The notes under the pieces are model-generated. The model did no database searches. It was not told the DNA's origin and saw only the letters and a list, made by a program, of their open reading frames with translations. A stretch of 64,000 nt of DNA, from positions 3,596,001 through 3,660,000 of the forward strand of contig OX637797.1 of assembly GCA_951802425.1 (NCBI GenBank), read 5' to 3'. This document shows, piece by piece, positions 1-64,000 of the stretch. Position numbers and translations under genes: made by a program. This stretch comes from Clavaria fumosa (Eukaryota > Basidiomycota > Agaricomycetes > Agaricales > Clavariaceae). Positions within the stretch are counted from its first letter, which is position 1. Each line of letters starts with the position of its first letter.

Positions 1-345
1 CCTGCTGCCGCCACCCGCTGCCCGCCCTGCTGCCGCCACCCGCCGTCTGCCCTTCTGCTGCCACCTGCCACCCGCTCCCCACCCCGCTGCTCCTGCCCTG
101 CCGTTGCTGCCACTGCTACGTGCCGCCTGCCCTGCTGCCCACCACCCGCCGCCCGCCCTGCTGCCGCCACCCGCCTCTGCCCTTCTGCTGCCACCCGCCT
201 CTGCCCTTCTGCCGCCACCTGCCTCTGCCCTTCTGCTGCCACCTGCCGCCCGCCCTTCTGCTGCCACCCGCCACCCGCCCTTCTGCCGCCACTCGCCGCC
301 CGCTCCCCACCCCGCTGCTCCTGCCCTGCCGTTGCTGCCACTCCC
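1..345. repeat. GC-rich minisatellite (CTGCCGCCACCCGCC-like units)
   Basis: Irregular repeats of roughly 15-30 bp built from CTGCC, GCCACC and CGCC. The same repeat lies inverted at about 1640-1734. The Pro/Leu-rich reading frames across it have repeat composition and no domain. Confidence 0.8.
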
Positions 346-1376
346 TGCCCAGCTGCTACCAATGGCCCCAGCCCCCACATTGGTCTGTGACCACGGTTGG
401 GGGCTTGGGCCATTGCCACAGGGAGGGAGGGCACACCTGGAAGGCAGCCTATCATGGCTGCAGCCCTTGTTGCACCTGTCGCCCCCATCGCCCCCATCAG
501 CCCTGTCGCTGTTGTTGTCGTTCTTGCCCCTCCCGCCGCTGTCATCATTGTGCCGCTGCTGAAGAGAGGGAGAGAGGGAGGAGAGAGAGAGGGGGGAGGG
601 TGAAAGAAAGAGAAGAAAAAAAGAGGGAGGAACATGCACCAGTGGTCATCGTCATTGCTGTTGTTACCTGCACCTCATTGAGACATAAGTCACAGCCACA
701 GTATCTGTCCTACTGACAGAAAAACTGTCCCTGCATCCTAGTCTGAGCATAATAAATTCTAAAAATAATTGGGAAGGATTGAGTCCACATGCTCAACAAT
801 CCTATGTTAAATTTACAATGTAGAATGCTGTCTAAAAAGTGTGATGATGATTGAATCAGTTTCTCGCTTTACAGTTACATGTGTGACTAGATGACTGCCT
901 TGGACCAGCCACACTCGTGCCAGCAACGGTTCCCATCCCCCTTCTCCCCTCACTAATCCACTGACATCGATGACACTTGCAGCAGACAACAATGGCGATA
1001 ATGGCCACAGCAGACAGTGATGGCGACTATGACAGCAGTAGGCGACAACAACAACGGTGGCTAGGGCTCTTCCCCCAGGCGACAACGGCGACAACGACAA
1101 CCGCTGGCGCATGTTCCTCTTCTTTCTTTTTTCTCTTTCTTTCACCCTCCCCCCTCTCTCTTTCACCTCCCTCTCTCCCTCTCTTCAGCAGCAGCCCAAC
1201 GACGATGGCGGCGGGAGGGGCAACAACGACGACAACGGCGACAGGGACCCCGTCACGGGGTTGACGGGGGCGACGGGGCTGATGGGGCGACAGGTGCGAC
1301 AGGGCTGACAGGGCGACAGGTGCGACGGGGGCGACGGGGGCAGCCCCAACCGCAGCCACAGCGCCGCTGCCCGTAC

Positions 1377-1509
1377 GTGAAGCAGCCAGCGCGAGCGCCA
1401 GACCAACCACGTCCCGTGTGTCCGTCGGCCTGATCACCCCGTCGTCCCACAGATGTGCCGTCGAGTAGTACACGGTCGACTGCGCCTCGATCGTCTCCTT
1501 CAGTGCGGC
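1377..1509 (-). pseudogene. Captured fragment of a biotin-dependent acyl-CoA carboxyltransferase, probably methylcrotonoyl-CoA carboxylase beta subunit (C-terminal exon)
   Basis: The minus strand reads about 44 residues including [15 protein letters not shown] followed by [14 protein letters not shown]. This matches the conserved C-terminal end of MCC beta / PCC beta carboxyltransferases (YYS-A-LWDDG-I-P-DTR--LGL), the mitochondrial enzymes of leucine and propionyl-CoA breakdown. Only this end is present. It is flanked on both sides by foldback-arm sequence and is missing from the corresponding place in the left arm (near 460). It therefore looks like a host exon fragment captured by, or inserted into, one arm. 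No start, active site or remaining domains are present, so it cannot be a working enzyme. Family recognition is from memory of the motif. Confidence 0.75.
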
Positions 1510-2552
1510 ATGGCGGCCATGATAGGCTGCCTGCCAGGTGCACTCCCTGTAGCAATGGCCCAAGCCCCCAACCATGGTCACAGACCAATGGTGGGGACTG
1601 GGGCCATTGGTAGCAGCTGGGCAGGGCAGGAGCAGCGGGGTGGGGAGCGGGCGGCGGGTGGCGGCAGAAGGGCGGGTGGCAGGTGGCAGCAGAAGGGCAG
1701 AGGCGGGTGGCGGCAGCAGGGCGGGCGGCGGGTTGCCTTTTGTACAACTCCAACACTCCTTGTTTCCTGTTTTTGTTCTATTCTTCTGTCCACTCTAGCC
1801 CACTTCTTCACAATTCCTTAGTAAAACATAGAATTTTTTTTCTTAAGATAAAAAATTCTTGTAGGAGGGGGGGGGTGAGTGAACTTACAATAGGTCCTCA
1901 CAGCCTCCCAGCATCTCCAACCTTTTCTGGCCCCCCCCTCCACACTCTGCTACCTCCGCACCTCCACTCCGCACCTCTGCTCCACACCTCCGCACCTCCG
2001 CTCCGCACCTCCATACCTCCGCACCTCCGCTCCGCTGCTCCGACTCCGCTACCTCCACTCCTACTCCGATTTTGCACCTCCACACACAACTGTCATGGGA
2101 AGAATGACAAAGTCGATTATGTAACCAAGGCAAACTACAACAAAGGCAACACGACTAGGACAACCGCAACACTAGAGACAGGAAAACCAAAGTACCAATG
2201 GCAATCAAGAGCGAGGAGATGCTCCTCGCTGTTGATGGCCATTGGGGATTGGTTTATGGAATCGAAGCACCTAAGTAATACAAAAACCAATCCGAAACCA
2301 GAAACTATGTATTACGTCAAAAGGAAACTTCGATGTTCGGGCCACTAGACCCAGAGCCTATCCTCATCCACCGATTGAGAAGGAGACTCCCCAGCCTGGA
2401 CATACTCGCCCTCGACGTCTGGTAGAGCCACCATAGCCATCGCAGGGGCTGACGGAGGGGATGAGGGCGGGGGAGTGGAGTTCCACCCGGAGTAGGAGGT
2501 GGGAGAAGTCCACCGAGTAGGGGGAGTGCAATCCCATCCTGCAAGAAAGTGA

Positions 2553-3089
2553 TCAGCAAAGCGAATGAGAAATGGAAGAAAAGACAGTACTGTGGGGGTC
2601 CTCGAGTAGGTCACAGATAAGGTTGCCCAGGCGGACGACCCGAGGGCATCCCGACGCAAAATGGCCAGGATGGCCGCAAGCGTAGCATCGTTGAGCAACG
2701 GTAAGAATGAGGAGGTCGTCGGCTCCCCTCTGAACGGCCCAGTGGAAGGCCGCGCAAGAGAGTACGAGGGGGGCGACTTGTTGGAAGACATTGGAGGAGG
2801 GGAGGAAGTTAAGTTTGTGAGGGCCCCAGCACATAACAGAGGATGGGGAAGAGAAGCGGTACAGGCCCCCCTTATATACTACAAGGGACGGATAAGAGCC
2901 AGAAGATAAGTGAGGCGGTGGGAAAGAACCGTCACACAGGAGCATATGACGGGTGAAGGAGCATGTGGAGATAAGCCGTGCCATGTGGAAGACTGCGGAG
3001 CAGCACATGGGCCGATAAGCGAAAGGCAATGACGTCCAAGATAAGAGTGTAGGGCAGCATTCGGCAAGCTGCGGGCTGCGCGGCCCCAC
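2553..3089 (-). CDS. Hypothetical protein with a CCHC zinc knuckle, inside the 1.69-kb insertion
   Basis: A 178-residue minus-strand frame contains CYACGHPGHFASGC (about 2646-2687), a textbook CX2CX4HX4C knuckle of the kind that binds single-stranded RNA or DNA in retrotransposon Gag proteins. The residues around it (AQR before, P-RVVRLGNL after) look like coding sequence, but the N-terminal half has no recognisable Gag fold. Upstream minus-strand frames are also open, so the start is uncertain. It may be the tail of a degenerate gag lying antisense to the plus-strand promoter and ORF of the same insert. Confidence 0.4.
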   Translation of the reverse strand: MGPRSPQLAECCPTLLSWTSLPFAYRPMCCSAVFHMARLISTCSFTRHMLLCDGSFPPPHLSSGSYPSLVVYKGGLYRFSSPSSVMCWGPHKLNFLPSSNVFQQVAPLVLSCAAFHWAVQRGADDLLILTVAQRCYACGHPGHFASGCPRVVRLGNLICDLLEDPHSTVFSSISHSLC

Positions 3090-3274
3090 AAGGGCAGCTG
3101 CGTCGAAGAGCAGTAGCAGGCAGCTGCGGACTGAGCAGGCTTGCGGGAGAATATGCTGCAGTAGATGGATAGCATCCTTGGGCTGCGGACGATGGACTGC
3201 ACCGCAGGAACCTGCAGCACCCCTGAGGTATATAAGGGGTGCAGTGACATGGGAAACCCCTCAGCATTGTTCAC

Positions 3275-3775
3275 TTGTCCCTTATCACCTTATCGTACTT
3301 TGGTGAAATCACACTGGCTTTCCCTACTGCCGACGAGAGATACCCCCTCTCCTCCTGGCCCGAAGTAGCAACTACGCCAACCTCCGGACGGATCTACCCG
3401 ACGCTGACTCAGCGACGAACGCAGATCACACGACTCACACACCACCTGACTGAGTTCAGTCATTCTATTTGCGTCGATATCCTTGGACGCGATCACCCCG
3501 ACCGCCAAGCCCTCGAGCACGCATTCGCACGAGGAATAGCCAATCTCAGGCAACGAGTCATCGAAGCCTCCGACTCCGAGTACAGAGCCAGAACCACCCT
3601 ACTTCGCTCCTTCCTAGGTCCCAGAAGACCCAGCGACAGAGTAATTTCCCAATTTGACCCAATCGACCAGACGGCGTTTGATCCTCTCATTCCAGCACTC
3701 GGGACTAACATAATCCCGGCACCCGATCACCTGACGGAAAGCACCTCCGAGCCTTTGGCCCCGCTTCCCGTAACA
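3275..3775 (+). CDS. Hypothetical protein of the 1.69-kb insertion
   Basis: The frame opens about 45 bp after a TATA box near 3230 and runs through the insert into the low-complexity host (open to 4018). Residues about 20-165 have ordinary composition, with charged helical stretches such as HPDRQALEHAFARGIANLRQ and PRRPSDRVISQFDPIDQ. After 3775 it is only CTCC-repeat translation. I do not recognise the family. It may be a gag-like N-terminus or an unrelated ORF read from the element's own promoter. Confidence 0.35.
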
Positions 3776-4241
3776 CAACTACCTCCACTCCTCTGCTCCG
3801 CTGCTCCAACTCTGACTCCACTACCTCCACTACTCCACTCCACTACCTCCGCTCCTCCACTCCGCTACCTCCGCTCCTCCACTCCACTACCTCCACTCCT
3901 CCACTCCTCTGCACCAACTCCGATTCCACACCTCTGCAACTCAACTCCAAAACTCCGATTCTGCACCTCCACTCTGACTCCGATTCCTCACCTCCGCACC
4001 TCTGCTCCAAAACTCTGAACCTCCAAAAACTCCGATTCTCTCAGCTCCACACCTCTGCTTCACATCTCTGACACCCTCTGACCCATCTGCACCATCTCCG
4101 ACCTGCTCCAGACCTCCGACTCCAACTCCAGCTCCAGTCCCACCCTCTCTGACCTCACCTCCAGCTCCAACTCTCTCCAACCCACACAGTGGATTACAGT
4201 GACTTAAGGGTCTTGAGGGCTTGACCCTAAGAGGGGGATAC

Positions 4242-4972
4242 TGTCACGGTCCTATCCAGTCACCCAGCCACCTTTGAATACCTCCAAAATGCCTCTGATA
4301 CATCTCTGACGCATCTCCACTCCAACTCTGGCACCTCTGCTCTGACTCCGCCTTCTCCACTCCAATTCCGCTCCGACTCTGCTCCAGGGTCCGAAACTCC
4401 AGTCTGGACTTTCGTCAGACTTCAATATTGGTTCTTTGGACCAAATGGACTTTGTTTCTAGCATGTTCCTTGGTGCTAGTCCATGGTTAGTAACCATTGG
4501 GACGATGCCCACTACCCATGGGAACTTATTCTTTGCCTTACGTGTATCATCTATGCCTTTCTCACTCCTCAGGTGAAATTATTGTAGATATTTGATATAT
4601 TCATGTTTCACAGTCTGTCCTATGCCCTACCCTAGTAGCATATAAGCCCCCATGCATCTCCATGATCCTCAGTTCGAATATTAACGTTATTTCTGGTCCT
4701 TGTCACTTGGTCCATGTGTTAAGGGACTTCATCCTCACTGTTCTCGACAGTCCCGATGAGTTCTGCAAAACTCCGGTGGACTCTGACAGACTCTGGAGGA
4801 TTTCCCTTCAGACTTCATCCTTCCTTGTCCTGGAAAGCAAAGTACCAGCAAGGTTAAATTGGGACATGTATACATGTGGTGGCACAACCCATAAGTTGAG
4901 GCCACAGTCCCAACCCTTTTGACCCCTTCTAGTTTTTGTGTAGAGGAGAAGTCCTCATGCAACTCCAATCTG
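4242..4972 (+). repeat. LTR of copy D1 (D-type, truncated at its 3' end)
   Basis: Begins TGTCACGGTCC directly after the purine tract. It is colinear with 7074-7799 until the two diverge at about 4973. TATAAG lies at 4641-4646 and the post-TATA block CCTCAGTTCGAATATTAAC follows. The same block occurs in A-type LTRs, so D and A are sister families. The expected ..CCGTGACA terminus is absent. Confidence 0.7.
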
Positions 4973-5070
4973 CTCCTTAGCTCATCTCCTTCATGTATCA
5001 TGTTGAGAGATTTGAGGCAGGAAAACACTGAATGCTGGACTTCCTTACTCTGGCCCCCTGTTCCTGGGTT

Positions 5071-5520
5071 CTCCCTGGCTCACCTCCTTTATATCCCATG
5101 TTGTGAGGCTCCGAGACGGGAAACTCCGAACTCTGTCTCTGGCCACACTGAGATGGGGAATGTTGGATATCCAGTCTCCGGCTCTTGTTTGTGCTTTCCT
5201 TGTGCTCGTTTCCTTCGTGGATTACCATGTTGCGAAACTCTGAGACAGGAAATGCCGAACTCCAAGCCCCAGACTCCCAAAACTCCGAACCTTCGAACTT
5301 GCTCTTGTTTGAGCTTTCCTTGCGCTCGTTTCCTGCATGGATTACCATGTTGCAAAACTCCGAGACGGGAAATGCCAAACTCCGAGCTCCAGACCCCCAA
5401 AACTCTGAACTTCCAAACTCTGGAACTCTGATATTGCTCCTTTTTGAGCTTTCCTTGCGCTCGTTTCCTTCATGGATTACCATGTTGTGAAACTCCAAGA
5501 CAGGAAATGCCAAATGCTAA
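5071..5520 (-). repeat. Tandem repeats of about 120-135 bp (three full units plus a degenerate one)
   Basis: The phrase GAGCTTTCCTTGCGCTCGTTTCC..GGATTACCATGTTG..GAAACTCCGAGAC recurs with starts at about 5191, 5311 and 5446, and a decayed unit near 5070. On the minus strand each unit encodes a peptide like FPVSEFRNMVIHEGNERKES inside a 171-residue frame (4998-5513). It could be a repeated part of an antisense gene or simply an element minisatellite. Beyond this array, 4973-6206 holds only CTCC-word sequence. Confidence 0.6.
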
Positions 5521-6206
5521 GCATTCCAAACCCCAGACCTCCGAACTCCAGACTGTCAAACTCTGGACCTCCAAAATCTGGAACTCCGAACTCCAGACAC
5601 TTTGTCTTGCTTCGTGGCCCACTGCCTTGTCTTGACATGGCCCTCTGAACTCTGATCTTGTCCCCTTGTGTGACTTGGTCCTTTGGACACCTGGCTGTAC
5701 CATATACAATCCACTGATTGTCCATTGTACAAGCCTAACAATTTGAGGACTCCCGCACTTGCAGAAATCTGACTCTGGCCCTATCCGGGCACGGACTCCG
5801 ATGGGCGCTTGGCCAGCGCATACTCCGGACCTACTCCGGAACTCCAACTCCAGGACTCCGATTCTATCCTTGCTGCAGCAAGTCCGAATCTGGACCTGAT
5901 TCTGGATGCTCCCCACTGTGGTTGCATCACCAGTTCTCAGGATTGCTATCTTGTGAACACATCTGTCCAGCGAGGTTGCTCATGCAATCCTTGCTACTCT
6001 GAACTACTCCAAACTCCTCTGACATGGTCCCGGACCTCCATGCCACATCTCCGCACAGCTCCAGACCACTCCACACTCACATTCTCAGACTCCACATCTC
6101 CGAAACTCCGAGATTCCGCCCTCCTCCAATGCTCCAAAAACTCCGAAATTCCAAAATTATGTTCCTTTGCTACATTGTTATGCTTCCTATGTCCTTATGT
6201 TTCCTG

Positions 6207-6590
6207 TTACTCCAATCCCCATGAATTCCGAATCTCTAAAACTCTGTTTTTTGATATTTTTGATACTTTTGATTCCCTCACTTTTCTTGACTTTACAAAA
6301 CTCCGAAATCTTGTTCCATACAATGTTGCCTTTTGTACAACTCCAACACTCCTTGTTTCCTGTTTTTGTTCTATTCTTCTGTCCACTCTAGCCCACTTCT
6401 TCACAATTCCTTAGTAAAACATAGAATTTTTTGTCTTAAGATAAAAAATTCTTGTAGGAGGGGGGGGTGAGTGAACTTACAATAGGTCCTCACAGCCTCC
6501 CAGCATCTCCAACCTTTTCTGGCCCCCCCTCCACACTCTGCTACCTCTGCACCTCTGCTCTGCACCTCTGCACCTCCATACCTCCACACC
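6207..6590 (-). pseudogene. Candidate antisense exons of family D
   Basis: On the minus strand, a frame ending ..MLGGCEDLL meets a donor GTAAGTTCAC at 6480. A 71-nt interval (6410-6480, ending CTAAG) follows, and then a basic open frame (6207-6409) starting [17 protein letters not shown]. The same signals exist in D1, whose second exon is cut at 1735. The location, antisense in the region before the 3' LTR, matches the antisense gene of the B elements. Sequence similarity to the B protein is not evident, and exon 1 is low-complexity. Confidence 0.3.
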
Positions 6591-7073
6591 TCCACTCCAC
6601 TGCTCCGACTCCGCTACCTCCACCCCTACTCCGATTTTGCACCTCCACACACAACTACCTCCACTGCTCCAACTCTGACTCCACTACCTCCACTACTCTA
6701 CTCTGCTACCTCTGCTCCTCCACTCTGCTACCTCTGCTCCTCCACTCCTCTGCACCAACTCCAATTCCACACCTCTGCAACTCCACTCCAAAACTCCGAT
6801 TCTGCACCTCCACTCTGACTCCGATTCCTAACCTCCACACCTCTGCTCCAAAACTCCGAACCTCCAAAAACTTCAATTCTCTCAGCTCCACACCTCTGCT
6901 TCACATCTCCGACACCATCTGCACCATGTCTGGCCTGCTCCAGACCTCCGACTCCAACTCCAGCTCCAGTCCCACCCTCTCTGACCTCACCTCCAGCTCC
7001 AACTCTCTCCAACCCACACAGTGGAATACAGTGACTTAAGGGTCTTGAGGGCTCGACCCTAAGAGGGGGATAC
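6327..7073. repeat. Copy D2: CTCC-word region before the LTR
   Basis: Uninterrupted counterpart of 1735-2090 plus 3776-4241. It is almost entirely CTCCGA, CTCTGA and CTCCAA words and ends in the same purine tract. The variation among words looks like CpG decay (CTCCG to CTCTG or CTCCA). Confidence 0.7.
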
Positions 7074-7845
7074 TGTCACGGTCCTATCCAGTCACCCAGC
7101 CACCTTTGAATACCTCCAAAATACCTCTGATACATCTCCGACGCATCTCCACTCCAACTCCGGCACCTCTGCTCCGACTCCGCCTTCTCTGCTCCAATTC
7201 CGCTCTGACTCTGCTCCGGGATCCGAAACTCCGGTCTGGACTTTCGTCAGACTTCAATATTGGTCCTTTGGACCAAATGGACTTTGTTTCTAGCATGTTC
7301 CTTGGTGCTAGTCCATGGTTAGTAACCATTGGGACAATGCCCACTACCCATGGGAACTTATTCTTTGCCTTACATGTATCGTCTATGCCTTTCTCACTCC
7401 TCAGGTGAAATTATTGTAGATATTCGATATATTCATGTTTCACAGTCTGCCCTATGCCCTACCCTAGTAGCATATAAGCCCCCATGTATCTCCATGATCC
7501 TCAGTTCGAATATTAACATTATTTCTGGTCCTTGTCACTTGGTCCATGCATTAAGGGACTTTGTCACTGTTCTTGACAGTCCTGATGAGTTCTGCAAAAC
7601 TCTGGCGGACTCCAATGGACTCCAGGCAATTTCCCTTTGGACTTCGTCCTTCCTTGTCCTGGAAAGCAAAGTACCAGCAAGGTGAAATTGGGACATGTAT
7701 ACACGTGGTGGCACAACCCATAAGTTGAGGCCATAGTCCCCAACCCTTTGACCCCTTCTAGTTTTTGTGTAGAGGAGAAGTCCTCATGCAACTCCAATCT
7801 GGACTCTGACCAGACTCCGCTCTGCTCCAGCTTTGCCTTTGCCAC
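7074..7845 (+). repeat. LTR of copy D2 (D-type)
   Basis: TGTCACGGTCC start after the purine tract, and TATAAG at 7473-7478. Similarity to A-type LTRs fades around 7845 without a clean TGACA end, so the 3' end is probably truncated. Confidence 0.65.
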
Positions 7846-8324
7846 CTTTTGTGGTCTCCTCTACACTACCCTACACCCCTCTTTGGAGCAAAGAATCAGA
7901 TCTTAACAGAGTGCAAGGCAAGGTTATGCAAGTCATGTCCTTGTCTCTGCCTTCATGTTACACTGTCCTCCAAAAGACACATTCTGAGCTATCTTCCTGA
8001 GAACTTGGCCTAACTTCACCAAACTTTGAACATGTTGTCATGCATACATTTTCAGCTATTAGACAACAGGAATATGTGATTTGACATAAAGGGCTGTCTG
8101 GGGAGAGATTTTAAGAACTTTGGGAAAATGGACATAGGGAATCTGTAGTTCTGCACCAAATATTATGGGCTTTTGCATGGTTGTATTAGATGTCATAAGA
8201 TGTAGTCTGATGGCTGGAATTTGCAATCTGACAAATGGTCATGCTCCCAGGCCAATAACACCCTAATTCCTAGTAATGGATTCCAGGGAGGTGGCAGAGA
8301 TGGTGGGTGTGTTGTTAAACTAAT
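7846..8324. other. Unassigned spacer
   Basis: AT-richer sequence without the CTCCGA words, ORFs or repeats I can identify. It may be older sequence into which element A inserted. Confidence 0.5.
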
Positions 8325-9049
8325 TGTTACAACCCCATCCACTTGCATAAGCATGATCCCCACTCCGGACTCCAGGCTCCGTACCAACTCCGATCAGCTC
8401 CGCCGTAACTCCGTGTGCTCTGCTCCACACCTTCATTGGACTTTACTCCGCTGGCCTTCGGACTGTTCAGACTTCATTCTAGAACCTTCTCCCTCCATCC
8501 CCTTGTTCTGTTTACCATTGAGAGGATACCCTTGACCCATGGGAGTCGCTTTTTGTTGTTGCTTCTTTGTTCCATGAAAATTGCACAGGCACATGTGGTG
8601 AAACTCTCCTAGTAATTTGATATGTACATTGTTTCACATTACTCCTATACTCTGTCCTTGCAGTATAAGTTTCCACCTGTATCTCCCTGCTCCTCAGTTC
8701 GAATATTAACATCTCTTGATCCTAAAAACATCTCTGAGCTTTCATCCTCATCGTCCTCGACGTTCTCCATGTCATCCGACCAACTCCGACCAACTCCGAC
8801 GGACTCCAATCAACTTCGGAGTTTTGACTTACGTTCTGATCCTCTCTTAGGTATTGTTCTTGTTTGATAAATAGGGACAAGTATATACGTGGTGGCACAA
8901 CACATACATTGAGGCTGCAGTCCCATAAGTCTCCTTCCTTTTGTTTACTTCTCCGTTTCTCTGATATTGGACTCCAACCGGACTCTGATAGAACACCTCC
9001 ACTCTGCTCCACTAACCCCTTTGCCGCTAACCTTGTTAGGACCATGACA
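8325..9049 (+). repeat. 5' LTR of Ty3 chromovirus A
   Basis: 725 bp starting TGTTACAACCCC and ending GGACCATGACA. It is nearly identical to the solo LTR at 36507-37230 and to the LTR that begins at 63858. TATAAG lies at 8664-8669. No convincing tRNA primer-binding site was seen just after 9049. Confidence 0.9.
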
Positions 9050-9089
9050 GTATATTCGAACTTCAAACCTCGTATATACAAACTCAACA

Positions 9090-10262
9090 ATGCCTACTAC
9101 ACGATCCGGTGCTTGACTTCCACCTCCTGTTGCCGATGATGTCGACATTCCAGAACCGGCCAACAATACTCTGACTCCAAGTGTGTCCAGACCCCCAGAC
9201 CATGATGAAGAGTCAGACCCCTCAGTCACTGATGATGACGACGAGCTAAATGAACCTCTGACACCTCGAGCTGAACGCGAACTAACTCCGGTGCGTCTCC
9301 TTCAGAAGATCATTGATGCCAACAAGCGCCTGGAGACGGTTAAACCATGCAACCCCAATACCTTTGATGGCTCGGACCCTAAGAAGTTGAAAAGCTTCTT
9401 GGTCCAATGTCAATTGAACTTCCTTGATCACCCTAGAGTGTTCAAGTCTGATTCTCATAAGGTATGCTATGTCCTTTCCTTTCTCCGGGGCTACACCCTG
9501 GAATGGTTCGAACCGAGGATCCTGGATGGCGAAGGCCATCCGGTCCTTTCGAACTATAAGATGTTCGTTGCTCAACTTACAGAGAACTTTGGTCCATACG
9601 ACGTGATCTGCGAGGCGGAGTTCGAACTCGAGCACCTCCAGATGCGCGAGGACCAAAAGTTGACGAAATACACCATTTCGTTCAACAGATTCGTGTCCAT
9701 TGTCCATTGGGACGAATATGCCTTGCAGTGGCAGTTCTACAAAGGACTTGCCAGCCGCATCAAGGACGAACTGGCCCGCGTTAACTGCACGGACATGCTC
9801 CGCGGACTCTGCGAGCAAGCCAGTGTGATCGATGGCCGTTATTGGGCTCAGCAGGAGATCTCTCGGGACTCCGTTAAGACTCTGACGCTTAACAACACCA
9901 TTAAAAAGGAGACTTTGGATAGTTCCAAGTCCCCGAACACTTCTGGCACTAATACCAAGTCCGAGAAACCATCGGAAAAGCGTCTGGTGAACTCCGGTTT
10001 GACTTCCGGGAACTCCATTCCAAAGGCCACTGAGGGCTCCGCTGACTCTGGTAGCTCCAGTGACACAAAGAAGGCTCATCTGGGTCAGGATGGAAAACTG
10101 ACTCCAGAGGAACACCAACGGTGTTTCAATAATAATCTGTGCCTATTCTGTGGAATAGCAGGCCACAAAGCCAATGAGTGTCGTAAGTGGACCTTGCAGG
10201 CCAGTGCCAGCGCCGCACGAATCACCTCCAATGGAGATGACTTCATGCCAAAAAAAGATTGA
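9090..10262 (+). pseudogene. Gag of Ty3 chromovirus A (one early TGA)
   Basis: Gag forms the virus-like particle that packages element RNA. I take ATG 9090 as the start: the frame continues into the obvious Gag but is broken by TGA at 9114-9116, probably a decayed CGA (Arg). The Asp/Glu-rich N-terminus (DEESDPSVTDDDDEL) is followed by the retrotransposon Gag core (about 9330-9840: YVLSFLRGYTLEWFEP, FNRFVSIVHWDEYALQW). A zinc knuckle CLFCGIAGHKANEC lies at about 10141-10182, seven codons short of a seven-A run. Gag stops at 10260-10262 with pol overlapping in the -1 frame. Confidence 0.85.
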
Positions 10263-10299
10263 GCAGCCCAGAGAGCACAGTACGACTCTCCAGCTGCTC
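10250..10299 (+). promoter_or_regulatory. Candidate -1 ribosomal frameshift site of element A
   Basis: In the gag frame the sequence reads A_AAA_AAA (10250-10256), a classical slippery heptamer, one codon before the gag TGA. After a 4-nt gap a stem-loop can form: GAGCAGC (10261-10267) with GCTGCTC (10293-10299), then GAGAG (10271-10275) with CTCTC (10286-10290). Pol is open in exactly the -1 frame. The spacer is slightly short of the usual 5-9 nt. Confidence 0.65.
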
Positions 10300-13200
10300 T
10301 GACTCCGATCGTACTAAACCGATACTCGATACCCTTTCCTTTCATCATTCTCTTTCTCTTCTTGCCTCCTCTCCTTCTATTTCTTCTCTGTTCAAAGCCA
10401 TGATAGACTCTGGCACTGAACTTTGTTTCATTGATGCCAAGTTTGCTTCTCGTTTCCGTCTTCCGAGAACTCTGGTGACCCCTTGGGAGGTCGTTTTTAT
10501 TAACGGGACCACCTCTGTATGGGTTACTGAAGCGGTCTGGTTATCCATTCGGCTCTCCACCATGGATCTGATTGACGTCTTGTGTGTAATTACCAATCTT
10601 GATTCCTCTAGTGATGTGATCTTGGGAATGAATTGGCTGTTCCAAAACAACCCGCTGGTTGACTGGACTACTGGCCAGATAAAGCCCAGACCATCTACTA
10701 ATGAGGAAAAAACTCCGAAATCTGATCCAGAAGGTGCACCAGCCAGCACTCTCCATTCTGTCCCTCTGTCCACCTCTGTCCCTCTGTCTGTCTCTGCTCC
10801 GTGTGCTCCGGTTCAAATGTCATCTGCAGTGACTCTGAACCAAGCCCAGACTCTGTCTCCATCTCTGCCTCCATCTCCGTCTTTGACTCCATCTCTGACC
10901 TTTCCATCTACTCTGTCTCTCCAGGAGACACCCAAGTTTTCCTTTGTGGATGCTGCTGCATTCACCATGGCTTGTGGACTTCGCAGGTCCCAAGTCTTTG
11001 GCATGACATTGTCGAGCGAGTCTGCGCGTGTGGCCTCCGCTTCGTTCAACGTCCCTGACACCACCCCCCAGGATCTCCTCTCCGTTCCGGAGGATTACAG
11101 GGACTTTCCAGATGTCTTCAGTAAAAAGAAGGCAGACACCCTTGCTCTGCATCGACCGTATGATCTAAAAATCAACCTGCTGGATGGCCAATCCCCTCCA
11201 CCAGGTACAGTCTATTCTCTGTCACAGTCCGAACTCAGCAAACTCCACGAGTTTCTGGACGAGCACCTCTGCATCGGATTTATCCATCCGAGCCGTTCTC
11301 CGCACAGAGCACCTGTGCTCTTTGTCCGGAAGAAGAATGGAATGCTCCAATTATGCGTTGATTTCCGTGGTCTCAATAAATTGACCAAAAAAGACCATTA
11401 TCTGCTTCCACTAAATATCTTCTCGATGTTCCAGGAAAAGCCCGAATCTATACAAAACTCAACCTCTGACATGCATATAACCTGGTCCGTATCGCTGAGG
11501 GTGACGAATGGAAGACCGCATTCCGCACCTGATATGGATCCTTTGAATGGTGTGTGATGCCTTTCAGGCTCACAAATGCGCCTGCCACATTCCAGCACTT
11601 TATGAATGACATATTCTCCGACCTCCTCGACACGTTCATGGTCGTCTACTTCAACGACATCCTCATTTACTTCGAGGATCCGAAACAACACATTGAGCAC
11701 ATCCGAGAGGTACTCCAAAGGCTCCGGAAGAATGGTCTCTTCCTGAACCCAGCTAAGTGTGAATTTCACGCTGAAACCGTGGAGTATCTCGGATTTGTTT
11801 TATCTCTGTCCGGACTTTCTATGGACATGGCTAAAGTGAAAACTATACAGGATTGGCCGATTCCACAGAAGGTCAAGGATGTCCAGTCCTTCCTCAGGTT
11901 CGCCAATTTCTACCGCCGCTTCGTCCATGGCTATTCCAAGATCATCACTCCGATGAACTGCTTGATGCATAAAAACATTGAGTGGCATTGGTCTGGCAAT
12001 TGCCAGTCTGCGTTTGACTATCTGAAAACTGCATTCTCCATGGCTCCGATCCTCTCACACTTCATTCCTGGAGCTCTGCTGATAGTCGAAACGGACGCCT
12101 CGGACTATGCTGTCGCCGCAATACTCTGTATGGTTGCCTCCGATGGTGAAGTCCATCCTATCGCTTTTCATTCCCACACCCTAGGCGTCTCCGAACTGAA
12201 CTATGACACCCACGATAAGGAACTCCTCACTATATTTGAGGCGTTTACCGCTTGGAGGCACTATCTCAAAGGTTCTGAAATTCCAGTCGACATTGTTACC
12301 AACCATAAGAACCTCGAGTACTTCTCCACGGTCCACCTGCTCACCCAGCATCAAGCCAGGTGGTCGGAGTTCCTTTCCCAGTTCAATTTCATGATCCAAT
12401 TCCACCCCAGGCGCCTCGGAATGAAACCCAATGCATTGACTAGACATTGGGACGTCTATCCCAAAGAGGGGGATAGCGACTATGCCCGCGTCAATCTGCA
12501 AAACCTCCGGCCGATGTTCTCCAGCAAACAATTGATATCGTCTCTCCGAGCTTCGTCACTTTACATACCCACACTCTGCGTGTCATTTGTGATTGATGAT
12601 CATCAACTCCAAGAGGACATCTGGTCTGGACTCTTGCTTGATCCTGTGATTGTCCTGATCCTAGAAGACTTCCGCTTGAACTCCGCGGACCCTAAGTGGT
12701 CCATGGACGATGACGGACTTCTCCACGAGCGCAGACGGATTTATGTACCAGACATCAATGACCTCCGACTCCGCATTTTACGCGCGAGACATGATCACCC
12801 GCTCACCAGACATTTCAGTCAGACCAAGACTACGGCCTTGGTCTTCAGGGATTATACCTGGCCAAAACTCTGAGGGTTTGTATTGGACTTTTGCAAATCT
12901 TGCACGACTTGTGGTAGGGCAAAAGCCCCTTGGCATAAGCTGTATGGAATGCTCAAGCAGCTACCCATACCCGAGAAACCATGGAATTCCATTTCGATGG
13001 ATTTCATCAAGCAACTCCCTGAGAGCTCCAGATTTACTGCAATATTGGTGGTTGTTGATAGGTTTATGAAGCAGGGGATCTTCATCCCAATGACCGACGA
13101 AGTGAACTCTGCGGAGTTAGCCTGTCTGTTCATATTCCATGACTTCTCGAAACATGGAGTTCTGTCGCATGTCACCTCCGATCACAGCTCCGAGTTCGTG

Positions 13201-14076
13201 TCCCATTTTTTCCGCTCATTGGGTAAAGTCCTGGACATGACTTTACACTTCACCTCCGGATATCATCCAGAGGGCGACGGACAGAGGGAGCGGACTAACC
13301 AGACGTTGGAACAGTACCTCCATTGTTACTGCAATTACCAGCAAGACAACTGGTCGCAGCTCCTGCCCCTAGCGGAGTTTGCCTACAACAATGCTCCGAG
13401 CACCACCACTGGGGTTTCTCCATTCTTTGCAAACAAGGGCTATCACCCAAATATGTCAGTATTCCCCAAATGTGAAGTAACTTTGATCCATGCCCGAGAA
13501 CTCACTGTAGACTTGGATCAGCTGCACCAAGAACTCCATAACCAAATCGCTGAAGCGCAGAGTCGCTATCAGGGTCCAGCGGACAACCATCGGACTCCAG
13601 CACTGGAGTTTAAGGTCAGAAACTGAGTCTATGTTAAGGCGAAGTTTTTCCATACGACCAGACCCTCCAAAAAACTCTCCAACAAGTTCCTCGGACCTTT
13701 CGAAATCATCGGAGAGGCCGGTTTGCACTCCTTCGTACTCTGACTCCCTGACGCCATGCAAGCCATCCACCCTGTCTTCCACATTTCCATGCTGGAGCCA
13801 GTCACTCCAAATACAATTCCGAATTGTACCATCTCCCCGCCTCCTCCAGTAGAGATTGACGGAGACCTAGAGCACGAAATCTCCGAAGTGCTCGACTCCA
13901 AGATCAACAAATGCCGCACCTGCAAACTCCTATACCTGGTGCAGTGGTCTGGATACGAAGGAACCGATGAGGAAACATCCTGGCTCCCTGCTACTGAACT
14001 TGTTCATGCCTCCGAGACCGTTTCGGATTTCCACCAAGCTTATCTGAACAAGCCTGGACCTCTCAATACCCTCTAG
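10256..14076 (+). pseudogene. Pol of Ty3 chromovirus A: protease, RT, RNase H, integrase, chromodomain (decayed)
   Basis: Order of domains: aspartic protease ([12 protein letters not shown], about 10400), RT (about 11230-11800), RNase H (VETDASDYAVAAIL, about 12085; KELLTIFEAF), integrase with HHCC remnant and catalytic D/D/E (SMDFIKQLP, TSDHSSEF, RTNQTLEQYL), GPF region, and a C-terminal chromodomain (EVLDSKIN..LLYLVQWSGYEG, about 13880-14000). Stop TAG is at 14074. Defects: a frame change near 11440, TGA codons at 11467, 11530, 12871, 13624 and 13741, and an RT active site YFND instead of YxDD (11647-11658). All stops are TGA. This copy cannot make a working polyprotein. Confidence 0.9.
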
Positions 14077-14775
14077 ACCTTTCTCTGTTCACTCCGATAC
14101 CCTGAAATTTCTCTTATGCTTTTATTTACATACATTTTCCATTCTATACAACTCCATCTCTTTTCTACATTCACTCCAATACCCCGAAATTTCTCTTATG
14201 CTTCTACTTATGTACATTTTCTGTTCTATACAACTCTGTCTCTTTTCTCTGTCTTCTCCAAAAAAACAAAAAAACAAAAAATCTGTATTTCCGTCTCTCC
14301 ATCTCTCTCTGTTCCTTTCTCCGAAAACTCCGAAAACTCTGAAAAATCTCCTTTCTTCTTATTTCTTTTCTCCGAAAACTCCAAACTTTTTTTTTCTTTC
14401 TCCCAAGTCCAACTCCGAATCTCTCTTTGTCTTCTCCGTCTTGTCTTACTTTATTTTCCTTTCACTCCACTTACTTTTCACTCAAGTTCAAAGATAAAAA
14501 AACAATAAATTTATGAAAAGAAAACAATATAAAAGAAACAATAAATACAATGTAGATAATTTTTTAAATTCTTTTTAGGCGGAGGGGGGCAAGCTGGGTG
14601 ATGCTTGTAAAACTCCTTCGGGCTCCTTAAGCCCAGACTCCGCTCCAACTTCTCCCTCCTCCGCCTCTTTCTCTGCCTCCGCACCCTTCTCCACCACTTT
14701 CTCCGCCTCTGCTTCCTTCTCTGCTCCCGCCACCTCCACCACCATCTTCTCCGCCACCCCCTTCAGCACACCCAC
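14077..14775. other. 3' untranslated part of element A, truncated
   Basis: Contains an 82-bp tandem duplication (about 14090-14253), T-rich runs, then a purine tract GGCGGAGGGGGG (14579-14590) like the one at 1865 in D1. CTCCGCC words continue to about 14770, after which element-like composition stops. No 3' LTR follows, so the 3' end was lost. On the minus strand 14575-14775 is an open Glu/Ala-rich frame (AEKEAEAEKVVEKGAEAEKE), possibly a remnant of an antisense gene, but it may just be word-repeat translation. Confidence 0.55.
14090..14253 (+). repeat. 82-bp tandem duplication
   Basis: CACTCC(G/A)ATACC(C)TGAAATTTCTCTTATGCTT starts at 14090 and again at 14172. The two units differ mainly by transitions. 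Confidence 0.8.
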
Positions 14776-15319
14776 CCCCTATCCAAAAGGCCTAGCCAAT
14801 TTTGACTGATGCCCTTTTTATGGGCCCAGCCAATCGTTGGCTGAGATATAGCTTTATAGGCTTGGCCGATCAACTTGATATACCAAAATCCTGCCAGGCA
14901 TACAGGGATCCCATGGTAATGATGATACCCTTTCAAAAGGGCTGGCCAACACCCATTTTAGGAACCAGTGTAGAGGGTCTGAAGCACCCTATTCAAACAT
15001 TTCTCTCACTTACATGACAAATTAGATCAAAAAGCTGGGGATAAAGCATATGCACAAGATTAGGAAGCAAAGATCAGATGTGCTATTTGATAGACATATA
15101 AATTACAAGGTCATCTGCATCATTTGAGACTCCTTATCATCTGAGACTCCTCCATGACAACTTAACATAGTTGGGTGAGATGAAAACAAATATGCCTTCC
15201 AATAGGTCTTCAAAGGGTAGAAGCAAATGTACCAATCAAATATGCAATGGAGCCATTATAAACTAGAGTGAAATGTGGTTGTCAACTGAGTCAGGATATT
15301 CTTTGGAAAAGGATGGGCC
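14776..15319. other. Unassigned spacer
   Basis: No ORF of note. A few GGCC(T/C)AGCCAAT-like short repeats occur near 14790-14950. It lies between truncated element A and the first KDZ-locus repeat module. Confidence 0.4.
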
Positions 15320-15570
15320 TTAATATCCTTTCTGAAGAGTATTCAAATCCACTTTGAATATGTGTTCTAAAGGAGAATGTATTGTTATTGTTCAAATATT
15401 TTTGCAATGTAGAAGTTGTGCATGTGAGTCTGTTATCACACCTTGTGATTATATCATTCTGTGGCTGTGCCTGGGATCCCGGGTGTGACAGTCACACTGT
15501 GACCAACTCTGCATAAGAGTATTCAAATCCACTTTGAATATGTGTTCTAAAGAAGAGGAGAATGTATTAG
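15320..15570 (+). repeat. KDZ-locus repeat module T0 (two partial copies)
   Basis: GAGTATTCAAATCCACTTTGAATATGTG occurs at about 15336 and 15511. Between them is the palindrome-rich GTGTGACAGTCACACTGTGACC (near 15482). The same module occurs at about 33421-33535 and 33938-34060, and partly at 36185-36262. 15571-16042, downstream of it, shows no gene. Confidence 0.75.
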
Positions 15571-16548
15571 AATTGTTCAGGATGAGCCTTTGTACATAAA
15601 AATGATCCATTGTGGTCTAGAATTAAATTGAGGAAGTGATGCAAGGCAGTATATAATCTGATATTCCTTATAAAGAGACAAACCATTATAAAAGGACCCA
15701 CATATGTGGTTCAATGGGGCACACTCCACCTTCAACAATCCAGTGGGAATAATGAAGGAGGATATTATTATCAGATATTGCTTATAAAGGTATGAATCTT
15801 CTGAACAACATGATGCATCTAATAACAAGACTCAAATATGCTTTCTGATAGGCACAGGTTCTTCAATGATCTAATGCAAAGCTGACTGATTCAGGAAGTG
15901 GATCATTATCTGAAATTCCTTAGAAAGGGCCAAACTTAGGCACCACAAAAGGACAGATTGCAAAGAATTATTAGGACCTAGTGAGACATCATGCAGATTC
16001 ATATGCACTACAAATGACTGTCACCAGTGTCAAGGATGATTTTCAGTGCTTCACCCTTGGTCGCAGTACCCGCTTCTTGGCATCCATGGAGGCCCTCTCT
16101 CTAGCCCTGGTCCTATATTGCTTAGACCTCTCCTCCTCCTCTTCATCATGGTATACCCTTTTCCTCTTGGGCAGGCTGGGCCCTGCCTCCTTGTGGATCT
16201 GAACTGCCATATGAGCAACAAGGCCATGAACATCTCTATGCACACCCACATCATCCCACATCCCTTGTTCTCCTGTCCAAAATTCCATTATCTGTATTGT
16301 ATTTATGCTGGACTAGAAAATTCTCACCTGGATGTTGCCTGTCATGGTCACCTTCTAACCCATTCCCCTCAATACCATCACCCCTTCGCATATCCACCTG
16401 CTTGCTCAGACAGGATTCTTCTGCATCACTATCAGGGGGAACAGAAGCCTCAACCCTATCATCATTATCCCCATCATAGATGCACCCCGAATCACTGTCT
16501 GACTCATCTGAGCCAATGTCCTCACTATGTGCATTTCAAATGTGCATT

Positions 16549-16582
16549 GATGATGATGATGATGATGATGATAATGATGATA
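16549..16582 (+). repeat. GAT microsatellite
   Basis: About ten GAT units with one AAT interruption, lying between two acidic exons of the accessory gene. Confidence 0.9.
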
Positions 16583-16963
16583 TGAGAACACTCACTCAGT
16601 ACTGATATGGACAGGCTGGACCTCTCATTCTTTCCCCTTCTTGAGGGAGAGCCTCTTCACCTCTTTGTCAGATGACAATGATGGCTCTTGTTCAGGTTGC
16701 TGGTGATAGTTGACTAGATGCCTTGATGGCTTCCCTCTCTGGTGCTGTGGGAGAACATATTGAAACCGTAATATTTTCTGGCCCAAAGTCTGTTGGTGAT
16801 GCAGGAAATCACAGAGCCTTCTGACATCGACATATTGCATTTTTGAAGGCTTGCGAATTTGCATTCCCTCTGGAAGGTATTCATGAGGAATAAACTTGTG
16901 TAGAGCATCAGCTATCAGTTGCCAAGGGACAGCAACCTTCTTGTTTTTTGTTGTATTGCATAC

Positions 16964-19203
16964 TGTTAGGGATGGGAGTAATCCCATAGTCAGAGTGCAG
17001 AGTATCTGGTGCATAGCCTACAATCATCTACCATTGTGGCTGGTCATCAGTAGAACCTCTTGGAACACAGTTCTTTGTTCTAAGATAAGTGGTTTGGGAG
17101 AAGCATTAGCAATGGTGCTTCATTGACTAAGCACATTACCTGCCACATCCCTCTGTATTGCCTATAGGATCACTCTTATGTCACCAGAGTGATTCTGTGG
17201 TTCTAGGTAATCTCTGACAAGTCCCATTGACAGAATAATTCCTTACTCTTATTGTGAATAAGAGTAAATATGCAAACATTACAGTTGACTATGCACATCT
17301 CATTGCATAATTGCATAGGCATATGAAGGATATATTGTAAGGATGTCATGTTTGTACTTTCAGGGTTTCAGTATGTATGCCCCTCAAAGTAGAGACATTG
17401 CATGTAGCATTCTTATAGTCAAGTCATTATATCCACCTATGAGACTGTTCTATTGTACCATGTAGCATATAGGTGTATGCTTACATTTATTGTCTACATG
17501 CCTACAAAGTTTCATGGGAAAGCAACAGGAACTGGCTGAGATATTTAGAAAAGGAATTATTGTAAATATTGCACCAAAAGTGCGAACTGTTGTAGCATGC
17601 CAAGTTCCTGTTCAACTATTCTGCATATAGTATCAAACTATGGTTATATTTTATCTCTACCTATGTGCAAAGTTTCATGAGGATTGGTTGAGAACTCATG
17701 GAGTTATTCACAGTTTGGTATAACTTGTTGACAGTCAAAGTGCTGTACCTGCCTAGTTGGGACAGTCATCCAGAGTCTTAGTCATCCATCCATCCTAAAG
17801 GGGGATGAATTTCACAGGGAGACCATATCTAGAAATTATTACTTAAGCAGGAGTGCTTAGATAATTGTTTATCCCTGTTGTATCCCAAAGGGCAAAGCCC
17901 TCTAGAGCCAAAATACCTTTTAGGGATCCAGAGAGCAAGCCAGAGCGACAAAATTGCCTAATTAGGAAGGTTTAAGCGGAGTTTGAACTTTAAAATCAAA
18001 CCTTCGGTTTTGAAGACTCTTTCCAGACTGACTCAGAGGCCCACACACTGATTGGGAATACCTAATAATAGTTTTACTGTATCAGGCCAATGCACAGCCT
18101 CCTCTGAGTCACTCCAGCACAGTCTAGACTGTTTTGGATAAACCCAAATAGGGGAAATGACTCCATCTGACTCATTCTGACTCATTCTCTCAAAAACTCG
18201 AGTTGGGGAGAGGATAAAAATAGTAAATACTTATATGGCAAGAGTACATGCCTTATGCGATTATCTGAGTATTTTATTATGATTTTATATGCAATATTTG
18301 GCCATGTATCTCGAAATTACTGTATTTAGTAGATAGGCTTGAAACAATATAAATAGGCCACTGAAGGACATGTTCAGTAGCACCTACTTGACCCCAGAAA
18401 CTGCCTGATCACCTTAGTAAGCTGAAGCTAAGAGCCAGCATCACTCCATAAGGAGTTATGAATATATTTGTCCCACTGATGTCTGAATACCAGTGTGGAC
18501 AAATAACTGATTATCTCATCAATGCCTTAGGCTGGTGCGATGATTTGATTATGTAAGCGTAGCCAGGCTATAGGGCTAGTGATTGAGTATCTAGTCACGC
18601 CGAAAGCTTACGTAATGCATGTGCAACGAATATTTTCGTGCTTAGGTAATTTTACTGTGTTGTAACTGATGTTTTACTTTGTATTACAGGTATTAGATAT
18701 AAATGTTTTATATCTAAGGAAGTAATAGGAATTAGGTTAAGGTGTAAGAGAGTGAAAGGGAGATAGGATAGAGAGGGTATCAGAGATTTAATGTTGGAAG
18801 GATCTCCTATCCCATTGGAGAGATATGAATATTGTCATAGTACAGTATTCATATGAATAGACTTAAGTATTTAATAACTCATTATTGGTTGAATATTAAA
18901 GCAAGGTGTAAGAGGATGAAATAGTCGAGATGACTATGGGGATCCTTTGGTCAATTACCCTTGTTTGAGATATTGATGCTTGAGTCACTATAGAATATTT
19001 CTATTTGCTGCCCACATTAGCAATGCCTTGTAGACAATATTAAGGTTATCTTAGTATCTGTTTACAGGAAGGTGTGCAACCAGAAGCTCAATTGGGACAT
19101 TGAGCTTGCCTAGTAATAATATTTGAGGTTCCTATTAGGGTTAACTTCAGTTTTCCTTACTTAAATATTATTATTCACAGGTAGCAAACCTGGTTCCATA
19201 ACA
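16964..19203. mobile_element. 2.24-kb LTR-type insertion (solo LTR or non-autonomous), no coding
   Basis: Starts TGTTAGGG and ends CCATAACA, flanked by a 5-bp direct repeat CATAC (16959-16963 and 19204-19208). Removing it and one repeat joins the accessory-gene pieces ..FFTITYR and ..KKVAVPW. The interior is AT-rich without ORFs or internal direct repeats that I could find. TG..CA ends plus a 5-bp duplication point to an LTR retrotransposon, most simply a long solo LTR. Confidence 0.8.
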
Positions 19204-19983
19204 CATACATGTTGGAAGTAACTTGTCAGACTTGAACTATTGAGCAAAACAGACTCACGATAAGTGATAGTAAAAAATGACCGCAAAATTTCTTTGAGTT
19301 GTGCGAGTGGTAGGTTGAGTTCCAAAGGAAGAATGGGCCATCCCTCATGATCTGTTAGCAAATCCCATGGCACACTAATATCTCTTCCTTTCCTTGATAG
19401 CATCTCCTCTTCATCAACAAAAGGCTTCCTTTGTAACTCATCTGAAATCCTGTCAGTACTTCCCCAACCTTGGCTTCACATCATTTTCTCACCATTCCAT
19501 GTCTCAGCCAAATATTTATCCCACCCCTCCCACACCTCACAACCAACTTTGTGAAATTGTACCTTGAACCCACTAGTCACAGGTCCAGGGGTCTGAATCC
19601 TGGAGCATGTATACAGAGAATTAATCTGATGGACCAGTGGGCATGCAATTGAGACTCACTTTGCCTTCTTTATATTCCCTTTCTCATCTTGCCAGCCAGT
19701 CAACATAAATAATTCAACACCCATCTGCTCCATTGCAAAACAGGCAAACTTCAGGGCCTCATGCATAAATTTGTGAGAAGCCAATCTCCAAGCAACATTT
19801 CAGCCATTCTACTGGTTGAGAAAGGTAAATTAAAATACTCACTCTCTCTGCACAGGAACTGGGACAGGCTCCCTATTCCATTTCTCCACCAACCCCATGT
19901 ATTTCTGATGCTCCTCTTGTGTTAGCTCTTGACAAATCTCAGTCCTCGCATGACGATATGAGCTGAGGAACTGGACTGATCCC

Positions 19984-21479
19984 TGTCAGGACCCATTCAT
20001 TTTTCCTTTACCCAAGCCGACTCCACCAACATCTATGGCCCTCCCGACGACCCTCTACCACCTCGCGTACCCCTCTACCCACTTCCGAAACCTGCTATCT
20101 CCTTCCAGAAACCTCTCCAACCTCCCCCACGCTCACACGATACTTGCGACCACCATGCTGTACTCGCGACGCTTCCTACTACTTCACCCTACACGCATAC
20201 TTCACCCAGACCCACCAATCCTACGCGTGACACACCAATACACGTCTACTTCCACCAGCACGTGACTTGCCGCATGGCACCCCCAGCGCTACCACTACCA
20301 GCACCAATACATTACCAGCGTTATGACTGTTACTTGTGTTACCAGCGTTACCAGCGTTACCCACGTGACTACCCGCCCATAGGTCACCTGCATCACTAGT
20401 GTCACCCACGTGATTGCTCTTATGACCTCGCAACCTTAACACTCAAATGCGCCACCAACGGTCAGCTGTATGTACACTTCAAATATGTGTCCCTTCTTCT
20501 CCTCAGTCGTCTATAATTACGTTACTTCTGATCCAGGAATCCCTCCATAGTTATAGCGACGTATCTACTTATTTAACTAGGTCGCAACCTGTGATAGGTC
20601 ATCTTTGCGACCTTACCTATGCATACCTAACCCCTCGCGACCTTAGTAGAACACGCGCCTAGTCACTTTATGACTAAACATACCCCGTACTACCATAGTC
20701 TTGTCGCCTGGTGACCTCTGTACTTTCCCTTTTCCGTTATACTCTCTGTATGCACGTATATAAGTCTCGCATGTACTTCTCATACTGTAGACTTGATATT
20801 GACGCACATTGGTTTAAGCTTGAGGCTAGTACACCCTTTGAGCTTGGAACCATCACGATTGATAGGTCTTGTCTCTCTTGGTGACCACAAGATTGCCAAG
20901 ACATACTCTACTCTGTCCTAACTCACCCTCTGCGCTCCTACAATTCGCGCGATCTAAGTATTCTCTATTATTCGTCTTGGTACTGATCTTGGAACCCTAC
21001 AGGTTCACCTGTCGGTTGGCAAAGTCATCGCCTTTACCGACACATTTCTCAACACCGTCGCGACCACCGCGACCCTTCCAACATTGTCTATTTCTTTCAC
21101 CTCGTCTTTTTCCTTCTCTACGCTTCGTCAGTTGACCTCGCGACCTTCTCAGCGTTGTCACTTTCTCTCACCTCATCTATTCCTTTCTTCACACTTTGTC
21201 GGTCGACTTTGCGACCCTCTCAGCGTCACCCATTTCCCCCCTCTTCATCAATTACCTCCTTTACGCTTAGTTTACTGACTTCACGACCTTCCCAACGACG
21301 TCTTCCTCCTCTATACTTGTCTTTCTTTGCTCTTACATCTTCTCAGACGTCTTCGCGACCTTCCGGGACTGAGCATTCTCGACTGTGCTCAACAGTTGAT
21401 TGGTCTTAGCGGGTTTCCAGCACAGGTCACCAACAAGTCGATCTCCGGCACTACTATCGAGACGGGACAGGCCCTAACA
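19984..21479 (+). repeat. 5' LTR of B1
   Basis: 1496 bp, TGTCAGG..CCTAACA. TATATAAG lies at about 20757-20764, with a conserved downstream block (ATTGATGCACATTGGTTTAAG-like) and many CGCGACC words toward the 3' end. Confidence 0.95.
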
Positions 21480-21533
21480 TAATATCAAGTCTGCCCCTTG
21501 CCTCACCACTCAACACTCGGATAACACCCTATT

Positions 21534-23531
21534 ATGTCTTCCAGTCACACTCCTCCCCAACCAACCACTCATCACTTCCAGACACGTACAGGTAGCTGCA
21601 CGATCACTCCAATGATCTTGGAGACTACTCGCGAGCTGCCTACCACCATTCAAGAATGACCCATGTCCGTCATTCAATCACAGCCCGAAGAACCCGTCCA
21701 AATCGCACCTAGCCACGCCTCGTCACCATGAGAAGAGGCTGAATCGCTTGTGGAACAGCTCGGCTACCCATGCTTCGACTGCCCTCACCATTGTACCTAT
21801 CAAATTCTCAACAACACTCGCCGCCAATACGAAGCGGGAACCCTTGACGAAGAATTAGCATACCTCGTAGAGACCACAAACCTCTATGAGCCTTTGGTAC
21901 GATTGACAGACGGATTCCGTGCTAATCCACAGAACTGGTTATACGAGAGTCAGCGTCAGTATCCAGGGACTACCGACCGCGGAGTTCCGACTCCTCCTGA
22001 CCTGGATACCCCCTCACGACCTCCAAGACAGGTTCAACCCACCAGAGGACCCCGGGATATGGCCCCACTTTTCCAGGTCGTGGCTCAATCTCTTCAAAAT
22101 TTCGCGAATCCTGCCATGCCTGATGAGCGACCAGCCATTGTCTCCAGGATCCCAAGGTACACCACCCCTCGCAGTAGCTGGCCTACGTGGATGCAGCCAG
22201 CCACTACTCCGAGTAGGGTGCTCCCTCATGACCCTATAGGGACCGAAGCAACGCTTCAACCTGCCCCTTGCCTCGAGATTCCGGTCAAGCCCTTCCACAT
22301 TCCACAACCGGAAGCGCGACCAGTACCCCAGATGGAGACGCAGCCAGCATCTCGCCCTCTGTCACAGACTGAAGCCCCGCAGGTCCCTCCAGTCCCCCCT
22401 ATGCCCCCACACCCCACCGCCGTGCTTCGAGATGAGGCACCTGGAACCCACCATCACCACTACTATTACTAGGCCCCTCCCTCCGAAGGACCATCGGCCC
22501 GAGACGCCTTCGCTCGAGAATCCAAGCTTGACACCAGGTGTCCCGAACCATTCAATGGTTGTGACCAATGCAAGTGGAAACCTTTCGTCACGGAATGCCT
22601 CATGACTTTCTTCGCCAAGCCTGTAACCTTCCAAGGAGATCATGAGAGGGTTACTTTCGCCACCTCTTACCTCACAGACACTGCGCAGAGCCACTACACC
22701 TCCCTCCTTCAATTCAATGCCGAACACCTGGCTCTACATTCCTGGGAAGGGTTCATCCGTGAGTTTGGAGGGATGTTTGGAGTGGTCAACACACAGATTG
22801 AAGCTGACCAGAACCTTCACTTGTTGCAGATGGGCAAAAACGAACAGTTTTCGAACCACATCATCCATTTCGAGTCCTTCGCTTTCGAATCCAACTGGAA
22901 TTCGGCCGCCTTGCAATCAGAGCTCTACTGCTCGATGTCCACGCGTATTAAAGAGGTCATGAAAGTCATTCCGCAACCTACAACGTATCAGGAACTTTGC
23001 GATTTAGCCATGCAGATTGACCAGAGACACTGGGAATATGAGAGTGAGACTCGCCAAACTCAATTCCGCGCTAACCCTCCTGCTCCCCGTCCCCCTGTTC
23101 AACAAGGTGGAAATCGCCCCTTGGCTCAACAAGGCGGAAATCGCAACTACCAGACGACGTCGCGACCTTATCCAGCTGCTGGCAATAATCCTACAATGCC
23201 CTAACCAGCCGCAGGGAATCCCGCGACTTCACTGCGACCCGCTAATCCACCCCATCAGCCGAATCCAAATCTGCCCTACGTCCCCCTCAGCGATGAGGAA
23301 CGAGAACGTCGTCGTCAGGGAAATCTTTGTTTGAGATGTGGAAAGCCGGGACATTACAGCGTTGCATGCCCCGATCGACGATTAGCCGGACAAGCCATCT
23401 TCACGCTAGAGGAAGGAGAGGAAGAGATCCAGGAAGAGTACGAAGTTGAGGAAGAGGTAGAAGAGGATGTGGATGACCCGCATGAAGAGTTAAACGAGGA
23501 AGCGACTCAGGAGCTTCCGGGGGAACTCTGA
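21534..23531 (+). pseudogene. Gag of B1 (four premature stops)
   Basis: Starts at ATG 21534 (MSSSHTPPQPTTHHFQ), as in B2. A variable Pro-rich region is followed by the Gag core (about 22520-23050: FQGDHERVTFATSYLTDTAQ, LHSWEGFIREFGGMFGVVN). A zinc knuckle CMRC/CLRC-GKPGHYSVAC follows (about 23328-23370), then a strongly acidic tail (EEGEEEIQEEYEVEEEVEED). Premature stops are TGA 21657, TGA 21729, TAG 22470 and TAA 23202; at the first two the B2 copy reads CGA. Gag ends at TGA 23529, overlapping pol in the -1 frame. Confidence 0.9.
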
Positions 23532-23536
23532 GTCGC
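23489..23536 (+). promoter_or_regulatory. Candidate -1 ribosomal frameshift signal of B1
   Basis: G_TTA_AAC (23489-23495) sits in the gag frame right where the pol frame opens. A 6-nt spacer (GAGGAA) precedes a stem-loop 23502-23536: GCGACTCA pairs with TGAGTCGC, then GAG/CTC and TTCC/GGAA with single-base bulges, and a GGG loop. Frame, spacing and structure agree. From memory the same heptamer is the arterivirus (equine arteritis virus) slippery site. In B2 the stem is GTGACTCA/TGAGTCAC, so pairing is kept. Confidence 0.7.
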
Positions 23537-26500
23537 GACGATCCAACCCCCATACTCGCGCGGGCCGCAACTAGTTCCTCTTCCCCTCAATTTCCTCGTG
23601 ACCTTTCTAATACTCCCATTGCTTCCCAGTCTTCCCAATCCTTCCTCATAAAGACACAAATACCAGATTTCAGCTCGATTCCCTTAAATACTCTTGTTGA
23701 TTGCAGCGCATCAATGAATTTCATCGATTTCACCCTCACGAACTCCCATCCAAACCTCTTAATGCCACTTCTGCAACCTCTACCACTTCAATACTTCGAC
23801 GGAAGTTCCTCCAGTTCCAATATAACCCACTACGTCCATGCTAGTACGAAATTCCCCGATGATACTATCCAATCCATTAAGTTCCTCATCACTAAAACTC
23901 ATCCTCTCACTCCTGTGGTTCTAGGGCTCGATTGGTTGCAAACCTGGAACCCTAGGATCGATTGGACCAACCTCACTTTCAGTTTCAGACAGACAGCCCG
24001 CTCCGCGACTATCCCTCTCACTCTTCTGGACGCGAAACCCCCGAGTAAACCTTCCCCTGACCTCGCGAACTCGATACTGAAACCCTCTAAACCCCCACGA
24101 GTTCAATTGGTCAAGGCTACCACGCTTCGTCGCTTGGAGCAACAAGGAGAATTTATAGGTCTCCTATATTTCCAACCCACGAACAACCCCCATGACAACA
24201 AATCCATACTCGCAAGTTCCGCAACCACTCAACCCCCTCCAAAACCCGAAGAAACAGTCCCGCACGAGTATCACGACTTCCTGGATGTCTTTTCTGAAGA
24301 TCTAGCCTGGGAACTACCTCCGCACCGCGACTACGACCACCGAATCGAACTTGAAGAAGGTGAAACACCTCCTCATGGGAAGCTATATAACATGTCAGAA
24401 GTGGAGTTAAAAACGTTGAAAGATTATTTGGATGACATGTTGGATAAGGGCTTCATTCGGCTGTCGAAATCCCCCGCAGGTGCACCGGTACTCTTCGCGA
24501 AGAAGAAAGATGGAGGCCTTCACCTCTGTGTCAATTATCAAGGTCTCAACAAGATTACCTGCAAAAATCGTTACCCTATCCCCCAAATTGAGACCCTTGT
24601 CAACCAATTGCGCTTGGCCAAAATCTACTCGAAGATCGACCTCCGTGTTGGGTATAACAACATGAGGATAGCTGAAGGAGACGAGTGGAAAACTGCGTTC
24701 TGCACTCGCTACGGTGCGTTCGAATATCTTGTCATGCCGTTTGGACTCACGAATGCACCCGCGACCTTTCAGCACCTCATGAACGATATCTTCCACGATC
24801 TGGTTGATGTCAACGTAGTAGTCTACCTCGACGACATCTTAATCTACTTGGACAACCTCGAACAGCATTGCAACCACGTCCGAGAGGTCCTACAACGTCT
24901 ATGCAAGGAAGACTTACATGCGCGACCCGAGAAGTGTGATTTCCACACCACGACGGTCAAATACCTTGGAGTTATAGTGTCCCCCGATGGAATTGCCATG
25001 GATCCTTCAAAAATACAGGCCATTCTAAGTTGGCCCGTACCCACGAAGATCTGCGACCTTCAGAGCTTTCTAGGCTTTGCTAATTTCTATTGAAGATTCA
25101 TAGATAACTATTCCGGCATCGTTATTCCACTAACGCAACTCCTCCGCAAGGACATGCCTTGGAAGTGGAGCCCACGATGCCAAGAAGTCTTCGATATCCT
25201 CAAACAAGCCTTTACCGAAGCTCCCGTCCTCTGGCACTACGACCCCGACCACCCCATTACCCTCGAATGCGACGCTTCCGACTACGCCATAGTGGCCATT
25301 CTCTCCCAAACCAATCCCGCGACTAACGAGCTACGTCCCATTGCTTTCCATGCACATACAATGATCGCTGCAGAGCTCAACTACGACATTTACAACAAAG
25401 AGCTCCTCATGATACATGATGCATTCAAGCAATGGAGAGCGTACCTCAAAGGCGTGTGATACCAAATTCAGGTCTTTTCAGACCACAACAACCTACGATA
25501 TTTCACCACCACGAAGCAACTCAGTCGCCGACAAGCCCGCTGGGCAGAGTATCTTTCCAGTTTCGATTATATTATTCATTATTGAGCAGGAAAGTTAGGC
25601 GCGAAGCCAGATGCCCTTATGCGACGACCCGACGTCTACCCGAAGAAGTCCAACCAACCCACGACTAATGCGCAAAACAACAAGGTCACGATACCACCGG
25701 AACTACTTCAAGCAACCATTATCCTCAACGAAGAAGCCCTGATTTTGCGAATTCGACATGCCCCTCGCGACTCCTACTTCTCCAAGAAATCACAGGGCGC
25801 TTCACAAGGTCGTGACAAGGCGTTCTCGCTCTCGCCCGACGGCTCACTACTACTTCATAATGGTAAAATATATGTCCCCGATCACAACTCCCTCCGATTC
25901 GATATCTTATGCTCCAATCACGACCACAAACTACAAGGACATCCAGGTATAAGAAAGACAACCCAGCTAATAAATAGGTTGTTTTTCTGGCCAGGACTCC
26001 GAAAGGACGTAACCGTCTATGTCCGTGGTTGTCACACCTGTGCAAGGGCAAAACCCGTCCGGCACAAACCCTATGGACTCCTCAAACCCTTGCCCATAGG
26101 CGAGCGACCTTGGTCTTCAATTTCGATGGACCATATCGAAGCTCTCCCCCTCTCCGCGACCTTTGACTCGATTCTCGTTGTTGTCTGCCAACTTACAAAA
26201 CAAGCAATCTTTATCTCCACCAACACTACCGACACTGCGAAAGAGTTAGCTCAACATTTCGTCACCCACGTCTTCTCAAAGCATGGGCTACCCGTGGACA
26301 TAGTGTCGGATAGAGGAAGATTATTCGTTTCTAAGTTTTGGTCTTCGTTATGTCAGGCTTTGGATATTACTTCAAATCTTTCCACAGCCTATCATCCTGA
26401 GACCGATGGACAAACCGAATGAGTCAACCAGATCTTGGAGCAATATATACGAATCTATACGAACTACCAACAGGACGACTGGACCCACCAACTTCCACTC

Positions 26501-27190
26501 GCCAAGTTTGTATACAACAACACCCCCCACAGCGTGACTGGTGTCTCCCCGTTCTTCGCGAACAAGGGATACCACCCAAGACTCACGATTTCCCTCGAAG
26601 GGATACCCACGCATGAAGCCCACATGGTCGCGACCGATCTCAAGATGCTCCATTAGCACTTACGAGATCAACTCAAGGTTGCGAACGAGGCCTACTCGCG
26701 CTTTGCGGACAGGAAGAGAGAGGTTACACCGGACTGGAAAGAAGGAACGAAGGTGTGGTTAGACTTGTGGAATGTGAAAACGAAGAGACCGATGAAGAAA
26801 TTGGACTCGAAACGAGCCGGACCTTTCCCCATACTCGCGAAAGTTTTGACTCATGCATATTGTCTCCAGTTACCGAAATCGATGCGAGAAATTCATGACG
26901 TCTTCCATGTTTCGTTACTCGAAAAGGTCTATGATGATGCTTTCCCCCAGTGGCAACAGCAACCCCCGCCCCCTATCAAGGTCAATGGCAAACAACATTA
27001 CGAAGTCGCCGACATACTAGATTCTCGAAGGAGGGGTAGGAAAGTGCTCTACCTTGTACATTGGGAAGGTTACGGACCCGAGGACGACACCTGGGAACCA
27101 ATAGAGTCACTTTCCAGATCGAAGGAACTCCTCCAGGACTTCCATGCGACCTACCCGGAAAAACCTCGCACAACTCACGCAACTCAATAA
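23490..27190 (+). pseudogene. Pol of B1: protease, RT, RNase H, integrase, chromodomain (several stops)
   Basis: Protease LVDCSASMNFID (about 23695; B2 has DCGA), RT with intact YLDD (24824-24835), RNase H (LECDASDYAIVAIL, about 25260), integrase HHCC (HDHKLQGHPGIRKTTQ.. CHTCARAK) and D/D/E (SMDHIEALP, VSDRGRLFV, and E in NQILEQYI), GPFPILAK, then chromodomain (YEVADILDSRRRGRKVLYLV, about 26998-27120). Stop TAA 27188. Premature stops are TGA 25091, 25457, 25583 (shared with B2) and 26420, and TAG 26654. A small insertion after 25457 shifts the frame. The glycine of the protease DxGA motif is Ser. This copy is inactive. Confidence 0.9.
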
Positions 27191-27288
27191 ATTTCCTCAC
27201 CTCTTTCTCGTTTTTTCTTCACTTTCTCACTTCGGACTTCACAGCAATTCATATATACGCAATAAAAATACAACAAGAAAACTTTTAT

Positions 27289-29397
27289 CTACTGGTCGCG
27301 AGCTTTTTCCTTCCCCTTTCGCAACCCTTCTACTCCTTCCCCGCCTTCCACACTTGCGACTTTTTCCTTTTCCCCCTTCTCCTCCTCTCCAGCCCCAGGA
27401 ACCCTCAACTCAAAACCCCAATTGTCCACCCTTGGAATATCCAACAGCTCCCTCCTCACACGATGTTGCTCCTGCTCTGCCCATTGCTCTACCCACGATG
27501 GGAGTTCTTCTGGCGACTTCATCAAAAGGTCTTCATAGGTGAAGAAGACCGTCTCGAGGCCTCGCCGTCCTCGAAAGCGAGCCTCGCGGAGCTCACCGAC
27601 CATACTCGCACATTGGTCGCGCAACTCTAAAAACTAATCTTCAGTTTGTTGCTAAAAACAAAACCCGCGAGGACTTACCTTTTTCCCGCTCCCTCGACAC
27701 CTTCAACTCCTTTTCCATCCTCTCTACAGTCGCGAACAAACCTACAAAACAAAGATTAGTTTGTGTTATACTCGCAACTATGGAACTTACTTCGTTCCGA
27801 TTCCTCGGCCTCCTCCAGCTCGACCTTATGGTCTAGATAAACACAAATAACAGATTAGTCCACCTTCATACCCGCGACCACTAAAACTTACTGTTCTCCG
27901 ACTCTTCGGTCTCTTCCAATCTTCGCCGGACGTCCCCCAACTCCACCCTCCAACCTAAACCAATAAGAAGATTAATTCGCGATCTCACGGAGTAGAATGA
28001 TGACTGACCTTCCGCCTCCTTTTTCATCGCTGCAATCACCCTGCTCACCTCCTCGAACTCCTTGCGCATCCCCTCTGCCCCCATTAACAATCCTATAGAC
28101 GCGAATGAGTCAACTTCATACTCGCGACTATTTCACTTACCCTCTTTCTCCTTCTGCAACTTCTCCAACTCCCGGCGCGCATTTCTCAACTCGACTTCTT
28201 GGTCTGAATCACACGGAAGTCAATCTACAAGGCATCAATTCGAGTAAAAACTTACCTTGCCACTCCCCATGGAGTGCCTCAAACTCCTTTTCCGCTCCCT
28301 CAGCCTGCGTCATCAATTCCGCGACTTCCGCGACCTCCTTGCCTTTGCCAATAAAAGTCGTGAGCTCAGTATGAAACTACGGGAACCAGGACAAACTGAT
28401 ATTCACCTTTCTTGCCCCACCGTAACGCCTCCAACTCACGCTTAGCTGCCGCCAATTCCACCTCCAATTCCGTCTCCCGATGCGACTTGTATACCCATGC
28501 TATCTTCTTCGTGGGTTCTGCGAGTTGCTGATGGAGCGTTGCAAGCTCCCGTTCCAGATCCATCCTGGGGACCAAGGTCCCCGCAACCTTTCCTTCTCCC
28601 TCCACCAACCCCTTCGATGACGACGGCTTCGCCACTTGCCTCCTTGTTGACGGACCAGGCGTCGGCGACCACGACCTTGTCCTTGCTCGCTTTCCGCGTA
28701 CCGCTCGCGTTGGGGTCACCGGAATCGTAATAGTGGGGAGTTTGGCTCCCACTCGACTCGCGACTGTTGGGGTTGCTGTCGCAGCTGATCCTGGTGTCTC
28801 TGCCCGCCGCAGAGCCTCATCGATTTGCACGTCGCTCCATCCGAATTCGGCCTTGACGCGCCATCGATGAAATTCCTGGACCCAGGAACACTTCCCATGG
28901 TCCTCTGCGCACTGGCGACACTTGCCGGCAGTGCTGCACACACACTGTCGGCCCTTTGCGATGCAGTTATCACAATCCTGGAATGTAACAATCAGAAGAA
29001 ATGAATGGGAATGAGAACTACTATTATGCACCTCTCGTTCCCTTTCGTTCCACTCTTTGTTCTCCATCACTGACCCTATTTTCTTCCAAGCTTTTAGGAA
29101 GTCCGCGGGCGACAGGTCAGCTTCGCCCGCAACGTTCTCCACCACCCCGCTTGACTCTGCGACGTCACTCGCAGTCTTATTCGTACTCGCAACGTTGCCT
29201 CGCATCTTGCGGTGGCCCGCAGCTTCACAAAGACGTGCGCATCGCTCTTGCTCAGCCTTTTGATGGGCCAGCGCGTCTTCTAGGATCCCCAGATTGAGGC
29301 TGGGTTCCGTTTCGTCGTATATGCGCATTTCGCGCATGACCTCGTTCTCGTCCTTGTTGGTTTCAGTTTCGTGTTGTTTGATGAAAGCAGAGACCAT
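27289..29397 (-). CDS. Antisense multi-exon gene of B1: cysteine-cluster plus coiled-coil protein
   Basis: Runs opposite to gag-pol from ATG 29397, about 115 bp inside the 3' LTR, to TAG 27289, about 100 bp past the pol stop. I infer nine exons and eight introns of about 45-70 nt. Clear donors (GTAAGT, GTGAAT, GTCAGT) lie at about 28398, 28254, 28136, 28010, 27890, 27795 and 27678, and a GTGCAT..CCAG intron at 28978-29031. The N-terminal segment includes AEFLKAWKKIGSV-like residues. A cluster CDNC-x6-CVC-x5-CRQC-x6-C follows, then a basic Ser/Thr/Pro stretch (GKRARTRSWSPTP). A long heptad coiled coil leads to a conserved end (FFTYEDLLMKSPEELPSWVE). The family is unknown to me; it may be a nucleic-acid-binding regulator. 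The promoter must lie in or near the 3' LTR on the opposite strand. Confidence 0.75.
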
Positions 29398-30805
29398 GGT
29401 GGTTGGACTTAGAGAAAAATTTCGGGTGTCGTGACCTGATCAACAAACATTGCGCTGACTAATCATCACATGATCTCCACTCTCACAGGGCTCGAGGCTT
29501 GAAGGGGGGGTAATGTCAGGACCCATTCATTTTTCCTTTACCCAAGCCGACTCCACCAACATCTATGGCCCTCCCGACAACCCTCTACCACCTCGCGTAC
29601 CCCTCTACCCACTTCCGAAACCCACTATCTCCTTCTGGAAACCTCTCCAACCTCCCCCGCGCTCACACGATACTCGCGACCACCATGCTGTACTCGCGAC
29701 ACTTCCTACTACTTCACCCTACGCGCATACTTCACCCGGACCCACCAATCCTACGTGCGACACACCGATACGCGTCTACTTCCACCAGCATGTGACTTGC
29801 CGCGCGGCACCCCCGGCGCTACCACTACCAGCACCAATACGTTACCAGCATTATGACCGTTACTTGCGTTACCAGTGTTACCCACGTGACTACCCGCTGT
29901 AGTAGGCTGTACAGGTGTTGGCTGCAAATAGATGTTCACAGCCAGGTTCTTCAGGGGGTCTTATTACACAATGGGTACACTAGACAGAACCTTGGAGGAT
30001 GTAGAGGTTGAGTGCAAGAGGTTCAGAGAGTGAAAATATACGTTATCCGGAGTATCCGGTATCGGATCCGATAGAGTCCGATGTTTGGATCGAAGGTTCG
30101 AGGGGCCGGCGATGACAAAGGCCAGCAGATCAATAGGTACAACGAAGGGTGAGCTTGCTAAAAGTCGCAGCACGATGTGGGCGTTCAAAAAGCTGGATTT
30201 CCGTATAGTCCGAAGTGTGCTTAAGTACAGTTCTGTAAGTACAGCAAATTGGAATGTATGGAAATGTCCGGAAAACGTATGGAACAGCGCCATGTCGTGT
30301 GAAGGGTTATATGGAGGAGTTATATCACAAGGGAGTTGAGTAGCTCGGAGGAATGAAATGTCCGATGAGTAGCACATGTCCGGACTGCTCGTAAACTGAA
30401 GGAAAGTGGGGCTGGTACAGCAAAGGGGTACTAGGAACAATGGGCAAAGTACTGCAAAGGGTTTGAAACATTCAAATGATTGAATGGTTGAAAGGGATCA
30501 CAATATGAAATTTACAGCATGTTATATGAAATAAAGGAATGGGAATGGAATAGTGAGTATGTCAAGCGCTGACCATGCTAGAGTGATGAAATAGAAAGGC
30601 GTGGGCGGTGTGTGAGACCTGCGGGCTGTGATCGTCACAGGGGATTGAAGACCGGGGAATCTGATATCGGATATATATCGGATGCTATCGGATGTTATCG
30701 GATGGTGTCGGATGGTTATCAGATCGTATCGCGCATAATTTCCTTGGATCGCAAAATATCCGGATAGTCGGTATCTGTCATATTTCTGTGTTTAGACCAC
30801 ATATA

Positions 30806-31784
30806 CAGTGACTCACAAAACTGTTCGAATGTTTTGCACTTTTGAAATGATTCACTTATAACACTCCAAGTAAAATGGCTAAATTTCTGAGGATATTTGT
30901 GAGGATATCCATGCCTCTTGGCTACAACTTTGCTCTACATTATAAAGTACCATTTCCATTTTTGGTAATGTTATGACATCATTTTCTTTGTCATGTCATT
31001 CGAACAGTTTTGTTGCTGACAATTTTATCAGTCAAATGTGTAAGTATTAGTGTTCAATATAGCCTCTTTTTGCCTTCAGCACATCCCCAATCCCTCTAGG
31101 CATGCTTTCAATTAATCCCTGACAAAAATAGAAGCAAGTATCTTATTCCACTCCTCTTCCACCCTTCCCACAACTGTAACACTCCACCTGGTGCCTTTTC
31201 ATACTCTCCAAGCCTCCTGCTAAGATGAATCCACAGATGATCAATGGGATTGAGGTCTGGAGATTGAGTAGGCCATATGAGGGTCTTAAAATCAGGGTCT
31301 TTTAGCCAATTTTTGGCCTGGTGGCTATGGTGCTTGAGTTCCCCATCATGATCATCTGTGGATTCATCTTGGCAGGAGGCTTGGAAAGTATGAAAAGGCA
31401 CCAGGTGGAGTGTTACAGTTGTGGGAAGGGTGGAAGAGGGGTGGAATAAGATACTTGCTTCTATTTTGTCAGGGATTGATTAAAAGCATGCCTAGAGGGA
31501 TTGGGGATGTGCTGAAGGCAAAAGAGGCCATATTGAACACTAATACTTACACATTTGACTGATAAAATTGTCAGCAACAAAACTGTTCGAATGACATGAC
31601 AAAGAAAATGATGTCATAACATTACCAAAAATGGAAATGGTACTTTATAATGTAGAGCAAAGTTGTAGCCAAAAGGCATGGATATCCTCACAAATATCCT
31701 CAAAAATTTAGCCATTTTACTTGGAGTGTTATAAGTGAATCATTTCAAAAATGCAAAACATTCGAACAGTTTTGTGAGTCACTG
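30806..31784. mobile_element. Hairpin Tc1/mariner element (inverted 3' halves)
   Basis: Ends CAGTGACTCACAAAACTGTTCGAA and its inverse, flanked by TA dinucleotides (30804-30805 and 31785-31786). About 435 bp at each side are near-perfect inverted copies (about 30806-31241 and 31350-31784), with a loop of about 110 bp. Both arms contain the same C-terminal transposase coding region in opposite directions, so the unit is one long palindrome. Confidence 0.9.
31108..31401 (-). pseudogene. Tc1/mariner transposase, C-terminal fragment
   Basis: The minus strand contains WPTQSPDLNPIDHLW, the hallmark of Tc1-family DDE transposases, preceded by HDGELKHHSHQAKNWLKD. The spacing between the second catalytic Asp and the last acidic residue is 34 residues, as in DD34 elements, with Asp where Glu is usual. 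The N-terminal DNA-binding domain and the first Asp are missing. The right arm holds the same C-terminus on the plus strand. Not functional as a transposase. Confidence 0.85.
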
Positions 31785-33420
31785 TAATCCTTACACCACC
31801 CGTAGGTCACCTGCATCACTAGCGTCACCCACGTGATCGCTCTTATGACCTCGCGACCTTAACACTCAAACACACCACCAACGGTCAGCTGTATGTACAC
31901 TTCAAATATGCGTCCCTTCTTCTCCTCAGTCGTCTATAATTATGTTACTTCTGATCCAGGAATCCCTCCATAGTTATAGCAACGTATCTACTTATTTAAC
32001 TAGGTCGCGACCCATGATAGGTCATCTTCGCGACCTTACCTATGCATACCTAACCCCTCGCAACCTTAGTAGAACACGCGCCTAGTCACTTTATGACTAA
32101 ACATACCCTGTACTACCATAGTCTTGTCGCCTGGTGACCTCTGTACTTTCCCTTTTCCGTTATACTCTCTGTACACACGTATATAAGTCTCGCATGTACT
32201 TCTCGTACTGTAGACTTGATATTGATGCACATTGGTTTAAGCTTGAGGCTAGTACGCCCTTTGAGCTTGGAACCATCACGATTGATAGGTCTTGTCTCTC
32301 TTGGTGACCACAAGATCGCCAAGACACACTCTACTCTGTCCTAACTCACCCTCTGCACTCCTACAATTCGCGCGATCTAAGTATTCTCTATTATTCGTCT
32401 TGGTACTGATCTTGGAACCCTACAGGTTCACCCGTCAGTTGGCAAAGTCATCGCCTTTACTGACACATTTCTCAACACTGTCACGACCACCGCGACCCTT
32501 CCAACATTGCCTATTTCTTTCACCTTGTCTTTTTCCTTCTCTACACTTCGTCGGTCGACCTCGCGACCTTCTCAGCATTGTCACTTTCTCTCACCTCATC
32601 TATTCCTTTCTTCATGCTTCGTCAGTCGACTTTGCGACCCTCTCAGCATCACCCATTTCCCCCCTCTTCATCAATTACCTCCTTTACGCTTAGTTTACCG
32701 ACTTCACGACCTTCCCAACGATGTCTTCCTCCTCTATACTTGTCTTTCTTCGCTCTTACATCTTCTCAGATGTCTTCACAACCTTCTGGGACTGAGCATT
32801 CTCGACTGTGCTCAACAGTTGATTGGTCTTAGCGAGTTTCCAGCACAGGTCACCAACAAGTCAATCTCCGGCACTACTATCGAGACAGGACAGGCCCTAA
32901 CAATCCCCTCTCAGCATTTGACAACTCCTGGGCCCTGGCATTGATGATCTCCTTCTTGCACTGCTCCACAACACGCTGGAGGGTCCACCTCTGTCATTTG
33001 CTGAACTGAAGGCCTTGGTTGCCATCATCTTCTGAACCAGAAGACTCCTCCCCTCCACTGACAGCCCTGTGGTTATTGTGGAGCCAATTGCAAATTTTCT
33101 ACGAACAGACAAACATCAAATCAACTCAGGAGACACATAAAATGCATAGGTTATGGTGCTAAGATCCTCTGGGACACATTTGTTGTCCTGCTCAGCTGAA
33201 TCCTTGATTTTCGCTTTGATTTGCTTGACAATTTCGAGGCAGTCTTTTGAGTTTGCCTGTCTGTAGGCTACAAGACTTTCTGTGAGTATTTTGGTATACT
33301 CTGGGGTTGTCCACCATGTCATTTTCTTTGCTAGCCTAACTGATAAAGCAGTGGCATTGTTGGGAAGCAAGAATTGGTGTGTCACGTGAGAAAATAACTT
33401 GGCTCACGTGAGTCAATTGT

Positions 33421-34060
33421 CACGCGTTGTGACTGTGACTTGCTGAGGCTGTGCCCGGGACGCCGGGTGTGACAGTCACACTGTGACCGTAACTCTCCAT
33501 AACAATATTCAAAATGTCCTTTGAATATGTGAGCCTTGTGTATTTTTTTAATGTACGAAATTCCACAGCAGTCACATCTTACAGCCAGAGTGATGACGAA
33601 GGTTCGGCTAATGGTCTATCTAAAAGAGGACTAGTACGTTTAGTTTAAACTCCTATTGGTTACGTGCCTGCCAGCACAGCGGCCTCAGGGCCCTGAGGAT
33701 TTTTCGTACCGCCGTATCTGGAGCTTCACGTCTCTTGCGTGAACTCCAGGTATGTGCTATCCTTGTGATCTTTATTACACTACTGAATACACTACATCTC
33801 TCGCATGAACTCCAGTCCTCTCGATCCGAAGCCTTCTCTGCATTATATATATACAATATTGCTTCTGAAGTGAAGCAATGGCACATTTTGATGCAAAATA
33901 ACATAGCTTTGCTCATGTGAATTGTGTGTTGGGAGATGTGACTGTGACTTGTTGTGGCTATGCCCAGGATTACAGGTGTGACTCACACTGTGACCATAGC
34001 TTGGCATCAGAATATCCAAATGCTCTTTGAATATGTGTGTTCTGGGTAAGAGGAGAATGT
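33421..34060 (+). repeat. KDZ-locus repeat modules T1 and T2 with spacer
   Basis: T1 (33421-33535) and T2 (33938-34060) share TGTGACTGTGACTTG, GGCTGTGCCCGGG, GTGTGACAGTCACACTGTGACC and CTTTGAATATGTG with T0. The spacer has a hairpin (GGAGCTTCACG..CGTGAACTCC, about 33719-33748) and a TATATATA tract (33841). This is the intergenic region between the divergent accessory and protease genes, so the modules may act as shared promoter or transposase-binding sites. Confidence 0.65.
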
Positions 34061-34368
34061 ATTGCTATTATTGTAGAAACTAGGAAAAGCTGACTAATGT
34101 CAGCAGAACCTTTGCTTGAATATCTTTGCATAAATTTGTGATACAACTATGGCTCACAATTGTGGTACCAGACAATGTCAGATAGTCATGCTGGTCCACA
34201 GGCTGCACCAAGCACTCAGATGCAGTAGGATGGCAGATGCATAGGTTGTGAACAACACTGTATTTTCCAAAAGATTACCCACTCATAAAGTTAGTGTGGC
34301 TGTGCTGATGCTGTGATAACAGATGTCACATAGTGTGACTGTCGCATACACTTTTGTCGATATCCACC

Positions 34369-36123
34369 ATGTCTGCCCCAATCATCCTTCCTTGTGCTGC
34401 TGTCCGTGTGGGTGGAAACACCAGCAACCCCAAATCCTTGGTTGCCTCGTTTCAAGTCCAGGGTGCCATGTAAGTACTTTTGTTCTTGTCCATTCAATCT
34501 CCTCACTGAGTTATGAAAGGGCCGCAATGACTTTGACAGGCATGGGGTTTCCCCAAGTACAAGTTTGCTTAGAAAGGGATTCATCAGCTTGTAAAGTGAG
34601 TCTCCCCAAACTGCAGGATAGGCGTTACTAATGACATTAGATGAGTCACCCTGATAAGAAAGGGCATCATGTGGTCATGGTCCTCCATGTCAATCTGGTT
34701 CGACCTTTGAAACCCCAATTAGCACAGTTCTGGGGCAAGACTAAAGGTATGTACTTTTGAAAGCTTTCTCCATGTCTGTCTGAGAGGATCTAGGATGGGT
34801 ACTGTTTCCAAAACTATTTCTCCTTTTTGACCAAGAATCAAGTCTCTGGAGTCAACAAACATACAAAGCATTTGTTCAATCTGTCAAGCCTAACTTTCCG
34901 GGAGACACATGGCAATATCTTAGGTATGTGGCTTGTTTTGAAAGCTAAATTTCAACATTAATGATTGGCAATATCATAAGACCTGAGGAATCCGAAGCTG
35001 CATGGGTATCTGGTGGGACAACATCAGGGTAGATCAATAACCTCATGTAATCAATATATTTGACATATTTTTCTCATTGTAGTGTTGGGAGCACACATAT
35101 GCTTCTAGGTCCAGTTCAATTAAAAGATATTGAACTTGACCAACTCAAGGCTGGTCAATGGATAGGAGGAGATATTGTCAACTTTGCACTTCAGTACGTC
35201 AACCAATGTTCAATTGTTAACAATGCTCAAGGTGGACAGAGAAACATACAAAAAATTGAAAACAGGGGCATCTGGAATATGGCTTGCAAATACATATTTC
35301 CTTCCAGTACTGAGGTAATTTCACCCCGCGAATGATGCGGGTGAAAGCTGATCATTTATTAGAAGAAAGGATGGCACCAGAGATATTATCGCATGGCTTC
35401 CAGAATCTGCACACAAATGCAGATACTGGATTATTCCTGGGTTCAGTGAGGAACTGTATGTGGCTGATATCTTGTTGGAATTTATGGGGATGCTATACCT
35501 ATTACAGGAAGCATTGGTTTACCATAATTGTGGCAAACCCAGGCCAATTCTTTCTAGTCGATCAGCCAGATGGTAACTGGGGATGGTGAGTGTACCATTT
35601 CTTGCAATATTTTTGGTACTAACATCTTTACAGTACCATTGTCATACTTGACAGCTTTTTTCATGACAGGGTGCATTCCAAAGATGCAAAGGCAATCCAA
35701 GACCTCTTCCGAGAGCTTGGGCATCAACAGGGCCTAAAGTACACCAAGGACCCAAAGGTTATCCAACCAAAGGTTTGTGGCAAATTGTGCAAAAAACGGG
35801 TGCTTCATATATTTTCATATGTTCTTGCTTTAGGTTCCAAAACAGAAAAACAGAGATGATTGTGGCATATATGTGATCCATTTTGCAAGGCTGTGGTTGC
35901 ATGAAGGTGACAGATTAATGGATGTGGTGCTGGTAATTGGATATTTCTTTTCTTCTTCTAATGTCATTTCAACATCCCTTAGAACCCCTTGATGTCTCAA
36001 CAAGACATTGAACGAGCATGGAAGTGCTGGAGGATTGGTGGGCTTCAGACAAGGCTACAAGAAGAGATCCTCACCGTTGCAGAGAAGAGTTGGTTTGAGC
36101 ATGAAAAACAAAGGATAGTCTGA
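34369..36123 (+). CDS. Ulp1/C48-like cysteine protease of the KDZ locus, multi-exon
   Basis: Starts at ATG 34369 (MSAPIILPCAAVRVGGNTSN) and the first intron begins GTAAGT at 34470. Later exons read KGHHVVMVLHVNLVRPLKPQ, then DTWQYL, then LKAGQWIGGDIVNFALQYVN (about 35150), KHWFTIIVANPGQFFLVDQP (about 35513-35573), and RDDCGIYVIHFARLWLHEGD (about 35850-35910). It ends FEHEKQRIV at TGA 36121. The W-IGGDIVNF entry motif, His (KHW), Asp (LVDQ) and Cys (DDCGIYV) fit the C48 SUMO-protease fold. Such domains are known in Zisupton-type transposons. Exon borders in 34470-34650 and 35330-35500 are uncertain, and a frameshift cannot be ruled out. Confidence 0.7.
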
Positions 36124-36184
36124 TTGCCATTTACAGGCCTTTCTTCTTGTAATTCTACTGCCACTGGAATTTTATTGTATCTTG

Positions 36185-36262
36185 TATTTGTATTACTCTA
36201 ACACTTTGCAACATAGAAGTTGCATATGTGAGTTTTTCAGTCAGCCCAATCACATGACACAA
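36185..36262 (+). repeat. KDZ-locus repeat module T3 (partial)
   Basis: TTTGCAACATAGAAGTTGCATATGTGAG resembles 15400-15430 of T0. It lies between the protease stop and the transposase start. Confidence 0.5.
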
Positions 36263-36286
36263 CACTTTGTCCACTGCAACCTCCGC

Positions 36287-39200
36287 CATGCCAATCACTA
36301 AACGAAAAGAACATGCCCAGGAGGTTGAATTTGTTTCAATTTACAATAAACGACTGCAGAAATCCTTTTTGAAGTCTCGAAATGTCTACAAACAACCTGC
36401 TCAACCATACAACGTTCTACATAGCAAGCTTTGGTCTGGGACCTGCTCCAATGATTCCCTACTCCCCCAAACACCCCATAGCGAGGCCAAACAGACTCTG
36501 CCCTTTTGTTATGACCCCATCCGCTTGCATAAGCACGATCCCTGCTCCAGACTCTGAGTTCCATACCAGCCCTGATCCGCTCTGCCATAACTCCGTGCAC
36601 TCCGCTCTGCACCTTCATCGGACTTTACTCTGCCAGCCTTCAGACCATTCGGACTTCATTCTAGAACCTTCTCCCTCCATCCCCTCATTCTGTTTACCAT
36701 TGAGAGGATACCCTTGACCCATGGGAGTCGCTTTTTTGTTGTTGCTTCTTTGTTCCATGAAAATTGCACAGGCACATGAGGTGAAACTCTCCTAGTAATT
36801 TGATATGTACATTGTTTCACATTACTCCTATACTCTGTCCTTGCAGTATAAGTTTCCACCTGTATCTCCCTGCTCCTCAGTTTGAATATTAACGTCTCTT
36901 GATCCTAAAAACACCTCTGAGCTTTCGTCCTCATCGTCCTCAATGTTCTCCATGTCATCCGACCAACTCCAACCCACTCCGACGGACTCCGATCACTTCG
37001 GAGTTTGACTTACATTCTGATTCTCTCTTAGGTATTGTTCTTGTTTGATAAATAGGGACAAGTATATACGTGGTGGCACAACACATACGTTGAGGCCGCA
37101 GTCCCATAAGTCTCCTTCCTCTTGTTTACTTCTCTGTTTCACTGATATCGGACTCTGACCGGACTCCGATAGAACATCTCTGCTCCGCTCCGCTAACCCC
37201 TTCGCCGCTAACCTTGTTAGGACCGTGACACCTTTACATTTAATGCAGATGGTGACCCTGAGTGCATACTGGATTCTGATGCCCAATGGATTTCACATAA
37301 GAAAAAGCAAGGAAAGGTGAGGACTCCAAGTTGTTCTCTGTATGCTGAAGTATCTGAAAATGTACACATTCAGACTCAGAATGAATTCCTTGAGGATTGG
37401 CTTCCTTTAAGAACAGCTTACCTGAGGGAAATCTTGGAATTAGAAGCTCCACCCCCTTCCAAAATTTGTCAGGTCTGCAATCAGAACAACTTCAAGTTTC
37501 AATGCCATGATTGTTTCTATTGGCCTGCAACTTGCTCCTCATGCTGCGCCAAATCTCACATCAATATCCCATTCCATTCCATTGACGTTTGGAATGGAGT
37601 TTGTTTCCTGCCATCTGATCTCCTACATGTTGGACTGGTGATTCACTTAGGGCATCAAGGCTCACCATGTCCAGAATTCAAAGAGGAAGGGTACAGGGAG
37701 AAGGATCAATGGGAGCAAGATACCAGAAATGAACCTAATTTGGATAGGCCAGGTGCAAGTCTGCTTCTAGTTGTACACTCAAATGGAGTGTGCCGACAGA
37801 GCATCTATTACTGCCAATGCTCAAATGCTCCTTCCCACCATATACAGCTGCTTCAACACTGTCTGTTTCCTGCCAGCTATATGAAACCTCAAACAGTGTT
37901 CACATTTGAAGTCCTTGGTCACTTCCATATTGAGGCTATGGAGTGTAAAACCTCAGCAGGCGCCTTTTACTCCAAACTAAAGAGATTTACCTCTAATGCT
38001 TTCCCAGACACTGTACCAGTTAGTATCCTCCTCTCCTTTTCCCTCCATTTGTATTGACAAGCTGCTGGCATTAGGATTGATACTGTGAACTAATGAGAGT
38101 ATCTTGTCAATGGCGAGACTTGACAAATAGAAAATGATTTGGTTTTGGGCACAACTTGGATAGGAAAACAGGAAATGGGGACCTAGCACTGTTTTGTCCT
38201 GCTTGCCCTCAACCTGGCATTAATCTTCCTAACAACTGGCAAAGTCAACCAGATCAGTAAGTCTTGTTTTCATTGAATGCATGCAAACCCTGATAAAGAA
38301 ATGCCAGATGGCTTTTCTGCAGATCCCTGGTTGTTGATGGAAATTTCTCAGCAGAACACTTGAAAATGCGAAGAGCAGAGAAAGATGTTAGGTTAGCAAA
38401 TGGAGAGGCATATATTGTAGAGGAGGTGAATTATCAACATCACCTCTCTGAGGGCTTAGAGATTCAAGATGTAGGTGTCTAACTTGGACTGGTCACCTGA
38501 GATTCACTCCTACAACAGAAATCAAAATGCTCAAATCACAGGGCTATAAGCCAGTCAAATGCTCACTCAAGTCACCTGGAAGCCATGGGAATAGGGGCAT
38601 GTGCCTGCTCACGGCATGGGTGTTTCGTGCCACATTCTGTGGTTGATTTCCAGAAGGGCGAGCAGTGAGCTGAAAATGTCTGTATATTTGAATTTGGTTG
38701 CAAATACTTGTTGCTTTTTCTTCCAGTCACATCAACATTGACTATGCAATTTGCCAAGCTATCAAATATAGGACAGAAGGGATGACAGAGACTTTGGTCA
38801 TCTATGATATCTGTTGTCAGTGGATTCACAATTTCGACAAGAGGGTCCAGGGGAGCCAGTATCTGTCTGTGCACCCTTCAACAACAATCATACCTGCAGT
38901 GGGTAAATTTCACTTGGGGGCACACATTCGTTCCTGTTTCCCACTGTTCTCCTTGAACTTTGTTCATGGTGCTGGCCAACAAGATGGAGAGATTTTGGAG
39001 ACTCTGTGGTCAAACCTGAACAAGGTCTCCAGCAGCATACGGGCCATGAGCAAGGCACATCAGCACGAAATATTAGATGACTACATGTGAGATTCAAACT
39101 GGAAGAAAACAGTGGGTATTGGTGGGTATCAAAATTTTCTAAGCAAATTTGGGATAACTGAATATGCAATCTAGTGAAGGCCCTCCTGGCAAAGTACAAT

Positions 39201-40616
39201 GCTGCAACAGAAGGTCTTCGACAAACCAAGATTGCATTCAATGATTTGAATGAAGGGATTGGATCAGAAGCAAGAGAAGAATGGATGAATTTAGAGCAGA
39301 TTGCTCCGCAAAATCGAGGGGAAGCCCTCAAAATATACGATATACAACTGGAAAAGAGTGAGTTGATATTCCTCACTTCATCACTAGAGACAGAAATCTG
39401 AAAATTTCAATATGAAGCACCAACTCTTGCAGATATCAGGCTAACTCTCTCAGCTAGGGAAAAAGAAACTGGATTACCTTCGGGGATTACATCATTCCTG
39501 ACTCAAGGCATGGATCTGGAACATATTCAGTAAGTGACATCCAAGATGCTAAGCCTACACACATGCCAATGAGCCTCCAGATGTTCAATTGACCTAACCC
39601 AGAAGAGGAGACTCACAGCAGCTCAGAAGCAAAGCATTATTGATAAACAGAATGCACTTCAATCCAAAATTGAAAATTTCAACCAATGAGTCTATACTGT
39701 TCTGGGAGATTTCAAGTGGGATGACCAACACCAGGAGACCATGCCAGAAGACACTGGACCTAGAGAAGAAACACAGGATGATCCTCAGGATGGTGATGTG
39801 GAAGACCTGGACATGGACGAGCAGAATTTCATACAGAACAGGCTTTGGATGCCTTCTACGTTTGGCCATGACTTCTGCTTAAAAAATGGGTGGGAAAAAT
39901 TTGTGGATCAAGAAATACAGCTGCGGGTGGTACAAGCAGAGGAGTCACTTGAAGGGCTCAGACTGGCAATCGGACACAAGTTGTTACTTTACAAGATACG
40001 AATTCGAAAATCCAAAACCCAGGCAAGCAAGACCAGGAGCCGCTCAGAACTCCTCCAAGTGAATGACAAGATCAAGGAGTATACTGGGAGGTACAAGTGT
40101 GCTAGGTCTGCCTTGATAAGCCTGGGAGCACCTGCACATGTACTTGAGAAGTTTCAAGTTCTCCAAGACATGGACTTGAAAGTTAACACAGATGTGGCAG
40201 AGGAAAACCAGATTGGGCAGCAAAATGATGCATTACCCTGGTTCTGGAGGATTGGGACTGGGGGGAATGCCAGGAACCCTTTGATGAATGAAAGTGAGTT
40301 CTTCGATATGTTAGCTTCCTCATATGTTTCTATGCTGACTGAAATAAGTATTGAGGGTGAACTGGCTGAGAGCAAAGGCTCGATATGACAGGTGGGAAGA
40401 AGAGATGTTATTGGTGAGACACAAAATGACATGGGCATTGGCATGGTATTCACACCAACAAAGGGAATGGGAGAGGAGGAGAGTCTGGGCAGAAACACAG
40501 TGCTTGCATGGTCACAGAAGCTATGCTGAGAAGCAGGCTATGGTATGGAAGTGGATGAAGGAGGCTGCATCTACTGCCTGGGGTGATATTTTGAGTCTAC
40601 CACAAGTCAAATCTTA
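36287..40616 (+). pseudogene. KDZ transposase with CxC cysteine cluster, multi-exon, interrupted by a solo LTR
   Basis: ATG 36287 (MPITKRKEHAQEVEF). The N-terminus is cut by an LTR (36507-37230) and resumes with EDWLPLRTAYLREIL. A CxC2-like cluster follows (CQVCNQNNFKFQCHDC..CSSCC, FHSIDVWNGVCF, LGHQGSPCP). Catalytic core: FCPACPQPGINLPNNW, VVDGNF (first Asp, about 38330), CACSRHGCFVPHSVVDF, YDICCQW (second Asp, about 38808), GKFHLGAHI, and GQQDGEILETLW (Glu, about 38985). The C-terminus has long helices ending NWLRAKARYDRWEEEM and TAG 40614. Introns have GTAAGT/GTGAGC-type donors. Defects: TGA 38135 where Trp is expected, TGA 39088, and a frame change near 40350. KDZ elements are DDE cut-and-paste transposons abundant in basidiomycetes. 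Confidence 0.85.
36507..37230 (+). mobile_element. A-type solo LTR inside the KDZ gene
   Basis: 724 bp, TGTTATGACCCC..GACCGTGACA, nearly identical to 8325-9049. The 5-bp target duplication is CCTTT (36502-36506 and 37231-37235). TATAAG lies at about 36847-36852. It formed by LTR-LTR recombination. Confidence 0.95.
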
Positions 40617-40621
40617 GCTAG

Positions 40622-40957
40622 TGTTAGGATCGCTTATGTAAGCCATCCCAAAGTGCAGTTGTGGAGAAACTGGGGAGGGTTGTTGGAAGGTCACATGACC
40701 TGTGGCTGTGGTCAGATTACATAATCATAAGATCACATGACCTGGGCCTGGGCGCATCACGTGATCCGAGAGGTCCGAGCGTGGGAACGCCGGCAAATGC
40801 CGAAGCGTTCGATATATATACTATGTCTTTTCCATTCTTGTACCCTTTTCCCCTTATCTTAGTATTGTCGTCATGACCTTACGCTTAAGTTGTGTGAGAC
40901 CCAGTCTGATATAATACTAAGATCCGCCTGTCTGCCCTAGCCCCATGTCCTAACCTG
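40622..40957. mobile_element. Short solo LTR just after the KDZ stop codon
   Basis: Starts TGTTAGGATCGC and ends TCCTAACCTG, flanked by GCTAG (40617-40621 and 40958-40962). TATATATA lies near 40813. The end is not a perfect ..CA. The insertion sits directly behind TAG 40614-40616. Confidence 0.7.
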
Positions 40958-41371
40958 GCTAGCCTGGACCCTTAATTTCAAACTGTGACATGTTGTCACA
41001 GCTCAGCCCCTATCATCCTCTTCTCCTTCACCCTGCCCGCGGTGTGTAACAGAACTGCGCAAAATTTTTACTGTGTGTAGATACATGTGACCAGACCAGG
41101 AGGAAGTCAACTGTGACCCTCCCCAAGTGATACCGAGTGCCCAAGGCCCGGAACTTTGTTTTACAGCTACGTACCAGTGAATCGTGTAGTGTACAGGGCA
41201 AGGAAAGGCCCCTACATAGTCTTTCTGCAGTTTCCTGGTCCAGTGGACAGGGCCCTTGCTCTGTGACCATTGTCAGAAGGGTGCACGGGCAACTCATTAG
41301 GAGTTGTGGAGCGACCACCTGGGACACCATTTGGGCCCCACACTACCAATAGTTTCAATAGTCCCAGCTAG
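40958..41371. other. Unassigned; probable right flank of the KDZ locus
   Basis: Contains a palindrome TGTGACATGTTGTCACA (about 40985-41001) reminiscent of the GTCACA motifs in the T modules. GAGTGCCCAAGGCCCGGAACTTTGT (about 41134) has a decayed direct copy at about 42572. No gene recognised. Confidence 0.4.
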
Positions 41372-41515
41372 TTTAGTATACTAAATATCAGTTAATGTAC
41401 CAGAATGCTTTGAACTCAAGCCAGCTACAGCTGATCCTACTAATGTCAGCAAATGCTGTGAAGGCAGTATACTTATGTCCAGCTAATGCTGACTATACTA
41501 TTACAGTACAGTAGA

Positions 41516-41825
41516 AGTCAACTTAATCCAGCAGCTGCTGGTGAACATAGTATACTAATCTACAGTAATAACAGCTACAGGGTATTTCCAGTTAACTTGA
41601 TCCAGCAGCTGCTGATTGTTGTAGTATACTATTCAACAGTAATAGCAGTCATAAAATAACACCAGTTAACTTGGTCCAGTAGCTGCTGGTTAGTATAGTA
41701 TACTATTCTACAGCAAAAGCAGTGGTAAAAATATTCCAGTTAACTTGATCCAGCAACTGCTGATTGATGTAGTATACTATTCAACAGTAATAGCAGTCAT
41801 AAAATATTGCCAGTTAACTTGGTCC
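41516..41825. repeat. 74-bp tandem array (about four units)
   Basis: CAGTTAACTTG(A/G)TCCAGCAGCTGCTG starts at 41589, 41663, 41737 and 41811, with a decayed first unit near 41516. Each unit carries GTAGTATACTATTC. Confidence 0.9.
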
Positions 41826-42232
41826 ATAGTGCACTTTTACACAGTAATTTCTGCACACTATGCACAACTTGAGTCTACTATTTGTGAGTGCAGTAGTTAC
41901 AAGCAGGTTTAATTAACTCAGTTGTAGTACTTGTGAATTGAATCATTAATTTGAGCACAGCACTTGTAATTATGATAATATAAACATGGCAATGTACTGC
42001 CACAGCTTCAGGAAGTTCATTCAATTTTATATAATGTTTTAATTTGAGGCCATATTTTGATGTTTATATAAGCTGAATTTCAATATAGAGGCATTTGATA
42101 AATATTTGTCTGTATTTGGGCTTATTTATTTCATGTCAATAAATACACAGCTATTATGTCTAGTTAACTATTTGATAGCAACTACTGCACTAAGTTCACA
42201 GCTCAAGTTAATTAAGTGTGATGTCATGCTAT

Positions 42233-42372
42233 ACTAGTATAGTCAACAGTAGCTGGATGTAAGTATACTTGTATAGTCAGCAGTAGCTGGATGTAAGTAT
42301 ACTAGTATAGTCAGCAGTAGCTGGATGTAAGTATACTAGTATAGTCAGCAGTAGCTGGATGTAAGTATACTA
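42233..42372. repeat. 34-bp tandem array (four units)
   Basis: AGCTGGATGTAAGTATACT recurs at 42251, 42285, 42319 and 42353, an exact 34-bp period. Confidence 0.95.
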
Positions 42373-43358
42373 CCTTTACAGCATTTGCTGACATTAGTAG
42401 GATCAGCTGTAGCTGGCTTGAGTTCAAAGCATTTTGGTACATTAACTGATATTTAGTATACTAAATTAACAGGGACCACTGATAGTTTCATAGAATAAGA
42501 GTTCTATAGGTACATAAGTACACAGAAGAGCAGCCTAAGAGGACAGGACTGTTAAGAGATCGAAGAAATCCTGAGTGCCAAAGGCCTGGAATTTTATTTT
42601 ACAGTACTACAGAATGCTGGACCTAGCTGTTGCCCCCTTTGATGGGCAGAAAAGGAACTTCCGTATGTTCCTCTGATCCCTTCGCCTCCTGTTTATGGCG
42701 AACCCGACTGTCTATGCTGTGGACCTGGTGAAGGTCCTTTTTGCTCTGAGCAAAATTACTGGAGAAGGATTTGCTGCAGAGTGGGCGAATATGAAGGTGG
42801 AAGAGATCCTGGGTAGTGGCGAGGCCAGAACCTGGGCAGAGTTTGTGGAGGAGATGAAGTGTGTATTCGATGACCCAAATGACCATGCGACTGCCCTTGC
42901 CGATATTGCAGGGCTGAAACAGGGTGCCATGACAGCACCAGAGTTCTTCGCGAAATTCGAGACGCTGTTCCAACGGGCGAAGTTGAGTACAGAGAAGGAC
43001 TCAGGAATCCTAGTCCATTGGCTGGAGTTGAACCTGAGTAGGAGGTTGGTGGAGAGAATCTATGGTGTCTCCCCAATGCCAGAGACATATGGAGAATGGA
43101 AGGTGCTGGCTGAGAGGCTTGATGCCCAGCAAAGGCAACTGGATGGGATACTCATGGAACGGACACCGCAACCCACTGTGACCCCCGCGCGACCCACCGC
43201 GACCCTACCGCGACCTGCCATGACCGTTTTGCGACCTCTTGTGACCCCTCTGCTGTGTACTCCAGATGTGGCCATGGCCCGAGGATGGGCCCCTGCTGAT
43301 GAGAGATGTTGTTTCCGATGCCACCAGACTGACCATGCTGTCCGTTTCTGCCCCCTGC

Positions 43359-44822
43359 TGTCAGGACCCATCCATTTTTCCTCAACCTAACAACTCTATC
43401 ACCACTCATGGACCTCCCGACGTTCCCCTACCACCTCACAAACCCCCCTACACTCTTCCGAAACCCGCTATCAACTTCCGAACACCTCTCAGGCCTCCAT
43501 CTTCTCCTCACGACACTCGCAATCATACCACCATACTCGCATCACCTCCCGCCACCTCACCTTACACGTACTCACCACCGAACTCACTATTCGATGCTCA
43601 ACAAGCTCTTACACGACTCCTGCAGCGGCACGTGACTTGCCGCACGGCACACCAGTGCTACTTGCGTTACTCGCATTACCAGCATTACTCACGTGACATA
43701 CCGCCCAAAGACCACCCAAGGTCACCTGCCTCACCAGCGCCGTCCACGTGACCGCTCGCCTGACTGTGCGACTTTAACGATGAAATGCGCCACCAGCGGT
43801 CAAGCTGTGTATCCTTTCAAATTATGTTCTCCCTTCTTCTTCTCAGTCGTCTATAACTGCATTAGCCCTGGACCAAGCCCCTCTGCCCAGTCGTAGTTAC
43901 ACATATGCTTATTTAGTTAGGTCGCGACCCATGACCGGTCACGTCCACGACCTTACCTATGCTTAGTTTACCCCTCGCAATCTTAGTAGAACACGCGCAT
44001 GGTCACTCTACAACTAGTTATACCCCGTACTACTATAGTCTTGTCACCTGGCGCTCTCTGTACTTTCCCTTTCTTGTCATACTCCCTGCACGTACGTATA
44101 TATAAGGTCTCGCATGTACTTATGGTACTCCAGACTTGATATTGATGCACATTGGTTTAAGCTTGAGGCTAGTATGCCCTTTGAGCTTGGAACCATCACG
44201 ATTGATAGGTCTTGTCTCTCTTGGTGACCACAAGATCGCCAAGACACACTCTACTCTGTTCTAACTCACCCTCTGCGCTCCTACAACTCGCGCAATCTAA
44301 GTATTCTCTATTATTCGTCTTGGTACTGATCTTGGAACCCTACAGGTTCACCCGTCAGTTGGCAAAGTCATTGCCTTCACCAACACATTTCTCAACACCG
44401 TTGCGACCACCGTGACCCTTCCAACATTGTCTATTTCTTTCACCTTGTCTTTTTCCTTCTCTACGCTTCATCGGTCAACCTCGCAACCTTCTCAGCATTG
44501 TCACTTTCTCCCACTTCGTCTATTCCTTTCTTCACACTTCGTCGGTCGACTTCGTGACCCTCTCAGCATCACCCATTTCCCCCCTCCTCGTCAATTACCT
44601 CCTTTACGCTTCGTTTACCGACTTCGCGACCTCCCCAATGACGTCTTCCTCCTCTATACTTGTCTTTCTTCGCTCTTACATCTTTTCAGACATCTTCACG
44701 ACCTTCTGGGACTGAGCATTCTCGACTGTGCTCAACAGTTGATTGGTCTTAGCGAGTTTCCAGCATAGGTCACCAACAAGTCGATCTCCGACACAACTAT
44801 CGAGACGGGACAGGCCCTAACA
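43359..44822 (+). repeat. 5' LTR of B2
   Basis: 1464 bp. TATATATAAGG lies at about 44097-44107. Its 3' two-thirds align with the B1 LTR. Confidence 0.95.
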
Positions 44823-44878
44823 TAATATCAAGTCTCCCCCTCGCCCCACCACTCAACACCCGGATAACACAAACCATT

Positions 44879-46882
44879 ATGTCTTCCAGTCACACTCCTC
44901 CCCAACCAACCACTCATCACTTCCAGACATGCACAGGTAGCCGTGCGATCACTCCAATGATCTTGGAGACTACTCGCGAGCCGCCTACCACTGTACAAGA
45001 ACGACCCGCGTCCGTCGTTCAATCACAGCCCGAAGAACCCGCCCAAATCGCACCTAGCCACGCCTCATCACCGCGAGAAGAGGCCGAATCACTTGTGGAA
45101 CAGCTCGGCTACCCGCGCTTCGACCGCCCTCGCCATCGTACCTATCAAATTCTCAACAACACTCGCCGCCAATACGAAGCGGGAACCCTTGACGAAGAAT
45201 TAGCATACCTCGTAGAGACCACAAACCTCTATGAGCCTTTGGTACGATTGACAGATGGATTCCGTGCTAATCCACAGAACCAGTTATACGAGAGTCAGTG
45301 TCAGTATCCAGGGACTACCGACCGTGGAGTTCCGACTCCTCCCGACCTGGATACCCCCTCGCGACCTCCAAGACAGGTTCAACCCACCAGAGGACCCCGG
45401 GATATGGCCCCACTTTTCCAGGTCGCGGCTCAATCTCTTCAGAATTTCGCGAATCCTGCCACGCCTGATGAGCGACCAGCCATTGTCTCCAGGATCCCAA
45501 GGTACACTGCCCCTCGCAGTAGCTGGCCTACGTGGATGCAGCCAGCCACTACTCCAAGTAGGGCGCTCCCTCGCGACCCTATAGGGACCGAAGCAATGCT
45601 TCAACCTGCCCCTCGCCTTGAGATTCCAGTCGAGCCCTTCTGTATTCCACAACCGGAAGCGTGACCAGTACCCCAGATGGAGACACGACCAGCATCTTGC
45701 CCTCCATCACAGGCTGAAGCCCCGCAGGTCCCTCCGGTCCCCCCTATGCCTCCACACCCCGCCGCTGCGCTTCGAGATGAGGCCCCTGGTACCCACCACC
45801 ACCATTACTATTACCAGACCCCTCCCTCCAAAGGACCATCGGCCCGAGATGCCTTCGCTCGAGAATCCAAGCTCGACACCAGATGTCCCGAACCGTTCAA
45901 TGGTCGTGACCGACACAAGTGGAAATCTTTCGTCACGGAATGCCTAATGACTTTCTTCGCCAAGCCCGTAACCTTCCAAGGAGATCACGAGAGGGTTACT
46001 TTCGCCGCCTCTTACCTCACGGACACCGCGCAGAGCCACTACACCTCCCTCCTTCAATTCAATGCTGAACACCCAGCTCTACATTCCTGGGAAGGATTCA
46101 TCTGCGAGTTTGGAGGGATGTTTGGAGTGGTCAACATGCAGATTGAAGCTGACCAGAACCTTCGCTTGTTGCAGATGGGCGAAAACAAATGGTTTTCGAA
46201 CCACATCATCTGTTTCAAGTCCTTCGCTTTCGAATCCAACTGGAACTCGGCCACCTTACAATCCGAACTCTATTGCTCGATGTCCACACGCATCAAAGAG
46301 GCCATGAAAGTCATTCCACGACCCACGACGTATCAAGAACTTCGCGATTTGGCAATGCAAATTGACCAGAGGCACTGGGAGTATGAGAGTGAGACCCGCC
46401 AAACTCAATTCCGCGCTAACCCTCCTACTCCTCGTCCCCCTGTTCAACAAGGCGGAAATCGCCCTTTGGCTCAACAAGGCGGAAATCGCAATTACCAAGC
46501 GATGTCGCGACCTTACCCTGCTGCTGGAAATAATCCTACAACGCCCCGACCAGCCGCAGGGAACCCCGCGACTTCACCACGACCCGCCAATCCGCCTCAC
46601 CAGCCAAATCCAAATCCGAACTCGCCCTATGTCCCCCTTAGCGATGAGGAACGAGAATGTCGTCATCAGGGAAATCTCTGTATGAGATGTGGAAAGCCCG
46701 GACACTACAGCGCTGCTTGCCCCAATCGACAAGTAGCCGGATGAGCCGTCTTCACGTTAGAGGAAGGAGAGGAAGAATTACAGGAAGAATACGAAGTTGA
46801 GGAAGAAGTGGAAGAAGATGTGGATGACCCGCACGAAGAGTTAAATGAGGAAGTGACTCAGGAGCTTCCGGGGGAACTCTGA
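44879..46882 (+). pseudogene. Gag of B2 (two TGA codons)
   Basis: ATG 44879, same start as B1. The frame is open to TGA 45662, then to TGA 46742, then to the natural end TGA 46880. It contains the Gag core (EPFNGRDRHKWKSFVTECLM, FESNWNSATLQSELYCSM), a zinc knuckle CMRCGKPGHYSAAC and an acidic tail. TGA 46742 aligns with CAA 23391 in B1, implying an ancestral CGA hit on opposite strands. It is less damaged than the B1 gag. Confidence 0.9.
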
Positions 46883-46887
46883 GTCAC
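46840..46887 (+). promoter_or_regulatory. Decayed -1 frameshift signal of B2
   Basis: GTTAAAT (46840-46846), 6-nt spacer GAGGAA, stem 46853-46887. The outer stem is GTGACTCA/TGAGTCAC: both members of one pair differ from B1 yet still pair. In the -1 frame the C-to-T change in the heptamer creates TGA, so this copy's signal is also broken for pol. Confidence 0.6.
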
Positions 46888-49800
46888 GACGATCCAACCC
46901 CCATACTCGCGCAGGCTGCGACTAGTTTCTCTTCCCCTCAGTTTCCTCGCAACCTTTCTAATACTCCCATTGCTTCCCAGTCTTCCCAATCCTTCCTCAT
47001 AAAGACACAAATACCAGATTTCAGCTTGATTCCCTTAAATACTCTCGTTGATTGTGGTGCATCAATGAATTTCATCGATTTCACCCTTGCGAACTCCCGT
47101 CCAAACCTCTTAATGCCACTTCCACAACCTCTACCGCTTCAATACTTTGACGGAAGTTCCTCCAGCTCCAATATAACCCACTATGTCCATGCTAATACGA
47201 AATTCCCCGACAATACTATCCAATCCATTAAGTTCCTCATCACTAAAACTCATCCTCTCACTCCTGTGGTTCTAGGGCTCGATTGGTTGCAAACCTGGAA
47301 CCCTAGGATCGATTGGACCAACCTCACTTTCAGTTTCAGACAGACAGCCCGCTCCGCGACTATCCCTCTCACTCTTCTGGACGCGAAACCCCCGAGTAAA
47401 CCTTCCCCTGACCTCGCAAACTCAATACTGAAACCCTCTAAACCCCCGCGAGTTCAATTGGTCAAGGCCACCACGCTTCGTCGATTGGAACAACAAGGAG
47501 AATTTATAGGTCTCCTATACTTCCAACCTGCAAGCAACCCCTACAACAACGAATCCATACTCGCGAGTTCCACGACCACTCAACCCCCTCCAAAACCCGA
47601 AGAAACAGTCCCACACAAGTATCATGACTTCCTGGACGTCTTTTCTGAAGATCTAGCCTGGGAATTACCTCCGCACCACGACTACAACCACTGAATTGAA
47701 CTTGAGGAAGGCGAAACACCTCCTCACGGGAAGCTGTACAACATGTCAGAAGTGGAGTTAAAGACATTAAAAGATTATTTGGATGACATGTTGGACAAAG
47801 GCTTCATTCGGCCGTCGAAATCCCCCGCAGGTGCACCGGTACTCTTTGCGAAGAAGAAAGATGGAAGCCTTTGCCTCTGCGTTGACTATCGAGGTCTCAA
47901 CAAGATCACCCGCAAAAATCGCTACCCCATTCCTCGAATTGAGACCCTCGTCGACCAATTACACTTGGCCAAAATCTACTTGAAGATTGACCTCCGTGTT
48001 GGGTATAACAACGTGAGGATAGCTGAAGGAGACGAGTGGAAAACTGCGTTCCGCACTCGCTACGGTGCGTTCGAATATCTTGTCATGCCGTTTGGACTCA
48101 CGAACGCACCCGTGACCTTTCAGCACCTTATGAACGATATCTTTCATGATCTGGTCGATGTCAACGTAGTAGTCTACCTCGACGACATCTTAATCTACTT
48201 GGACAACCTTGAACAGCATCGCGACCACGTCCGAGAGGTCCTATGACATCTACGCAAGGCAGACTTACACGCGCAACCCGAGAAGTGTGATTTCCACACC
48301 ACGACGGTCAAATACCTTGGAGTTATAGTGTCCCCCGATGGAATTGCCATGGATCCTTCAAAAATACAGGCCATTCTAAGTTGGCCCATACCCACGAAGA
48401 TCCGTGACCTTCAGAGCTTTTTAGGCTTTGCTAATTTCTATCGAAGATTCATAGATAACTATTCCAGCATCGTTATTCCACTTACGCGACTCCTCCGCAA
48501 GGATACGCCTTGGAAGTGGAGCCCACAATGCCAGGAAGTCTTCGATATCCTCAAACAAGCCTTTACCGAAGCTCCCGTCCTCCGGCACTATGACCCCGAT
48601 CACCCCATTACCCTCGAATGTGACGCTTCCGACTACTCGATAGCGGCCATTCTCTCTCAAACTGATCCCACGACTAACGAGCTACATCCCATCGCTTTCC
48701 ACACACGTACAATGATCGCCGCAGAGCTCAACTACGACATTTATGACAAAGAGCTCCTCGTGATACACGATGCGTTCAAGCAATGGAGAGCGTACCTCGA
48801 AGGCGCACGATACGTCTTTTCAGACCACAATAACTTACGTTATTTCACCACCATGAAGCAACTCAGCCATCGACAAGCCTGCTGGGCAGAGTACCTTTCC
48901 AGTTTCGACTATGTAATTCATTATTGAGCAGGAAAGCTAGGCGCGAAGCCAGATGCCCTCACGCGACGACCTGACGTCTACCTGAAGAAATCCAACCAAC
49001 CCACGACCAATGCACAAAACAATAAGGTCGCGATACCACCGGAATTACTTTGAGCAGCCATCATCCTCAATGAAGAAGCCCTGATTTCGCGAATTCGACA
49101 CGCCCCTCGTGACTCCTACTTCTCCAAGAAAACACAGGGCGCTTCACAAGGTCACGACAAGGCGTTCTTGCTCTTGCCTGATGGCTCACTACTACTTCGT
49201 AACGGTAAAATATATGTCCCTGATCACGACTCCCTCCGATTCGATATCTTATGCTCCAATCACAACCATAAACTACGAGGACATCCAGGTATAAGAAAGA
49301 CAACCCAGCTAATAAACAGGTTGTTTTTCTGGCCAGGACTCCGAAAGGACGTAACCGTCTACGTCTGTGGTTGTCACACCTGCGCAAGGGCAAAACCCAT
49401 CCGGCACAAACCCTATGGACTCCTCAAGCCCTTACCCATAGGCGAGCGACCTTGGTCTTCAATTTCGATGGACCATATCGAAGCCCTCCCCCTCTCTGCG
49501 ACCTTTGACTCGATTCTCGTTGTCGTCTGCCAACTTACGAAACAAGCAATCTTTATCTCCACCAACACTACTGACACCGCGAAAGAGTTAGCTCAACATT
49601 TTGTCACCCACGTCTTCTCAAAGCATGGGCTACCCGCGGATATAGTGTCGGATAGAGGAAGATTATTCGTTTCTAAGTTTTGGTCTTCATTATGTCAGGC
49701 TCTGGATATTACTTCCAATCTCTCCACAGCCATGGTCGCGACCGATCTCAAGACGCTCCATCAGCACTTATGAGATCAACTCAAGGTCGCGAACAAGGCC

Positions 49801-50298
49801 TACTCGTGCTTTGCGGACAGGAAGAGAGAGGTTACACCGGACTGGAAAGAAGGAACGAAGGTGTGGTTAGACTTGCGGAATGTGAAGACGAAGAGACCGA
49901 TGAAGAAATTGGACTCGAAACGAGCCGGACCTTTCCCCATACTTGCGAAAGTTTCGACTCACACATATCGTCTCCAGTTACCAAAATCGATGCGAGAAAT
50001 TCACGACATTTTCCACATTTCGTTACTCAAGAAGGTCTACGACGACGCTTTCCCCCAGCGGCAACAGCAACCCCCGCCCCCTATCGAGGTCAACGGCAAA
50101 CAACATTATGAAGTCACCGACATACTAGATTCTCGAAGGAGGGGTAGGAAAGTGCTTTACCTCATATGATGGGAAGGTTACAGACCCGAGGACGACACCT
50201 GGGAACCAATAGAATCACTTTCTGGCTCGAAGGAACTCCTCAAGGACTTCCACGCGACCTACCCGGAAAAACCTCGCACAACTTGCGCAACTCAATAA
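46840..50298 (+). pseudogene. Pol of B2 (stops and an integrase deletion)
   Basis: Protease LVDCGASMNFID, RT with YLDD (48175-48186), RNase H (LECDASDYSIAAIL), integrase HHCC and first two acidic residues (SMDHIEALP, VSDRG), then a deletion of about 233 bp near 49731 relative to B1 that removes the catalytic Glu region (YHPETDGQ..LEQYI..NKGYHP). GPFPILAK and the chromodomain follow. TGA stops occur at 47692, 48244, 48925 (shared with B1), 49051, 49771 and 50167; TAA 50296 ends the frame. 48244 and 49051 align with CAA in B1. Confidence 0.9.
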
Positions 50299-50377
50299 TT
50301 TTCCTCACCTCTTTCTCACTTCGGACTTCACAGCAATTCATATATATGCAATAAAAATACAACAAGAAAATTTCTAT

Positions 50378-52418
50378 CTACTGGTCGCGAGCTTTTTCCT
50401 TCCCCTTTCGCGACCCTCCTGCTCCTTCCCCACCTTCCACACTTGCGACTTCTTCTTCCTCTCCCCCCTTATCCTCCTTTCCAACCATGGGACCCTTCAA
50501 CTCCACACCCCACTGGTCCACCCTCAGGAGATCCAATAGTTCCCTCTGCACATGACGTTGCTCCTGCTCCGCCCATTTCTCCACCCATGGCAGGAGCTCT
50601 TGAGGCGGCTTCAGCAAGAGGTCTTCGTAGGCAAAGAAGACCGTTTCGAGGCCTTGTTGTCCTCAAAATCGAGCCTCACGGAGCTCGCCGACCATCATCA
50701 CACACCGACTGTGCAATTCTAGAAACAAACCATCAGCCCATTGTCAAGAATATGAAATCTGCGATGACTTACCTCATTCCTGCTCCCTCGACACTAATAA
50801 CTCCCCCTGCATCTTCCCTACAGTCACAAACAATCCTATAAAAAAGACACGAATTAGTTCGTTTTATACTCGCGACTGTAGAACTTACTGTGTTCCTCCT
50901 CCTCCGCCTCCACGAGCCTATGCTGAAGCTCCTCCAGTTCAATCCTTTGATCTAGATAAACAGGAGAATCAGTTAGAACGTCGTGAGGTGAAATTACGAC
51001 TTACTGGCCCATTCCTTTTTCACTGTTGCGATTACCATCTTTACTTCCTCAAATCCTTCGCAAGTCTTTCCCGTCGACGCCAACCACTCTACGGGCAAAT
51101 TAGCTTATTTCACACTCGCGAGAGTTGACTTACCTTCTTTCTCCTTCTTCAAATCCTTTACTTTGTGACGCGAGTCCTTCAATTTGGTCTCCTGGTCTGA
51201 GGAAACAAGGGAATTACTTTGTGACATGGTAAAACAAGTGAATACTTACCTTCCCAGTCACCCTCAAGCGCCTCGAAATCCCTCTCTACCTCCACTATCC
51301 GTGCCCTCAATTCGTGATCTCCACATCCACCTCCTCCCTCCCTTTCCCTGCCAACATGCAAATTCAGTAAAAACACGAAAAGCCAGGGAGCATTGGACAC
51401 TTACCTTTGTCACCCCTCCACAATGCTACCAACTCACGTTTCGCTACCACCAGCTCTGCATCCAACTCCGTCTCCCGATGCGACTTGTATACCCACGCAA
51501 TCTTCTGCGTGGGTTCCGCGGCTTGCTGACGGAGCGTCGCGAGCTCCCTCTCGAGATCGACCCTTGGGACCAAGATCCCTGCGACCTTCCCTCCCTCCTC
51601 CACCAACTCCCTCGATGACACCGGTTTCACGACTTGCCTTTTTGTTGATGGACTGGGTGTCGGGGACCGCGACCGAGCCCTGGTTCGTTTCCCGCGAGTC
51701 GGCTGGGTAGGAGTCCCCGGGACGGACAGGGTAGCATACCCTGCCCCCACTTGACTTGCGACCTTCGGAGTCGCCACCCCCAGCGTTTCCGACCCTTTGG
51801 CACGCTTCAGCACCTCGTCGACCCACACGTCATCCCAACCGTATTCATTTTTGACGTGCCATCGCCGAAATTCTTGGACCCAGGAACATTTGCCGTGGTC
51901 CTCTGCGCACTGGCGACACTTGCCGGCAGTACTACAGACACACTGCCAGCCCTTTGCGACACAATTGTCGCAGTCCTGTGTTTTAACAATTAGAAGGGAC
52001 GAGTGGAACGAGAAATACTATTATGCACCTCGTGCTCCCTCTCATTCCACTCCTTATTCTCCTTCACTGACCCAATTTTCTTCCAAGCTTTTAGAAATTC
52101 CGCGGGCGACGGGTCAGCCCCGCCCGTGACTTCACCCCTTATTCCACTAGGGCCCGCAACATTTTCTTCCACCCGACTTGGGCCCGCAACGTCGCTCCTC
52201 ATTTCGCTAGAGCCCGCAACCTTGCCCTTCTTCTTTTCACGCCCCACGGTTTCTTCACGAAGACATGCGCATCGCTCTTGCTCAGCCTTTTGGTGGGCCA
52301 ACATCTCGGCCAGCACCTCTTTGTTGCAGCTAGCCTCACCCCTTTCGAACTCCTCATATTCACGCATTTCGTGTTCGAGTTGGGTTCCAGTGCGTTTGAG
52401 GACATTGGAGGAGACCAT
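50378..52418 (-). CDS. Antisense multi-exon gene of B2
   Basis: Counterpart of the B1 antisense gene: ATG 52418 (MVSSNVLKRTGTQLEHEMRE), same cysteine cluster (CDNC..QCVCSTAGKCRQC, about 51890-51970), same basic TRGKRTRARSRSPTPSP stretch, coiled-coil exons, and the same C-terminal end (GSRKGKEKARDQ, stop 50378). The GTGCAT..CAG intron is 53 nt here (51976-52028) versus 54 nt in B1, while flanking protein is conserved, which supports real splicing. Some inner exons (50700-51180) are more decayed, so this copy may be partly broken. Confidence 0.65.
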
Positions 52419-52534
52419 GATGGTTGAACTTAGAGGAAAATTTCGAGTGTCGTGACCTGATCAACAAACATTGTGCTGACTAACAGTCACATGACCTCCA
52501 CTCTCGCAGGGCTCGAGGCTTGAAGGGGGGGTAA

Positions 52535-53999
52535 TGTCAGGACCCATCCATTTTTCCTCAACCTAACAACTCTATCACCACTCATGGACCTCCCGACGTT
52601 CCCCTACCACCTCGCGAACCCCCCCTACACTCTTCCGAAACCTGCTATCAACTTCCGAACACCTCTCAGGCCTCCATCATCTCCTCACAACACTCGCAAT
52701 CATACCACCATACTCACGTCACCTCCCGCCACCTCACCTTACGCATACTCACCGCCGAACTCACTATTCGATGCTCAACACGCTCTTACACGACTCCTGC
52801 AGTGGCACGTGACTTGCCGCACAGCACACCAGCGCTACTCACATTACTCGCGTTACCAGCATTACTCATGTGACATACTGCCCAAAGACCGCCCAAGGTC
52901 ACCTGCCTCACCAGTGCCATCCACGTGACTGCTCACCTGACCGTGCGACTTTAACGATGAAATGTGCCACCGGCGGTCAAGCTGTGTATCCTTTCAAATT
53001 ATGTTCTCCCTTCTTCTTCTCAGTCGTCTATAACTGCGTTAGCCCTGGACCAAGCCCCTCTGCCCAGTCGTAGTTACACATACGCTTATTTAGTTAGGTC
53101 GCAACCCATGACCGGTCACGTCCACGACCTTACCTATGCTTAGTTTACCCCTCGCAATCTTAGTAGAACACGCGCATGGTCACTCTACAACTAGTTATAC
53201 CCCGTACTACTATAGTCTTGTCACCTGGCGCTCTCTGTACTTTCCCTTTCTTGTCATACTCCCTGCACGTACGTATATATAAGGTCTCGCATGTACTTAT
53301 GGTACTCCAGACTTGATATTGATGCACATTGGTTTAAGCTTGAGGCTAGTATGCCCTTTGAGCTTGGAACCATCACGATTGATAGGTCTTGTCTCTCTTG
53401 GTGACCACAAGATCGCCAAGACACACTCTACTCTGTTCTAACTCACCCTCTGTGCTCCTACAACTCGCGTGATCTAAGTATTCTCTATTATTTGTCTTGG
53501 TACTGATCTTGGAACCCTACAGGTTCACCCGTTGGTTGGCAAAGTCATCGCCTTCACCAACACATTTCTCAACACTGTTGCAACCACCACGACTCTTCCA
53601 ACATTGTCTATTTCTTTCACCTTGTCTTTTTCCTTCTCTACGCTTTGTCGGTTGACCTCGCAACCTTCTCAGCGTTGTCACTTTCTCCCACTTTGTCTAT
53701 TCCTTTCTTCACGCTTTGTCAGTCGACTTCGCGACCCTCTCAGCGTCACCCATTTCCCCCCTCCTCGTCAATTACCTCCTTTACACTTCATTTACCGACT
53801 TCGTGACCTCCCCAATGACGTCTTCCTCCTCTATACTTGTCTTTCTTCACTCTTACATCTTTTCAGACGTCTTCGCGACCTTCCGGGACTGAGCATTCTC
53901 GACTGTGCTCAACAGTTGATTGGTCTTAGCGAGTTTCCAGCATAGGTCACCAACAAGTCGATCTCCGACACTACTATCGAGACGGGACAGGCCCTAACA
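52535..53999 (+). repeat. 3' LTR of B2
   Basis: Follows the polypurine tract GCTTGAAGGGGGGG. TATATATAAGG lies at about 53273-53283. Intact and close to the 5' LTR. Confidence 0.95.
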
Positions 54000-55199
54000 C
54001 CTGCCTGATATGCGTCTGCAGGTCCCAAGGGCCCAAACCCAGGCAGCACCATGTGCCCCCCAAATGGCAGAGGGATATGAGAAAGAGATTGCACGGCTCC
54101 GAGCCTGCATAGAGCTGTGTGTGAGAGAGAGGAGGACTCCCACTGGGGAGAAGAAGTGTGCCAGCCCCCTTTCCGTCCCTGTGCCTGCTGCAAGTATACC
54201 CCGATATACTATCTTGCAGCAGAGACATACCCGAATTGGGGCTGAGGTGAAGGAGGAAGTGAGACTGGCAGAGTGCCTAACCAGAGTGCGGCCAGAAGTG
54301 CGGAAACATGTGCCACGAGAGCTAGCCATCCAGGTGCACTTGGAGTCCGCACAGCATCCGACAATCCTGCTGGAGCTCACGCAGCCGAAGCAGCAGCATT
54401 GGAAATGCGACATGTCAATTTTGGAGCATGGGAAGGAGTCATCAGGTGGAGTTTTGACATCGAAACGACCCTCAGCAGGGAGGTCCTGTACGAGCCATTC
54501 CTGGCAAGGAAGAGGGCCAGGTGGAGGGCAGAGTAGCGGCCAAGTGCCAACTCCTTATTAATTTGAGTAGTAACGAATAGTTCATGCTCCCAAGTTGCAT
54601 GAACTAGAGCCGCAGCCCTGGCCTGTGCTGATGAACTGAACACACACAGTCTGGCCAATCGGGCCCGCACACATAGCAGACGCCGGGCGAGGCGCGGAGC
54701 AGGCCACGCCCCCGAAAGGACAGCTGGCCTGACGGGCTGGATGGCGAAATGGGCCCGGAAAGCCTCAGGGATCGTCAACCGGCTTAGAGAGGTGAGGTGC
54801 CCAGCGACATAGGCGCAGAAGCGGGGGCCACGATTCCAACTAGTCACTAAGCGACATGTCGGGCCCAGCAGCCAAGTCTGAGGCCAGTTCAGGGGTAGTC
54901 CACAAACAGGGCGGCCCAACAGGCCTCATTCATGAGGGCGGAGAGGGGGATGTGAGAGCTCCGGCTTTCCTCGAGGATCCTGACAATCCCCGGGTGGTCT
55001 GCGACGGCGTGAGCCTCGAGTTGGACTCCAACAAGCCTGGCTGGTAAGACGTGGCGAATCGCTGCGACTGGCCCTATCCAGCCATGGGGAGACTCAAATG
55101 AGGGTCGGCGGCCAGAACAGGGCACGGGTCCGCAGCAGAAGAGGTGACTGGAGCAGGACGACAGAGGATCCGAGGCCTCAGAGGACGGTCGTTTTACTC

Positions 55200-56430
55200 A
55201 TGCGTTGGCTTGGTCTGCAGACACTGGTTCAGAGGTTGGCATGTGCGACACAGCGGGTCCTGGCGCGGCCAGGGGTGCAGCAGACCTGGCTGCAGATGAT
55301 CCTGGCCGAGGTGTTGGATTGCTCCTCGGAGGCCTGAGGTGCGACGGTACTGGCGCCAGCCGGCGGAACTGCTGGAGCGCCAGGATGCGGGTCTGGATGG
55401 CCAGGCGAGGACGGAGGACAACCAGACCCAGGGGCGACCATGCGTGGGGGCCCGGTCTGCGGACACTGGGGAGCGGAGGTTGGCATGTGCGACACAGCAG
55501 GTCCCGGCACGGCCAGGGGGTGCAGCAGACCCGGCTGCAGATGAGCTGAGGCGTTGGATTGCTAGCCTCAATGCCTCAGCGAACACCGGATGGCCAAGAA
55601 CCTGGCCAAGGGTGAGGGCAGACCCAGGCACTGGATCAGCAGGGACCTCAGAGGCCTGAGGTGTTCCGCCGGGTATGCGGGTCCGGATGGACAGGCGAGG
55701 ACGGAGGACAACCAGACCCAGGCGCGACTGGGTTCATCCGGGCCTGGCGGGGCGGAGACGAAGGAGGGGCTGACGTGAGGGCACGGGCCACAGCGTCCCG
55801 AGAGGGAGGTGCGGCGGAAGGAGAAGGAGGGGCAGCGGCAGGTGCAGGGGGACCCCAGTCCGCACTGGGAGGATCCCCCCCCAGGGACTGAAGGATACTC
55901 AGCAGCTAGCTGGCCCAGACAGCGGAAGCCCAAGCCGGGTGGCTGCGGCTGCCATCGGACGTGAATCTGCGGAAATGGCCACGTGCGGGGGCAGAACCTG
56001 CACTGCCAGAGGGGCAGGGAGAGACGCAAGCGATGCAAAAGAGCCGGGCGCGGCTTGGGGATGCGGCTGCGAGTGGCCCTGACTGAGGCGCTGGATTGTC
56101 AGCCTCACTGCCTCAGCAAAGACAGGTGCAGGGGGACCCCAGTCCACACTGGGAGGATCCCCCCCCAGGGACTGAAGGATACTCGGCAGCTAGCTGGCCC
56201 AGACAGCGGAAGCCCAAGCTGGGCGGCAGCGGCCGCCGTCGGACGTGAATCTGCGGAAATGGCCACGTGCGGGGGCAGAACCTGCGCTGCCAGAGGGGCA
56301 GGGAGAGACGCAAGCGAAGCGAAAGAGCCGGGCGCGGCTTGGGGATGTGGCTGCGAGTGGCCCTGACTGAGGCGCTGGATTGTCAGCCTCACTGCCTCAG
56401 CGAAGACAGGATGCCCGAGGACTTGGTCGA
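55200..56430 (-). repeat. Tandem repeats of about 240-290 bp
   Basis: GGATCCCCCCCCAGGGACTG at 55871 recurs at 56155, a 284-bp period with near-identical units. Older units share GGTTGGCATGTGCGACACAGC (55236, 55477) and GCGAGGACGGAGGACAACCA (55403, 55696). On the minus strand units encode GHPVFAEAVRLTIQRLSQGH. Confidence 0.8.
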
Positions 56431-57145
56431 GAGTGAGCGTCGGGTCTGCCCGATGACCCGCACCCCCCAGCCCAGCTGACAGAGCAGCAGGGGCGAGCGA
56501 TGGAGCTGGAGTCGCGGATAGCCCGGGCGCAGCCCCGCCGGCCGAGTCCCCGGGGCTCGCTGGAGCATTTGCGCCCCAACCCGGAGGGGAGGGTGAGGAT
56601 GGTGGCTGACCAGGCCTGGAAGCAGGCGAGTTTGCTGGGGCCCGGCGGGGCGGAGAAGGAGGTGGCGCGGTCAACGCTGCCGGTGCGAGAGTGGAGGCCC
56701 GGCCCCGCGGAGAGGAAGGGGGGGCTCCTGTGGGGGCGAGAGGCCTAGGATCCTGCGAGGCCGGCGAAGCAGAAGGGGGAGCGATGCCCCGATGGGTCTG
56801 AGGTCCCTGGTCCTCGCCAGAGGACCCTCCCAGCCCCAAAGGCTCTTCAGGAGCCGGGTGGTCATGACGGACTCTCTTCCTCCCAGGATCTCTACCTGCC
56901 GGGGGTGGTGGGGAACCCGAGGCCGCCCTGGTCCGCGCTTGCGACACCCCGCCAGATCCGGGAGGTACCGATGAGGCCGGGCCCAGCCAGACGTGAGCGC
57001 GAAGAGCCGGGACCGGAATCCCACCACCGGCGGGCAGGGGATCAGACCCAGGTGGCAGCAGGCCAAGCTGCCCAGAGTCCTGAGGGGAGTCTCCCTGAAG
57101 GGCGAAGTCACAGGGAGCAGTGGCACTGAGAGTCGTGATAGCCAT
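56105..57145 (-). CDS. Proline-rich protein of unknown function
   Basis: ATG 57145 (MAITTLSATAPCDFALQGDS) lies about 80 bp downstream of a TATTTAAGA box (about 57222-57230) on the minus strand. The protein of about 346 residues is Pro/Ser/Ala-rich with a conserved-looking patch (RAASGSPPPPAGRDPGRKRV) that is also found at 60136-60765. It ends in the tandem unit TLDQVLGHPVFAEAVRLTIQ. The frame is continuous with the Copia gag upstream (open to 58303), but that join is probably an accident of the insertion. It may be the gag-like ORF of an unrecognised element. Confidence 0.45.
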   Translation of the reverse strand: MAITTLSATAPCDFALQGDSPQDSGQLGLLPPGSDPLPAGGGIPVPALRAHVWLGPASSVPPGSGGVSQARTRAASGSPPPPAGRDPGRKRVRHDHPAPEEPLGLGGSSGEDQGPQTHRGIAPPSASPASQDPRPLAPTGAPPSSPRGRASTLAPAALTAPPPSPPRRAPANSPASRPGQPPSSPSPPGWGANAPASPGDSAGGAAPGLSATPAPSLAPAALSAGLGGAGHRADPTLTLDQVLGHPVFAEAVRLTIQRLSQGHSQPHPQAAPGSFASLASLPAPLAAQVLPPHVAISADSRPTAAAAAQLGLPLSGPASCRVSFSPWGGILPVWTGVPLHLSLLRQ

Positions 57146-57384
57146 AATGCGAAATGGTGCAAGGAGCAAGTGTGGAGGATGTGGGTGAGTGATGAGTCTG
57201 GGGGAATGGGCGAGAGCAACTCTTAAATAGGTACGGAGGGAGGATATGATGTCATCTGGGTGTGCTGAGAGGCGTCGAGACGCGATGGATTGTGTGGCAG
57301 CGAACATGGTTGCACGTGACTGATGAGGCCTTTGTTGGCCAAGACAACGTCTTCTTGTCACAATTCTTGTGACCGAACCCTCCT

Positions 57385-58379
57385 GTGATGTGGCACCTGT
57401 GTCAGTATTCCATTGATTGCAAGCAGGAGATTTCAGCCAAAGAGCATGATTAGAGGAAGAGAGAGCACTTGCATGGCCAGCAAATTCAACATGGGCTGAG
57501 TTGCCCTGTTGCACAGGGGTATCCTGAGTTGCTTCTTTGGCAACATGCTGCTTAGGCATTCCTTTCTTGTCCTTTCCTTTTGCACTCTGCTGTCCTCTTC
57601 CTGTCACCTGTGCTTTAGCTAGCTCTGAAGCTCGCTGCTTTTTGAAACAGGTGTCCTCAGCATGGCCAGGAATGCCACAGAAGAGGCAAGACAGGTGGGA
57701 AGCTGGCTTCTGCAAAGCAGAGGCAGGCATGGCAAGGGCAGGATTGGCAAGGCCGCGGGCAAGACGTTGGCTCTCCTCATTTTGAAAGGCAGACTGGAGC
57801 TTGGCAAGGTCCAGGGAGTCAATAAGGAGCAAGGATGATGCAAAGTTGTTGTACTCTGCAGGCAAAGCTCTGATGAGAGTCATACAGAGCAGCTCCTGGT
57901 CTAAGTCTGCAAGGGTGAATGTGGAAGGTCTAAGTGCCTTAACATCCTGGAGTGCCTTATCTGCCCTAGCCATGAGAGAAGGTAAACTCTCATTCTCTTC
58001 TTTTCTGATGTTGAAAAGGGCATCATAGGCATTGAAACGGGCTCCAGGATGTTTTTGGAGGTGCACAGACTCCAGCTTTTTCCACATGGCAACAGGGTCA
58101 CCCTTGAGATCCTTAACATGGACCTTCTGACTATCCTCTAAACCAAGCCAGATCTCCCCAGAAGCCCTAGCAGACTTCCTTCTCCAATCACTCAGCTCCT
58201 TCTTCTCCTCTAAAGAGGGTGTGGTAGGGTCCACAAGGCTTGGCTGCACACAAGAGCCATCCACATACTCCCACAATTCCTTGGTGCTGAGATAGGCTTC
58301 CATATTGTCAGCCCATTGCCCATTGTCCCCAGTTGGTGTTGTTAAGACAGGGGAAGGTGTTTTTGTTGTCAGAAGACAT
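57385..58379 (-). pseudogene. Copia-type gag with start of protease (truncated)
   Basis: ATG 58379 (MSSDNKNTFP..). The frame shifts near 58310 because of a 7-bp duplication (AATGGGCAATGGGC) and continues as WADNMEAYLSTKELWEYVDG, the UBN2/Copia Gag fold, with PVAMWKKLESVHLQKHPG and LPSLMARADKALQDVKAL. A zinc knuckle CLFCGIPGHAEDTC lies near 57655-57700. It ends at the protease motif WNTDTGATS (about 57386-57414), where the GC-rich block begins. Everything downstream (integrase, RT) is missing here. Confidence 0.85.
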
Positions 58380-58699
58380 GATGGTGATAGATGGTGGTAG
58401 GAAATGAAAAATGGGTGAAAAAAGCGAAATATGTGGGTATGGGAGCACGTGGACAGGTTCCTGGTACTATGAGGTCAAATGTCAGGCCTGGTTTCTAATC
58501 AAACACCAGTCCACTCTCAGATTGACGAAATCGGTGTTAGCAGTGGTAGTTGATAGTGGAGCAACTTCCAAATGGAAGGGGAGGCAACTGTAAACCCACC
58601 AGCCCAATCTCCCTACACACTGTGTACAGAGAGAGGTGCAAAGGCAACCAGGGTAACACTCAAAACGAGGCCCAGGGAGGTAGCACTTCACTGTACGTC
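58380..58699. other. Unassigned
   Basis: A short plus-strand frame (58411-58593) contains LTKSVLAVVVDSGATS, resembling a retroelement protease (DSGAT), but it is too short and isolated to call. Confidence 0.3.
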
Positions 58700-59480
58700 A
58701 CCTTGTTCTAGTTGCTCTTCAGTAGACCAATGTCCAACTGTACTAACAGTTAAACCCAACAGAAGATGATGGAAGGATGAATTGGGTGTTACCCAGAAGC
58801 AGAGTTGAAAGACCAGCAGAGAGAGGCGGTCAATGGGGTGAATTTTGTGCATGCGATACAGATCGTCTTCACCGTCCAGGTACCAGGAAGGTAGACCAGA
58901 ACTCAACAATAACTGGGGTCGTGACATCATCATGATCGGGGCATCGGGACAGGGTGTCAGCAGTGGTATTGGTTTTTCCTGGGTGATGTTTGATTGTAAA
59001 ATTATAGAGGGTGAGGAGGGCTCTCCATCGGTTCTGTCATCCATTGAGGGGGTTGGGTTTTTGGAAGTACGCTAGGTTAGCGTGATCGGTCCAGATCTCA
59101 AACGGTTCCTTGGTGGCAATGAGATATTGTGGCCAAGTTTTGAGGGCTCGGATGATGGTGAGGAGCTCCTTGTCGCAAGTATTGTAGTTTTTCTCTGCAT
59201 CTTTAAGGGCTTTTGAAAAACAGTCGATTATTGCCCAAGTCCCGTCCTCCTGTTGTTGGTAGAGGATTCCGCCTATCGCAACATTTGATGCGTCCATCTC
59301 GATCTTCCAATTTCCGTTGTCTTTTGGCACCATAGTCCATCATCCATTGAGTAGGGCCTGGATAAGCCGACTGAAAGCCTCCCCCTCCTCACGTTTCCAC
59401 TGCCAGTCCTTGTTGCCGGTGAGTTGGTGGAGCGGGATGGCGATTGTGGCGAAGTCTGGGATGTGTGACCACTAATGACA
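58700..59480 (-). pseudogene. Ty3-type RT/RNase H fragment
   Basis: The minus strand reads the end of RT, then RNase H (WKIEMDASNVAIGGILYQQQ, KNYNTCDKELLTIIRALKTW, PFEIWTDHANLAYFQKP). After a frame change near 59040 comes the conserved connection (HHPGKTNT-A-DTLSR-like). Both flanks are lost. It comes from a different Ty3 family than A and B. Confidence 0.85.
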
Positions 59481-60130
59481 TGTAATATTTTGGTATCAAA
59501 ATTGACTGTGCTGCTTCTTTGTGGATGGGTGTAATTTCTCATTACCTTTGTATCATGGTGAACATTTTTGTGATTTGTCAGCCCAGGTCCACTCAGAGTA
59601 CAAATGGGGGAAGGACTTGATTTCAACATGAAGAACTACATCTATTACATTGGGGGTATATATACTAGCAGATGAGGCAGCACAGAGTATGAGTCACATG
59701 AATAGGAATGAGGCTACATGCACTGAGGAGTCAGGGAAGCACAAGAGGGCAAAGGGAATACTAAATAGGGGAAGGAGCAGCATGGGGAGAAGTAGGAAGT
59801 GATGTCAGGGAGAATGCTTGGCACAGGCTTGGCTGACTGAGGGGAGGCCTCAATTAGTATAGATTAGGCTGGATTAAATGATGGGAGATGTCAGTTCTGC
59901 TGTCCTGGATCTGCCTCCATCATGAATTCCAAAGTGTGAGAAAGCTGTCAAGAGGTGGGAAGAATCACATGACTGGTAATGCTGGTAATGCCATTAATGT
60001 GATTAATGCTCCTGTAAGGTCATGGGTGGGTGCTAAAGGTCACTAAAGGTCACAGACAGTCACATGGCTTTGCTTTTCACTATCCATTATTGGCTTTCGG
60101 TATTCATTATGGTGGCTTAAATAAGCAGTC
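59481..60130. other. Unassigned; possibly old LTR-derived
   Basis: No ORF. It ends with TTAAATAAGCAGTCCTAACA, where CCTAACA recalls the B LTR terminus, and holds CACATGACTGGTAATGCTGG-type repeats near 59970. Not enough to define an element. Confidence 0.3.
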
Positions 60131-60135
60131 CTAAC

Positions 60136-60765
60136 ATGAATCCCCTCTTCAAGGCTGGGCATCTTGACTGGCCAGTTTCACTTTCTCACCAGGAGACGTC
60201 TCTGGGAGGAGATGAGAGACCAGTAGTGCCACCAATCCACATCCAAGTCTGGAATCCCCTAGGAACTTCTCTGGCTTTCTTCTCCATCCCAGGTGTGGGA
60301 GCACAGGGAAGGCACAGGGCTGCCTCAGGGTCACCCCCACCCCTGGTGGGGAGAGGACCCAGTGGAAAGAGAGTCTGCCAGGACCCACCAGCCACTGACA
60401 TGCAGCAAGCACCTGGGGGGCCCTTGTCTGCCACCAAACTGGGGGATCACCAGGCTGTGCCACCCCCTTCCTCCCCTCAGGGCCTTCCCCTCCAGCCCTT
60501 GCCTCGCCCTTGTCCTGTGAGGAGTCCGACTGCCCTTGGGGAGGTCCAGACCACAACCTCATCCCCCCTCCGGGGTCTGCCGCATGCCAGGCCTGCTGGT
60601 CTGGCAGACATTTTGGCCCCCTCTGGGGGAGCCCACTCTGCATGCCTGCCTCTGAACTCGCCAACCCCCCAGGGCCCCATTCACACCATCCCTGTGGGTC
60701 TAGCAGACTGCTTGGCCTCTGGCAGGCCCACTCTGCCCATGTCCCCAGGCTCCTTACTTGGGCCA
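60136..60765 (+). CDS. Proline-rich protein related to the one at 56105-57145
   Basis: ATG 60136 (MNPLFKAGHLDWPVSLSHQE) opens a frame whose middle (RHRAASGSPPPLVGRGPSGK) matches the minus-strand protein at 57000 (RAASGSPPPPAGRDPGRKRV). The remainder is Pro/Ser/Leu-rich with decayed repeats (PAGLADILAPSG, PVGLADCLASGR). It runs into an old LTR after about 60765. The family is unknown; since it occurs twice and next to retroelements, I suspect an element ORF. Confidence 0.4.
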
Positions 60766-61127
60766 ACTTACTTCTGCTTTACCCTAACTTGTCTTCTGTG
60801 CTCGTAGCAACTTGCACACTTAAATATTCTCTTTTACTCATCTTGGTACTGATTTCTCAAACTCTACAGATTCTCTTGTCAGTCAACAAAATCATTGCCT
60901 TCACTGACCTACCTCTCAACATCATCACAACCATCCATGACCCTCTCAGCAACATCCTTTTCTTCTTTTTCCTTTTTTATACTTCATCTAATGACTTTGC
61001 AACCTTCCAGGATTGAGTATTCTCAATTGTACTTGACAGTTGACTGGTCTTAGCAAGTTCTCAGGCTCAGTCACCATTAAATTGACCTTCAGTATCAACT
61101 GCAAGATGGGACAAGTCCTAACACTAT
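60766..61127 (+). repeat. Old, CpG-depleted B-type LTR remnant (3' part)
   Basis: Colinear with the last roughly 360 bp of the B LTR: TAAATATTCTCTTTTACTCATCTTGGTACTGAT, then TGAGTATTCTCAATTGTACTTGACAG, ending GTCCTAACA. Where B1/B2 have CGCGACC this copy has CACAACC, TGCAACC and the like, so almost every CpG is gone. Confidence 0.8.
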
Positions 61128-62337
61128 GCTGCAGTAAAACATGTGGTACAGTATCAGTGGAAAAATCACCAGCACTGAGATAAACAACATGTCAGACTCA
61201 CCCTTTTGCGACACTTGTGCCCAGGCCAAGCTGCACCATCTCTCATTATTCGAAAAGGCCTCTAACAGAGCTGAAAACTATGGTGAATGCATACATACTG
61301 ATGTCTGGGGGCCAATGGCCACTACGTTGATTGGGGGGAATCGGTACACAGTCGACTTCATCAACGATTCAACTAGATGGACAGAAATGATCCCTATACA
61401 ACAGAAATATCATGCCTTTGCCCCCTACAAAAAGCTTGAAGCCAAGATTAAGATTCACAAAGATACAAAAATAGAATCTCTTCAGTCTGACTGAGGAGGG
61501 GAGTTCAACGGCAACCTATGGGCACAAAGCAAGAACTTACTGTCCACAACACTCACAAGCAAGTTGGTGTTGTTGAGCACTGGAATTGAACCAAAGCTGA
61601 GCTTGCCCATGCCATGCTGATTGAGTCTAAGTTGCCCAAAAACCTCTGGGGTGCAGCCATGAGTCATGCTGCATGGATAAAGAATCACTCACCTTCCTGA
61701 GCTCTCAACAGCCACATGCCATTTAATGCACATTATGGTAAACACCCTAACCTCTTCAACCTAGTTCCATTTGGCACATGTGCATGGGTAAAGATCATTG
61801 ATGCCAGTAAGATTGATCATCATGCCTGTCTTGGCCACTTCCTTGGCCTTGACTCTATGAGCACCAGCTATAGGATCTATTTTCCTGACAAAAAACAGAT
61901 CAGAGTTGAGCACGAGGTCATTTTCAATTGAGAATAACCTACCAATCCACTTGTTTGGACTCTGGCTGAAGGGGAAACACATAAATCCAGTCAGCATCCT
62001 CGCATAACTCATGAAAACAACCCAGACAACACACCTGACTCAGACCGCCCTGATTCCCCTGCTCCTGTTGAATCTGACCCCCCCCAGGACTCCAAGCTTG
62101 AGGATCCACCTGCTGATGACAATAACAACTGCCCACATCGCACACATCCACAGCCTGGTTACTACAGATCCCTAGCAACTAGTAGCAAGACACGCACCTC
62201 AAAAAAAGAATGTCAGCATAGCCATTGATGCTCCAGACAAAGAGTGCTACAACATACCGATGTTTGTGCTTCATGCAGGCTCCATTGACAGCGAGCTGCA
62301 CACACTCACACAAGCTCTTGCCAGCCCTGACACAAAC

Positions 62338-62615
62338 TGTTGGAAATAGAAGCCTATAGCTGAAATGCCTCACTGATTGCGCCATCTGATGTCATATTGC
62401 TTGTACCACTAGCATAAGTCCCTCACATAGCACTGCTGTAGCATAGCCATGTAGGACTGTGTGTTTAAGTAGGCAGAGATGGAGCTGGATGCTCCATCGG
62501 TTTGTGACAATTATACCAAGTATCCCCTTCGTCATTAGATCCCACTTAGTATCTTCATCATCCTCGCTCCTTACGAGGGGTGCCCCACAAACCGACTCGA
62601 ACCACAACTTCTACA
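62338..62615 (+). repeat. 5' LTR of the mini element
   Basis: 278 bp. TTTAAGTAGG near 62463 could serve as TATA. Differs from its partner by a few transitions. Confidence 0.9.
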
Positions 62616-62645
62616 CAAACCAATCAACCTCTTGTTCGCGCCGCA

Positions 62646-62987
62646 ATGTCCAACACTGCTGTATTGCAGCAAGAAAGATTTGAGAACTCCCTTAATCGCG
62701 CCCCTGAGTTTCACATGTTCCCCAATGTCAAAACTTGGATTATCAAAGCACTATAATTTATAGGCCAAATTGTCTTCGATGGCCTCAAACGACTAAACCA
62801 CAATAACAACTCCCTTGAAGATTGTATTCGCTTGCTCGAGCAGAAAGTTGCCACCACCGCCTCTGCTCCCACACCTATGCAGCAGCCTCAGCACCCAGCA
62901 CTCTGTGCTAGATGCCAGTGCTGCCATGCACTTGGTCATGACACTCTTGAATGCTGCACCAAGAACCTTGCTACGACGAAGAAATGA
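62646..62987 (+). pseudogene. Gag-like ORF of the mini element (one internal TAA)
   Basis: ATG 62646 (MSNTAVLQQERFENSLNRAP), TAA at 62754, then the same frame continues (FIGQIVFDGLKRLNHNNNSL, EDCIRLLEQKVA) to a CCHC knuckle CQCCHALGHDTLEC (about 62913-62954) and TGA 62985. About 110 codons is short for Gag, but the order of helical segment then knuckle is as expected. It may bind RNA of its own or a partner Copia. Confidence 0.7.
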
Positions 62988-63256
62988 GTTGCGAAGAATG
63001 CGAAGGCCAAAAAGCAGGCAAACCTAGCCCGTACCATGCCGCTTCAGTCCTCTACTTCATTTGCTTATCCTTTCCCCCTGTATGCACCAATTACCACACT
63101 GCTGCCCACCGACATGTTCACAGCACTCATTGCCGATGCAACCAAGATGTGCTGACACACTGCGCAATTCTCCAGGGACAAGAGGAGGCGTCATCGCCCT
63201 CCCGCTGTCGCCACTGCCTCGACCTAGTTGCTTGTAGCTCTAGGCTTCAGGGGGAG

Positions 63257-63534
63257 TGTTGGAAATAGAAGCCTATAGCTGAAATGCCTCACTGATTGCG
63301 CCATCTGATGTCATATTGCTTCTACCACTAGCATAAGTCCCTCACGTAGCACTGCTGTAGCATAGCCACATAGGACTGTGTATTTAAGTAGGCAGAGATG
63401 GAGCTGGATGCTCCATTGGTTTGTGACAATTACACCAAGTATCCCCTTCGTCATTAGATCCCACTTAGTATCTTTGTCGTCCTCACTCCTTATGAGGGGT
63501 GCCCCACAAACCGACTCGAACCACAACTTCTACA
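63257..63534 (+). repeat. 3' LTR of the mini element
   Basis: 278 bp, colinear with 62338-62615. Confidence 0.9.
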
Positions 63535-63857
63535 CAAACCAGTGGAGGCAAGCTTATCAGATTGAGCTATATCAGTTAAAGAAGCTATGCACCTGGTACA
63601 TTGTAAGTTGCCCCACAAACAAGCCTGTCATCCCCTGTGGCTATATCTTCAAGATAAAGTTGGGTCCTACTGGTGAAGTCTTGAAATACAAAGCTCAAGT
63701 CGTTGCTGGTGGCCACAGGCAAAAGAAAGGGATAAACTATGATGAGACGTTCACTGCAGCTGCAAAAATTGCATCAATTCATGTTCTCCTTGCTCTGGTG
63801 TCTCATTTGCAACTGGGAAATTGATCAGATTGACATCGTGAGTGCTTACCTCAATGC

Positions 63858-64000
63858 TGTTACGATCCCCGCTCCGGACTCTGGGCTCTGTACCAACTCC
63901 GATCCGCTCCACCATAACTCCGTGCGCTCTGCTCCGTGCCTTCTTCAGACTTCACTCCGCCAGCCTTTGGATCGTTCGGACTTCGTTCTAGAACCTTCTC
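63858..64000 (+). repeat. Start of another A-type LTR (continues beyond the window)
   Basis: TGTTACGATCCCCGCTCCGGACTC onward aligns with 8325 and 36507. It is inserted in Copia pol just after ..SAYLNA. Confidence 0.9.

Follow-up and report, generated by a model that had tools for sequence, protein, structure and literature searches.

A conserved, spliced antisense gene with a zinc-cluster-like cysteine pattern in a Ty3 chromovirus of Clavaria fumosa, a candidate regulator of its own element

Introduction

Antisense additional open reading frames located between pol and the 3' LTR (aORF-3R) are described in plant retrotransposons, with Grande gene23, RIRE2, Retand ORF4 and PvRetro13 as examples, and passages of the same source report neither clear protein similarity nor a known function for the antisense accessory genes of LTR elements (PMC7264820). 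In fungi, an antisense gene named brtn was reported by Zhao et al. 2011 in the Boty-like elements, chromodomain elements of Botrytis cinerea, as cited in parts of three papers (PMC7264820, PMC8365987, PMC4227169). Two other systems are of interest here. The transcript of the HBZ gene of HTLV-1 starts in the 3' LTR, according to passages of PMC1459196. The VANC protein of the Arabidopsis VANDAL elements is associated with a family-specific short motif that is dense in the element, introns included, with many sites in one orientation, according to passages of PMC5735166.

The gene investigated here, named AS1, is the minus-strand gene of element B1 and runs from 29397 to 27289. It was found in a window (the whole stretch of 64,000 nucleotides, or 64 kb, that was analysed) representing one part of the host genome, which comprises 48.8 Mb in 17 contigs. 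A 5.8S search returned no match there; the short introns, a KDZ/CxC2 gene and the types of element present suggest a fungus. Compared by description with the plant aORF-3R, AS1 is similar in its position, its orientation, its presence in most copies and a conservation like that of other element proteins, and it differs in being multi-exon and zinc-cluster-like (passages of PMC7264820). The words 'intron' and 'zinc' are absent from the text of that source, in which therefore no multi-exon or zinc-cluster form is described. With brtn, as it appears in the passages citing it, AS1 shares a fungal host, the antisense orientation and the status of additional gene (PMC7264820, PMC8365987, PMC4227169). 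The preliminary description of this locus knew of no fungal multi-exon case. Since brtn is in print as an antisense gene of a fungal Ty3 element, the novelty is not the antisense gene itself and lies in its multi-exon, zinc-cluster-like form, present in several clades. Searches of the open-access literature brought up no antisense gene of multi-exon or Zn2Cys6 form in a fungal LTR element, and the words 'antisense', 'intron' and 'zinc' do not occur in passages of PMC3248453 (LTR Retrotransposons in Fungi).

The layout of AS1, an antisense gene in the arrangement of a regulator, recalls that of HBZ, whose transcript is spliced as that of AS1 is predicted to be (passages of PMC1459196). HBZ is a bZIP protein whereas AS1 is C6-like, and this likeness of layout carries no claim of homology. 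The association of an element-encoded protein with a dense, family-specific motif, the candidate target in the case of AS1, recalls VANC (passages of PMC5735166), although VANC is an unrelated protein of plant DNA transposons, any binding or demethylation by AS1 is hypothetical and the motif TCGCGA is frequent also in coding parts. By analogy, AS1 appears to resemble HBZ in layout and VANC in logic, and membership in neither system is claimed. Here, a single genome contains many conserved copies of a family with a recognisable, putatively DNA-binding pattern, together with sister genes in other clades and a candidate target motif for each clade, and the question of the function of antisense LTR-element genes becomes open to direct binding and reporter tests. 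This question is relevant to the ways in which selfish elements control silencing or evade it, and the present case suggests that genome annotations may list such antisense genes as host zinc-cluster factors.

Gene structure and splicing

B1 is a Ty3 chromovirus whose LTRs start with TGTCAGGACC at 19984 and at 29514, and whose pol end encodes SH3_Tf2-1 and chromodomain modules (PF24626, 3e-18; PF00385, 3.8e-15). The features of the window used in this study are the following.

14581..14637, minus strand: C-terminal remnant of AS2 in element A
19984..21479 (end approximate), plus strand: 5' LTR of B1, beginning with TGTCAGGACC
21732..23204, plus strand: gag region (Retrotrans_gag), two open stretches separated by a stop
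23486..27190, plus strand: interrupted pieces of pol, with RT, integrase region, SH3_Tf2-1 and chromodomain
27289..27626, minus strand: AS1 exon 9, encoding the conserved, helical C-terminal part, with the stop codon
27679..27741, minus strand: AS1 exon 8, coiled coil
27791..27832, minus strand: AS1 exon 7, coiled coil
27892..27954, minus strand: AS1 exon 6, coiled coil
28009..28092, minus strand: AS1 exon 5, coiled coil
28141..28203, minus strand: AS1 exon 4, coiled coil
28256..28342, minus strand: AS1 exon 3, coiled coil
28407..28977, minus strand: AS1 exon 2, Zn2Cys6-like cysteine cluster, basic Ser/Pro stretch and beginning of the coiled coil
28888..28974, minus strand: CX2CX6CX7CX2CX6C cluster of AS1
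28978..29031, minus strand: AS1 intron 1, phase 0 (introns 2-8, phase 1, lie between the listed exons)
29032..29397, minus strand: AS1 exon 1, residues 1-122, ATG at 29397
29501..29510, plus strand: stretch of purines, GAAGGGGGGG, immediately inside of the 3' LTR and probably the polypurine tract, read from the sequence
29514..32902 (end approximate), plus strand: 3' LTR of B1, interrupted by a ~1.9-kb insertion (29883-31791)
29674..29699, no strand assigned: two TCGCGA sites spaced by 20 bp, located within the 3' LTR and upstream of where AS1 starts
50378..52418, minus strand: AS1 copy in element B2, with 2 in-frame stops

In B1, AS1 is a minus-strand gene located between pol and the 3' LTR; it opens with the ATG at 29397 and its TAG ends at 27289. 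Its nine exons join into a frame of 558 amino acids without stop, and the eight introns, all GT..AG, measure 54, 64, 52, 48, 54, 59, 49 and 52 nt, the first one being in phase 0 and the other seven in phase 1. The preliminary description, which had proposed a spliced antisense gene with about eight introns at 27289-29397, was exact in its coordinates. It had also proposed an mRNA that does not overlap gag-pol coding; for the coding parts this holds, since pol stops at 27190, before the end of AS1 at 27289, which rules out an antisense shadow of the sense frame.

The structure was followed with a home-made spliced aligner, using the B1 protein as guide, in 34 copy regions (L009-L040, B1 and B2). 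The intron at residue 122 was recovered in 29 of them and that at residue 447 in 31. All eight B1 intron positions are found in five regions (B1, L009-L012) and seven of the eight in six more (L013, L026, L030, L031, L032, L035). A frame covering the whole protein without stops or frameshifts exists in 4/34 regions, namely B1, L009, L035 and L018, the latter being open only with some introns at unusual places; L038 is free of stops and frameshifts over a partial span. The gene had been attributed to both B1 and B2, and it is present in both, but the B2 copy is not intact, its best spliced alignment showing 2 in-frame stops and 0 frameshifts. A further subfamily (L021-L025, L028, L029, L033, L036, L039, L040, L044) is characterized by a longer exon 2 and by fewer recovered coil introns. 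When 14 regions (this subfamily together with L041 and L042) were re-aligned with a mixed guide, each still showed at least one stop or shift, perhaps partly because the guide fits their coil poorly.

The splice signals are kept across subfamilies, with GTAAGT or GTGCGT donors, CTRAY-like branch sites and YAG acceptors. Between subfamilies (six pairs), identity is 56-69% in the intron interiors, 58-66% at third codon positions and 75-84% at positions 1 and 2; for the closer pair WB1-L018, the introns are 69% identical and the three codon positions 88, 87 and 80%. Splicing removes the sense introns of a retrotransposon from its genomic RNA, so that the next copy is expected to lack them, which is not the case of minus-strand introns. 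The maintenance of the AS1 introns argues for a probable transcription and splicing of the minus strand. A chance open frame or an artefact is ruled out by the intact frame, the copy alignments, the dN/dS values given below and the conservation of the splice sites.

Linkage to the element and selection

The clade-B pol end lies tail to tail with AS1 in 30 of the 32 loci L009-L040, and the two exceptions (L016 and L017) both have cut gene copies. On the 5' side of AS1, a recognisable LTR is present in 27 of these 32 loci; none was recognised at L015, L034, L035, L036 and L038, for three of which only short regions were examined. At the scale of the genome, AS1 DNA gives at least 95 matches (40 of 196 candidates scored). 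Among 1630 pol-end candidates, 150 matches were scored, of which 93 reach an identity to B1 of 66% or more and make up clade B. AS1 exon 2 or exon 9 is convergent within 4.5 kb at 88 of these 93, with both exons at 71 and neither at 5; these matches include fragments, and 93 is therefore not a count of elements. At the 57 matches of other clades, AS1 is found at one, AS2 (see below) at no fewer than 20, and neither gene at 36, the AS2 list being partial. The preliminary description, which took the gene to be part of the family, is borne out by these figures. In both B1 and B2, AS1 is antisense and lies between pol and the 3' LTR, as the additional ORFs of this class do, and like them it is present in most copies (88/93 clade-B pol-end matches) and conserved (dN/dS 0.16-0.31).

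The selective constraint was estimated by the Nei-Gojobori method on 14 chosen copies, from a protein-guided alignment with sites restricted to exons 1, 2 and 9. Between subfamilies, dN/dS is 0.16-0.31 at dS 0.35-1.22, and within subfamilies it is 0.25-0.61. The values between subfamilies are not near 1 and uphold the protein-coding gene proposed at the outset. By block (15 pairs from six copies), pN/pS is lowest in the cysteine block (0.22) and in the C-terminal block (0.27), and highest, at about 0.5, in the N-terminus and the coil. The pol pieces of ten copies give a dN/dS of 0.07-0.33.

These data bear on two other explanations. AS1 could be a captured host gene that hitch-hikes with the element and is kept only by the short time elapsed since capture. 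Its spliced structure is of the nuclear-gene type, and four very similar copies lie beside a pol fragment only, two of them (L035 and L043) without recognisable LTR in the DNA examined. This scenario is nevertheless quite improbable: the conservation of AS1 extends to dS values close to 1 between subfamilies, and the gene accompanies pol at 88/93 clade-B matches, the family having therefore kept it for long, and a limited search identified no host homologue. Alternatively, the antisense RNA itself might matter, the convergent transcription of AS1 and pol leading to double-stranded or silencing RNA with the reading frame being secondary, and similar RNAs are discussed for plant and animal elements (passages of PMC7264820). 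This is very improbable, as the dN/dS of 0.16-0.31, the kept splice sites and the invariant cysteines indicate a protein, and as the coding parts of AS1 do not overlap pol. Judged from the sequences, AS1 is confirmed as a real, antisense, selected gene with conserved splice signals that is part of the element family.

The AS1 protein

The cysteine cluster had initially been read as CX2CX6CXCX5CX2C. The cluster exists, but one of the cysteines counted varies and the last one was missed. Six cysteines are invariant, in the arrangement CX2CX6CX7CX2CX6C, in 15/15 rows of the exon-2 alignment, which consists of 14 copies chosen for being open there and of P0001; one of the six is lost in L019, outside this alignment. 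The fungal Zn(II)2Cys6 domain (PF00172) has the spacing CX2CX6CX5-12CX2CX6-8C, a pattern that the AS1 cysteines fit. When the 64-kb window was searched in six frames for a strict or a broad form of the C6 spacing, the only matches were the AS1 genes of B1 and B2. As in fungal Zn(II)2Cys6 factors (PF00172; Gal4, PPR1), this spacing is followed by a basic stretch, here a Ser/Pro one located C-terminal to the cluster, and by a coiled coil. Unlike these factors, AS1 has no significant profile match, and its coil lies about 110 residues past the cluster.

Several approaches were used to identify the protein. The Pfam Zn_clus model matched 1/15 AS1 members with an E-value of 2, below the Pfam cut-off, and DUF7158 matched 2/15 members with a best E-value of 0.0019. 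A Pfam scan of exons 1-2 listed no bZIP. The PDB sequence search with AS1 gave no relevant relative, and the model of the cluster, of low confidence (pLDDT 53-71 over residues 1-40), gave no Foldseek or VIA match. A significant Pfam, PDB or fold identity was thus sought for AS1 and none was obtained. In a large protein set, P0001 and P0002 were the only relatives of AS1 among the candidates scored; only part of the candidates were scored and the set may contain few fungal proteins, and this result therefore says little on the spread of AS1.

The long coiled coil that had been proposed agrees with the heptad periodicity of the sequence: for residues 263-447, 1/2000 shuffles attain the observed value, and for residues 447-530 the signal is weaker (15/2000). 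The C-terminal exon is modelled as three helices, with a mean pLDDT of 73 and no significant fold match.

Antisense genes in other clades

The control was a clade with about 40% identity at the pol end. Its member L045 contains, in the same place and orientation as AS1, an antisense single-exon frame of 345 codons, named AS2, with a CX2CX6CX10CX2CX6C cluster, a basic part and parts that are coil-like by eye. AS2 has 129 matches in the genome, fragments included, and 11 relatives in the protein set among the candidates scored. Across the 12 aligned rows, all cysteines of the cluster but the last are invariant (five of six), and the last one is absent only in P0012. Zn_clus is the commonest Pfam match of AS2 (10/12 members, best E-value 0.0035), with a score of 14.1 bits for the first member, below the cut-off of 21. 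Element A of the window belongs to this AS2 clade and retains only the last residues of AS2.

In the clade of L048, an antisense frame is interrupted within the cluster by a single intron of 47 nt, and splicing gives CX2CX6CX10CX2CX6C; no spliced cluster of any kind arose in 200 shuffles of the stretch. This cluster matches Zn_clus with an E-value of 0.13 (12.8 bits, below the Pfam cut-off), and its sole PDB match is PPR1 (1pyi, E-value 0.9). No such antisense gene was found at L047, another chromovirus 3' end. A minus-strand cysteine block at L046 is irregular, the broad pattern occurring in 1/300 shuffles of the stretch, and was not counted.

Comparison of the AS1 and AS2 profiles with hhalign aligned them on the cluster with a probability of 2.2%, a result that is suggestive on the cysteines and not significant; the match between AS2 and the L048 protein is not significant either (E-value 0.12). 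At the level of predicted proteins, at least three clades share this antisense cysteine plan, without significant sequence homology among their products.

Clade-specific motifs

Six-mers were ranked, with both strands merged, against the trinucleotide expectation, each clade-B stretch containing 1,242-2,012 six-mers. TCGCGA ranks first in B2, second in L009 and L044, third in B1, in L010 and in the portion of L043 that contains AS1, and fifth in L021. GTCGCG is among the top five in 7/7 clade-B stretches and GGTCGC in 6/7; these words overlap with TCGCGA and therefore form one clade-B motif, GGTCGCGA. Over the whole 8-kb L043 locus, most of which is other DNA, the rank of TCGCGA drops to 10th and a different word comes first. 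In the window, 48 of the 49 TCGCGA sites are within B1 or B2. In both clade-A stretches (element A and L045), the first rank is held by CGGAGT/ACTCCG.

The four B LTRs contain 5, 2, 8 and 8 TCGCGA sites for dinucleotide-shuffle means of 0.25-0.41; the excess is weak in the B2 LTR, where the count of 2 is reached by 9/500 shuffles, and the counts of the other three are reached by none. Similarly, CGGAGT is present 7 and 8 times in two clade-A LTRs (shuffle means 0.29-0.39) and 0 times in the two clade-B LTRs tested, where about 1 would be expected. The reciprocal absence of TCGCGA from the clade-A LTR tested is uninformative, the expectation there being 0.04. A strand bias is seen for both motifs, in the window as well as in L045 (7 vs 20, 5 vs 18 and 4 vs 20); TCGCGA has no strand bias in L043 (4 vs 5). 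In the LTR beside the AS1 start, B1, L009 and L044 have two TCGCGA sites at a distance of 20 bp, L010 and L016 have one of the two, and B2 has none. In coding pieces, six tests showed a clear excess of TCGCGA once (L044 pol, 8 vs 1.7), a moderate excess twice (reached by 12 and 20 of 2000 shuffles) and no excess three times. A family-specific motif that is dense in the LTRs is therefore present in each case, GGTCGCGA in clade B and CGGAGT in clade A. As the motifs were picked after inspection and the sites are partly shared by descent, they constitute a strong lead and not a proof.

It may plausibly be inferred that the protein acts on element DNA. With a probability of about 0.5, AS1 would be an element-encoded regulator of its own Ty3 chromovirus. 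The gene would be transcribed from the minus strand, from a promoter located in or beside the 3' LTR, and its transcript would be spliced to give a dimeric nuclear protein. The zinc cluster of this product would bind a short motif that recurs along the element, LTRs included (GGTCGCGA in the B family), and this binding would set the transcription or silencing state of the element itself. As a sub-case of this regulator, AS1 could be a repressor or copy-number brake rather than an activator or anti-silencing factor, in the manner of HBZ, which is produced from a spliced antisense 3' LTR transcript and inhibits Tax-dependent transcription (passages of PMC1459196); the sign of the regulation is not readable from sequence, and this particular form is held to be unlikely.

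The linkage of AS1 to nearly all scored clade-B pol ends and the purifying selection on it would also suit an accessory factor of the retrotransposition cycle, acting in nuclear import, in the pre-integration complex or in chromatin tethering together with the chromodomain, and not in transcription or silencing. Such a role has been considered for the plant antisense ORFs (passages of PMC7264820). The C6 spacing and the clade-specific excess of LTR motifs better fit a sequence-specific DNA binder, and the accessory role is considered rather doubtful.

Divergence within elements

The candidate regulator and its putative sites can finally be compared with the remainder of the element. Between B1 and B2, identity is 92-93% in gag-pol and 64-81% in the AS1 pieces; it is 91% in the 112 bp between AS1 and the LTR, 71% in the first 320 bp of the LTR and 87% in its remaining part. 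When B1 is compared with L010, L018, L021, L024, L026 and B2, dS is 0.10-0.32 for pol and 0.14-1.16 for AS1. AS1 and the start of the LTR thus vary much more than gag-pol. L014 and L018 look mosaic, and L021 has a B1-like LTR yet a different AS1, the link between gene and LTR being imperfect. This variation may result from exchange or from fast change, and it is what joint diversification of a regulator and its target would predict.

A broader proposal can be made tentatively, as a possibility of lower probability than the regulator itself. Several chromovirus clades of a single fungus would encode antisense zinc-cluster coiled-coil proteins, each recognising the private motif of its clade in the LTRs, introns and body of the element, and regulator and sites would co-diversify faster than gag-pol, thereby constituting a self-recognition system. 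Such a system would be comparable to that of VANC and VANDAL, but with zinc-cluster factors encoded by antisense, often spliced genes.

Copies and fragments of AS1 in the genome

A group of four closely similar copies of AS1, the spliced minus-strand gene located between pol and the 3' LTR of the Ty3 chromovirus element B1, comprises the loci L035 and L043 together with two matches on other contigs of the same genome.

G000:C4:8524-10617, AS1 copy of L043
C1, near 5,285,000, AS1 match very similar to L035 and L043
C11, near 2,834,000, AS1 match very similar to L035 and L043

A contig end lies less than 10 kb from two of the four copies (C1 and C4) and about 150 kb from a third (C2). L035 alone of the four was checked for its spliced frame, which proved open. 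In both L035 and L043 the chromodomain is reduced to a fragment and no recognisable LTR is found on the 5' side of the gene. It is possible that these four copies were kept by the host or amplified.

A 52-residue stretch of the exon encoding the six-cysteine cluster of AS1 (the cysteine exon) is repeated at dozens of loci with 65-73% identity, as in the following examples.

C3:70696, cysteine-exon fragment
C5:3736268, cysteine-exon fragment
C8:20430, cysteine-exon fragment
C9:3391544, cysteine-exon fragment

Many of these fragments are close to contig ends, and their stops are mostly of the same kinds from locus to locus. Part of AS1 may have been taken up into a subtelomeric repeat.

Possible mosaic copies and clade boundaries

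At two other loci, L014 and L018, identity to B1 shifts between the coil exons and the C-terminal exons, and their AS1 genes look like mosaics of two subfamilies. In one case, an AS1-type cysteine exon is found downstream of, and convergent with, the pol end of another clade, which is 47% identical (G000:C3:1005575 and C3:1008659). This may reflect a transfer of AS1 from one clade to another, or the nesting of one element inside another.

Other elements and a possible motif array

Three further features were located in the window.

8324-14758, element A, a chromovirus of another clade
29883-31791, insertion of about 1.9 kb inside the 3' LTR of B1
37221-38057, match to PF18803, the CxC2 cysteine-cluster domain of KDZ transposases (2.4e-24)

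The B1 insertion holds 267-nt inverted arms (30804-31070 and 31520-31786, 99%). Because of its CxC2 match, the region 37221-38057 is probably a KDZ-type element. In element A, the antisense gene of which is truncated, the top over-represented six-mer is CGGAGT, with seven sites within a 727-bp stretch of the LTR. In L048, which belongs to a further chromovirus clade, CCGGAC occurs at an exact spacing of 20 bp (positions 731, 751, 771 and 791), perhaps forming the motif array of a third clade; the part bearing these sites has a second, inverted copy of about 850 bp.
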